Positions 1 to 34,916 of a stretch of DNA of 34,916 nt are shown in pieces. Every line of letters begins with the position of its first letter. The first letter of the stretch is position 1. The DNA lies in IMG/VR virus record IMGVR_UViG_3300008450_000194, positions 1-34,916 of that record. The stretch is one strand, 5' to 3'. The notes below the pieces were generated by a model that saw only the letters and a list, made by a program, of their open reading frames with translations, was not told the origin of the DNA and searched no databases. Position numbers and translations under genes: made by a program. This DNA is from a virus.

Positions 1-26
1 GTCGGGAACCAATACACACTTTCTTT

Positions 27-45
27 TTGTAACTCTCGTTTTTCG
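27..45 (+). promoter_or_regulatory. Promoter-like repeated element upstream of the late operon
   Basis: The 19-mer TTGTAACTCTCGTTTTTCG lies about 70 bases before the first gene of the plus-strand operon. It recurs with a single difference at 5159-5177, just before the protease-capsid gene. Both copies are followed by a T/G-rich stretch and then a GTGGT/GGTAG-type motif. Two intergenic copies upstream of highly expressed late genes suggest a phage promoter or activator site. I saw no other copy in the window. The role is inference. Confidence 0.45.
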
Positions 46-112
46 TTTTTTGAGGGTTTCGCGGTACGGTGGTCCTGTTCTCTGCTCAGACCATTCACTC
101 GCGACCCTCAAC

Positions 113-730
113 ATGGCGAAGAAACATCATGCGACCGTAATCCTTCTTTGGCTGCTGCTGGCCATGGGCTGCGCCCCTGCTCCGACCTATGTTGCCCTGC
201 CTGCACCTCGGGCAGAAACACCTGCGATCAACCCGCCGTTTTCAGTCCGGCAAAAGAACTGGCTGAGTCCGGCGAACGAGGGGAGCTGCGTGCATGCGTC
301 GCTCTCGACCATGCTTCACTGGCAAAACAAATTCGAGCTAGCCAAATGGTGGAGATCGAAATACTCGGGCGGTGAGTGGACTGATCAACTTCGCCGTAGG
401 TTGGATGCTGCTCAAATCCCGTACGCCTTCACCGAGCGAGCTAATCTGCAATTGCTTGATGACGCTCATGCCTATCGACGCGGTGCTTTGCTGTGGTGGA
501 AACCGTCGCACTGCTGCAATTTTGTCGGGTGGGCCAAAGGTACCGACGGCAAGATCTACGCCTGCATCTTGGACAACAACAAAACGGAACGCTACGAATT
601 CGTCGAGCGGTCCGAGTTTCATCGTCAATGGGCTGCTTACGGGGGCTTTGCGCTGACCACGCTGTACGACCCTCCGAGCCCTCCTGTTTTCCGGTCGTAC
701 AAAGCGGTTGAGGATGAATGGAAATGGTAG
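113..730 (+). CDS. C39-like papain-fold cysteine peptidase, putative lipoprotein
   Basis: The chosen ATG gives a 205-residue protein that starts with a basic-hydrophobic signal (residues 1-19, rich in Leu and Trp) ending in Ala-Met-Gly-Cys20. This resembles a lipobox, so the protein is probably a lipid-anchored exported protein. A TTG start 63 bases upstream is possible but would bury the signal. The mature part has papain/C39-type landmarks: Gly-Ser-Cys59 after an Asn-Glu, His133 in a Ser-His-Cys-Cys-Asn-Phe segment, and Asp154-Asn155. This is the Cys-His-Asn/Asp order of peptidase C39-like proteins. It could cleave a peptide or peptidoglycan cross-link, act in superinfection exclusion, or be inactive. 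It is the first gene of the late operon, just before a membrane-anchored thioredoxin-like protein. Family is moderately sure, role unknown. Confidence 0.6.
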   Translation: MAKKHHATVILLWLLLAMGCAPAPTYVALPAPRAETPAINPPFSVRQKNWLSPANEGSCVHASLSTMLHWQNKFELAKWWRSKYSGGEWTDQLRRRLDAAQIPYAFTERANLQLLDDAHAYRRGALLWWKPSHCCNFVGWAKGTDGKIYACILDNNKTERYEFVERSEFHRQWAAYGGFALTTLYDPPSPPVFRSYKAVEDEWKW

Positions 731-1701
731 GTACCTGCAATACTTGCCCCAACGGAGGACAACGTGTCAAAGTCGCGGTTTCTTTCGGTCTGGTGGCTTT
801 GGCTCTGTTTGCTGCTCTGTGTGTTGTCGTTGGTGAGCGAGTTGCTCCACGAATTGAGGAGTCCCTCGGACTTGAGCCCGTAAAGCAACAATACACGCCT
901 GGCGGAATTAGCTATGACGAGCTGCGAAACGCACCGCTAAACACAGCTCCCGTCAACGAGCGAGCATCAAAAGAGATCAAGCGCCAAGACATCTACTGTC
1001 CACCATGCGACCAGGTACGCAGTCCAGGCTTCGTGCGTGATCCGAATTACCTTCTGCCGTTTGTCCCAAGCGTGCAACAATCGCCACAGATTAAGCAGCA
1101 GGTGCAAGTCACATCCATACCGTGGGCCAATAAGTGCTCGATGGCCGTCTTTGTCGGTACCGATCCCGCATCGCAACGACTGCTCGACTGGGTGAATCGT
1201 GACTCGCAACTTTCCGATCTACGCAAAGCCGTCAACTTCCAGGCGTACACCAAGGACAATCCGCTGTATCGAGAACGGTTTGGTGGCGTTGTACCCACCG
1301 ATCAATTTCCGGCGGTCGTTTTCACCGATTCCCGAGGCGGACACATCTACGTCGCGGGAGCCTCGTCGCTCCCGTCTTCGGCCAGTGGTCTCTATGCGGC
1401 CATCAAATCGGCTGCTGAAGTCCAGCAAGGTGTTGTTCAAGACGCTGCGAATCCTGGTGGGCCGAACATGCAAGAATTCGATCCGACTTGCCCTGACGGC
1501 AATTGCCCGCCTGGCCGCGTGCCTCTGCTAAATCCTGACCGCGATAAGCTGTTTCCGAATCTGCGTCCAAGGAATCCGGATCCCGTCCAATCGCTCCTGT
1601 ATTGGATCTGGAATCCTGGCGAAGCAATTTTGGCGGTGCTCTGCGGAATCGCTTTCATCACGCTACTTTTCCTGATCGTCGTTAAGGTGCTCCGCAATTG
1701 A
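718..1701 (+). CDS. Membrane-anchored thioredoxin-like protein with CPPC motif
   Basis: The protein has 327 residues. ATG 718 sits 4 bases after GAGG; a second in-frame ATG at 724 is 10 bases after it and overlaps the upstream stop. There is a hydrophobic helix at about 19-39 and another at about 303-323, so both ends look membrane-embedded with a large soluble region between. Residues 94-97 are Cys-Pro-Pro-Cys. The region 136-235 alternates strands and helices like a thioredoxin fold, including a Phe-Pro-Ala-Val-Val-Phe stretch (198-203) resembling the cis-Pro strand, followed by a Gly-Gly turn. The core lacks the usual CxxC at the helix start, since the CPPC lies about 40 residues before the fold. 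A second pair, Cys258 and Cys263, flanks a Pro-Asp-Gly-Asn spacer. It may be a thiol-active envelope protein, but no function is proven. Confidence 0.55.
   Translation: MEMVGTCNTCPNGGQRVKVAVSFGLVALALFAALCVVVGERVAPRIEESLGLEPVKQQYTPGGISYDELRNAPLNTAPVNERASKEIKRQDIYCPPCDQVRSPGFVRDPNYLLPFVPSVQQSPQIKQQVQVTSIPWANKCSMAVFVGTDPASQRLLDWVNRDSQLSDLRKAVNFQAYTKDNPLYRERFGGVVPTDQFPAVVFTDSRGGHIYVAGASSLPSSASGLYAAIKSAAEVQQGVVQDAANPGGPNMQEFDPTCPDGNCPPGRVPLLNPDRDKLFPNLRPRNPDPVQSLLYWIWNPGEAILAVLCGIAFITLLFLIVVKVLRN
764..883 (+). CDS. Possible embedded out-of-frame membrane peptide
   Basis: Inside the previous gene, in another frame, a GTG at 764 follows GGAGG (754-758) at 5-base spacing, the best ribosome-binding site in this area. 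It opens a 39-residue peptide with a basic start (Ser-Lys-Ser-Arg), a Trp/Leu/Cys-rich hydrophobic stretch of about 18 residues, and a polar tail. This resembles nested lysis peptides such as Rz1-type genes, but there is no lipobox. The host frame is also hydrophobic here, so the hydrophobicity may be a by-product of Leu/Val codons read one base over. Low confidence. Confidence 0.25.
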   Translation: MSKSRFLSVWWLWLCLLLCVLSLVSELLHELRSPSDLSP

Positions 1702-1763
1702 CCCTACTTTTTTTCCTCGCTGTCGTCGTGTTCCTCTGTGCTGTCTGTTCGCAAATGGGATGA
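1698..1763 (+). CDS. Possible 21-residue membrane peptide
   Basis: A TTG codon overlaps the stop of the thioredoxin-like gene (TTGA) and opens a 21-residue peptide that is almost wholly hydrophobic (Leu-Leu-Phe-Phe-Leu-Ala-Val-Val-Val-Phe) with two cysteines. AAGG lies about 10 bases upstream. The ORF ends 6 bases before the next ATG, filling an otherwise empty gap in a tightly packed operon. The weak start codon and tiny size make it tentative. Confidence 0.28.
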   Translation: MTLLFFLAVVVFLCAVCSQMG

Positions 1764-1769
1764 GCTGTT

Positions 1770-2039
1770 ATGAGCCTCTTTTTACTCCTGATGTTTCTTG
1801 CAATCGCAATCCTCGTCGTCCTCTGGTGGAAACCATCCAAACCTCGAGGCAGTCAATCAGCCTCGATCCTTTCGGCGATCGCATCACCTGGCGACATCGC
1901 TAGCGATCGCGATGCCGTGCTCGAATCGGAGATCGCCGAGATCGTCTCAGTGATCCGCCAAGACGAAGCAGATCGTCGCCGAACTGCTGCTCTTGAACGC
2001 CTGGCCGCAATCCAAGCCTCCACCAAGAAAACCAAATGA
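1770..2039 (+). CDS. Small single-pass membrane protein with coiled-coil tail
   Basis: The 89-residue protein opens with a strongly hydrophobic helix (residues 2-19, ending in Trp-Trp-Lys-Pro), followed by a Ser/Ala linker. A charged helix from about 45 to the end, rich in Glu, Asp, Arg and Ala, is likely a coiled coil. Its stop overlaps the next start (ATGA). An N-terminal anchor plus cytoplasmic or periplasmic coiled coil is also seen in spanin-like and i-spanin proteins, so a lysis role is possible, but no sequence signature proves it. It belongs to the membrane cassette that precedes the portal gene. Confidence 0.55.
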   Translation: MSLFLLLMFLAIAILVVLWWKPSKPRGSQSASILSAIASPGDIASDRDAVLESEIAEIVSVIRQDEADRRRTAALERLAAIQASTKKTK

Positions 2040-2245
2040 GCAACAATCCAACCATCACAGATCAGCAGCTAGCTGACGCAGCTGCTGCTCCCCAGTCTGT
2101 GTCCGCCGATGGCGTGACAGTGACCAACCGATCGGTTGAGGATCTGCGTAGAGCTCGGGAAGAATTGGCGAACACCAATGCCTCCAAGCCTCGACGCGGT
2201 GTCCTGTTTTCGAAAATGATCCCTGGATCCGCACGAGGTCAATGA
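2036..2245 (+). CDS. gpW-like head completion (head-tail joining) protein
   Basis: This 69-residue protein lies shortly upstream of the portal, with only a small membrane-protein gene between, close to the position of gene W before the portal in lambda. Its pattern matches gpW in outline: an N-terminal helix with Gln-Gln-Leu-Ala-Asp-Ala, a short beta hairpin around Gly-Val-Thr-Val, then Ser-Val-Glu-Asp-Leu-Arg-Arg starting a second helix. A basic tail follows. gpW joins the filled head and stops DNA leakage before tail attachment. The start overlaps the upstream stop (ATGA). The assignment rests on size, position and motif outline rather than strong identity. Confidence 0.55.
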   Translation: MSNNPTITDQQLADAAAAPQSVSADGVTVTNRSVEDLRRAREELANTNASKPRRGVLFSKMIPGSARGQ

Positions 2246-2436
2246 TGCCTGCCTGGGTAACCGCTTTGATCACGTCGATCCTACGCATCCTGACTACGGC
2301 CTCGGCCCGCCATTTCGGATTTGCTGCCGGTTGGTTCCTCCTGCTAGCCGGATTGCTTTTCAATTCGATGGCCACTCTCATCCTGGGTGGGGCCGTAGTC
2401 TTCTTTTTGTACGTGTCTCCAGCCAACAAGGCCTGA
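2242..2436 (+). CDS. Small two-helix membrane protein, holin candidate
   Basis: The 64-residue protein starts in an ATGATG overlapping the previous stop. It has two hydrophobic segments (about 24-40 and 43-59) with a short polar turn between, preceded by an amphipathic start with Arg residues. Size and topology fit a small class II holin or a membrane anchor for virion assembly. It lies just before the portal gene. There is no family-specific motif, so function is open. Confidence 0.45.
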   Translation: MMPAWVTALITSILRILTTASARHFGFAAGWFLLLAGLLFNSMATLILGGAVVFFLYVSPANKA

Positions 2437-2438
2437 TC

Positions 2439-4124
2439 ATGCTGCTGCTTGACCAATACGGCAAACCGATCGACACCAAGGCCCTCGCTGCTGCGCGTCG
2501 CATTGCGGATCGCCAACGCAAAAACGAGTCGCTGTCTGCTTCGTACGATGCTGCCGCCAACACGGTCGAGACGCAAAAACATTGGCGATACGCGGACAAC
2601 CTTTCCGCAGCTGCGGCCAATTCGGTTTCTGTCCGCAAGACACTGCGCGAGCGATCTCGCTATGAGTGCCTGGAAAATAACTCGTTCGCCAAGGGTATCG
2701 TTTTGACCCTGGCAAACGACACGATTTCCACTGGGCCTAGCCTCCAAGTGATGCTCCCCGATTCGTCCGCCTCACGAGCGATCGAGCAGAAGTGGCGAAA
2801 GTGGTGCAAGGACGTAAAGCTCGCGAGCAAGCTGCGTACTGCACGGATTGCCAAAGTGATCGACGGGGAAACAGTGATCCTCAAGGGAACCAACCGAAAA
2901 TCTAAGAATCCGGTCAAGCTCGACTTTCGCGTCATCGAGTGCGATCAACTTGCCACGCCATTCTATGCAGATGGACTGCCAAACAAGGTTGACGGCATTG
3001 AATTCGATGACTTCGGGAACCCGACGCTCTACCACGTCTTGAAGGGGCACCCGGGCGACCGCTGGCCAATGCAAGCTTTCGCAAAAACGGACGTTGACCC
3101 CGATGACATCATTCACCTGTACCGAGCCGAGCGACCTGGCCAGATGCGAGGGATTCCCGAGCTGACGCCAGCTTTGCCGCTCTTTGCGATGCTCCGTCGC
3201 TATACGCTCGCAGTGATCACCGCTGCCGAGAATGCTGCGGACTTCTCGGCAATTCTCAAGACCCAATCGAACGCTTTCGACTCTGCGTCCGATGGCATCG
3301 ACGACATTGACCCGTTTGATTTCGTTCAGATCGATCGTGGATTGATGACCAGCCTGCCCAAGGGCTGGGAAATGGTGCAGTTTGATCCGAAGCAACCGAC
3401 GACGACCTACAAGGAATTCCGCGACGCGATCCTCAACGAGATCGCTCGATCGGTACACATGCCGAGCAACAAAGCCCTCGCAGACTCATCGAAGTACAAC
3501 TACAGCTCTGGCCGTCTGGATCACCAGACTTACTATGAGTCGATCGCCATCGAGCGATCCCAGTGGGAGGTTGAATGCCTCGACCGAATCTTCGAATGGT
3601 GGTTGGACGAAGCTCTCATGCTCGATGGGTTCCTGCCTGGCTTCGATGCAGTTGACGAGATGCCCAAAGTTTGGCGATGGCCACCGCAGAGAGACGTAAA
3701 TCCAGCAGAAATCGCCGATGTGAACATCGCGCTGATCGATGCCGGTTTGAAAACTCGGCAGCAGTTCCTGATCGAACAGAACATTGATCCCGAGGCCCAC
3801 CAACAGCAGCTCGAAGAGGAAGGCTGGGTTGATCCCAAGAAAATCGAAGCTTCCAAGCTCGCTCAGTCTGCTCCCGCAGTTCCGACGGATCCAACGGCTC
3901 AAGCCTCTGATACTCCAAATCCGTCCGAGCCAGCACCCACCGGCGAATTTGCAAACATGTCTCGCCTTCAATTGACTCGCAACATGCGAGCGATTGACGA
4001 CACGCTGACCAAGCTGGACGAGGGGGTCTGGACTCCTAAACGAGCTCGGGTTGTGCTGGAATCCCTCGGGCTCAAAGAACGCACGATCGCCAATCTTCTT
4101 GAAGAATACGAGCAGGCAGCGTGA
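2439..4124 (+). CDS. Phage portal protein, lambda family
   Basis: The ATG at 2439 gives 561 residues, the usual size of lambda-family portals. It lies 2 bases after the previous stop. The N-terminal half has the typical pattern: a helical start, a Tyr-Asp-Ala-Ala stretch, the Arg-x-Arg-x-Tyr-Glu-Cys-Leu-Glu-Asn-Asn segment, then Gly-Ile-Val-x-x-Leu-Ala-Asn-Asp. In the middle is the Ile-His-Leu-Tyr-Arg-Ala-Glu-Arg-Pro-Gly-Gln-x-Arg-Gly-Ile-Pro block that marks this family. The C-terminal part is a Pro/Gln/Ala-rich linker followed by a charged helix. The protein forms the dodecameric ring at one capsid vertex through which DNA is pumped and to which the tail connects. Its stop overlaps the GTG start of the integrase gene. 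Confidence 0.93.
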   Translation: MLLLDQYGKPIDTKALAAARRIADRQRKNESLSASYDAAANTVETQKHWRYADNLSAAAANSVSVRKTLRERSRYECLENNSFAKGIVLTLANDTISTGPSLQVMLPDSSASRAIEQKWRKWCKDVKLASKLRTARIAKVIDGETVILKGTNRKSKNPVKLDFRVIECDQLATPFYADGLPNKVDGIEFDDFGNPTLYHVLKGHPGDRWPMQAFAKTDVDPDDIIHLYRAERPGQMRGIPELTPALPLFAMLRRYTLAVITAAENAADFSAILKTQSNAFDSASDGIDDIDPFDFVQIDRGLMTSLPKGWEMVQFDPKQPTTTYKEFRDAILNEIARSVHMPSNKALADSSKYNYSSGRLDHQTYYESIAIERSQWEVECLDRIFEWWLDEALMLDGFLPGFDAVDEMPKVWRWPPQRDVNPAEIADVNIALIDAGLKTRQQFLIEQNIDPEAHQQQLEEEGWVDPKKIEASKLAQSAPAVPTDPTAQASDTPNPSEPAPTGEFANMSRLQLTRNMRAIDDTLTKLDEGVWTPKRARVVLESLGLKERTIANLLEEYEQAA

Positions 4125-5164
4125 GCTCCCTGACGTACGAGGAAAAGACTCGGATCGGTTATCGCCTCCGAGTCTATACCGCTGCTGGCCGTCGCTCGAT
4201 TTGGCTTGGGAAGATCACACAGCCAGAAGCCGTGGCCGTCCAGCGTCACGTTGATGAAATCATCGCAGCCCAAACTGCTGATCTCCCAATCCCACGCCAA
4301 ACCGCGATCTGGCTCGATCGACTTTCGCTGGATCTGAAATCCAAGCTGGTTTGCATCACCGGGTCGATTCGCACGGTACGCTCGGCGATCGACGAGTATC
4401 TACACTCCAAACGTGACAAGCTGGCCGCCTCGACGGTGGAGTCTGTGACCAGGTCTTTGGAGATCCTTGGGGATGCAATCGGTGCTAGGCGAATTGACGG
4501 AGTGTCAGCCGAGGAAATCGCCTCGATCTATGATGCGCTAGAGGTTGGAGAGTCCACCAAGGGCAAGATCGCCAAAGACTGGAAAGCGCTGTTCCGCTGG
4601 TGCGAGGACAACCGCTGGATCCTGAGCAATCCAGCCAAGCGGCTAAGTACGGCCGTACGTGTTCGCGAAAAGCATTTCGTGACGATCGAGACTGCCGAAA
4701 AGATCCTTGCCGCCTGCGACGATCCCGAGCTGCAGTTGGTCGTCGCTCTGTCTCGGTTTGGTGGTTTGCGGATCTCCAGCGAGATTCGCGACTTCACTTC
4801 GGACTCGATCGACCACACGGCCAAGCGGATCAAGATCAATGATACCAAACGGGGGGTGGTTCGCGAGATTCCCATTTTCCCAGAGTTGGCGAAATGGTTG
4901 CCAGCACCTGGCGTTGAGCCATTGCCAACCCTTTCGCAGCTTTCCCATGCAGGCATCACCGCTCGATTCAACGCCTGCGTTCTCAAGGCAGGGCTCGAGA
5001 CCTGGGACGCTCCATGGCATTCGATGCGAGCCTCGCGCGAAACAGAACTGATCGCTGCATTCGGTCTGGCAACTGCGTCGAAATGGATCGGCAATAGCGA
5101 AAAGGTCGCGATGGCGAACTATGCCCTGGTGCCCGATTCTGACTGGGCCAAGGCGGTATTGTAA
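4121..5164 (+). CDS. Tyrosine recombinase / phage integrase
   Basis: The 347-residue protein starts with GTG overlapping the portal stop (GTGA), so it is translated in the virion operon. The N-terminal 60 residues look like an arm-binding domain with Arg-Leu-Arg-Val-Tyr and Trp-Leu-Gly-Lys. A SAM-like core-binding domain spans about 85-175. The catalytic domain has Gly-Gly-Leu-Arg217, Lys243 in a beta hairpin, His300-x-x-Arg303 and Tyr334. The usual second histidine is Asn325 (Ile-Gly-Asn-Ser), so one catalytic residue is altered though the rest is intact. Family members cut and rejoin DNA for integration or excision. Location between portal and capsid genes is unusual, since integrases normally sit next to attP. 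Confidence 0.88.
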   Translation: MSSLTYEEKTRIGYRLRVYTAAGRRSIWLGKITQPEAVAVQRHVDEIIAAQTADLPIPRQTAIWLDRLSLDLKSKLVCITGSIRTVRSAIDEYLHSKRDKLAASTVESVTRSLEILGDAIGARRIDGVSAEEIASIYDALEVGESTKGKIAKDWKALFRWCEDNRWILSNPAKRLSTAVRVREKHFVTIETAEKILAACDDPELQLVVALSRFGGLRISSEIRDFTSDSIDHTAKRIKINDTKRGVVREIPIFPELAKWLPAPGVEPLPTLSQLSHAGITARFNACVLKAGLETWDAPWHSMRASRETELIAAFGLATASKWIGNSEKVAMANYALVPDSDWAKAVL

Positions 5165-5177
5165 CTTTCGTTTTTCG
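5159..5177 (+). promoter_or_regulatory. Promoter-like element before the capsid gene
   Basis: TTGTAACTTTCGTTTTTCG matches the element at 27-45 in 18 of 19 positions. It overlaps the integrase stop codon and sits in the only sizeable gap between integrase and capsid genes. It is followed at about 20 bases by a GCGTGGTAGTCT stretch that could serve as a -10 region. An extra promoter here would let the capsid gene be expressed apart from the integrase. The role is inferred from position and repetition. Confidence 0.5.
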
Positions 5178-5209
5178 GGTTTTATGGCCTGCGTGGTAGT
5201 CTCGCACGC

Positions 5210-7498
5210 ATGAGCAAATCGCACCGGGCAACCACGAAACGCAAGCGAACCGACCCCAGTGTCATCGTCGCCTCGTCCAAGACCAACTTGGAACTGCGCA
5301 CCAGTGGCGACGCCATCGCCTTGCAAGCCTCAGATCCTAACACCCCCGACGCGCTGCCCAGTTTTAGTGGGATCGCTTATACCGGTGGTGTCATGCATCC
5401 CAAGCTTGCGATTCAGTGGAATGGCCCAGTAGTGATTGATTTAGCAGGACTTGACGCACCGGTCGGACCAGTGCATCGAGACCACGACGAATCAAGGCCA
5501 GTTGGGCATCTCACCGCAGTGGCAAACGACGGTACCAAGCTTTCCGTTACAGGAGTGTTTTCCGTCCCGTCTGTTGACCAGCAGGAGATTGTCTCGGGAG
5601 CTAGAAACGGATTTCCATGGCGACCCTCGGTCGGTGTGAAGATCCTCACTTACTCCACGATCCCACAAGGCCAAACCCTACAGTGCAATGGACGCACGTT
5701 TGAGGGGCCTATTCTCGTCGTCAAACGATCGCAACTTAAAGAGGTCTCCCTGGTAACGATTCCAGGCGACCCTGATTCCTCAGTCTCTATTGCCGCTTCG
5801 GCCAACGAAAACATGCCCACTTTCGAAGACTACTGCAAATCTCTAGGCCTTGATCCTGCGACTCTTTCGCCAGAGGCCCTTAGCGCCCTGAAGATTTCCT
5901 ACGCTGAACAAGTCGAAAACTCTGCTGAACCTGGTTCTGGCATGGACGCCGGAGCCAATCAGCAACCTGCCGCTCAATCTGGTGACTCCTCTTCACAACC
6001 AACGGATCCAAATATGGCCAAACCTGCTGCTGCCGCTGCTTCTTCTCAACCTGATCTCCAAGCCGGTGGAAACGTTGATCTGACGGCCTACCGTAAACAA
6101 CTTGCTGATGAAACCCACCGAGTGAACGAAGTACGCACCCTCTGCGCGAAGTTTGGCAATCCTGTCGTGATGGTCGCTGGTAAGGAAGTCGACTTGGCCG
6201 CCCATGCTATCGAGGCGGGCCTCACCGGCGATCAAACCGAATTGCTCGCTCGGCGTCACCAGGACATCGAAGCAGCTCGGGATTCGCGGCCACGAGGCCC
6301 TGCGATCCACTCGCGATCCTCGCAAAGCTCCGTTGAAATTGGTGCCCTCCAAGGTGGCTTGATGCTCCGAGCCGGAATGGATCTGGACAGCAAGGCCTTC
6401 GAGAATCCAAACGTCAGGCGAAAGCTCCCTGGATGGTTGCAAGCTGGGGTTAACGATCCTTCGCGAGCAAGCGTTATGGATCGAGCCCACGAGTACCGCG
6501 ACATCACCATGGTCGAGGCCTGCAAGCTCTCTTTGCAAGCTCGCGGAATCGACGCTCCGTCGAACCGCGTGGACATGGTGCAAGCTGCATTTTCCAGCGG
6601 TAGCGTAGCTGTTCTGTTCGGTGCCACGATCGGTGCCAAGATGCTCGAAAGCTACTCAGAAGTTTCCGACTTTTCTGAAGGGTTTTGCACCGAAGACGAG
6701 AACCCAGACCTCGAAGAACACAACCGCAATCGAATGCAGGCTTCTCCAAGCCTCAAGTTGCACCCAGTCGGTGGATCGGCTCAGCATGCTAGCCGTCGTG
6801 CACTGACCGAGAAGTCGCAAGTGTCGCGATTCTCCGAGCAGCTCAAAGTCGACGAAGCCGACATGTTCTCGGACAATTTCTCGAAGCTCAAGGACACCCC
6901 GCGAGATTTCGGTTTGGCTGCTGGCCGCCTGCGTCCAGAGCTCGTCGCCTCGGTGTTCATGGGCAACCCGACGCTGCTCCAAACCAATCGCGCTTTGTTC
7001 AATGCGACCGACGGAAACACTGCCACCGGTAAGGCTCTGGCACGTGCGACCCTTAGCGAAATGATCGCAGCGATCAGCAAGCGAAAGGATGGGGATGCGA
7101 CGCTCAATCTCCAGACGACCCACTTGGTCGTTCCGCCCGAGCTGCTCGACGCCGCTGTCCAATTGTGCTACTCGGCCAATCTGTCGAACGACAGCGGATC
7201 TGGTGAACTCAACCCGATCAAGAAGTACGGCATCACTCCAGTGAGCGACGCTCGATTCTCGAACGGTATGGTTCACCCGATCACCGGGGCCGCTTTGGCT
7301 GGCTCGGCTGTCACCTACTACGGTGTCTCGGCCCAGGCTCGCACGATTGAAGTGGTTTACCTCCAAGGTGCAGGTCGCGTCCCAGTCGTTCGAACCGAAA
7401 CGCTCGTTGGTGGCGAATTTGGCATCGTGATCGATGTCCGCCACTACATCGGCGTGACCCCGCTGGATTGGCGTGGTTTCCATCGATTCGTTGGCTAG
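5210..7498 (+). CDS. Fused prohead protease and major capsid protein
   Basis: The 762-residue protein has two parts. Residues about 25-200 resemble a prohead serine protease: a His-Arg-Asp-His-Asp-Glu-Ser segment (His89/His92), then Gly-Phe-Pro-Trp-Arg-Pro-Ser140-Val-Gly, which supplies the likely nucleophile, and the Leu-Lys-Glu-Val-Ser-Leu-Val block typical of these enzymes. A Gln/Pro/Ser/Ala-rich region (about 230-290) plus a charged helix is the likely scaffold and cleavage zone. Residues about 350-762 form a Mu/HK97-type major capsid protein ending in a beta-rich domain with Gly-Val-Thr-Pro-Leu-Asp-Trp. The protease would release mature capsid by self-cleavage during head assembly. A promoter-like element precedes the gene and a hairpin follows it. 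Confidence 0.82.
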   Translation: MSKSHRATTKRKRTDPSVIVASSKTNLELRTSGDAIALQASDPNTPDALPSFSGIAYTGGVMHPKLAIQWNGPVVIDLAGLDAPVGPVHRDHDESRPVGHLTAVANDGTKLSVTGVFSVPSVDQQEIVSGARNGFPWRPSVGVKILTYSTIPQGQTLQCNGRTFEGPILVVKRSQLKEVSLVTIPGDPDSSVSIAASANENMPTFEDYCKSLGLDPATLSPEALSALKISYAEQVENSAEPGSGMDAGANQQPAAQSGDSSSQPTDPNMAKPAAAAASSQPDLQAGGNVDLTAYRKQLADETHRVNEVRTLCAKFGNPVVMVAGKEVDLAAHAIEAGLTGDQTELLARRHQDIEAARDSRPRGPAIHSRSSQSSVEIGALQGGLMLRAGMDLDSKAFENPNVRRKLPGWLQAGVNDPSRASVMDRAHEYRDITMVEACKLSLQARGIDAPSNRVDMVQAAFSSGSVAVLFGATIGAKMLESYSEVSDFSEGFCTEDENPDLEEHNRNRMQASPSLKLHPVGGSAQHASRRALTEKSQVSRFSEQLKVDEADMFSDNFSKLKDTPRDFGLAAGRLRPELVASVFMGNPTLLQTNRALFNATDGNTATGKALARATLSEMIAAISKRKDGDATLNLQTTHLVVPPELLDAAVQLCYSANLSNDSGSGELNPIKKYGITPVSDARFSNGMVHPITGAALAGSAVTYYGVSAQARTIEVVYLQGAGRVPVVRTETLVGGEFGIVIDVRHYIGVTPLDWRGFHRFVG

Positions 7499-7535
7499 TA
7501 AGCCTGACGACTCGCAACTGAGTCCATGATTCCCA

Positions 7536-7562
7536 CAGCGGGGCGAATTGTCCTGCTGTTTT
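7536..7562 (+). terminator. Hairpin with short T-run after the capsid gene
   Basis: CAGCGGGGC pairs with GTCCTGCTG (9 bp including two G-U pairs) across a GAATT loop, followed by TTTTC. It lies 37 bases after the capsid stop and 27 bases before the next gene. The short T-run suggests a weak or partial terminator that would raise capsid mRNA relative to downstream genes. Confidence 0.45.
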
Positions 7563-7588
7563 CTCAACCTTAGATCTCGACCCAACCA

Positions 7589-7852
7589 ATGAAACTGCGA
7601 CTCCGACAAGCCGTGTCGTTCGACGGCAACCTTTTGCCAGCAGGCCATGTGATCGACATGGACAAGGATCAATCTGGCATCAGTGCCGAGTGCCTTGTGC
7701 AGCGTGAATGGGCGGACGTCGTCACTGACGACACCCCCGCGTCTCCAAACGTTGCCAATCCAACGACCGACGATCCGAATGACGATTCCAAGGGATTTGA
7801 GGCGAAAGCCGAGATCGCTCCGGAACCACCCAAGGCTAAGCGAAAAAAGTAA
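7589..7852 (+). CDS. Small head-region protein with acidic, then basic tail
   Basis: The 87-residue protein has a compact N-terminal beta segment (Leu-Arg-Gln-Ala-Val-Ser-Phe, Pro-Ala-Gly-His-Val-Ile) resembling short phage proteins found after the capsid gene. An Asp/Pro-rich disordered stretch and a Lys-Arg-Lys-Lys end follow. Position between capsid and decoration genes suggests a head accessory protein. No family was recognised with confidence. Confidence 0.6.
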   Translation: MKLRLRQAVSFDGNLLPAGHVIDMDKDQSGISAECLVQREWADVVTDDTPASPNVANPTTDDPNDDSKGFEAKAEIAPEPPKAKRKK

Positions 7853-7892
7853 TCGCTGGCGAATCCCGCTACCTTTTTCATCCTAGAGAAAC

Positions 7893-8249
7893 ATGGCAAC
7901 TTACAAACATGACGGCGACTTTCGCCAAATCACCGCTGGTGCGGACCTCGTCAATGGAACGATTGTCCAGACCGCTGACGGCCTGGCCGGTATCGTCGAA
8001 GGCCTCGCTGGCATCAAGAACGGCAAGGTTGGAAACGTACGGGTCGATGGCATTGTCACCTGTGACAAAGCATCGGCCACTGTGATTGCCGCTGGGGATC
8101 GCCTGCAATTGGCGACGGCAACCCAGCTTGTCACGGGCAAGGCTTCTGGTGCTGCCGATGCTGGCAACATCATCATTGGCCGCGCTGCACTGGCTGCTGG
8201 AAACGGCACGACCACTGTCGACGTCGACATGAACCGGGCCGCAGTCTAG
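7893..8249 (+). CDS. DUF2190-type capsid decoration protein
   Basis: The 118-residue Gly/Ala/Val-rich protein has the pattern of the DUF2190 family: a start with Ile-Thr-Ala-Gly-Ala-Asp-Leu-Val-Asn-Gly, then Val-Gln-Thr-Ala-Asp-Gly-Leu-Ala-Gly-Ile-Val. Repeated beta turns and an Ala-Gly-Asp-Arg-Leu segment follow. Known members are capsid cement proteins that bind the outer head lattice. Position just after the capsid genes fits. The gene starts 40 bases after the previous stop, with only a weak ribosome-binding site (GAGA). Confidence 0.72.
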   Translation: MATYKHDGDFRQITAGADLVNGTIVQTADGLAGIVEGLAGIKNGKVGNVRVDGIVTCDKASATVIAAGDRLQLATATQLVTGKASGAADAGNIIIGRAALAAGNGTTTVDVDMNRAAV

Positions 8250-8288
8250 TTGACTGCTGACTGACTTTCGCTTTAGGAATCCAACGCG

Positions 8289-8603
8289 ATGGCAATCAAG
8301 CCTGCTGACCTCCAAGAATGGAGTGATCTGGAACAACGCCGTCGCGATGCTCAACGCGAGTTGTCGACCCTCCGGGATCGCCAAAAACAACTTGAGGACA
8401 TGTTCGAAGCAGAGCTTCGTAAGTCCGGCAAGCAACAAATCAAACGGGGCGGGTTCACACTCGCCTTGCAAGCTGGTCGAGCTTCAGTCTCCTGGGCTAA
8501 GGAATTCCTCCGGGCCTGCGGAGAGGAAGCTGCCCAAAAGATCAAAGACGAGGCCGCAAAGACCTCTGTTGATGTGTTTGTGATCGTTCCTCCGGAAAAG
8601 TAA
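8289..8603 (+). CDS. Coiled-coil structural-module protein, unknown
   Basis: The 104-residue protein begins with a long charged helix (about residues 6-45) likely to form a coiled coil. An Ile-Lys-Arg-Gly-Gly-Phe-Thr-Leu hairpin and a second helix with Trp-Ala-Lys-Glu-Phe-Leu follow. AGGA lies 9 bases before the ATG. A helix then hairpin then helix resembles Gam/Gp157-like folds, but I cannot assign it. It sits between decoration and head-tail joining genes, so a head or connector role is likely. Confidence 0.6.
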   Translation: MAIKPADLQEWSDLEQRRRDAQRELSTLRDRQKQLEDMFEAELRKSGKQQIKRGGFTLALQAGRASVSWAKEFLRACGEEAAQKIKDEAAKTSVDVFVIVPPEK

Positions 8604-8607
8604 ACCC

Positions 8608-8952
8608 ATGGGAATGCTTGAAACCGGTACCGCTCACCTTGCCGCCTCACTGGCCCAGCATGCAAGCGTGGACATCACGTACACAAAACGGAAAGTCTCC
8701 AAGCCAATTAAAGCGACCCGAGGCTCGACACCATTCGAGGCCTCGGACGCCGAAGGAATCATCCACCGGACGACCACTCGCGATTACTTGATCGCCAAGA
8801 CCCAGTGGCCGTTTAGTGAAGATCCAGAGGACGGAGACAGAATCACCGACGGCAACGACACGTTTGTCGTCCGATCTGTTCCCGGCCAGCCTGTCTGGCG
8901 ATTCGCTGATCCAGGCAACCACCTTTATCGAGTACACACCAAGCAGCAATGA
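8608..8952 (+). CDS. Head-tail joining protein (gpFII-like)
   Basis: The 114-residue protein has a helical start and a beta-rich C-terminal half: Ile-Ala-Lys-Thr-Gln-Trp-Pro, Asp-Gly-Asp-Arg-Ile, Thr-Phe-Val-Val-Arg-Ser-Val. It ends in a Pro-Val-Trp-Arg-Phe-Ala-Asp-Pro strand and a final Tyr-Arg-Val-His. This order is typical of small head-tail connectors that bridge portal ring and tail. It starts 4 bases after the previous stop and ends in an ATGA overlap with the tail terminator candidate, as in lambda-like gene order. Confidence 0.6.
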   Translation: MGMLETGTAHLAASLAQHASVDITYTKRKVSKPIKATRGSTPFEASDAEGIIHRTTTRDYLIAKTQWPFSEDPEDGDRITDGNDTFVVRSVPGQPVWRFADPGNHLYRVHTKQQ

Positions 8953-9383
8953 GCCCGATTCGCGACCTACTCCAGGACGTTGTCGACGCTCTCGCAGCTG
9001 CGGCAGTCGTCGATCCGGCACGCAATGCTGCGATCGATGCTGATGCGATCAAAATCGACTACTTGCCCAGGTTCCAGGCCGAAGATTTGAAAGACCTTCA
9101 AATCGTCGTCGCCCCTAGGCAAAACACGTCGGTCAAGATTTCTCGCTACACGCGAGAATTCGAACTCGGGATCCAGGTCGCTGTCATCCAGACTGCGGCC
9201 AAGGACTCTGAGCGATTTGAGCAACTGTTGGATCTCACACACGAGATTGACGAGGCGCTGGCAATGGCCACGATCGTCGGGGGAGTGTGGTCGAGATCCG
9301 AGGTTAGCCTGTACGACGTGCAGGCCCTTGAGCAACACGGTGCGTTCCGCAGCGTGATCACCGTCTATTACAAGACCCGATAA
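8949..9383 (+). CDS. Tail terminator / tail completion protein (gpU-like)
   Basis: The 144-residue protein starts in ATGA overlap with the previous gene. It has an N-terminal helix (Ile-Arg-Asp-Leu-Leu-Gln), alternating strands with Leu-Gln-Ile-Val-Val-Ala-Pro and Glu-Leu-Gly-Ile-Gln-Val-Ala-Val, a helix with His-Glu-Ile-Asp-Glu-Ala-Leu, and a last strand with Phe-Arg-Ser-Val-Ile-Thr-Val-Tyr-Tyr. This matches the minor tail/terminator fold directly upstream of the tail tube gene. It likely caps the tail tube and joins it to the head. Confidence 0.6.
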   Translation: MSPIRDLLQDVVDALAAAAVVDPARNAAIDADAIKIDYLPRFQAEDLKDLQIVVAPRQNTSVKISRYTREFELGIQVAVIQTAAKDSERFEQLLDLTHEIDEALAMATIVGGVWSRSEVSLYDVQALEQHGAFRSVITVYYKTR

Positions 9384-9393
9384 GGAAATCGAC

Positions 9394-9894
9394 ATGCCTA
9401 ACAAAGGACCACGCGCCGGTATCGAGTGCAAGCTCTACTACCAGACCGCTGTCGCTGCCACGTTCAACGTCACCACTCCCACGCTGGTGACTGAGGTGCA
9501 AGACCTCAACGTGACGTTCAACAAGACCAAGATTGATGTGATTTCGCGAGCCAGCCTGTACAAGGCCGCAATTTCGGGTGCTGTGGACATCGGGCTGAAC
9601 TTCTCGCTGTTGTACAACGGCGACCCGGACGACACGGTATTTACCGCGATTCGCCAAGCGTTCATCAATCGAACCATTTGGCATTGGGCGATCATGGACA
9701 ACGTGATTGCCACGCCTGGCCCCTCTGGATCGCAAGGACTGACGTTCCCTGGGGAGATAATGGAATTCCCGATGGATCAACCGCTTGAAGGACACACCAA
9801 GTTCGACGTTGCCGTCAGCTTGAGCCGAACCAAGGTTGGTAATCCTGCCGCGTTGGTCGATCCAGCGTGGTTGATCGTTGCACCGTCCGCTTAG
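9394..9894 (+). CDS. Major tail (tube) protein
   Basis: The 166-residue protein has AAGGA 7 bases before its ATG. It is beta-rich, with Leu-Tyr-Tyr near the start, then a Val-Gln-Asp-Leu-Asn-Val-Thr-Phe strand followed by Arg-Ala-Ser-Leu-Tyr-Lys, and a late Phe-Asp-Val-Ala-Val-Ser-Leu strand. This is the usual tube-protein pattern. Position between tail terminator and assembly chaperone supports the call. It would stack as hexamers to form the flexible tail. Confidence 0.68.
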   Translation: MPNKGPRAGIECKLYYQTAVAATFNVTTPTLVTEVQDLNVTFNKTKIDVISRASLYKAAISGAVDIGLNFSLLYNGDPDDTVFTAIRQAFINRTIWHWAIMDNVIATPGPSGSQGLTFPGEIMEFPMDQPLEGHTKFDVAVSLSRTKVGNPAALVDPAWLIVAPSA

Positions 9895-9937
9895 TGCGTC
9901 GGTGGTTTCGTAACACACTTCCACAGCGGGGTCGGCG

Positions 9938-10183
9938 ATGCCTATTCCACGAGTCCGCAAAGGGGATGAGATTGCGATTGATTTTCTCGACCACGGGGAA
10001 TCTTCGCACGGTCCGCTCGAATTCACCGTCTATGGACGCGTGATTTCGCAAGACAAAAACCACATCGTTGTCGGTTCCTGGGTCTACATGGATCCAGGAA
10101 AACGAATCAAGGCTGACGACTACAACTGCACTCAATTCACCATCGTTCGAAGCACCATTCGAGCGATTCGTTTCGTTCAATAG
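9938..10183 (+). CDS. Small unknown protein between tube and chaperone genes
   Basis: The 81-residue protein is mainly beta: Asp-Glu-Ile-Ala-Ile-Asp-Phe, Phe-Thr-Val-Tyr-Gly-Arg-Val and Ile-Val-Val-Gly-Ser-Trp-Val-Tyr strands, then Phe-Thr-Ile-Val-Arg. GGGG lies about 8 bases upstream of the ATG. It could be a small tail accessory. No family recognised. Confidence 0.55.
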   Translation: MPIPRVRKGDEIAIDFLDHGESSHGPLEFTVYGRVISQDKNHIVVGSWVYMDPGKRIKADDYNCTQFTIVRSTIRAIRFVQ

Positions 10184-10207
10184 CAACCCTGAAAAGGCAA
10201 CTCGACC

Positions 10208-10723
10208 ATGCCAATGTTCAAGGATTGCGAAGCCCGTAGCTGGGAAATTCGCATTGATGTAGACGCTGTCCGACGCGTGCGGGCCGCTTGCGGTATCGAT
10301 CTCGCCACCGTGCTGGCCTCTGAGGACTCGATCGAAAAACTGAAAAACGACATCTGTCTGACGATCGATGTCATCTATGAGCTCGTGCGGCCTGTGGCCG
10401 AAAGACTCTCGGTCGACGCAGCTGCGTTCGGCAAAGCTCTCATGAGCGACTCCTTGGGCCATGCTTTAACGGCATTCGAGGAGGCACTGGTCGAATTCCT
10501 CCCGGAGTCCAATCGCCGAGCCCTGGCTCGCCAGATGCTCGGCGCGGGCCAGAAACTGCAGGAGGCGAGGGCTCAACGGATCAAGAAAGCGATCAACGAG
10601 GGGCTGTTGGATACAGCGATCGACGAGGAGATGAAGAAGCTCGAAGCCATCATTTCGAAAGCGATGAATACAAGTTCGGATACTGGCCCGTCATCCTCAG
10701 ACTCGCGGCCCGAGTCGGAGTAG
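10208..10723 (+). CDS. Tail assembly chaperone (first part, gpG-like)
   Basis: The 171-residue protein is helical with Val-Arg-Arg-Val-Arg-Ala-Ala-Cys-Gly-Ile-Asp, then Asp-Val-Ile-Tyr-Glu-Leu-Val-Arg-Pro, which is the usual shape of phage tail assembly chaperones. It lies between tail tube and tape-measure genes. The last 19 residues (Ser/Thr/Pro/Glu-rich) look like low-complexity read-through, while another frame in the same stretch carries conserved-looking sequence that continues into the next gene. This matches the lambda G-GT arrangement, where a -1 frameshift makes a longer protein. Confidence 0.65.
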   Translation: MPMFKDCEARSWEIRIDVDAVRRVRAACGIDLATVLASEDSIEKLKNDICLTIDVIYELVRPVAERLSVDAAAFGKALMSDSLGHALTAFEEALVEFLPESNRRALARQMLGAGQKLQEARAQRIKKAINEGLLDTAIDEEMKKLEAIISKAMNTSSDTGPSSSDSRPESE

Positions 10724-10758
10724 ATCCAGGGCCATTTTCCCTGCGTGAACTGACCTGG

Positions 10759-10983
10759 ATGGCGAATGAAGTCAACCTGGCCCAGTGGGATCAGACCTCC
10801 GAAATCATCGCACAGTTTGCCAACCTGTTCCGTCCAAAACGAGCTCAACCCTATCGAGCGATCGATTTCAATCCCTACCGAAAAGACCAACCCAAACCAA
10901 GCATCACACGCGCTGACCTGCATGCACTCAAGGGGCTGCTGCCGGTGGTCGTTGTGACGCTTCCGCAATCCAATGCAAATTGA
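10759..10983 (+). CDS. Tail assembly chaperone extension (gpGT-like), probably reached by -1 frameshift
   Basis: From the ATG at 10759 this frame encodes 74 residues. The frame is already open upstream, from about 10546 at least, and reads Tyr-Lys-Phe-Gly-Tyr-Trp-Pro-Val-Ile-Leu at about 10669-10698. It continues to Phe-Ser-Leu-Arg-Glu-Leu-Thr-Trp-Met-Ala, then Trp-Asp-Gln-Thr-Ser-Glu-Ile-Ile. The Leu-Arg-Glu-Leu...Trp-Asp pattern is typical of the T part of tail chaperones. No ATG, GTG or TTG in this frame starts the conserved block, so fusion by -1 frameshift is likely. I found no canonical X-XXY-YYZ slip site. Confidence 0.6.
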   Translation: MANEVNLAQWDQTSEIIAQFANLFRPKRAQPYRAIDFNPYRKDQPKPSITRADLHALKGLLPVVVVTLPQSNAN

Positions 10984-11419
10984 CAATCAATCGCTTCGAC
11001 AACTGATCAAGCTCGATGAGCAAGCGACGGCACTTTTTCAGCAAGGCCGATACGGCGACTGCGCGGTGCGATGCGTCGAGCTCGCTCCCAAGGTGCCGAA
11101 GCCATTGCAGATTTCCAAACTGGGAATCGTCGCAATTTATAGCCATGATCCAGCGATGGCAGCACAAGTGCTGGCTGCTTTGGAATCTGCGGCCAAGGTG
11201 AATCCGATCATTAGCGTAATGGTGTCGTTCATGGGGCCCGGTAACCCCGAAAGCAGCCTCCCGAATTTCGGCGATCCAAATGTACGAGCCGCATTGACCC
11301 GACCGCAACCGGTGGGCCTGGGACTTACCTTTCAGCAGGCAGCACCATTGCTAGCCGCCGGTGAGCAATCAGACACGATCACAGGCCAAGACGTTGAGTC
11401 GCTCGGAGGTGTCCTGTAA
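10973..11419 (+). CDS. Unknown tail-module protein
   Basis: The 148-residue protein overlaps the end of the chaperone extension by 11 bases and ends in a TAATG overlap with the next gene. The first 60 residues are helical with a TPR-like look (Ala-Leu-Phe-Gln-Gln-Gly-Arg-Tyr-Gly-Asp-Cys), followed by Gly/Pro-rich sequence. No family recognised. Operon position suggests tail assembly. Confidence 0.55.
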   Translation: MQIDNQSLRQLIKLDEQATALFQQGRYGDCAVRCVELAPKVPKPLQISKLGIVAIYSHDPAMAAQVLAALESAAKVNPIISVMVSFMGPGNPESSLPNFGDPNVRAALTRPQPVGLGLTFQQAAPLLAAGEQSDTITGQDVESLGGVL

Positions 11420-12024
11420 TGTCAAGCACCGTTAAGCCAACAACGCCATCGTTCACCACGATCATCTCGGCTCAGCGAGTCGCGACCTCGAACATTGTCG
11501 TCGCTGCTAGCCTGCTCGATTTGCGCGAACGACGCGGGGCCTGGATCACTGCTTTCATTGGTCGCCAATCCGGCACTCCAAGCCGCGCTGCTTATTTTGC
11601 GATTCGGCCCACGGACAACAACACGGATGTCGTGCCTGCGACTATTTTCGATGTCGTCGGACAAGGCCCAACGACTGCCGCATCGGCGACCACAATCAGT
11701 GCTGCTCTCGCGACCAACGCAAACACAGTCACGGTTGCAGCAGCCGGTTCTCTAGCAATCGGAGACACTGTTTGCGTCTTTAGCGGCACGACCTCAGACA
11801 TCCAGTGGAATCGAATCTGCGGTGGTTCGGGCACGTCATGGACCGTCGAGCGAAACTGGCGGATTGCAAATGCAAGCGGAGACAACTTCACGAACCTCGC
11901 CGATGTTCGCCGAATATGGATTCCGGGTGGCGATCAGTACGAATTTCGATTCATCAATTTCACTGGAATCGGGTGCGTGTGCCAACTCATGGCTGAGACA
12001 CACGAAGGGGACACGATTACCTGA
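11419..12024 (+). CDS. Unknown Thr/Ala-rich structural protein
   Basis: The 201-residue protein is beta-rich with many Thr, Ala and Ser residues: Thr-Thr-Ile-Ser-Ala-Ala-Leu, Val-Thr-Val-Ala-Ala-Ala-Gly-Ser-Leu-Ala-Ile-Gly-Asp. This is typical of fibre or tail-surface proteins. The Gly-Asp-Thr-Val-Cys-Val-Phe turn resembles a short carbohydrate-binding or hinge repeat. It overlaps both neighbours by one base or so and immediately precedes the LamG fibre, so a fibre-associated role is likely. Confidence 0.5.
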   Translation: MSSTVKPTTPSFTTIISAQRVATSNIVVAASLLDLRERRGAWITAFIGRQSGTPSRAAYFAIRPTDNNTDVVPATIFDVVGQGPTTAASATTISAALATNANTVTVAAAGSLAIGDTVCVFSGTTSDIQWNRICGGSGTSWTVERNWRIANASGDNFTNLADVRRIWIPGGDQYEFRFINFTGIGCVCQLMAETHEGDTIT

Positions 12025-13256
12025 TGTTGAACTATTGGCAACCCGGTTATGAATGGATGGGGCACGGGCTACAGGGCCATTGGTGCCCCTCGTTCGCGCA
12101 TAACCAGTTGCAGTCGCCGGACGTATCGGGATTCGGAAACCATGGGCAGTTGTTGAACTTTGCGAACAACGGCAACAATGCGTTAGTCACGAGTGGTGGC
12201 CAGCTTGCGCTGGATTTTGATGGGGTGAATGATCGCGTTACCACGACGTCAGTTAGCACAACAATGTCTACTGGCTTTACAGTCAATTTTTGGCTAAAAG
12301 CAAGAAACACTGGGGGAATGATTCTTGGTAATAACTCCAATAATGTTAATCATATACGTCTATTTGGTACTACCACAGCTACATCGTTGCGCGTCGCAGT
12401 TGGGACATATACATTTGATTTAACAGCTTCTTCTCGCAACACCCAAGACTGGTCAGCTATTACAGTTGTTGGACTTGGAACAACAGTTGCTTGGTATTAT
12501 AACGGGTTGTTAGTTCAATCTGCAACAAATGCAGCGGCATCTAGCGGTGGCATGAATGTAAATACTATTGGTACTGGAGCTTCATCTCCTTTATTTTTTG
12601 ACGGCCAACTCGACGACATTCGCATTTACAGCCGACCATGGACGGCGCAGGAAATACTTGCCACCTACCAAGCAGACCGTGGCGGGGGCATGGGATACCA
12701 GCCGCCGTTGCGGCGCAGTTATGCAGCACTGCTGGGTGCGTTGGTACTTGCGTGCGACACTGGCAATTACACCCTGTCCGGCCAATCGGCAGGTCTGTTC
12801 GCGTCTCGATCGCTTGCTGCCGATCAAGCTCAATACATACTCTCCGGCAATGCCGCCAACACACTTGCAAGCCGCCTGCTGTCCTCCGATCCAGCTACTT
12901 ACAACGCAACCGGCAACGATGCTGCGACGCTCTGCGCTCGACTGCTCGATGGCGGAGCTGCGGCGTACGCTCTGACTGGCACCGACGCTGGACTGATCGC
13001 TAATCGAAAGCTGACGGCAGACCAAGCGATCTGCTTCCTTGCTGGCAACAACGCCGAGCTGCTGCGGACGATTAAACTCAACGCGGGCTCGATGCAACTG
13101 CAACTCGACAACTTTGCCGCATCGCTGCTGGCCGGTCGCAAGATCTCAGCCGATGGAGCTCAGTACCTCCTAGTCGTTTCCGACGCAAACCTAACTAGCT
13201 CCGCTTCTGGAGTCGCCCCCTACTACTACCTGTTCATGATGCGAGGACCTCAGTAA
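12024..13256 (+). CDS. Tail fibre-like protein: LamG domain plus seven 22-residue repeats
   Basis: The 410-residue protein has a concanavalin/LamG-type jelly-roll domain at about 60-215: Leu-Asp-Phe-Asp-Gly-Val-Asn-Asp, Phe-Thr-Val-Asn-Phe-Trp-Leu-Lys, and Phe-Asp-Gly-Gln-Leu-Asp-Asp-Ile-Arg-Ile-Tyr with Ala-Gln-Glu-Ile near its end. LamG domains commonly bind sugars. Residues 241-394 are seven exact-length 22-residue repeats. The last residues (Pro-Tyr-Tyr-Tyr-Leu-Phe) are aromatic. The DNA for much of the LamG domain (about 12230-12600) is clearly richer in A+T than its surroundings, suggesting it was swapped in. A receptor-binding or virion-surface role is likely. Confidence 0.68.
   Translation: MLNYWQPGYEWMGHGLQGHWCPSFAHNQLQSPDVSGFGNHGQLLNFANNGNNALVTSGGQLALDFDGVNDRVTTTSVSTTMSTGFTVNFWLKARNTGGMILGNNSNNVNHIRLFGTTTATSLRVAVGTYTFDLTASSRNTQDWSAITVVGLGTTVAWYYNGLLVQSATNAAASSGGMNVNTIGTGASSPLFFDGQLDDIRIYSRPWTAQEILATYQADRGGGMGYQPPLRRSYAALLGALVLACDTGNYTLSGQSAGLFASRSLAADQAQYILSGNAANTLASRLLSSDPATYNATGNDAATLCARLLDGGAAAYALTGTDAGLIANRKLTADQAICFLAGNNAELLRTIKLNAGSMQLQLDNFAASLLAGRKISADGAQYLLVVSDANLTSSASGVAPYYYLFMMRGPQ
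12744..13205 (+). repeat. Seven tandem 66-bp (22-residue) repeats
   Basis: Residues 241-394 of the LamG protein divide into seven units of exactly 22 residues. A typical unit is Leu, Ala-Asp-Gln-Ala, x-Tyr-x-Leu-Ser-Gly, then Asn/Asp-Ala-x-x-Leu-x-x-Arg. The units have diverged at DNA level, so this is an old protein repeat and not a recent DNA expansion. Such repeats are seen in phage fibre proteins and probably form a repetitive stalk. Confidence 0.75.
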
Positions 13257-13672
13257 TGGCAGCGTTCAACAAGTTTCAATCGTTCACCAAGAATGTCGCC
13301 GAGGGCAAGATCAACCTTGCGTCGGATCAACTCAAGATCGCTTTGACGAATGTCGCTCCGGTTGCGACGAACGCAGTTTTGGCCGATCTGACCGAGATCA
13401 GCTATACCAACGCAAGCACTCGAAACATCACCACCAGCAGCAGCACCCAGTCGGGGGGAGTGTACAAGCTCACGGTGGCCGATTTGGTTGTCACTGCTAG
13501 CGGTGGATCTGTCGGGCCATTCCGCTACGTCGCCGTCTATGACGACACGCCAACGAGTCCAGCCAAACCGCTGATCGGTTGGTACGACTACGGATCCTCG
13601 ATCACGCTCAACGCTGGTGAGACCTTCACCACGGACTTCGACCAAGTCAACGGCCTTTTGACCATCACCTAA
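13256..13672 (+). CDS. Phage structural protein, fibre-associated family
   Basis: The 138-residue protein starts with a pattern I recognise from many phage proteins of unknown role: Phe-Asn-Lys-Phe, then Leu-Ala-Ser-Asp-Gln-Leu-Lys-Ile-Ala-Leu-Thr-Asn. A Glu-Ile-Ser-Tyr-Thr and a Phe-Arg-Tyr-Val-Ala-Val-Tyr-Asp-Asp strand follow. It is beta-rich and lies among tail fibre genes. ATG overlaps the upstream stop (TAATG). It likely forms part of the tail tip or fibre; no enzyme motif is visible. Confidence 0.6.
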   Translation: MAAFNKFQSFTKNVAEGKINLASDQLKIALTNVAPVATNAVLADLTEISYTNASTRNITTSSSTQSGGVYKLTVADLVVTASGGSVGPFRYVAVYDDTPTSPAKPLIGWYDYGSSITLNAGETFTTDFDQVNGLLTIT

Positions 13673-13674
13673 TC

Positions 13675-14370
13675 ATGTACCGAAACACTGCCGGAACACT
13701 GAAAGTCTTCGCCTTTAACCGGTCTACCAACGCGCCGGTGACTGGCGATGCCGCGAACATCACTTGCCGAGTCTCACTCGACGGTGGGGCTCGCTCTGCG
13801 CTTACGGACACCAATCCGACTGAGCTTGAGGACGGCTATTATCTGTTCGATGTGACGTCAGCAGAGACCAACGGAACCACCGCAGACTTCTTTCCGGAGT
13901 CCTCGACCAGTGGAGTGCAGGTGATCCCGGTCGAGCACGGTCGGTACTTGTCGCTCGAAAAAGCGATCGCGGACAAGACCAACACGATCACCGCTGGCAA
14001 GGTTTCCTATGCTGGCCCAGTCACCGCGAAGGGAACCGTCGACCAAATCATCATCGGCGACGATTACCTCGCGGCCCATGGTACTGCATTCGTCTGGACG
14101 ATCTCCGCGATTCCTGGCATGTCTGCTGGGGCGGTTACCGTCCACTTCGGTGGGAAAAACGGAACCAACGCATTCGCGGTCACCGGATTTGCCACGGACA
14201 TCGGATCGGGCAAATGGACGCTCACTTGCGAGATGCCACGCGCCGCATCGGGCCAGCTTGTTTCGGGTGAGTACGTCTATTCCGTCGCTGTCCACAACGC
14301 TGCGGGCGTGGAATTGACCCGGGTCTATTACGACGAACCGCTCGTAGCCGTGGAGAAATTCACCCCATGA
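13675..14370 (+). CDS. Beta-rich tail module protein, unknown
   Basis: The 231-residue protein resembles two stacked immunoglobulin-like or BppU-like beta domains. One spans about 5-90 (Val-Phe-Ala-Phe-Asn-Arg, Gly-Tyr-Tyr-Leu-Phe-Asp-Val). The other spans about 110-225 (Gly-Thr-Val-Asp-Gln-Ile-Ile-Ile-Gly-Asp-Asp-Tyr-Leu, Gly-Glu-Tyr-Val-Tyr-Ser-Val-Ala-Val). Such domains are common in baseplate and fibre parts. Its stop overlaps the next ATG. No specific family assigned. Confidence 0.55.
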   Translation: MYRNTAGTLKVFAFNRSTNAPVTGDAANITCRVSLDGGARSALTDTNPTELEDGYYLFDVTSAETNGTTADFFPESSTSGVQVIPVEHGRYLSLEKAIADKTNTITAGKVSYAGPVTAKGTVDQIIIGDDYLAAHGTAFVWTISAIPGMSAGAVTVHFGGKNGTNAFAVTGFATDIGSGKWTLTCEMPRAASGQLVSGEYVYSVAVHNAAGVELTRVYYDEPLVAVEKFTP

Positions 14371-14930
14371 ACGTGACATTTCAGGTGCGAGAATCGTTCT
14401 TTGATCGCCCTAAGGTGATCACAGCACTCAAGCGTGCGAAACGCAGGGCATTGAGCAAGGCGGGTGCGTTTGTTCGCAAGCGTGCGAGGTCCTCGCTGCG
14501 TAGACGCAAACGAGCCTCGGCCCCAGGATCCCCACCATCGGCACACGCTTCGTCGTCGCAACCAAGTCTCAAGACAATCCTGTTCGCTTTCCAGCCAGCA
14601 AGCGAATCGACAATCGTCGGCCCAGTGCAACTCAACCAGGTCAACTTCACCGTCGAGTCGGTAACCAGCACAGTGCCTGGCCTTCACGAGCGTGGTGAGA
14701 CAGCGATCATTCGCGAGTATCGATACGCTCCGATCGAAGGCGACAGTGCGTCCGTGAATTGGCGACGCGTCGACGGCAGACGCAGATACGACGAGCGGCC
14801 TGGTTATCGATTCGAATCTCGCCGTCGCACGGCTCGGTACCCCAAGCGTCCATTCATGCGTCCAGCGCTCGAGGCTGAAGCACCCAATTTTGCTGAGCTG
14901 TTCCGCAATTCGATTACCAGCGTCAAATAG
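14367..14930 (+). CDS. Basic virion morphogenesis / tail completion protein
   Basis: The 187-residue protein is very basic at the start (runs of Lys and Arg at about 15-52) and again at about 135-165. It ends with the Arg-Pro-Phe-Met-Arg-Pro-Ala-Leu-Glu pattern seen at the C-terminus of HK97 gp10-like and phage virion morphogenesis proteins. Its ATG overlaps the upstream stop (ATGA). It lies directly before the tape measure rather than near the connector genes, which is unusual for gp10-like proteins. Confidence 0.5.
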   Translation: MNVTFQVRESFFDRPKVITALKRAKRRALSKAGAFVRKRARSSLRRRKRASAPGSPPSAHASSSQPSLKTILFAFQPASESTIVGPVQLNQVNFTVESVTSTVPGLHERGETAIIREYRYAPIEGDSASVNWRRVDGRRRYDERPGYRFESRRRTARYPKRPFMRPALEAEAPNFAELFRNSITSVK

Positions 14931-14939
14931 GACTCCAAC

Positions 14940-17039
14940 ATGTCGGCAGCAATCAAAGCAGGCCAGGCCTACGTCGAGATCGCCACTAAACAAGGCGCGT
15001 TCGATAAAGGCATGGCACAAGTCCAAGCGGCCATGGGTCGGCTGAAAGCAGTCGCCACGAGCATGGGAACTGGGATCGGCAAGGGCTTTGCCTCGGCTCA
15101 GGGTGCTCTATCCTCGTTCTCCAAATCGGTCGTCAGCTTGCCGAGCATGATCGCTGGATCGATCGCGGTAACCGGCCTGGTCGCAATGGCCAAAGGATTT
15201 GCCGATGCCGGGTCCGCCGTCGATGACATGGCCCAACGTACGGGAATGGGTGCCGAATCTGTCTCGGCTCTTGGTTATGCGGCCAAGATGAGCGGCACGG
15301 ACATCGGTGCGGTCGAAAAGGGTGTGCGTAAGATGCAGCTAAGCATCGCTGACGCTGCTGCTGGTGCGCCCGATGCAATCGAGAAATTTGCTGCTATCGG
15401 CTTGAGTGTCGCCGATCTCCAAAAGATGACTCCAGACCAGCAGTTTATTGCGATCGCGGACAAGCTCTCGAAGATCGAGGATCCTGCCCTCAAATCGGCT
15501 GCTGCCATGGAATACTTCGGCAAGTCCGGTGCGGACATGGTTCCGCTGCTGTCCGAAGGCGGCGAAGGGATCCGGCGATTGATGGACGATGCGAACCGAC
15601 TTGGACAGACCATGAGTGGCGAAGACGCTGCCGCAGCCGGTCGGCTCGGTGATGTGTTCGATCAATTGTTCGGCGTCATTGGTGGGCTGCAAAACAGAAT
15701 CGGTGCTGCTCTCGCTCCGACACTGATCAGCCTCGGCGAAAAGATTATTGGCACAATTTCATGGGTATCGGATTGGATCAGCAACAATCGAGAACTGATC
15801 GTCACCATTGCCCAATGGACTGCCGTAGGAGCTGGCTTGGTTGCGGGATTGATTGCACTTGGTGGAGCCGCCGGAATCGTTGCCGCAGGAATGACGGCAA
15901 TCGCCACCATTGGATCTGTCGTCGGAACGGTCTTTGGAGTGATCGCTGGAGCAATCGGAATGATCGTCTCGCCAGTGGGCCTGGTTGTCGCTGGACTCAC
16001 CGCCGCTGCGGTAGCAGCGTTGTATTTTTCTGGAGTCGGTGGTGAGTTGGTTGGCTACCTCGGGGCGAAATTCACAGAGCTCAAGGACATCGCTCTACCG
16101 GTCTTCGACGCGATCAAGACGGCTCTGACCAGCGGTCAGTGGGCTGCTGCAGGGAAAGTCGCCATGACTGGATTGGAATTGGTGTTTCGCGTTGCAACAC
16201 GAGATCTCTACGCTGGATGGTTGGATTTTACGACGGGAGCATTAAACGCTTGGACTACGTTTAGCGCGGAGGTATCTGCGGGTGGTGTTGGTTTCGTTGC
16301 CAATCTAATCAACATACTCGCGGGGATTCCGACAGGTATTGCCAAGGGGTTCGCGACTGCAATGGTTTGGCTCGAAGGAACGTTTGACCAGACAGTGAAC
16401 TGGATCGCGAAGAAGCTGCTCTATCTCTACTCGCTGATCGACAAATCGGTCGACTACGAAAAGGCAGCAAAGCAAATGGATGTTGAGGCCTCGAAGCGAG
16501 CGGCTAGTCGTCAACAAGGACTTGATTCTGCCAATGCAAAGCGAGATGAGGAATTGCAAACTGCAAATCGCGGTCGTCTCCAAGTTGCTGCAGAAATGCA
16601 AAACACGATTCGCGGAAATGCTCAGCAAACCATGCAAAATCGAGCGGACGCGAATGAGGCATCGCTTGCTGGTTTCAACCAACGAATCGGTGAGCTTACA
16701 TCCTCGCTGCAAAGTCAGACTCAGGAAATCAACAAAACCGCACAGCAGAACCCTGGTGGGTTCATGGGGTTCTTGCAGGGCGTTTTCCAGGGTGTAAGCA
16801 AAACGATTGAGAACGCTGCATCTCAGACATCCAAGCGTCAAATCCCAACTTATGAGCAAGTCAAGTCGACCACCGCAACGCAAATGGGTGGAACTTTCAG
16901 TGGCTTCGGAGCAGAGCGACTCGGAACCAACACATCGGCCCTAGATCGAGTGGCGGATCAGACTGCGAAAAGCAACCAATTGCTCGCACAGATCGCGAAA
17001 AACACTAGTCAATCTTCATCGATGAGCTACGGATCCTAA
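14940..17039 (+). CDS. Tail tape measure protein
   Basis: The 699-residue protein is the longest tail gene. It starts with Ala-Tyr-Val-Glu-Ile-Ala-Thr-Lys-Gln-Gly-Ala-Phe-Asp-Lys-Gly, as tape measure N-termini do, and has a Thr-Gly-Met-Gly-Ala-Glu-Ser-Val-Ser-Ala-Leu-Gly-Tyr block at about 100. Long helices follow. Hydrophobic Gly/Ala/Val/Ile stretches lie at about 285-375. The C-terminal part (about 500-600) is a charged Gln-rich coiled coil. Tape measures set tail length and help DNA cross the envelope. At roughly 0.15 nm per residue it fits a tail near 100 nm, which is an estimate from general knowledge only. Confidence 0.88.
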   Translation: MSAAIKAGQAYVEIATKQGAFDKGMAQVQAAMGRLKAVATSMGTGIGKGFASAQGALSSFSKSVVSLPSMIAGSIAVTGLVAMAKGFADAGSAVDDMAQRTGMGAESVSALGYAAKMSGTDIGAVEKGVRKMQLSIADAAAGAPDAIEKFAAIGLSVADLQKMTPDQQFIAIADKLSKIEDPALKSAAAMEYFGKSGADMVPLLSEGGEGIRRLMDDANRLGQTMSGEDAAAAGRLGDVFDQLFGVIGGLQNRIGAALAPTLISLGEKIIGTISWVSDWISNNRELIVTIAQWTAVGAGLVAGLIALGGAAGIVAAGMTAIATIGSVVGTVFGVIAGAIGMIVSPVGLVVAGLTAAAVAALYFSGVGGELVGYLGAKFTELKDIALPVFDAIKTALTSGQWAAAGKVAMTGLELVFRVATRDLYAGWLDFTTGALNAWTTFSAEVSAGGVGFVANLINILAGIPTGIAKGFATAMVWLEGTFDQTVNWIAKKLLYLYSLIDKSVDYEKAAKQMDVEASKRAASRQQGLDSANAKRDEELQTANRGRLQVAAEMQNTIRGNAQQTMQNRADANEASLAGFNQRIGELTSSLQSQTQEINKTAQQNPGGFMGFLQGVFQGVSKTIENAASQTSKRQIPTYEQVKSTTATQMGGTFSGFGAERLGTNTSALDRVADQTAKSNQLLAQIAKNTSQSSSMSYGS

Positions 17040-17042
17040 ACT

Positions 17043-17864
17043 ATGAGTGCATGGACGCATCTTCCGATTGACATCCTAGAGACAGCGGAATCGCGAGAAA
17101 CCGATTTCGATTTGCGGGGTGGGATGAAAACCCAAAACCGCATCGCAATTGTCACTGGGTACACAGAGCCAGAAGACGCTGCGCAGGCTGCGGTTGATCT
17201 ACCTGGAACGCCATTCCCTTTGATCATTTCAGCGACGTCCACCACTCCTGCCTTAGCAATGGTGTCCGCTCGAGCAAAACCGCTAACGCCCAACGCTTGG
17301 GAAATCGTTTTCGGTTACGAGTCGCGATCTATCGAGACATGGAACTATTCCGGAACGACTCTCGGCAAAACTCAAAACATCACTCAGTCTTACGGGACAA
17401 CGCGGTACGGAGCATCTGCTCCCGACTATGGTGGAGCTATCAACGTCGACAGGGATGGTGTTCGAGGGGTCGAGGTTGGAATTCCTGGGTTGGAATTTCA
17501 AATCGAAAAAACCCTAAGCCGAGGCGTTTTAACTTTTGCGTACGTTTTGACACTGGTGAATTTGACCTACAAGACCAATGCCGCAGCCTTTCGCGATTTC
17601 GCTGCTGGTGAACTTTTGTTCCTCGGTGCCGAGTTCCGCCAGTCGAGCAATGCTGAAGTGACCGTTGTTTTCAAATTCTCAGCTTCTCCCAATCGAACTG
17701 GCTTAGTCTTTGGTACAATTAGCGGTGTTGCCAAGAAGGGGCACCAGTATCTGTGGGTCGATTACGAAGCCTGGGAAACCGGGGGATACGTCATTCGTCG
17801 ACCGCGCGGAGTGTACGTCGAAGACGTGTACGAGTCAGGGAATTTCAACCTCCTAGGAATCTAG
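17043..17864 (+). CDS. Minor tail protein
   Basis: The 273-residue protein starts 3 bases after the tape measure. It is beta-rich with Thr-Asp-Phe-Asp-Leu-Arg-Gly-Gly, Trp-Glu-Ile-Val-Phe-Gly-Tyr-Glu and Gly-Val-Glu-Val-Gly-Ile-Pro. Position right after the tape measure matches distal tail or minor tail proteins that form the tail tip ring. Sequence features do not identify it further. Confidence 0.55.
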   Translation: MSAWTHLPIDILETAESRETDFDLRGGMKTQNRIAIVTGYTEPEDAAQAAVDLPGTPFPLIISATSTTPALAMVSARAKPLTPNAWEIVFGYESRSIETWNYSGTTLGKTQNITQSYGTTRYGASAPDYGGAINVDRDGVRGVEVGIPGLEFQIEKTLSRGVLTFAYVLTLVNLTYKTNAAAFRDFAAGELLFLGAEFRQSSNAEVTVVFKFSASPNRTGLVFGTISGVAKKGHQYLWVDYEAWETGGYVIRRPRGVYVEDVYESGNFNLLGI

Positions 17865-17871
17865 CCCCTTC

Positions 17872-18588
17872 ATGACCTTTTCCGGCGATCGATTCAAGCC
17901 ATCCGCCAAGCGTGAGCGCGAAATCACGCGACTGATCCAGGAGCGTCGAGGCGAGCTCGCGTCTGTTGGTGTTCCAGACATTAGGTCGATGGAGCCTGGG
18001 CACGTAATCGCAAAAAACGAAACTGGTGCCGATCTCGGCATCGGCAAAGCTGCTTTGATTCGGATCGGACAAGGCTACTTCAACACCGAGACTATCCCTC
18101 GCAAGGATCCCGAATACCGCCGGGGCTACTACAGACTGTCCGCTTTGACCCCATGTGTATCGGGAGAGACTCCATACTTCGAGTCAATGGCGGTATCGAT
18201 CGAGCCTATACAGAATGGAAAATTTGGAGTGGTAGCGATCGAGGGATTAGCCATCGCAAATTATGCTGCCCCTCAAAGTGGATTCGTGCATCCAATTTCT
18301 GGAAACAACGTTGCCGGCAGTATGTTTGGTTTTGCAAAGGTCGTTACCAAGCCTCAAGACGGTCTTCATTTTGGCGTGTGGGATCTTTCTTGCCGCGCAA
18401 TGCAGGCACCGTATGAGCTCACGACAAACTGGTCTGCAGGAAGCGCAACCGCGACCATCGGTAATTGGTCGACGCCGATCTTAGACTCTTTCAACATAGC
18501 TAGTTGGCAAACCACTGGCGATAAAGGAATGGCCGTGTGGACGAGTGGGTATTGGCGTGTGATCACTCCTTGGTGCGTGGGGGAATAA
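17872..18588 (+). CDS. Unknown tail-tip module protein
   Basis: The 238-residue protein begins with a charged helix (Lys-Arg-Glu-Arg-Glu-Ile-Thr-Arg) followed by beta-rich sequence with Gly-His-Val-Ile-Ala-Lys-Asn-Glu-Thr-Gly-Ala. The latter looks like a beta-sandwich attached to a tail. It has few cysteines compared with the next gene. Its stop is followed one base later by the next ATG. Likely a tail-tip or fibre-connecting protein. Confidence 0.5.
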   Translation: MTFSGDRFKPSAKREREITRLIQERRGELASVGVPDIRSMEPGHVIAKNETGADLGIGKAALIRIGQGYFNTETIPRKDPEYRRGYYRLSALTPCVSGETPYFESMAVSIEPIQNGKFGVVAIEGLAIANYAAPQSGFVHPISGNNVAGSMFGFAKVVTKPQDGLHFGVWDLSCRAMQAPYELTTNWSAGSATATIGNWSTPILDSFNIASWQTTGDKGMAVWTSGYWRVITPWCVGE

Positions 18589-18589
18589 C

Positions 18590-19654
18590 ATGGTCGCGAT
18601 ACCTGATCTGACCTGCACCTGGTGCGACGCCGAGGAGCAGCAAAAGAAACGCCACACCTGCCGAGACGGCAACTGCAGACGTGCCAAGTTGCGAAACCGC
18701 ACTTGGAACATGACCGTGACGAACAACACTCGTTTTGTCTGCGTGGCAACCGCGAACAATACCATGTTCCAATCGATCAATGCCTGCTGTGATCGCATTC
18801 GAGCTGGCTGCGGATCGCAAGTCGATCGAAACGGAATCTATCGTTGGCGACGCTATGAGTACGCGTACAACTCGATCACGCAAAAGGCTCGGTATTGTGG
18901 CAATCCAACAGCGAACGAGTGTTACCAGTACGGACCTATCACGGTTTGCAATCGAACGGTTCAATACGCTCAAATGTGTGTCCTCGGTTGGCGAATGGTG
19001 ACAACACTGAGCTCAGTAGACCTGTACATTTCGAGGACACCGCCTCGCTACAACTGCGAGCCAGATCGATGCCAATACAGATTGGCACTCGTGATTGACG
19101 GAACCATGGGCCTGTCGTGGGCCAACCAGGTCACCAATGGATCCAATGTCACAAACAACAGCACCGCTGCTTTTTGCGGCGTGGTGGATTGTCCTGATGG
19201 ACCGTTAGGTGTCTGGCCAATTTCGTCGCTCCCAAGCTTCAACTCGAACCAGGTCCCGGTAACGCAACATCCTTTTCGATTCGTGCTGCGTCGCAGCGTC
19301 GATGTGTTGGAGTTCCCGATGGTGTTTGATGCGACCGGCGCGGTCGAAGTCACTTGTGGCCCCAAATGCGCGTCGAGCATTGGCAGCATTTCGCTAAATC
19401 TTTCCGATCCCCCCGAGTTCGAATGCACCGCCCCGACCGGCCTGCCACCGACCTCTGGAGTGCCTCCCAACCCAAACGACCCTTGCCAACAAATGAGTTG
19501 CGAGGAGCTAATGGAAAGATGCACGGGCCTGTTGCCAATTGATTTCGTGTGGGGGTCGAGCACACTGATTTCATCGTCCGATAGCGGTGTCATGACTCCA
19601 GGCAGCTTGCCCAATCCGTTTATCCCAGCGTCTTGGACGGTAGATCTATCATGA
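18590..19654 (+). CDS. Cysteine-rich tail-module protein (22 Cys)
   Basis: The 354-residue protein holds 22 cysteines, about 6 percent, spread from Cys9/Cys12 (CxxC) to a C-terminal Cys-Gln-Gln-Met-Ser-Cys cluster. Several are paired as CxxC, CC or C-x4-C. It also has many Asn-x-Ser/Thr sites and a Pro/Ser-rich tail. This is far above the cysteine content of its neighbours, so the folded protein is likely held by disulfides or metal. Its stop overlaps the start of the Erv/ALR-like fusion gene (ATGA), which suggests the two act together: oxidation of this virion protein by the neighbour is a reasonable inference. Family not recognised. Confidence 0.6.
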   Translation: MVAIPDLTCTWCDAEEQQKKRHTCRDGNCRRAKLRNRTWNMTVTNNTRFVCVATANNTMFQSINACCDRIRAGCGSQVDRNGIYRWRRYEYAYNSITQKARYCGNPTANECYQYGPITVCNRTVQYAQMCVLGWRMVTTLSSVDLYISRTPPRYNCEPDRCQYRLALVIDGTMGLSWANQVTNGSNVTNNSTAAFCGVVDCPDGPLGVWPISSLPSFNSNQVPVTQHPFRFVLRRSVDVLEFPMVFDATGAVEVTCGPKCASSIGSISLNLSDPPEFECTAPTGLPPTSGVPPNPNDPCQQMSCEELMERCTGLLPIDFVWGSSTLISSSDSGVMTPGSLPNPFIPASWTVDLS

Positions 19655-20811
19655 TGCAAGATCTATTCGGCCATCCAATTCGATCCGGCACCTTTACGAC
19701 TTCCATCGTCGATGGGATCACGGGCCAAGTCCATGAATTCGGCGAAGATCTTTACCTGGATCCCTCTCAGCGAGAAACCGGATGGCCGGCAATCCACTTG
19801 TACGCTTTCCGCAATCAGTCCAAATGGAGCTCTGACGCAGCCCGAGAGTGGTTTGCTGAATGGCTTCGGTGGAGTCTGCCAGGTGGTTGCGATTGCTCAG
19901 CCCACTGGGGCAAGACGATCAAGCAATACCCGCCTTCCTTCGACGATCCGATGGGCTTTTTCTATTGGACGGTAAATGTTCACAACAGCGTCAACGAGCG
20001 GATCTCCATCGATGGTAGCCACCCAATCATTCCACCTGCCCGCGCATTCGAGATTTGGTCGAGAATCGCCGAGGCCGGGCAGGTGGCTTGGTTTCGTCCT
20101 GTGAATGATACCATCAACGGCGGTCGCCGTCTTGTGATCACCATCGCCACTGGCAAGGGCCGCGAGTGGCTTAAGGTGACAGGCGATTCGATGCAAGCTT
20201 ACGCAGCTCGGGTGGGAGCGGATTTTGTTGCCCTGCAGAACACAACCCAAGGCTGGTGGGGGCTCGAAAAGTTTCGCGTCCACGAATTCGCCAAGCAATA
20301 CGACGAGACGCTGTACCTCGATGCAGACATCCTCGTCACTGAGGCTGCCGACGAATCGATTTTCCAGACCGAGGCAAGCGTTTCGATACACGACGAATAC
20401 AGCTATTTGCCGGCAACTGCATGGGTCGAAGCATCGGTAAAGCTAGTTTCGAGTTGCCTCGATTACACGCCCAAAGATAGGCAGTTTTTGCGATCGCTTA
20501 ATTCTGGAGTCGTACACTGCAAGCGATCTGGTGCGGATGTGTGGATGCCGCCCAAGTTGCCGATTCCAACGAGCCACGTTGCCGAGCAGACTGTTGTCGG
20601 GCTCAACTTCGATCGTTTGCAAGTCGCCAAACGAATGTTTTCGAGACTTAGAAACGCGCAGTGCTGGCACCCTCGTTTTGCTTCACTGCTGCACAACGCT
20701 CAATTTGTCCACGCTTCTGGAAAGCAGAAGAAAACCGAGTTGCTTCGATCGCTCGTAGAGCAGCTTCGGGAGGTCGGAAACCCGCCGCTAACACTCACCC
20801 CAAAGGATTGA
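19651..20811 (+). CDS. Fusion: Erv1/ALR-like sulfhydryl oxidase domain plus glycosyltransferase-like domain
   Basis: From the ATGA overlap with the Cys-rich gene, the protein has 386 residues. Residues 40-120 carry Erv1/ALR landmarks in order: Trp45-x3-His49, Gly-Gly-Cys80-Asp-Cys82 followed by His85-Trp86, and Trp106-x4-His111-Asn112-x-Val114-Asn115. In that family these residues bind FAD and form the redox centre. Here the centre is CxC instead of CxxC. Residues 158-300 look like a nucleotide-sugar glycosyltransferase: strand Val-Ile-Thr-Ile-Ala, Gly-Leu-Glu-Lys-Phe, and Leu-Asp224-Ala-Asp226-Ile-Leu, the DxD metal/sugar site. This is similar to family 8 enzymes. The combination suggests both disulfide formation and glycosylation of a virion protein; biochemical activity is untested. 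Confidence 0.62.
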   Translation: MMQDLFGHPIRSGTFTTSIVDGITGQVHEFGEDLYLDPSQRETGWPAIHLYAFRNQSKWSSDAAREWFAEWLRWSLPGGCDCSAHWGKTIKQYPPSFDDPMGFFYWTVNVHNSVNERISIDGSHPIIPPARAFEIWSRIAEAGQVAWFRPVNDTINGGRRLVITIATGKGREWLKVTGDSMQAYAARVGADFVALQNTTQGWWGLEKFRVHEFAKQYDETLYLDADILVTEAADESIFQTEASVSIHDEYSYLPATAWVEASVKLVSSCLDYTPKDRQFLRSLNSGVVHCKRSGADVWMPPKLPIPTSHVAEQTVVGLNFDRLQVAKRMFSRLRNAQCWHPRFASLLHNAQFVHASGKQKKTELLRSLVEQLREVGNPPLTLTPKD

Positions 20812-20815
20812 GTCG

Positions 20816-21322
20816 ATGAGATGCCCACGCCTGCTTGGTCTTATGACTCGCGCTCGAGTGATTTTCGCTCGCGAGGCAAACACGCTCTCGATCCAATTGC
20901 CAGACGACAGCGAGATCGACCTGGTGCTCATCGATTGCTTCACCCCTCCGCTGCTGGAGAAGGTCGATCATTATCGAATCGAGAACGGTGAAAAGCTTCT
21001 TTTCCACAAAGAGCGCCCCAACCGGCTAGGTGTTGAAGCACTCAAGGTAACGACTGCAGCGATTGCCAAGATGCCCACTTGGACGCGAGTCTTTTTCCCG
21101 ACACCTCGCAACGATCGCGAGTGGTTTCGCAATCTGAAGCCTGGATCGAAGCAGCCAGGCCACATTTGGATAACTGAGTCACAGACACTGAATGAGCATC
21201 TGGTACAGGCTGGAGTGGCCACTGTCACTCAGCCAGACTACGGATCCCCAAATTTCGACGGTCAAAAGTTCGCCACCAGTCAGGAGGATGTTCGCTTATG
21301 GTCGTTTTCTGCGCAGAACTAG
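20816..21322 (+). CDS. Staphylococcal nuclease-like (SNase) protein
   Basis: The 168-residue protein follows the previous stop by 4 bases, with AAGGA 9 bases before the ATG. The order of elements matches SNase-like OB-fold domains: an early strand, Val-Leu-Ile-Asp40-Cys-Phe-Thr-Pro-Pro in place of the usual Ile-Asp-x-Pro-Glu, Gly-Val-Glu-Ala-Leu followed by a helix, a late strand Gly-His-Ile-Trp-Ile, and the closing Thr-Leu-Asn-Glu-His-Leu-Val-Gln-Ala-Gly-Val-Ala. The active-site Glu after Asp40 is not obvious, so catalysis may be lost. It lies next to the terminase, where other phages place HNH nucleases, and could act in DNA processing or only in DNA binding. Confidence 0.6.
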   Translation: MRCPRLLGLMTRARVIFAREANTLSIQLPDDSEIDLVLIDCFTPPLLEKVDHYRIENGEKLLFHKERPNRLGVEALKVTTAAIAKMPTWTRVFFPTPRNDREWFRNLKPGSKQPGHIWITESQTLNEHLVQAGVATVTQPDYGSPNFDGQKFATSQEDVRLWSFSAQN

Positions 21323-21555
21323 AGCACTTGCTCGATCACACTGCTGGCCCACAAGGCCGGTACCGAAGACAGCCAAGAAACACTGGCCCAACGTGCAAGT
21401 GTTGTGGCGCTCCCTACGTGGCTCGATCGACACGACCACGGATCACTTACTACTACCCTCGATGCCAATGTGCTCCGAGGCATGGAATTCCAAAGCTTCG
21501 CCCAAGCAGATTCAACCATGGCCAAGAAACCTCCAGCAGCAGCTCCAGCCGATGA
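21298..21555 (+). CDS. Small candidate zinc-ribbon protein before the large terminase
   Basis: The ATG at 21298 is 10 bases after a perfect AGGAGG (21282-21287) inside the end of the SNase-like gene. The 85-residue product has Cys-Lys-Cys-Cys-Gly-Ala-Pro-Tyr, then Tyr-Tyr-Tyr-Pro-Arg-Cys-Gln-Cys, a plausible zinc ribbon. It overlaps the start of terL by 38 bases. Against it, the second half is rich in Arg/Ser/Pro as out-of-frame sequence often is. Another frame here is open from the SNase stop through to terL and also looks protein-like. It could hold the place of a small terminase subunit. Confidence 0.42.
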   Translation: MVVFCAELEHLLDHTAGPQGRYRRQPRNTGPTCKCCGAPYVARSTRPRITYYYPRCQCAPRHGIPKLRPSRFNHGQETSSSSSSR

Positions 21556-23785
21556 TTTCGACGACGAGGACGAGGTCGACAACAAGCGGCCTCGTGATTC
21601 GTATAGCAAACATCGTAAGCGACAGGCTTCCAAGGCAAAGGAAGAATCGACCGAAGCTCGTGACATTGGCCCGATCCCTGCGATCGTCAATCCAAAGCGA
21701 CGCGAGTCCTGTCGTAAAGACCTGAAGCGGTTCCTGCTGACGTACTTTAAAGAATCGTTTCCGCTGCCTTTTTCGCCAGACCATGAGCGAATCCTTAAAG
21801 ACATCGAACAACGCGCGATCGACGGTGGTTTGAAATGCATCGCTATGCCTCGTGGATCCGGCAAGACAACGATCTTGCTGCGAGCGATGCAGTGGGTGCT
21901 GTGTTACGCGCACCGACGGTTTGGAGTGCTCGTTGAAGCAGACGAGGGTGCAGCCGAGGAATCGCTCGACGTGGTCAAAATAGAGTGGGAAACCAACCCG
22001 CTACTGCTCGAGGATTTCCCGGAGATCGCTTACCCCATTCGATGCCTCGAAGGGATCACCCAGCGAGGCAACGCCCAAACCACCAACGGCAAGCGAACGC
22101 TGATCGGATGGAAACGCAAAGAGCTCGTCTTTCCAACCGTTGAAGGATCACCGGCAAGTGGTGCTGTCATTCGTGTGACGGGGATCCTGGGCCGAGTGCG
22201 CGGAATGCAAAAAGTAACCGCAGACGGCAAGACGCAGCGTCCGGATTTCGTCCTGGTGAACGACCCTCAAACCGACACGTCTGCATTATCCGATCCAGAG
22301 TGTGCCAAGCGGGAAAAGGTGATTGGTGGAGCCATCCTAGGTCTAGCTGGACCTGGAAAGCGAATTGCAGGGTTTGGAGCAGTCACGGTCATTCGCGAGG
22401 GAGATGTCGCAGACCGGATGCTTAACACCAAGCTGATGCCCAAGTGGCACGGCGACCGCTGCAAGCTTGTCTATGAATGGCCAACGAATACGGATTTGTG
22501 GGACAAGTATTTCGACCTGCGATCCGAGGAGATTGCAGAAGGAAACGACGAGCACCCAAAGGCGACCAAATACTACAAAGCTAACCGCAAAGAAATGGAT
22601 GCTGGATCCAAGGTCGGCTGGGAGCATCGGAAGTACACGCACGAACTATCCGCGATCCAGCATGCAATGGATCTGCGGTTCGACAACCCAGACACATTTG
22701 ACGCGGAGTATCAGAATGAACCGAAATCAGCTGTTGTTGCTGTCGATGGCATGCATTGCCTTACGTCAGACGAATTTTGCTTGCGCATACTGCCAACCCA
22801 CCGTCGTGGAGAAATCCCCGACTGGGTCGAGCACATCACCCTCGGATGCGACGTCCAGGGATCTTCGCTCTGGTGGGTCGTCACTGGTATCGGTTCGGAC
22901 TTTTCCGGACTCGTGGTTGATTACGGAATCTGGCCAGATCCTGGCATCGACTACATCACGCTCTCAGAGATCGATCGAACGATCATACGAGCCACCGGAA
23001 TCCGATCGCCCAACGAGTCGCTACTGGCAGCGCTGAACAAGCTTCGAGACGAACGACTGGCCGTCACGTACACACGCGATGACGGCACGCAGCTGCGGCC
23101 AGAGATCATGGTCGTTGACGCTGGCTATCAGTCCGAGGTTGTCTATCGATTTAGCCAGCAGCATCAGCACGTGGTGCCCAGTCACGGTAAAGGGGTCACG
23201 GCCCGGCAGCGTCCATGGGCGATGGAAAAAAAGAAGGCAGGCGAGCGCATGGGATTCGGCTGGCGGATGCCTCCGACACGAGGAACCCGGGCCCCGCGGT
23301 ACGCCTTGATCGACACTAACACCTGGAAGACCTCGATGGCCGAACGATGGACGACTGATGCCGGTGAGCCTGGTGCCTGGTGGCTTTACCGAGCCGCTCC
23401 GCTGCGTCACAGAATGATTGCCGACAACTTGTCCGCAGAATACCCGACCAAGACCTCGGGCCACGGCAGAGAGCTGTTTGAGTGGGCCATTCGGCCTGGC
23501 CGAGACAACCACCTGCTCGACGCCACAATCCTGGCCGCGGTGGGTGCGTCGATCCTGGGAGTAAAAGTCCCCGGGGAGTCCGACCGAGTCGTCAAGCGAC
23601 GCAAGATCTCGATGAGCGACCGCCAAAGCTCTCAATCAAGCGAATCCCGCGAGCAAGACGCATTTCGGGCTATGGGGTCAAAGACGGCCAACGATCGCTT
23701 CGAAGCCGTCATGGAAGCAGTTAGCAAGCCTACTGGAAAGATGAGTCTAGCCGAGTTGCGAGCGCTCAGGCGCAAGTCTAGCTGA
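21518..23785 (+). CDS. Terminase large subunit, lambda gpA-like
   Basis: From ATG 21518 the protein has 755 residues; GTG 21404 or ATG 21482 would extend it. A charged, disordered start (1-60) is followed by the ATPase domain: Walker A Pro-Arg-Gly-Ser-Gly-Lys-Thr-Thr (111-118) and a Walker B-like Phe-Val-Leu-Val-Asn-Asp-Pro. The nuclease part has acidic residues in Gly-Cys-Asp-Val-Gln-Gly, Val-Val-Asp-Ala-Gly and Asn-His-Leu-Leu-Asp-Ala-Thr. These features match GpA-type terminases, which cut and pump DNA into the procapsid. It is the last plus-strand gene, about 17 kb from the portal, and its end overlaps a convergent minus-strand gene. Confidence 0.92.
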   Translation: MAKKPPAAAPADDFDDEDEVDNKRPRDSYSKHRKRQASKAKEESTEARDIGPIPAIVNPKRRESCRKDLKRFLLTYFKESFPLPFSPDHERILKDIEQRAIDGGLKCIAMPRGSGKTTILLRAMQWVLCYAHRRFGVLVEADEGAAEESLDVVKIEWETNPLLLEDFPEIAYPIRCLEGITQRGNAQTTNGKRTLIGWKRKELVFPTVEGSPASGAVIRVTGILGRVRGMQKVTADGKTQRPDFVLVNDPQTDTSALSDPECAKREKVIGGAILGLAGPGKRIAGFGAVTVIREGDVADRMLNTKLMPKWHGDRCKLVYEWPTNTDLWDKYFDLRSEEIAEGNDEHPKATKYYKANRKEMDAGSKVGWEHRKYTHELSAIQHAMDLRFDNPDTFDAEYQNEPKSAVVAVDGMHCLTSDEFCLRILPTHRRGEIPDWVEHITLGCDVQGSSLWWVVTGIGSDFSGLVVDYGIWPDPGIDYITLSEIDRTIIRATGIRSPNESLLAALNKLRDERLAVTYTRDDGTQLRPEIMVVDAGYQSEVVYRFSQQHQHVVPSHGKGVTARQRPWAMEKKKAGERMGFGWRMPPTRGTRAPRYALIDTNTWKTSMAERWTTDAGEPGAWWLYRAAPLRHRMIADNLSAEYPTKTSGHGRELFEWAIRPGRDNHLLDATILAAVGASILGVKVPGESDRVVKRRKISMSDRQSSQSSESREQDAFRAMGSKTANDRFEAVMEAVSKPTGKMSLAELRALRRKSS

Positions 23786-24088
23786 TGCGTCCAAATCAAA
23801 AATGTCGTAGCCGAACACAAAGACCGACGCTTCCCTAATTTTTTGCTCTGCCTCACGTGAGGCGTTCGCCGACGCTAGTATCTCCTCTTTGGACATCTCA
23901 CTTCCGCGAATCGCAAGATCATGTTGACGGCCCCGAAGCTCGAAAGCCTCTTGCGCGCACAGCTCAAAAAAAGTGGCTATGAGTGAAAATCGAGTGTTTG
24001 GATCCCTGTGCTTCCAAGCCAACAGCCGCTGTTTTGCTACCACGGCTCTATACTCGGCATCTGTGTAATCGTTAGTTGGATGTCGCAT
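23747..24088 (-). CDS. Unknown small protein, convergent with terL
   Basis: The 113-residue protein has AAGGAG 6 bases before its ATG. It is helical with a Tyr-Thr-Asp-Ala-Glu-Tyr-Arg-Ala-Val-Val start, then Trp-Lys-His-Arg-Asp-Pro-Asn-Thr-Arg, and a C-terminal charged helix. Its last 39 bases overlap the end of terL on the other strand. No family recognised. It overlaps the upstream gene start by 17 bases, so the two are translationally linked. Confidence 0.6.
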   Translation of the reverse strand: MRHPTNDYTDAEYRAVVAKQRLLAWKHRDPNTRFSLIATFFELCAQEAFELRGRQHDLAIRGSEMSKEEILASANASREAEQKIREASVFVFGYDIFDLDASARLAPERSQLG

Positions 24089-24434
24089 TCTTGTCTCCTT
24101 GCTGCGAGCGATGAGGTGCAATTTCTGTGGGGTTCCCAGGCATGAAAATGTCTTCGCCAAACGTCCGAATCGAATGCCGCCGGATCATCGATTCCATTTC
24201 GTCCATAGCTTGTTTGGCCTGAAAAGCTTCGTCCGTCATGTTCGTTGGGCTGTTTATGCACCCGTAATTGAGCACGAAAGTGTTGCGTAATTTAGCGAGG
24301 TCGTTGGCGACCTTCGCTAAGCTCATTATGAAATTCGCGATCCGCATTTGCCGATGATGATCGATTTCTTGATCTTCCGACCACATCTCTATCGTACGCA
24401 TCCGCTGGAACTTGTCGTGCTCAACCGCTTTCAT
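24072..24434 (-). CDS. Unknown helical protein
   Basis: The 120-residue protein has AAAGG upstream of the ATG. It is mostly helical, with charged N-terminus, a Leu-Ala-Lys-Val-Ala-Asn-Asp-Leu-Ala-Lys-Leu-Arg segment, and a Met-Asp-Glu-Met-Glu-Ser-Met helix. It resembles its downstream neighbour in length, and both have a Phe-Gly-(Tyr/Glu)-Asp-Ile-Phe motif near the end, so the pair may be old duplicates. Function unknown. Confidence 0.6.
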   Translation of the reverse strand: MKAVEHDKFQRMRTIEMWSEDQEIDHHRQMRIANFIMSLAKVANDLAKLRNTFVLNYGCINSPTNMTDEAFQAKQAMDEMESMIRRHSIRTFGEDIFMPGNPTEIAPHRSQQGDKNATSN

Positions 24435-24526
24435 GATTTGCCTTTCTTTCTCGGTTCTAGTCTACGGACACCGCAGGCCCACAAACAGGCCCACAATGAA
24501 GAAAACCCAAGCGTTTTTCAGCTTGT

Positions 24527-24547
24527 GCGAGTCTTGCTAAGACTCGC
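24527..24547. other. Perfect 9-bp hairpin over the methyltransferase stop codon
   Basis: GCGAGTCTT, loop GCT, AAGACTCGC form a perfect inverted repeat. The stop codon of the minus-strand methyltransferase lies inside it. No T-run follows on either strand, so it is not a standard rho-independent terminator. It may stabilise the mRNA 3' end or act as a processing or protein site. Confidence 0.5.
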
Positions 24548-25061
24548 AGATGTTGAGTTTTGCACCATGCTCCCAAATGCAGAGCACGCACCCAAAGGGT
24601 GGCCTTTCATTTGGCTGTATAGCTTTCTGTCCAGGTTTTAGGAAACGCAATCTACCCGGGAGAAATTCCACGCGCAGAGGGCTGTCGATACGATCCCTGT
24701 ACGGCTCTATGCCTTTTTGCCACCAAGTTTGTTCAGTCCTGTTTGCAGGTAACAGCAGAACAATCAAGCTTGCTTCCGTTTCCATCCAAGCTTTTTCTAT
24801 CCACGGAAGAATATGGCTAAACGGCGGATTGCAGTAGACTCGCTCGCCTTTCCATGATTTTGACAATGCGTCATCATCAACCGTCCAATGCCGATCCAAC
24901 TTGCGATTCTCGATCGAGGATGCCGCGTCTATCGTAAATGCGAATCTTTCATTCAGTCGTTCAAAGTCTTCAATCGGCAACGCACGATCATCGACATTCT
25001 TGTTTGATCCAGCGTATCTGGTTTGCTGCGGATGATTTTTAGCCTTGAATTTAACAAGCAT
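24537..25061 (-). CDS. Phage N-6-adenine DNA methyltransferase
   Basis: The 174-residue protein has GAGGTAA before the ATG. It matches phage Dam-type methyltransferases of the PF05869 kind: Phe-Thr-Ile-Asp-Ala-Ala-Ser-Ser, then Trp-x-Gly-Glu-Arg-Val-Tyr-Cys-Asn78-Pro-Pro-Phe81 (motif IV, which holds the target adenine). Leu-Pro-Ala-Asn-Arg-Thr-Glu-Gln-Thr-Trp-Trp and a closing Gly-Arg-Leu-Arg-Phe follow. The expected role is adenine methylation of phage DNA, protecting it from restriction or marking replication. It lies in a more AT-rich block of small genes. Confidence 0.88.
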   Translation of the reverse strand: MLVKFKAKNHPQQTRYAGSNKNVDDRALPIEDFERLNERFAFTIDAASSIENRKLDRHWTVDDDALSKSWKGERVYCNPPFSHILPWIEKAWMETEASLIVLLLPANRTEQTWWQKGIEPYRDRIDSPLRVEFLPGRLRFLKPGQKAIQPNERPPFGCVLCIWEHGAKLNICES

Positions 25062-25094
25062 TAGCTTACCTCAACAACTCCAGTTTTCCTTTGC

Positions 25095-25316
25095 CTAAGA
25101 CTCGCAATCGTCGGTTTTCAGCTCCCGCTCTGCCGTCAGCATGAACCAATCCAAGTCGACTTTCGGGAACATCTTTTTGGTTGTGTAGGGCCCCGAGTGA
25201 GTAATTCGGTAGCCTTTATCTTCCAATTCTGCGAACACGGATGATTTGTTTTCAAAGTGCTCAACAATTTCGATCCGCTCAATGACCGTGATTTTTCGTC
25301 TGGGTGATTTACTCAT
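25095..25316 (-). CDS. Unknown small protein
   Basis: The 73-residue protein begins with Lys-Ser-Pro-Arg-Arg-Lys and has a beta-helix-beta outline with Tyr-Arg-Ile-Thr-His-Ser-Gly-Pro. It starts 3 bases after the upstream stop with only a weak ribosome site. Its last codons (Cys-Glu-Ser-stop, TGCGAGTCTTAG) are identical in DNA to the end of the next gene, the methyltransferase. No family recognised. Confidence 0.55.
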   Translation of the reverse strand: MSKSPRRKITVIERIEIVEHFENKSSVFAELEDKGYRITHSGPYTTKKMFPKVDLDWFMLTAERELKTDDCES

Positions 25317-25319
25317 GTG

Positions 25320-25568
25320 TTACTGTACCCTATACCACGGAAGCCAGATCCTGTACTCACGCATGAATCCGGCGATGTTGTGTTGGTAGATGAATTGTCC
25401 ACCTTGGAAGCCAGGAGTCAGGACCTTGTAGACGCCGAACCGTAGTTGTCTCCAGCCTTGCGAATCTTCAAAGCCGTTTATTTCAAAGCTGCATTCGACG
25501 ACCCAGCGTCCGACCAGATCTTTTGGGCGTTGCACCTTTTGCAGGTCTCGCAAAAAACGAATGTTCAT
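25320..25568 (-). CDS. Unknown small beta-rich protein
   Basis: From the ATG preceded by GGAGGA, 82 residues. It has Trp-Val-Val-Glu-Cys-Ser-Phe-Glu-Ile and Gln-Leu-Arg-Phe-Gly-Val-Tyr-Lys-Val strands and an aromatic end (Trp-Leu-Pro-Trp-Tyr-Arg). The start overlaps the upstream stop (ATGA). Nothing identifies its role. Confidence 0.55.
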   Translation of the reverse strand: MNIRFLRDLQKVQRPKDLVGRWVVECSFEINGFEDSQGWRQLRFGVYKVLTPGFQGGQFIYQHNIAGFMREYRIWLPWYRVQ

Positions 25569-25768
25569 CGATTCCTCCAAACAAATGCGATCAATGTGCA
25601 CAGCATCCAGAGACAGTTAGTGAGAACCCATAAATTGACGAAAACAAATGGTGTCGCCCATTTTTGATTTTGCGTCACGACAGAGGCGATCAACGCCGGG
25701 AACACAGAAATGCTTGGTAATACCAACCAAGACACGACAAGCAACAAAAAATCGTAATCGGATCTCAT
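25565..25768 (-). CDS. Small two-helix membrane protein
   Basis: The 67-residue protein has two hydrophobic segments (about 7-30 and 41-62) linked by a short polar turn with Gln-Asn-Gln-Lys, and a Trp-Arg-Asn-Arg end. AGGAA precedes the ATG. The topology is holin-like, but operon position among small early genes makes a host-membrane or exclusion role just as possible. It overlaps the next gene by ATGA. Confidence 0.52.
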   Translation of the reverse strand: MRSDYDFLLLVVSWLVLPSISVFPALIASVVTQNQKWATPFVFVNLWVLTNCLWMLCTLIAFVWRNR

Positions 25769-25771
25769 TAA

Positions 25772-26146
25772 TTAATTCCTGCTTGGCTTGATCCCGCTCA
25801 AAACGATACCAGCAATGCTCTGGTTGTTTGCAGCCACGACAGCCCGCAGCTGCTCGAGCTCGTGCTGCGAGGCAGACCATTGCATGTAGAGATTGTTGTA
25901 GGCCTCCTGTGCCATCGTACGGTGCTCACCGAGCTTACGTTGTGTCGATTGGAGCTCTGCCTTTACAGCATGCCCCCAATCGTTTGATCGCTGGAGCTCG
26001 TCTCGCAGTTGCTCAACTTCGTCGCGAAGCTTTCGCGATGCGTCGAAGATCGCCATCAGGAGGCCCGGGTGGGTCTCCCACTTGCCGATGAGCTCCATCG
26101 CCATGTCGACGGTGAGCGGGTTGTCGTCTGTCGTTGGATCGTCCAT
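25772..26146 (-). CDS. Coiled-coil protein, unknown
   Basis: From ATG 26146 (124 residues; a GTG 9 bases upstream would add 3) the protein has an N-terminal acidic Asp-Asp-Pro-Thr-Thr-Asp-Asp start, a Trp-Glu-Thr-His-Pro-Gly segment, and a long Gln/Glu/Leu-rich coiled coil (about 35-110). The ATG overlaps the upstream stop (ATGA), so it is translated together with the DUF4406-DUF6378 gene. Function unknown. Confidence 0.58.
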   Translation of the reverse strand: MDDPTTDDNPLTVDMAMELIGKWETHPGLLMAIFDASRKLRDEVEQLRDELQRSNDWGHAVKAELQSTQRKLGEHRTMAQEAYNNLYMQWSASQHELEQLRAVVAANNQSIAGIVLSGIKPSRN

Positions 26147-27372
26147 CAGTTGCACCTGCTCCCGCAGCTGGCGTACCCGGCCATGTCGACCCAGTTATCC
26201 CGTTTGCGCTGGTGGATCTCTCGCGAGCACTTGAGCTGGATCATTGCCATGGCGACGTGCCGAGGCTCGAAGGCTTCGCCCTCTTTGCGCATGTGTCGGA
26301 ACAACGCTGTCCACATTCCAGCCGTACGCCGGAAGTCCTGATCTGGAGGCCCATAAGTCGCTTGGCGATCGCCTCGGGTGATTTTGAAGGCCTCAGCAAG
26401 CACATCGTCGGATTGGCGAATGTCTTGGCTCGAGCACTCCGAGCACCCGCAATCGTCGTCGAGGTCGTCCTTGGGTTGTGAGCGCCGAGCGCCGTCTAAT
26501 TCCCAGAGATTAGACAGCATGACTGCCATGTCTTGGGGATTGCATCGTGGGTAGCGAACATACCCAATTTTCTCGTCGTCTCCCACGTACACGAAACGAA
26601 CGCTCTTTCCTGCCCAGACAGCCAAAGAGAACTCGGCCACAGCACCAGCCGACATGTGCCACTCCGGCAGCATGACGATCTCGTCGCATCGCATCACAGC
26701 GTCAATGCAGCGACGCATGACTCGGCTGAAATCCAATTGTTTCGGGAACACGCAGTTGTCCGGGTTGGCATACTTTGGATCGACCATCGGATCGAAACCA
26801 TCTTGCTTGCGATCTTCGTCGGCAGGACTGATGACTTCGTACCGCTGCTGAGAGAGCAAACAATCACGAACGCGGTCGAACATTTGGTAGTTGAAATAGG
26901 GGCGGCCCCGCATTGGGCCAGCAAGGTAGAGAACCCTCTTTCGTTGGATCGGTTCGGTTTCCGGATCTTTGTTTGAATCGTACGCGTTTTGCACCGTGTA
27001 CCCGACCGTGATCTTTTCGGCAGACGACGCGTCTACATCCATTTTGCGAAAGAACCTAGCGTTTTCTCCATGTTGTTTGCCTAGTTCTTTTGCATCCAAT
27101 ACAGTCATCCCGATGGTGTTTTTGCAATCAGATAAGCTTTGGAAACTGCTTGCGATTTGATCTCCATCTTGAAGCGTTTCATGGTCTTGCAGTTCTCGAA
27201 GGTTCCCGAGATAGATTGCGTCGATAGGTTGCTCGGGCTCGGCGGTCTTGCACTCACTAAGGTGCGTCCACCATGACTTATCAGCATGTCCACAAACATG
27301 TACAGCATCGCCAAGTATCTCCAATACTTCGACTTGCGCCCAAACCTTATCGCCTTGCTTTAGCTGACTCAT
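26146..27372 (-). CDS. Fusion protein: OB-like N-terminus, DUF4406 and DUF6378
   Basis: The ATG is placed 8 bases after AGGAGG, giving 408 residues. Residues 1-55 form a beta-rich OB-like start. Residues about 146-262 match DUF4406: Leu-Tyr-Leu-Ala-Gly-Pro-Met-Arg-Gly, Asn-Tyr-x-Met-Phe, and Ser-Ala-Gly-Ala-Val-Ala-Glu-Phe. This fold is related to nucleoside 2-deoxyribosyltransferases. Residues about 323-406 match DUF6378: Arg-Gly-Asp-Arg-Gln-Ala-Thr-Tyr-Gly, Met-Ile-Gln-Leu-Lys-Cys-Ser-Arg, Asp-Asn-Trp-Val-Asp-Met-Ala-Gly-Tyr. A Cys-rich hinge (Cys308, Cys310, Cys313) joins them. The two domains are usually separate small phage proteins. The pair suggests nucleotide handling; exact chemistry unknown. 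Confidence 0.72.
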   Translation of the reverse strand: MSQLKQGDKVWAQVEVLEILGDAVHVCGHADKSWWTHLSECKTAEPEQPIDAIYLGNLRELQDHETLQDGDQIASSFQSLSDCKNTIGMTVLDAKELGKQHGENARFFRKMDVDASSAEKITVGYTVQNAYDSNKDPETEPIQRKRVLYLAGPMRGRPYFNYQMFDRVRDCLLSQQRYEVISPADEDRKQDGFDPMVDPKYANPDNCVFPKQLDFSRVMRRCIDAVMRCDEIVMLPEWHMSAGAVAEFSLAVWAGKSVRFVYVGDDEKIGYVRYPRCNPQDMAVMLSNLWELDGARRSQPKDDLDDDCGCSECSSQDIRQSDDVLAEAFKITRGDRQATYGPPDQDFRRTAGMWTALFRHMRKEGEAFEPRHVAMAMIQLKCSREIHQRKRDNWVDMAGYASCGSRCN

Positions 27373-27407
27373 CCTCTCATCCTCCTGAAAACCGAACCAA
27401 AGAAACC

Positions 27408-28451
27408 TTACGCTGCTCCCCTGCGGATCAGCGGTGATAGATACGAAACACCTTCGATGATCGGGATCTGCAAATTCAGATGCCCTAGACCACGCTGCAC
27501 TAACTGGATCCCATAGCCGTTGACCCAGTCGGTTAAGTTTTGATGCATCCAGTACGGCTGGAGCTGGCAAAGACAACCAGGATTCCAGGCTCCGATCGGC
27601 CCGGAATCGACCGTCCGCTTAGTGGCCAGATCCATCCGGTGCGTGTGACCAAACCAAATGTTTGCGTTGTACTTGGCCAGGTGAGCTGCCGCAGCCGCTT
27701 TGCTCGTGTACTGGCCATGTGTGAAGTAGCAGTTGTCCCGCTGGATCGTGCCTGGCACCTGGCAGTTGTCGTACCACTTGCCTTGCTCAAACAGGGCGAT
27801 TCCACGCTTCGGGAGCTGCAGCACGACGGCAGTCGAAAAGTAGCTGGCAATCAAGGCCACGTCTCGCTTGCCACCTTTGCCGGACTTTAGCGTATCGGTG
27901 ACGATCCACTTCTCGATGCGTCGCTCGTGGTTCCCTTCAAGGTACTCGATCGTCGCTTGTGGAGCTGCCGACTGAAGCTCGTCGAGGAACTGGTTGGTTG
28001 CGTTGCAGTCGTCTTCAAAAGTGTAGTTCGCTTCGGCGACATAGCCCCACGTGTGGTGCTCGGCCAGGAACCCACCGCAGTCGAGGTGATCGCCCAGCAT
28101 GATGATCGAATCCGGCTTGAGCATCCGAATGTCGGCCAGCATTGCCGAAGCTGCTTGCTGGTCGATGAAGCATCCGTGGCTGTCTGGCACGATCACCCGC
28201 AGCGTCACGCCGCCCTTGGATGCTCGAGCCTTGCGATCCAGCCGGAGCTTGACGCGACTGCTACGCAAGTCTTGAAGTGTGTTTTCCAGTCGCTCGCGAG
28301 CCTTACGCTCGATCGCTAGCTGGTGCTTGAGCTGGTTGAGTTCCGCGCGAGCCGTCAGCAGATTCTGGTCTGCCGACTGCTGCTGGCGATGATACTCTTT
28401 GACCGCTTTGGACGTCGACCAGCGAGGTTTTTTGGCTGGTTTATTCCCCAT
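27408..28451 (-). CDS. Metallophosphoesterase with N-terminal coiled coil
   Basis: The 347-residue protein starts with AGGGA 9 bases upstream. Residues 15-75 form a basic coiled coil. The catalytic domain has the full calcineurin-like set: Asp90-Ser-His92, Gly120-Asp121-His122, Gly173-Asn174-His175-Glu176, His245-Gly, and Gly268-His269-Thr270-His271. These residues bind two metal ions and hydrolyse phosphoesters. Substrate is unknown; phage members are thought to act on nucleic acid ends, cyclic nucleotides or as DNA repair nucleases of the SbcD/Mre11 style. It overlaps the upstream gene end by 11 bases and lies in the replication module. Confidence 0.85.
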   Translation of the reverse strand: MGNKPAKKPRWSTSKAVKEYHRQQQSADQNLLTARAELNQLKHQLAIERKARERLENTLQDLRSSRVKLRLDRKARASKGGVTLRVIVPDSHGCFIDQQAASAMLADIRMLKPDSIIMLGDHLDCGGFLAEHHTWGYVAEANYTFEDDCNATNQFLDELQSAAPQATIEYLEGNHERRIEKWIVTDTLKSGKGGKRDVALIASYFSTAVVLQLPKRGIALFEQGKWYDNCQVPGTIQRDNCYFTHGQYTSKAAAAAHLAKYNANIWFGHTHRMDLATKRTVDSGPIGAWNPGCLCQLQPYWMHQNLTDWVNGYGIQLVQRGLGHLNLQIPIIEGVSYLSPLIRRGAA

Positions 28452-28758
28452 TTTGCGAATCCCTAAGTTTCCTTAGCCAGTTGCGAAACGCTTCGTGTTT
28501 AACTTCGAAGACTTTAGCGTCCACGAACCGGTAAAAGGCAGACACTGACGGGAAAAGATCGCGAGCTTCGCCTCCAGAAATCCAATCAGTTGCCATGTCC
28601 TGCAGCTCTCTGGCGATCTTTGGAGACTTTACCTGCAGGCTGTCAAACCAGGTCGTGGATTTTGGCCGAAAACTGTCTGCCGACTTTCGAGCGATCGCAA
28701 GCAGCGAATTGCTCGGCTTTGGCTCAGGCTTGGATTTCTTAATGGGTTTGGTTGGCAT
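28441..28758 (-). CDS. Unknown basic protein in the replication module
   Basis: AGGAGG precedes two adjacent ATGs (28761 and 28758); the second has better spacing and gives 105 residues. The start is Lys/Pro-rich and likely disordered; the rest is helical with Arg-Asp-Leu-Phe-Pro-Ser-Val-Ser-Ala-Phe-Tyr-Arg-Phe and an Arg-Asn-Trp-Leu-Arg-Lys-Leu-Arg end, suggestive of nucleic-acid binding. It lies between the replication initiator-like gene and the phosphoesterase. Function unknown. Confidence 0.58.
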   Translation of the reverse strand: MPTKPIKKSKPEPKPSNSLLAIARKSADSFRPKSTTWFDSLQVKSPKIARELQDMATDWISGGEARDLFPSVSAFYRFVDAKVFEVKHEAFRNWLRKLRDSQNGE

Positions 28759-28779
28759 CATGCCTCCTGCGTGAAAGGG

Positions 28780-29652
28780 TCAGCAAGCCTCGGCTGGTTG
28801 TGGTGCTGGCTTGGCCGGTGGCGGTGGAGCTGCTGGGACTTCGTGCTTGATCGCATCCCAGCTTTCCCCTGCCGCCTGGCACATGCGAACCATGACCGTG
28901 CCTAGGTAGTTTTTATGCTTCTCGATCTGGTTTTCGCGGATTCGCGACAGGGCATCGAGGAACCCTGCGCGGTCGATGTCGGTCGCGACCCATGCCATCC
29001 GCCAGATGGTGTCGCGATCAAGGCCACGCAGTTTCCCGCGTGCTTGCATGTCGCTCATGTCCCGAGCCAGAAGCCTAACCGATTCCCGAAATTCAAATCC
29101 CGCCGCCGTCCAAACGATCGAACGACGGGTCTTTGTCTTGTCTTGTTCGGTTATGTCCTGTTCGGTTACGTTCGGTCGTGTGCTCGGGGGATTCCCCTGA
29201 ACTGCCGGGGCTTCGTCGGGGGATTCCCCCGAGGAAGTAAATTCACTGTGTTTTTCTTGCTGTTCAGCCAATCCCCGAGACACTTCGGCAGCAGGAGCAT
29301 GCTCAAGCCACCCGATGTCGGTGCGTGACGCCCACGCGACCAGATCGACGAAAACAGACTCAGGAAAACCAGTGACCCTGGCCAAGTGGGAGATCTTCAG
29401 GGGAATCCCCCGACTATTCCCCAGCGTCCCCCTGACATGGCAGGTGGCCGCGTAAGCACACAACGCGCACCATGCACCGTAGATTGCCGGCGCACGATCC
29501 TCGAACTCTTCTAGCATCGCCTGATAGCCTGTCGACGAAAAGCCGACAGGCATGGCGATCCAAGTGAGCTGCTTCAATTTGCGAGACTCCGCTCGCTCGA
29601 ACGTCTCTGTCCACTTCGAGATTCGCAAAACAGGCTGGGTCGCGTCAGTCAT
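28780..29652 (-). CDS. Phage replication initiator-like protein (lambda O-like role)
   Basis: The 290-residue protein has a winged-helix-like N-terminal part (about 10-118: Tyr-Gly-Ala-Trp-Cys-Ala-Leu, Leu-Ala-Arg-Val-Thr-Gly-Phe-Pro), a disordered Ser/Pro/Glu/Gln linker at about 125-175, and a helical C-terminal part ending in a Pro/Ala-rich tail. This domain order (DNA-binding domain, linker, helicase-loader-binding domain) matches phage O/DnaD-like replication proteins. The linker DNA carries GGGGGATTCCCC palindromes and TTCGGTTA repeats, as lambda's origin lies inside gene O. No catalytic motif, consistent with an initiator or replisome organiser. Overlaps the upstream gene by 8 bases. 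Confidence 0.6.
   Translation of the reverse strand: MTDATQPVLRISKWTETFERAESRKLKQLTWIAMPVGFSSTGYQAMLEEFEDRAPAIYGAWCALCAYAATCHVRGTLGNSRGIPLKISHLARVTGFPESVFVDLVAWASRTDIGWLEHAPAAEVSRGLAEQQEKHSEFTSSGESPDEAPAVQGNPPSTRPNVTEQDITEQDKTKTRRSIVWTAAGFEFRESVRLLARDMSDMQARGKLRGLDRDTIWRMAWVATDIDRAGFLDALSRIRENQIEKHKNYLGTVMVRMCQAAGESWDAIKHEVPAAPPPPAKPAPQPAEAC
29141..29413. other. Candidate replication origin: palindromic and direct repeats within the initiator-like gene
   Basis: TCGGGGGATTCCCC occurs at 29184-29197 and 29216-29229 on the plus strand and, inverted, at 29400-29413. The middle copy extends to TCGGGGGATTCCCCCGA, a 7-bp inverted repeat around ATT. Two 15-base direct repeats (29141-29155 and 29156-29170, TCYTGTTCGGTTAYG) plus a partial third lie beside them. 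All are in or near the linker of the replication protein gene, as the iterons of lambda are inside O. The protein linker is low-complexity, so coding repeats are an alternative explanation. Confidence 0.48.
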
Positions 29653-29860
29653 GGATCACCACCCTGTACACTTCCCACGCGACGAGGGCGACGACAGACC
29701 AGAAGCTTGCTGTGACGCACACAGAAAACATCCTGTCGATCGCTCTAGCCATCTCGTCCATGTGATCCCCAACCAAATCGTCTTGCCAATCATCTCGTTC
29801 ATTGTCGAACGCATCGAGATCTTCGGCGCGTCCGGTCGACTGTTCTACATCGTGCCACAT
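29645..29860 (-). CDS. Small single-pass membrane protein
   Basis: From the ATG (AAAGGG 8 bases before it) 71 residues. An acidic N-terminal half (many Asp/Glu) precedes one hydrophobic helix (about 46-67) and a short Val-Ile-His-Asp end. A tail-anchored topology seems likely. It overlaps the initiator-like gene. Function unknown. Confidence 0.52.
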   Translation of the reverse strand: MWHDVEQSTGRAEDLDAFDNERDDWQDDLVGDHMDEMARAIDRMFSVCVTASFWSVVALVAWEVYRVVIHD

Positions 29861-29887
29861 CAAATTGCCCTTTCTGATGTTTACAAC

Positions 29888-30181
29888 TCAGCCTGGAAAT
29901 TCGTCGAAAGTGTTGTTGCCAAGATCCGCGACTTTACGCGGAGGCACGTTTAGCTCACGCGTGGCCGTGCTAAGACCTGGCGTGTCAAGCCAATCCATGA
30001 TCTCCGCTCGCAGCTCTCGCTCGTTAGCTGGGAGGAAATTCGCATAACTCCGCAACGCGGCCACCGCTGCTGGATCGCGTACGGATCCATCGGAATTGAA
30101 AGGACGCAGGACGAAACTCCCCGAGTCCAATGGATGCCCGTCCGGTGTTCGGACGTGGTATTTGGTGAAAAGCTTGCTCAT
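29888..30181 (-). CDS. Unknown small protein
   Basis: The 97-residue protein begins in ATGA overlap with the upstream gene, with AAAGGA just before. It has a Phe-Val-Leu-Arg-Pro-Phe-Asn-Ser-Asp-Gly strand and two helices (Ala-Val-Ala-Ala-Leu-Arg-Ser-Tyr; Glu-Leu-Arg-Ala-Glu-Ile-Met-Asp-Trp-Leu). No family recognised. Confidence 0.58.
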   Translation of the reverse strand: MSKLFTKYHVRTPDGHPLDSGSFVLRPFNSDGSVRDPAAVAALRSYANFLPANERELRAEIMDWLDTPGLSTATRELNVPPRKVADLGNNTFDEFPG

Positions 30182-30585
30182 AGTCCTTTAGTCTTTTTCA
30201 ATACGGATGTTTTCATGCTGTGTCGATTTGCACGCCACTCAGCGAAGTCCTGTCCGAGCTGCTCGGCAGCTTGTACAGCTCTTTTGTTGATGGTCGACCA
30301 GTCCAGATACATGGCTGGCGTGGTGTTCCAAGATTCGTACCGAAGAATCACCGCCTCGTCAGCCAGATGCAAAGATCGCTCGTAGTTTCGCATCGCATAG
30401 AGCTCGCTCATCGTGCATCCAATTCGTTGGCACCGTGTCTGTGCGAGGAACGACTCGGAAAAACTTCGATCGGTGCGGACGCATTCGTCAAGGTATTGTT
30501 TGTCTAAGTTGCTTAAGACGATCAGCACCTTTGGTGGGGCAACCGATCGTCTGTCAAATTGGAGTTCCCCTTGAACTAGGCTCAT
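30178..30585 (-). CDS. Unknown helical protein
   Basis: From the ATG after AGGTGG (an upstream in-frame extension lacks a good ribosome site) 135 residues. The N-terminus is beta-like (Gly-Glu-Leu-Gln-Phe); the middle has Leu-Ile-Val-Leu-Ser-Asn-Leu-Asp-Lys-Gln-Tyr-Leu; the second half is helical with Tyr-Glu-Ser-Trp and Gln-Ala-Ala-Glu-Gln-Leu-Gly-Gln-Asp. The ATG overlaps the previous stop. It may be a small regulatory or replication accessory; unknown. Confidence 0.55.
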   Translation of the reverse strand: MSLVQGELQFDRRSVAPPKVLIVLSNLDKQYLDECVRTDRSFSESFLAQTRCQRIGCTMSELYAMRNYERSLHLADEAVILRYESWNTTPAMYLDWSTINKRAVQAAEQLGQDFAEWRANRHSMKTSVLKKTKGL

Positions 30586-30932
30586 TTTCCACCTGCCTTT
30601 TCTGCGCACGCCTCGCAACATGGCAAGCCGTCTGGAATGCAAACGACGGTAATTCCGCAGTGAGTGCATGGAGACAAGTCGAAACCAGATCTGGCTAGTA
30701 ACAGCTCCAAGCCGTCGGAGTATTTCTTGTGGGCCTCCAGCAACTGCTCGGAAAGGCTTGCGCAATGATTCAAGGCGACCTCCAACGCTGCGACCGTCCG
30801 ATCGCCAACTCGCTTGCGGACTTGCTCTAGCTCATCGCGACGGGGAACAACCTGCGTCCATCCGTTTGCTCCGAGCGGTAATTCCGCTGGCAAATCAACG
30901 CCGTAGATTGGCCCTTTGTTTTGAAGGCTCAT
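30582..30932 (-). CDS. Small zinc-ribbon protein with coiled coil
   Basis: The 116-residue protein has a GGAGGTGA ribosome site 5 bases before the ATG. A charged helix (about 30-80) precedes Cys-Thr-His-Cys...Cys-Cys-Glu-Ala-Cys near the end, a likely zinc ribbon (CxxC plus CxxC). Probably a DNA/RNA-binding or protein-binding regulator. Overlaps its neighbours by 4 bases each (ATGA). Confidence 0.6.
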   Translation of the reverse strand: MSLQNKGPIYGVDLPAELPLGANGWTQVVPRRDELEQVRKRVGDRTVAALEVALNHCASLSEQLLEAHKKYSDGLELLLARSGFDLSPCTHCGITVVCIPDGLPCCEACAEKAGGK

Positions 30933-31174
30933 TGCTTCACCTCCGTTTGCGCTGCCTGGATCTTGTTGACCGAGCGCACGATTTCAGTCAGCTCGAATGC
31001 ACAAGCTAGGACGACGACCAAGTTGATGAATGACAACGCCAGCAGTGCAGTCGTGAGCCTGCACAGATCCGCGACATCGTACTTGATGCGTGATGCGCAT
31101 CCTTGCACCTGGAAAATCTCGTTATTGAAGTCGCGAATGACTCGACCGAGAGCGTCTTGAACTTCAGGATCCAT
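30929..31174 (-). CDS. Small membrane protein, unknown
   Basis: The 81-residue protein has GGAGGT 6 bases before the ATG. An N-terminal helical part with Arg-Val-Ile-Arg-Asp-Phe-Asn-Asn-Glu is followed by one hydrophobic helix (about 41-61: Thr-Ala-Leu-Leu-Ala-Leu-Ser-Phe-Ile-Asn) and a charged helical tail. One pass in the membrane with helices on both sides. Could be a superinfection or membrane-tethering protein; no evidence for either. Confidence 0.55.
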   Translation of the reverse strand: MDPEVQDALGRVIRDFNNEIFQVQGCASRIKYDVADLCRLTTALLALSFINLVVVLACAFELTEIVRSVNKIQAAQTEVKQ

Positions 31175-31499
31175 GGCCGACCTCCGTTGTGAGCTCTAGC
31201 AATGTTTCAGTTGCGTCGCAGCCCGGCAGCGATGAAACATCGGAGCAGTTTGGGCATAAGACGTTACTCAGCTCACATGGGCTCAGGACGTAAGACCTGC
31301 ACTCAACACATTGATCGATTTTCAATCCTGTGTTGTCGACCGCCTCGACAAGTTGCCGAAAAGCTTGAAATGACTGTTCAACGGTCACAGCCCGTCCCTG
31401 TGTCATAGAAACCGTTCTCCCCCGCCGAAAAACATCTTCTTTGAGGACTTCAAACGTGTTCAAAGCATTAACTATTTCACCATGCCTGAATGGCCTCAC
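31164..31499 (-). CDS. Small zinc-ribbon protein
   Basis: The GTG at 31499 overlaps the upstream TGA (GTGA) with GGTGG before it, so this longer start (111 residues) is preferred over ATG 31406. A helical N-terminal half precedes Cys-Val-Glu-Cys...Cys-Pro-Asn-Cys, a CxxC-CxxC zinc ribbon of about 25 residues with an extra Cys between. Role unknown. It belongs to a run of small zinc or membrane proteins in the early operon. Confidence 0.58.
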   Translation of the reverse strand: MRPFRHGEIVNALNTFEVLKEDVFRRGRTVSMTQGRAVTVEQSFQAFRQLVEAVDNTGLKIDQCVECRSYVLSPCELSNVLCPNCSDVSSLPGCDATETLLELTTEVGHGS

Positions 31500-32215
31500 G
31501 TTGCCACCGTGTTGCCCTTCTTGCTCGATCGCCTCGGCTTGGCCGACAGAGCAGCAGTGGACTTGGACGACCCAGTGCGTGGAAGCTCATCGGTCGGCAC
31601 CCCGAGCTGCTGGGCAGAGATCAGCTTCTGCTTGCGTCGCTTGCCGATCTCCGATGTTGGCCCTTGATCGTCGCTGTGAACAACCAGCTTGGCCGACACA
31701 GGAGCAAATGCATCCTCCATCCCTGGCAGGAGCGTCTGAACGAATGTCGCAGTGACAATCTCGCGAGCTTGCGAAACCTCGTACGAGTCTTCGCCGTACA
31801 GCTCGGCCGTACGTGCGAACCACCCAAATTCAAAATCATGCATGCGGATCTTGAGCCGTGGTCGATCCAGATCGTCACGCTGGATTGCACCAGTCTTTTT
31901 CGACTTGGACAGCACCAGGTGCCGCAGCTCGTGATCGATCACCGCTTGGAGTCGCTTGCTTGTCCACGAGTCGAGTCGCTCTCCGTCGAGGATCATCAGC
32001 GCATCACCCATGCCGAGTGTTCGCTCGGTCAGCTTGGTGATCCGGATGCATCCAGCGGCCTCGCACCCTCGCACCTTGATCGCTGGCCCCTCTTCACTTC
32101 GAGCGATCAGCGTCGTCACAGTAACTCCCGCATTGAACAATTCGCCGTGATTCTCTTTCATCACCTTGGAAACTGTCTGTTCCACTTCGTCCGTCGCCTT
32201 GCTATACCAACTCAT
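31496..32215 (-). CDS. Putative phage metallopeptidase (HExxH)
   Basis: From ATG 32215 (GGAG 7 bases before) 239 residues. It has His95-Glu96-Leu-Arg-His99, the zincin HExxH motif, preceded by Gln-Ala-Val-Ile-Asp. A third candidate ligand, His126, lies in Met-His-Asp-Phe-Glu-Phe, followed by Leu-Tyr-Gly. This pattern is that of the putative phage metallopeptidase family (PF18894). The end is Lys/Ser-rich and disordered. Family members are of unknown function, proposed as toxin-like or protein-processing enzymes. It overlaps the winged-helix gene upstream by 4 bases. Confidence 0.78.
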   Translation of the reverse strand: MSWYSKATDEVEQTVSKVMKENHGELFNAGVTVTTLIARSEEGPAIKVRGCEAAGCIRITKLTERTLGMGDALMILDGERLDSWTSKRLQAVIDHELRHLVLSKSKKTGAIQRDDLDRPRLKIRMHDFEFGWFARTAELYGEDSYEVSQAREIVTATFVQTLLPGMEDAFAPVSAKLVVHSDDQGPTSEIGKRRKQKLISAQQLGVPTDELPRTGSSKSTAALSAKPRRSSKKGNTVAT

Positions 32216-32568
32216 GCCCATTCTCCATTCGGTTCCAAAACAATCGTTCGCTTGAGACGGTGCACAGTGCCTCCGCCTCGTCGTTCTTCCGTCGTCTCGA
32301 TGACACCCCACGCTCGAAGATCCGAGAATGGTTGCGTCCAACAGTTGATTCCACGGCCAGAGATCGCGGCCATTTCTCGCATCGTCAAACCTCGATCCGC
32401 TCGCGAGATCGCCAAGAAGACCTGCAACCGCTTGCCTTTAATCAGCCGTGATTCCTCCCGACCAGCATCACGCCTGGCACCAGCCAAGCGGACGTTGTCG
32501 CGATTCGCATCGGCAGCGTCACCAGTCAGAGGCAAAAACGGTTGAACGAGCGTGTCCACTGCGATCAC
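32212..32568 (-). CDS. Winged-helix DNA-binding protein
   Basis: The 118-residue protein starts with GTG overlapping the upstream stop (GTGA). Residues about 45-110 look like a winged helix: a first helix with Arg-Leu-Gln-Val-Phe-Leu-Ala-Ile-Ser, Thr-Met-Arg-Glu-Met-Ala-Ala-Ile-Ser-Gly as helix-turn-helix, and a wing with Arg-Arg-Gly-Gly-Gly-Thr-Val-His-Arg-Leu-Lys-Arg-Thr. It could regulate phage transcription or replication. Coupled to the metallopeptidase, a pairing that recalls metallopeptidase-repressor pairs, but the domains are on separate genes. Confidence 0.6.
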   Translation of the reverse strand: MIAVDTLVQPFLPLTGDAADANRDNVRLAGARRDAGREESRLIKGKRLQVFLAISRADRGLTMREMAAISGRGINCWTQPFSDLRAWGVIETTEERRGGGTVHRLKRTIVLEPNGEWA

Positions 32569-32912
32569 TCCATCCAGTTCGGTGACTCGGTACCGCTGAC
32601 CGCCGCTACAGGCTCAGCATGCATTGCCGAGGCCGACTGGACGGCTGGCATCACATCGACCTCGGTAACGGCCACACCATGCTCAGCAGTGCCCGACGGT
32701 ATTTGCCGACCTTCGGAGTCGATCTCGTCGATCTCCACGCCAGGATTGGCCGTGATGTATTCGCCAAGGTGGTTCCATGGTGCATCGTCGAAACGGATGT
32801 ACCACTCATCCAGATCGACGTCATAAAACGTCTTGATCGGCTTCTTTTTCGTGCCGATGCCGACCGCGTAATTCTTGCCAGCCACCAACTGAAAACCGTC
32901 TAGTTTCGCCAT
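32565..32912 (-). CDS. Unknown protein, first gene of a translationally coupled run
   Basis: The 115-residue protein has GAGGG 8 bases before the ATG. It starts beta-rich: Lys-Asn-Tyr-Ala-Val-Gly-Ile-Gly-Thr-Lys-Lys-Lys-Pro, Glu-Trp-Tyr-Ile-Arg-Phe-Asp-Asp. The end is disordered (Ala, Val, Ser, Glu). About 150 bases of non-coding DNA lie upstream, where a promoter for the left part of the minus operon could be. No family recognised. Confidence 0.55.
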   Translation of the reverse strand: MAKLDGFQLVAGKNYAVGIGTKKKPIKTFYDVDLDEWYIRFDDAPWNHLGEYITANPGVEIDEIDSEGRQIPSGTAEHGVAVTEVDVMPAVQSASAMHAEPVAAVSGTESPNWME

Positions 32913-32959
32913 CGTTTTACCCTCTCAACAATTTCGAAAAACACCAACCACACCAGAAC

Positions 32960-32991
32960 AAAAAACGATCGCTGGGGAACCACCCCCCAAG
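32960..32991 (-). terminator. Possible terminator after the secreted peptide gene
   Basis: On the minus strand, CTTGGGG...CCCCAG can pair with one bulge, followed after CGATCG by TTTTTT. It lies about 70 bases after the stop of the secreted peptide gene and 48 bases before the next minus-strand ATG. Six T residues support a terminator, though the stem is short and imperfect. Confidence 0.35.
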
Positions 32992-33062
32992 GGCCTTCCG
33001 ACAGGCTGGGCGTGCCGCCTGGCGTGACCCGCGACCGTAGACGCGGGAAAGGGCGACCGCGT

Positions 33063-33275
33063 TTATCGACGGAACACAAAGCGATTGACCAGTGGCACTC
33101 GGGACAGAGTCGAGCGAGTCACCTTCTTGGCCGTGGCCGCTGGGTAGCATTGGCCGTTGACGCACTTAGGACGAGCATTGCTAACCACACTGTCTGCCGC
33201 AGCTGCGAAAGCTCCAGCAAAGACCACGAGCCACAACGCAAAGATCGAACACACCAAACTCAGAGACCGTTTCAT
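33063..33275 (-). CDS. Small secreted protein with Cys-x4-Cys
   Basis: The ATG has a near-perfect GGAGGTGA site 4 bases before it. The 70-residue product has a Lys-Arg start, a hydrophobic signal peptide (about 4-23) with Ala-Phe-Ala-Ala-Ala cleavage zone, then a Cys-Val-Asn-Gly-Gln-Cys mini-loop and a basic tail (Arg-Phe-Val-Phe-Arg-Arg). The motif resembles the Cys-Pro-Asp-Gly-Asn-Cys loop of the thioredoxin-like protein at 718. Exported by the host, probably with a disulfide. Function unknown. It is the last clear gene before the tRNA-like cluster. Confidence 0.65.
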   Translation of the reverse strand: MKRSLSLVCSIFALWLVVFAGAFAAAADSVVSNARPKCVNGQCYPAATAKKVTRSTLSRVPLVNRFVFRR

Positions 33276-33314
33276 CAGGTCACCTCCATGAAAAAAGCAT
33301 CCAAACACACTCGT

Positions 33315-33346
33315 AACCAAAGGATCGGGCAGGGTTGGCTACCTGC
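33315..33346 (+). repeat. Imperfect direct repeat shared with 33810-33840
   Basis: AACCAAAGGATCGGGCAGG at 33315-33333 and the following bases to ACCTGC (33346) match 33810-33840 in about 26 of 32 positions. On the minus strand this is the T arm, acceptor end and 3' flank of a tRNA-like element. The copy suggests duplication of a tRNA 3' half. Confidence 0.6.
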
Positions 33347-33461
33347 TGATTCTTGCTTCGCGATGGCCCCAAACTTGCTGTCGTCGCGTCCTAACAGCTT
33401 GGTCGAGTGCAAGATTACGCTTTGCCGTTTTGCGTCGTGGTTACCGCCACGCCGCCGATCC
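33322..33461 (-). other. tRNA-like remnant with paired GGATCGG/CCGATCC ends
   Basis: On the minus strand the 140-base segment begins GGATCGG and ends CCGATCC, which pair perfectly over 7 bp like an acceptor stem. Next to the 3' end GCAGG...CCTGC forms a T-arm-like 5-bp hairpin with an 8-base loop lacking the TTCGA core. The centre does not fold into clear D and anticodon arms by eye. Its 3' end is a relative of the tRNA-like gene at 33817. Likely a decayed or rearranged tRNA gene; no coding sequence was seen in it. Confidence 0.35.
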
Positions 33462-33465
33462 TAGC

Positions 33466-33536
33466 CGACCGTAAGGGAATCGAACCCTCGCCACAACGGA
33501 GCGTGAAGCCCTCTATGTGTGACCTCCAAGCGGTCG
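33466..33536 (-). tRNA. Degenerate tRNA-like gene
   Basis: On the minus strand, CGACCG pairs with CGGTCG as acceptor ends. GAGGG-TTCGATT-CCCTT is a proper T arm with the exact GGTTCGATTCC box. A possible anticodon arm is TCACG-CTCCGT-TGTGG (5 bp with U-G pairs, 6-base loop). The D arm is not convincing and the variable region is only one base. No anticodon can be assigned. Translating the opposite strand gives the Gly-Ile-Glu-Pro-Ser-Pro string often produced from tRNA DNA. Confidence 0.38.
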
Positions 33537-33547
33537 TTGTATTCCTA

Positions 33548-33784
33548 CTATCCGACCTCCAAACTGGACTCAGGGCGTTCAGAATCTAAGTCTTTACCCT
33601 TCGCTTCTAATGAAAGCTTAATGATCTGATTCATCAAATCACTGACTTTGTCAGCGTCTTCGACTCGTACGCAACCCTCAAAAGAGACCCTTGTTTTCTT
33701 TGCAGACTCGAACATAAAACCAACCAGACGATGGTTGTTATCCTTTGCGAATTGCCTTAGTTTTTTGTTGATGCTTGTTGCCAT
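33548..33784 (-). CDS. Unknown small protein between tRNA-like genes
   Basis: The 78-residue protein has AGGGG upstream of the ATG. It begins Lys-Lys-Leu-Arg-Gln-Phe-Ala-Lys-Asp-Asn and has a strand with Arg-Val-Ser-Phe-Glu-Gly-Cys-Val-Arg-Val, then a helix (Asp-Leu-Met-Asn-Gln-Ile-Ile-Lys-Leu). Possibly a small alpha/beta phage protein. Role unknown. Confidence 0.58.
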   Translation of the reverse strand: MATSINKKLRQFAKDNNHRLVGFMFESAKKTRVSFEGCVRVEDADKVSDLMNQIIKLSLEAKGKDLDSERPESSLEVG

Positions 33785-33816
33785 CTGATCGCCCCTTTCT
33801 GAATAATGAAACTAAA

Positions 33817-33883
33817 GGATCGAGCAGGATTCGAACCTGCGCCTCTGGATGCCTCCAGTGCCCTTCCGCTAGGCTACCGATCC
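33817..33883 (-). tRNA. tRNA-like gene with shortened anticodon loop
   Basis: On the minus strand, 67 bases fold well: acceptor GGATCGG with TCGATCC (one G-U), TA, D arm GCCT-AGCGGAA-GGGC, a 5-bp anticodon stem CTGGA/TCCAG, variable AGGC, T arm GCAGG-TTCGAAT-CCTGC. The anticodon loop is only GGCA, three bases short of the normal seven, so no standard anticodon exists. Either a pseudogene or a non-decoding tRNA mimic. No CCA is encoded. The body resembles Gln/Glu-type tRNAs in arm layout. Confidence 0.55.
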
Positions 33884-33980
33884 AAAGATCGAGCGATCGC
33901 GAGTACACCGCACGTAAATCGAAAAGCGGCTCGCTCACGCTCGATCAGTTCCAATTGCTAACTCTCCAAATCAATTCGAT

Positions 33981-34316
33981 CTAATAACCAACACACGATT
34001 GCGAGACAGCCTGCGAATACACCGGTGTAAATGGCCCATTGCATTCGCATCCATCTCCCTTTTGATTCTTCCAGTCGATCGCCTCGGGCAGAAATCTGAC
34101 GCCAGCCTCGAAAGCGATCTGTTTGAGTGCCAACGCGATTTCTTCTTCGCTTGCTCGATCACCGAGCCAAGGCCCAGAGTCCGAGTCGCGAAGATCCCAA
34201 TCGAGCGTGACTCGCTTTCTAGCCTGTGTGCCTTCGACACGGCCTCGCCAGTGAGTCTCGCTGTAGTACAGTTGAACCTTGGTCACTTCCCAAGCTTGAA
34301 TCGTCGCACTAGACAT
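33981..34316 (-). CDS. Unknown protein, early operon
   Basis: The 111-residue protein has GAGGT 7 bases before the ATG and overlaps the upstream gene end by 8 bases. The first part is beta-rich (Val-Gln-Leu-Tyr-Tyr-Ser-Glu, Arg-Gly-Arg-Val-Glu-Gly), then a helix with Glu-Glu-Glu-Ile-Ala-Leu-Ala-Leu-Lys-Gln. It ends with a Cys-Glu-Cys pair and a later Cys. No family recognised. Confidence 0.55.
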   Translation of the reverse strand: MSSATIQAWEVTKVQLYYSETHWRGRVEGTQARKRVTLDWDLRDSDSGPWLGDRASEEEIALALKQIAFEAGVRFLPEAIDWKNQKGDGCECNGPFTPVYSQAVSQSCVGY

Positions 34317-34662
34317 CGCTGTACCTCACGATCCTGTCTTGGGTCGGCCTGTCCCCGACGACTTCAATGTCCATCAAAATGCTCTCGGGAACGCCTCGAT
34401 TGAAGCACACGAGACGCAGCCGACGAATGCCGTGCGACTCACGACTCCAACCCATTCGTTCGCACAGCGTCGCGACTGTCTCGTCGACTGCTGCCGCCGA
34501 CGTTGCAAGCCGTTCGGCCCACTGCTTAGCGTCGGCCCTGGGTGTCCGCGAATCGAATACTCGAATCGGAACATCGTCGAACGTACCGAGGGCCATGACG
34601 ACAACAGTTGTGTTGGACTTCTCCAAAGCGTTCGGCCTGATCCTAGTCTTGGTCGCAACCAT
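34309..34662 (-). CDS. Unknown protein, early operon
   Basis: From the ATG in TAATG overlap with the upstream gene (GGTGG before it) 117 residues. Alternating strands and helices: Thr-Val-Val-Val-Met-Ala-Leu-Gly, Ile-Arg-Val-Phe-Asp-Ser, a helix with Ala-Lys-Gln-Trp-Ala-Glu-Arg-Leu, and Arg-Leu-Arg-Leu-Val-Cys-Phe. A small alpha/beta protein of unknown role. Confidence 0.55.
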   Translation of the reverse strand: MVATKTRIRPNALEKSNTTVVVMALGTFDDVPIRVFDSRTPRADAKQWAERLATSAAAVDETVATLCERMGWSRESHGIRRLRLVCFNRGVPESILMDIEVVGDRPTQDRIVRYSDV

Positions 34663-34916
34663 TACGCCACCAAGTCCACTGCTTGAGGCTCGATCTCGAC
34701 CGAAACCGAGAACGACACGTCGGCGTTGAGTTCCAGTAGCGTCACCGCGTCTGAGCCTCGCACGTTGCGTAGTACCGCGAAGAAGTACCGCAGATGATTC
34801 GTGAGAATCCCACGATCGCGATTCACATGCTTGGCGAAGTGATCCCAAGCCGACTTGAGATCCGCCGACGAGTTTCGCACGATCAAAACCATCTGGCCGA
34901 CTTGCAAGACCGTTTC
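34662..34916 (-). CDS. Partial unknown protein at the right edge
   Basis: The frame is open to the last base, so the start may lie beyond the window; an internal TTG at 34907 gives 81 residues. Visible sequence: Gly-Gln-Met-Val-Leu-Ile-Val-Arg-Asn, a helix with Trp-Asp-His-Phe-Ala-Lys-His-Val, and a beta-rich end (Val-Ser-Phe-Ser-Val-Ser-Val-Glu). Operon position suggests an early gene. No family recognised. Confidence 0.5.
   Translation of the reverse strand, partial: ETVLQVGQMVLIVRNSSADLKSAWDHFAKHVNRDRGILTNHLRYFFAVLRNVRGSDAVTLLELNADVSFSVSVEIEPQAVDLVA

Follow-up and report, generated by a model that had tools for sequence, protein, structure and literature searches.

A tyrosine recombinase gene conserved between the portal and capsid genes in a group of uncultured phages

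A stretch of viral DNA of 34,916 bases (the window, taken at its full length) from a group of uncultured phages carries a gene for a tyrosine recombinase within its block of virion genes (Table 1). The gene is a complete open reading frame on the plus strand encoding 347 amino acids, and its GTG start codon (4121-4123) overlaps the portal stop codon TGA (4122-4124) in the tetranucleotide GTGA, which confirmed the coupling to the portal described in the initial annotation. Downstream, 45 bp separate its stop codon from the capsid/protease gene. The flanking genes were identified as a portal (PF05136, E 7.4e-57) and a fusion of head maturation protease and major capsid protein (PF25209, E 3.9e-20; also phrog_4523 and phrog_133), in agreement with the earlier placement of the recombinase between portal and capsid genes. 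The gene that opens the block is conserved in the longer related records G001-G005 and G007; Pfam searches with its product (113..730) and with that of 718..1701 gave no match. Plus-strand genes continue as far as the GpA-type terminase, and the shared genes to the right of the terminase lie on the other strand. An inversion of the tail genes was considered and rejected, as the shared genes keep the strand of the window in six relatives, with one weak exception, a Dam-type gene (24537-25061) that has a 26% match in G007 at another place.

Table 1. Features of the window at and around the recombinase gene (positions in the window, except where residues of the protein are given)
Feature	Position	Strand	Basis or remark
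Genome terminus, putative cos side	1..49	+	several relatives' contigs end here: 'CCCAATGGGAAC[A/T]|RTC...CACAC'
Repeat element E1, TTGTAAC-N29-GGTA	27..66	+	upstream of first block gene; putative promoter
First block gene, lipoprotein-like start by eye	113..730	+	ORF start 50, likely ATG 113
Conserved protein, membrane-like segments by eye	718..1701	+	conservation in relatives
Portal, lambda family	2439..4124	+	ORF 2331-4124; start taken from relatives
Tyrosine recombinase, 347 aa	4121..5164	+	PHROGs, Pfam, AlphaFold model
Predicted recombinase domains	residues: strands within 2-30 and helix 34-53, arm-binding-like; ~84-178, core-binding; ~183-335, catalytic		AlphaFold model, alignments
Repeat element E2	5159..5198	+	overlaps recombinase stop codon; ends 11 nt before capsid ATG; putative second promoter
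Head maturation protease/major capsid fusion	5210..7498	+	Pfam, PHROGs
Terminase large subunit, GpA type (context)	21404..23785	+	PF20454, E 1.6e-19

The recombinase matched the integrase family phrog_1 in PHROGs (E 5e-25) and, in Pfam, the families PF00589 and PF22022 with E values of 3.5e-5 and 1.6e-4, each short of the curated cut-off; it was the sole match to PF00589 at E 0.001 in the 34,916-base record. R217, K243, H300, R303, N325 and Y334 are present in the order expected of the tyrosine recombinase superfamily, each where the initial annotation had put it. The second histidine had also been said to be replaced, and the His/Trp catalytic position is indeed occupied by Asn325, where lambda Int has His. 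All six putative catalytic positions, Asn325 among them, are invariant in 19/19 aligned sequences, and the catalytic residues, again with the Asn, do not vary among the 16 sequences of another alignment. It also occurs in one of six aligned integrases of the cos-side type described below (L008 4068-5501), the other five having His. Asn325 was thus rejected as evidence of a lesion or of lost function, the residue being invariant in the family and present in the L008 cos-side integrase.

An AlphaFold model built with 17 sequences (mean pLDDT 85, falling under 50 near the nucleophile, residues 327-334) contained the core-binding and catalytic fold, and its structural matches included lambda Int, Tn1549 Int and Xer. 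Lambda integrase was the top solved structure both in Foldseek (1z1b_A, E 1e-9) and in VIA-align (1z1b_B, Z 16.4 over 292 residues at rmsd 11.0); the alignment to 1z1g_B (Z 16.3) covered model residues 2-333, at a sequence identity between the two proteins of about 16%. When the sequences of solved structures were searched with a profile (A2), nothing matched at E 0.01. The model begins with strands at residues 2-7, 13-20 and 23-30 and a helix at 34-53, and a layout of three strands and one helix is given for arm-binding domains in a survey that associates these domains with integrases of mobile elements (PMC8138268). The modelled N-terminus would be a weak fit to this arm-binding type, as found in lambda and Tn916, a comparison that rests on few VIA-align rows, most of them spanning residues 81-335 only; lambda Int itself aligns from its residue 13-14. 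The protein as a whole is a tyrosine recombinase of lambda-Int architecture.

The position of the gene was then compared among relatives. A protein search with the recombinase yielded 48 viral contigs that are 72-100% identical to it, to which profile searches added 17 contigs at 50-53% identity and then two more, giving 67 loci. The portal is visible in 60 of these, the capsid gene in 60, both in 53, and there is no locus that shows neither. The GTGA overlap is kept in 41 of the 44 listed close relatives, and in the three exceptions (L025, L035 and L039) a methyltransferase gene, or in L035 its end, stands in front of the recombinase. Circularity was avoided by an independent search based on the portal, which gave 64 loci. 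Four that end at the portal and two distant ones (24-25% identity), from whose available DNA the recombinase is absent, were left out, and in 57 of the 58 informative loci the recombinase lies behind the portal, 56 of them found by tblastn and the other being L099, where the first recombinase codons stand behind an inserted methylase. The synteny check proposed in the initial annotation was thus borne out, and relatives with an integrase elsewhere and no portal-linked copy, named there as the mark of a recent insertion, are not the pattern found.

In the single exception, L108, whose portal end matches those of L060 and L064 at about 92% identity, a natural deletion has removed the recombinase gene except for roughly its last ten codons, and the portal frame is thereby fused to the recombinase tail. 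As near relatives keep the gene, L108 represents loss in one lineage rather than a primitive absence, and as the gene is absent there, it is not essential in L108.

Selection on the gene was assessed from pairwise comparisons. Median dN/dS was 0.11 (maximum 0.16) in 86 of 91 close pairs, five having been dropped with dS outside 0.05-1.8, and 0.13 (maximum 0.195) in 45/45 distant-clade pairs; dS was high in most pairs involving the window, and the close pair formed with L004 gave 0.047 at a dS of 0.27. Among 12 representatives, distances for the recombinase correlated with portal distances at a Mantel r of 0.87 (p 0.0005) and with capsid distances at r 0.74, no less closely than portal with capsid (r 0.69). 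These values indicate that the recombinase is under purifying selection and is co-inherited with the portal. A recent insertion is ruled out by the 57 of 58 portal relatives together with a divergence that tracks the portal, and the many independent contigs exclude both such an insertion and a one-off assembly error. The order portal-recombinase-capsid is, on these comparisons, old. Outside the group, homologues were absent from 50,697 phage records (E 1e-5) and 72,556 plasmid records (E 1e-3), and scans of 84,980 species genomes for prophages with recombinase and portal profiles, which use short conserved peptides and reach fairly close relatives only, gave no confirmed relative. As a guess from integrase motifs, the host might belong to the Planctomycetota.

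The elements E1 and E2 share 40 bp with a local score of 22; none of 300 segments drawn at random from the window scored above 14. The exact pattern TTGTAAC-N29-GGTA is present at both places in five of seven genomes and at one of them in G001 and G003, and G005 has one additional match on the minus strand. A scan of positions 1-8000 with the sigma-70 consensus found no promoter. E1 and E2 may nevertheless be two late promoters, in which case the first unit would end with the recombinase. Their use as recombination sites was considered and disfavoured, as they are direct copies and not inverted repeats, and because recombination between them would excise the first gene group; promoters are the preferred reading.

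The portal-linked gene is not the only integrase of the group. A PF00589 search of 15 longer records revealed a second, ordinary integrase beside the genome end in ten, lying 5.3-6.7 kb upstream of the portal-linked one in eight of these and at the opposite contig end in G003 and G004. None of the other five (G006, G008, G009, G012 and G015) could show it, because of where their contigs begin: G006, which is 99.9% identical to G014 over 960 end bases, starts 2 bp past the stop codon of the second integrase of G014, G009 and G012 start 72 and 130 bp upstream of the first-gene match, and G008 and G015 start inside the block. In G003, whose layout is close to that of the window, the second integrase (380 aa, 37674-38816) lies beyond the right end of the window and directly behind a 78-aa HTH_17 protein that matches excisionase families. 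L004, with a recombinase 97% identical to that of the window, also carries a second integrase, and the window probably lacks one only because its record ends earlier. The window shares its starting point, a little upstream of the first gene, with several relatives' contigs. Joined records show, between the sequences that form the two ends of G003, 13 nt that G003 lacks, and L014 begins with those 13 nt; the missing nucleotides would fit cohesive ends (cos).

The cos-side integrases (e.g. L120 311-1453, minus strand) are homologous to the portal-linked recombinase by tblastn in nine of ten records, share its broad family phrog_1, and are 24-26% identical to it in five of six aligned cases and 15% in the sixth. 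They differ in lying beside the genome end, in having an excisionase-like gene in front in G003, and in being of another type in two of the ten records. The cos-side integrase of G001 is 28-32% identical to those of six other clade-1 records, as against 73-75% for the portal-linked copies, and that of G005 is 19-20% identical to those of G004 and G007, as against 86-87%. Exchange is seen only twice, because the remaining eight are all related to one another, at 43-99% identity. Clear replacement is thus seen for the cos-side gene in two of ten records and for the portal-linked gene in none. In lambda, int adjoins attP together with xis. The initial annotation had set the portal-linked gene against this norm of an int beside attP, and the gene is indeed fixed in the structural block; it is, however, probably not the lysogeny integrase in a misplaced position, since ten of 15 records have a second one.

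Of the initial annotation's proposals, by which late expression would suit DNA resolution, packaging or excision control, we favour the general one, a role other than lysogeny for the portal-linked gene. That it encodes an active recombinase acting late, distinct from the lysogeny integrase, is a reading to which the gene comparisons lead us to give about an even chance. The recombinase would be made late, together with the portal, and, as late growth proceeds, would recombine the DNA of the phage itself in a site-specific manner, at one fixed site. Its most likely task would be to resolve multimers made by recombination, or to re-form monomer circles from replicating DNA, a form that receives rather less than half of our confidence in the explanation. 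About a third goes to a second att reaction, for example excision as a back-up, and the rest is left unspecified. The general claim is much better supported than either sub-mechanism. Phages with cos ends package from multimers, and a strong resolvase would therefore oppose packaging. The arm-binding-like domain of the model would also fit integration and excision better than simple resolution, which counts against the favoured explanation, as do the absence of the gene from L108, the negative sigma-70 scan and the search for a target site described below, which found none.

Of the alternatives, the one that survives best, though we hold it to be unlikely, is that the gene encodes a second integrase for lysogeny, so that the phages would use two host sites and the portal-linked gene would have its att site in the structural region. 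Both the lambda Int-like fold, with its predicted arm-binding-like part, and the phrog_1 membership common to the cos-side integrases are in keeping with such a role. The constant neighbours of the gene, however, are the portal and capsid genes and not an excisionase, and the order portal-recombinase-capsid is unbroken in the 67 loci (53 of which show both sides), from virus-collection contigs that are poor in lysogens. The search for a core site also speaks against a second lysogeny integrase. The initial annotation had suggested looking for attP next to the gene, and no conserved core site adjoining the recombinase was found, nor were any core-size inverted repeats near it conserved. Inverted repeats at 10075-10100 and 10142-10167, shared with G001 at first look, were rejected, as they are not conserved in a 22-sequence alignment. 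A dyad around TGGTAGT before the capsid gene has at least seven of ten pairs in 11 of 20 distinct close sequences and three of ten in the window (permutation p 0.015), and some distant-clade loci have short hairpins after the recombinase stop that differ in sequence and place; neither the dyad nor the hairpins pinpoint a recombination site.

It is improbable that the protein no longer recombines and uses its integrase fold to bind DNA as a regulator, after the manner of MrpR, YopR and SroF of the SPbeta group. The structural matches do include MrpR, YopR and SroF of phi3T (Foldseek E values of 2.7e-5 to 7.9e-4 with the better chains; VIA-align Z 10.8-12.3), and the gene ends within E2, before the capsid gene. 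Lambda Int nonetheless ranks higher than all three, and the R, K, H-x-x-R and Y residues, which a regulator would not need, are invariant in 19 sequences.

We see as little probability in a mobile gene lodged between portal and capsid as a selfish element or a passenger. Its loss in L108 would suit such a gene, as would the insertion hotspot on the 5' side of the recombinase, where 13/61 loci have a gap to the portal that is more than 200 bp off its median. Of these 13, 11 belong to the distant clade, whose longer portal accounts for part of the excess. Deviations of this size were found in 3/60 loci between recombinase and capsid gene, and in 0/44, 0/31, 1/42, 9/35, 0/32, 0/28 and 0/25 at seven other junctions. 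Against a passenger, the gene has no other location in the 67 recombinase-found loci, is without a match in the phage and plasmid records mentioned above, and is co-inherited with the portal. Among the genes inserted at the hotspot, Pfam identified an N6/N4 methylase (L025) and methylases of the Dam type (L039 and L056), whose stop codons fall within the first recombinase codons. Dam-type look-alikes were seen by eye at the recombinase start in L035, L061, L062 and L099, and L051 has a 99-aa cargo gene, the end of which is the same in L065. The cargo ends, inspected by eye, showed no common recombination sequence.

The slot after the portal often holds a portal-bound minor head protein. The recombinase might accordingly ride in the virion and be injected to act on incoming DNA, a very improbable reading for which the coupling to the portal and the slot itself make up the support. 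Most doubtful of all is a late cassette loader, for which the start-codon junction would be the platform where the head operon acquires methyltransferases and further genes. The differing cargo genes that end in the first recombinase codons would suit it, as would the nearly constant length of most neighbouring junctions, and site-specific loading is not claimed because of the lack of a common sequence at the cargo ends.

A recombinase among structural genes is of an already known kind, as it is reported in a study of Tyrovirus gp50 from Bacillus phages Thrax1-5 and their relatives, which infers co-transcription with the structural genes, leaves the role open, and places structural-module recombinases also in Perkons and Lactococcus 949-type phages (PMC9703825). 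Like gp50 as described there, the gene studied here encodes a tyrosine recombinase in the structural module, conserved across the group in the same orientation within the virion-gene block, in genomes that carry other recombinases; the likeness to Perkons and the Lactococcus 949-type phages lies in the structural-module location, by that same description. Tyrovirus gp50 differs in belonging to genomes of 160-170 kb, in standing between neck and tape-measure genes, in its Xer-like domains, and in a pair of 11-bp repeats that directly follows its stop codon and resembles an attP, according to the same text (PMC9703825); such a site was not found conserved here. The recombinase gp143 of phiCbK resembles the favoured reading in having been proposed to resolve multimers from replication and recombination, and differs in its 208 aa, barely beyond the catalytic core, and in not being placed among head genes in the accessible text (PMC3556154). 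A limited literature search, covering titles and abstract openings, found no integrase described between portal and capsid genes. As far as our searches go, what is new is the position between portal and capsid, along with the small cos genome, the further integrase next to cos and the natural deletion.

Integrase genes serve to call phages temperate, and the present group carries two, which separates, inside one phage group, an integrase for lysogeny from a recombinase for something else. Automated lifestyle calls or attP predictions that use the portal-linked gene as the integrase could thus be misled. The puzzle raised by Tyrovirus, of a recombinase among virion genes, becomes testable by comparison across more than 60 contigs and one natural deletion.

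Some further reports of integrases were not used as precedents. For P-SS2, int is listed beside bet (PMC2784084). For S-LBS1, an integrase in the structural module is reported (PMC6157547), and it was not counted because of a case of misannotation in Synechococcus phage Sc-Yong805-1. In Sc-Yong805-1 a protein annotated as a tyrosine recombinase stands among head-tail genes; it is a minor tail or tail tube protein (phrog_290, E 7e-57) and was likewise rejected as a precedent.

The junction between portal and recombinase is the site of a Dam-type methylase in some relatives (loci L039 and L056), and in the window a methylase of this type is encoded to the right of the terminase. Two of the loci compared, L051 and L065, carry a portal extended at its C-terminus, with a HEYGHH motif inside the extension that we take to be metalloprotease-like; in L051 a gene of 99 aa separates this extended portal from the recombinase. 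At a further locus, L108, a natural deletion has fused the portal frame to the final codons of the recombinase. Ahead of the capsid start, a partial inverted repeat centred on TGGTAGT is found in the window and its relatives, weak in the window itself but strong in 11 of the 20 distinct sequences from close relatives.

Coordinates of features in the window and in the loci compared
Feature	Sequence	Coordinates	Strand
Portal, C-terminal extension of ~480 residues	L051	1262-4411	
Portal, C-terminal extension of ~480 residues	L065	2-3004	
Dam-type methylase	window	24537-25061	minus
Dam-type methylase	L039	9552-10013	
Dam-type methylase	L056	9561-10013	
Portal-recombinase fusion	L108	491-2443	
TGGTAGT inverted repeat	window	5184-5212	
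Four consecutive genes	window	10973-13672	
Putative cohesive end	window	1-49	
Protein annotated site-specific tyrosine recombinase XerD	OP858991.1 (L128)	8326-9264	

The window starts at its putative cohesive end, while its other end (34916) falls ~4 kb short of the longer record G003. The window is thus probably a truncated record, without the integrase of the cos side.

Four genes in a row contrast with most of the block in being poorly matched in relatives by tblastn: they gave no matches in the longer records G001, G004, G005 and G007, while in G003 just two of them were matched.

The protein annotated as XerD in L128 was rejected as a misannotation, since it matches a minor tail protein in PHROGs and its relatives carry a tail tube annotation.
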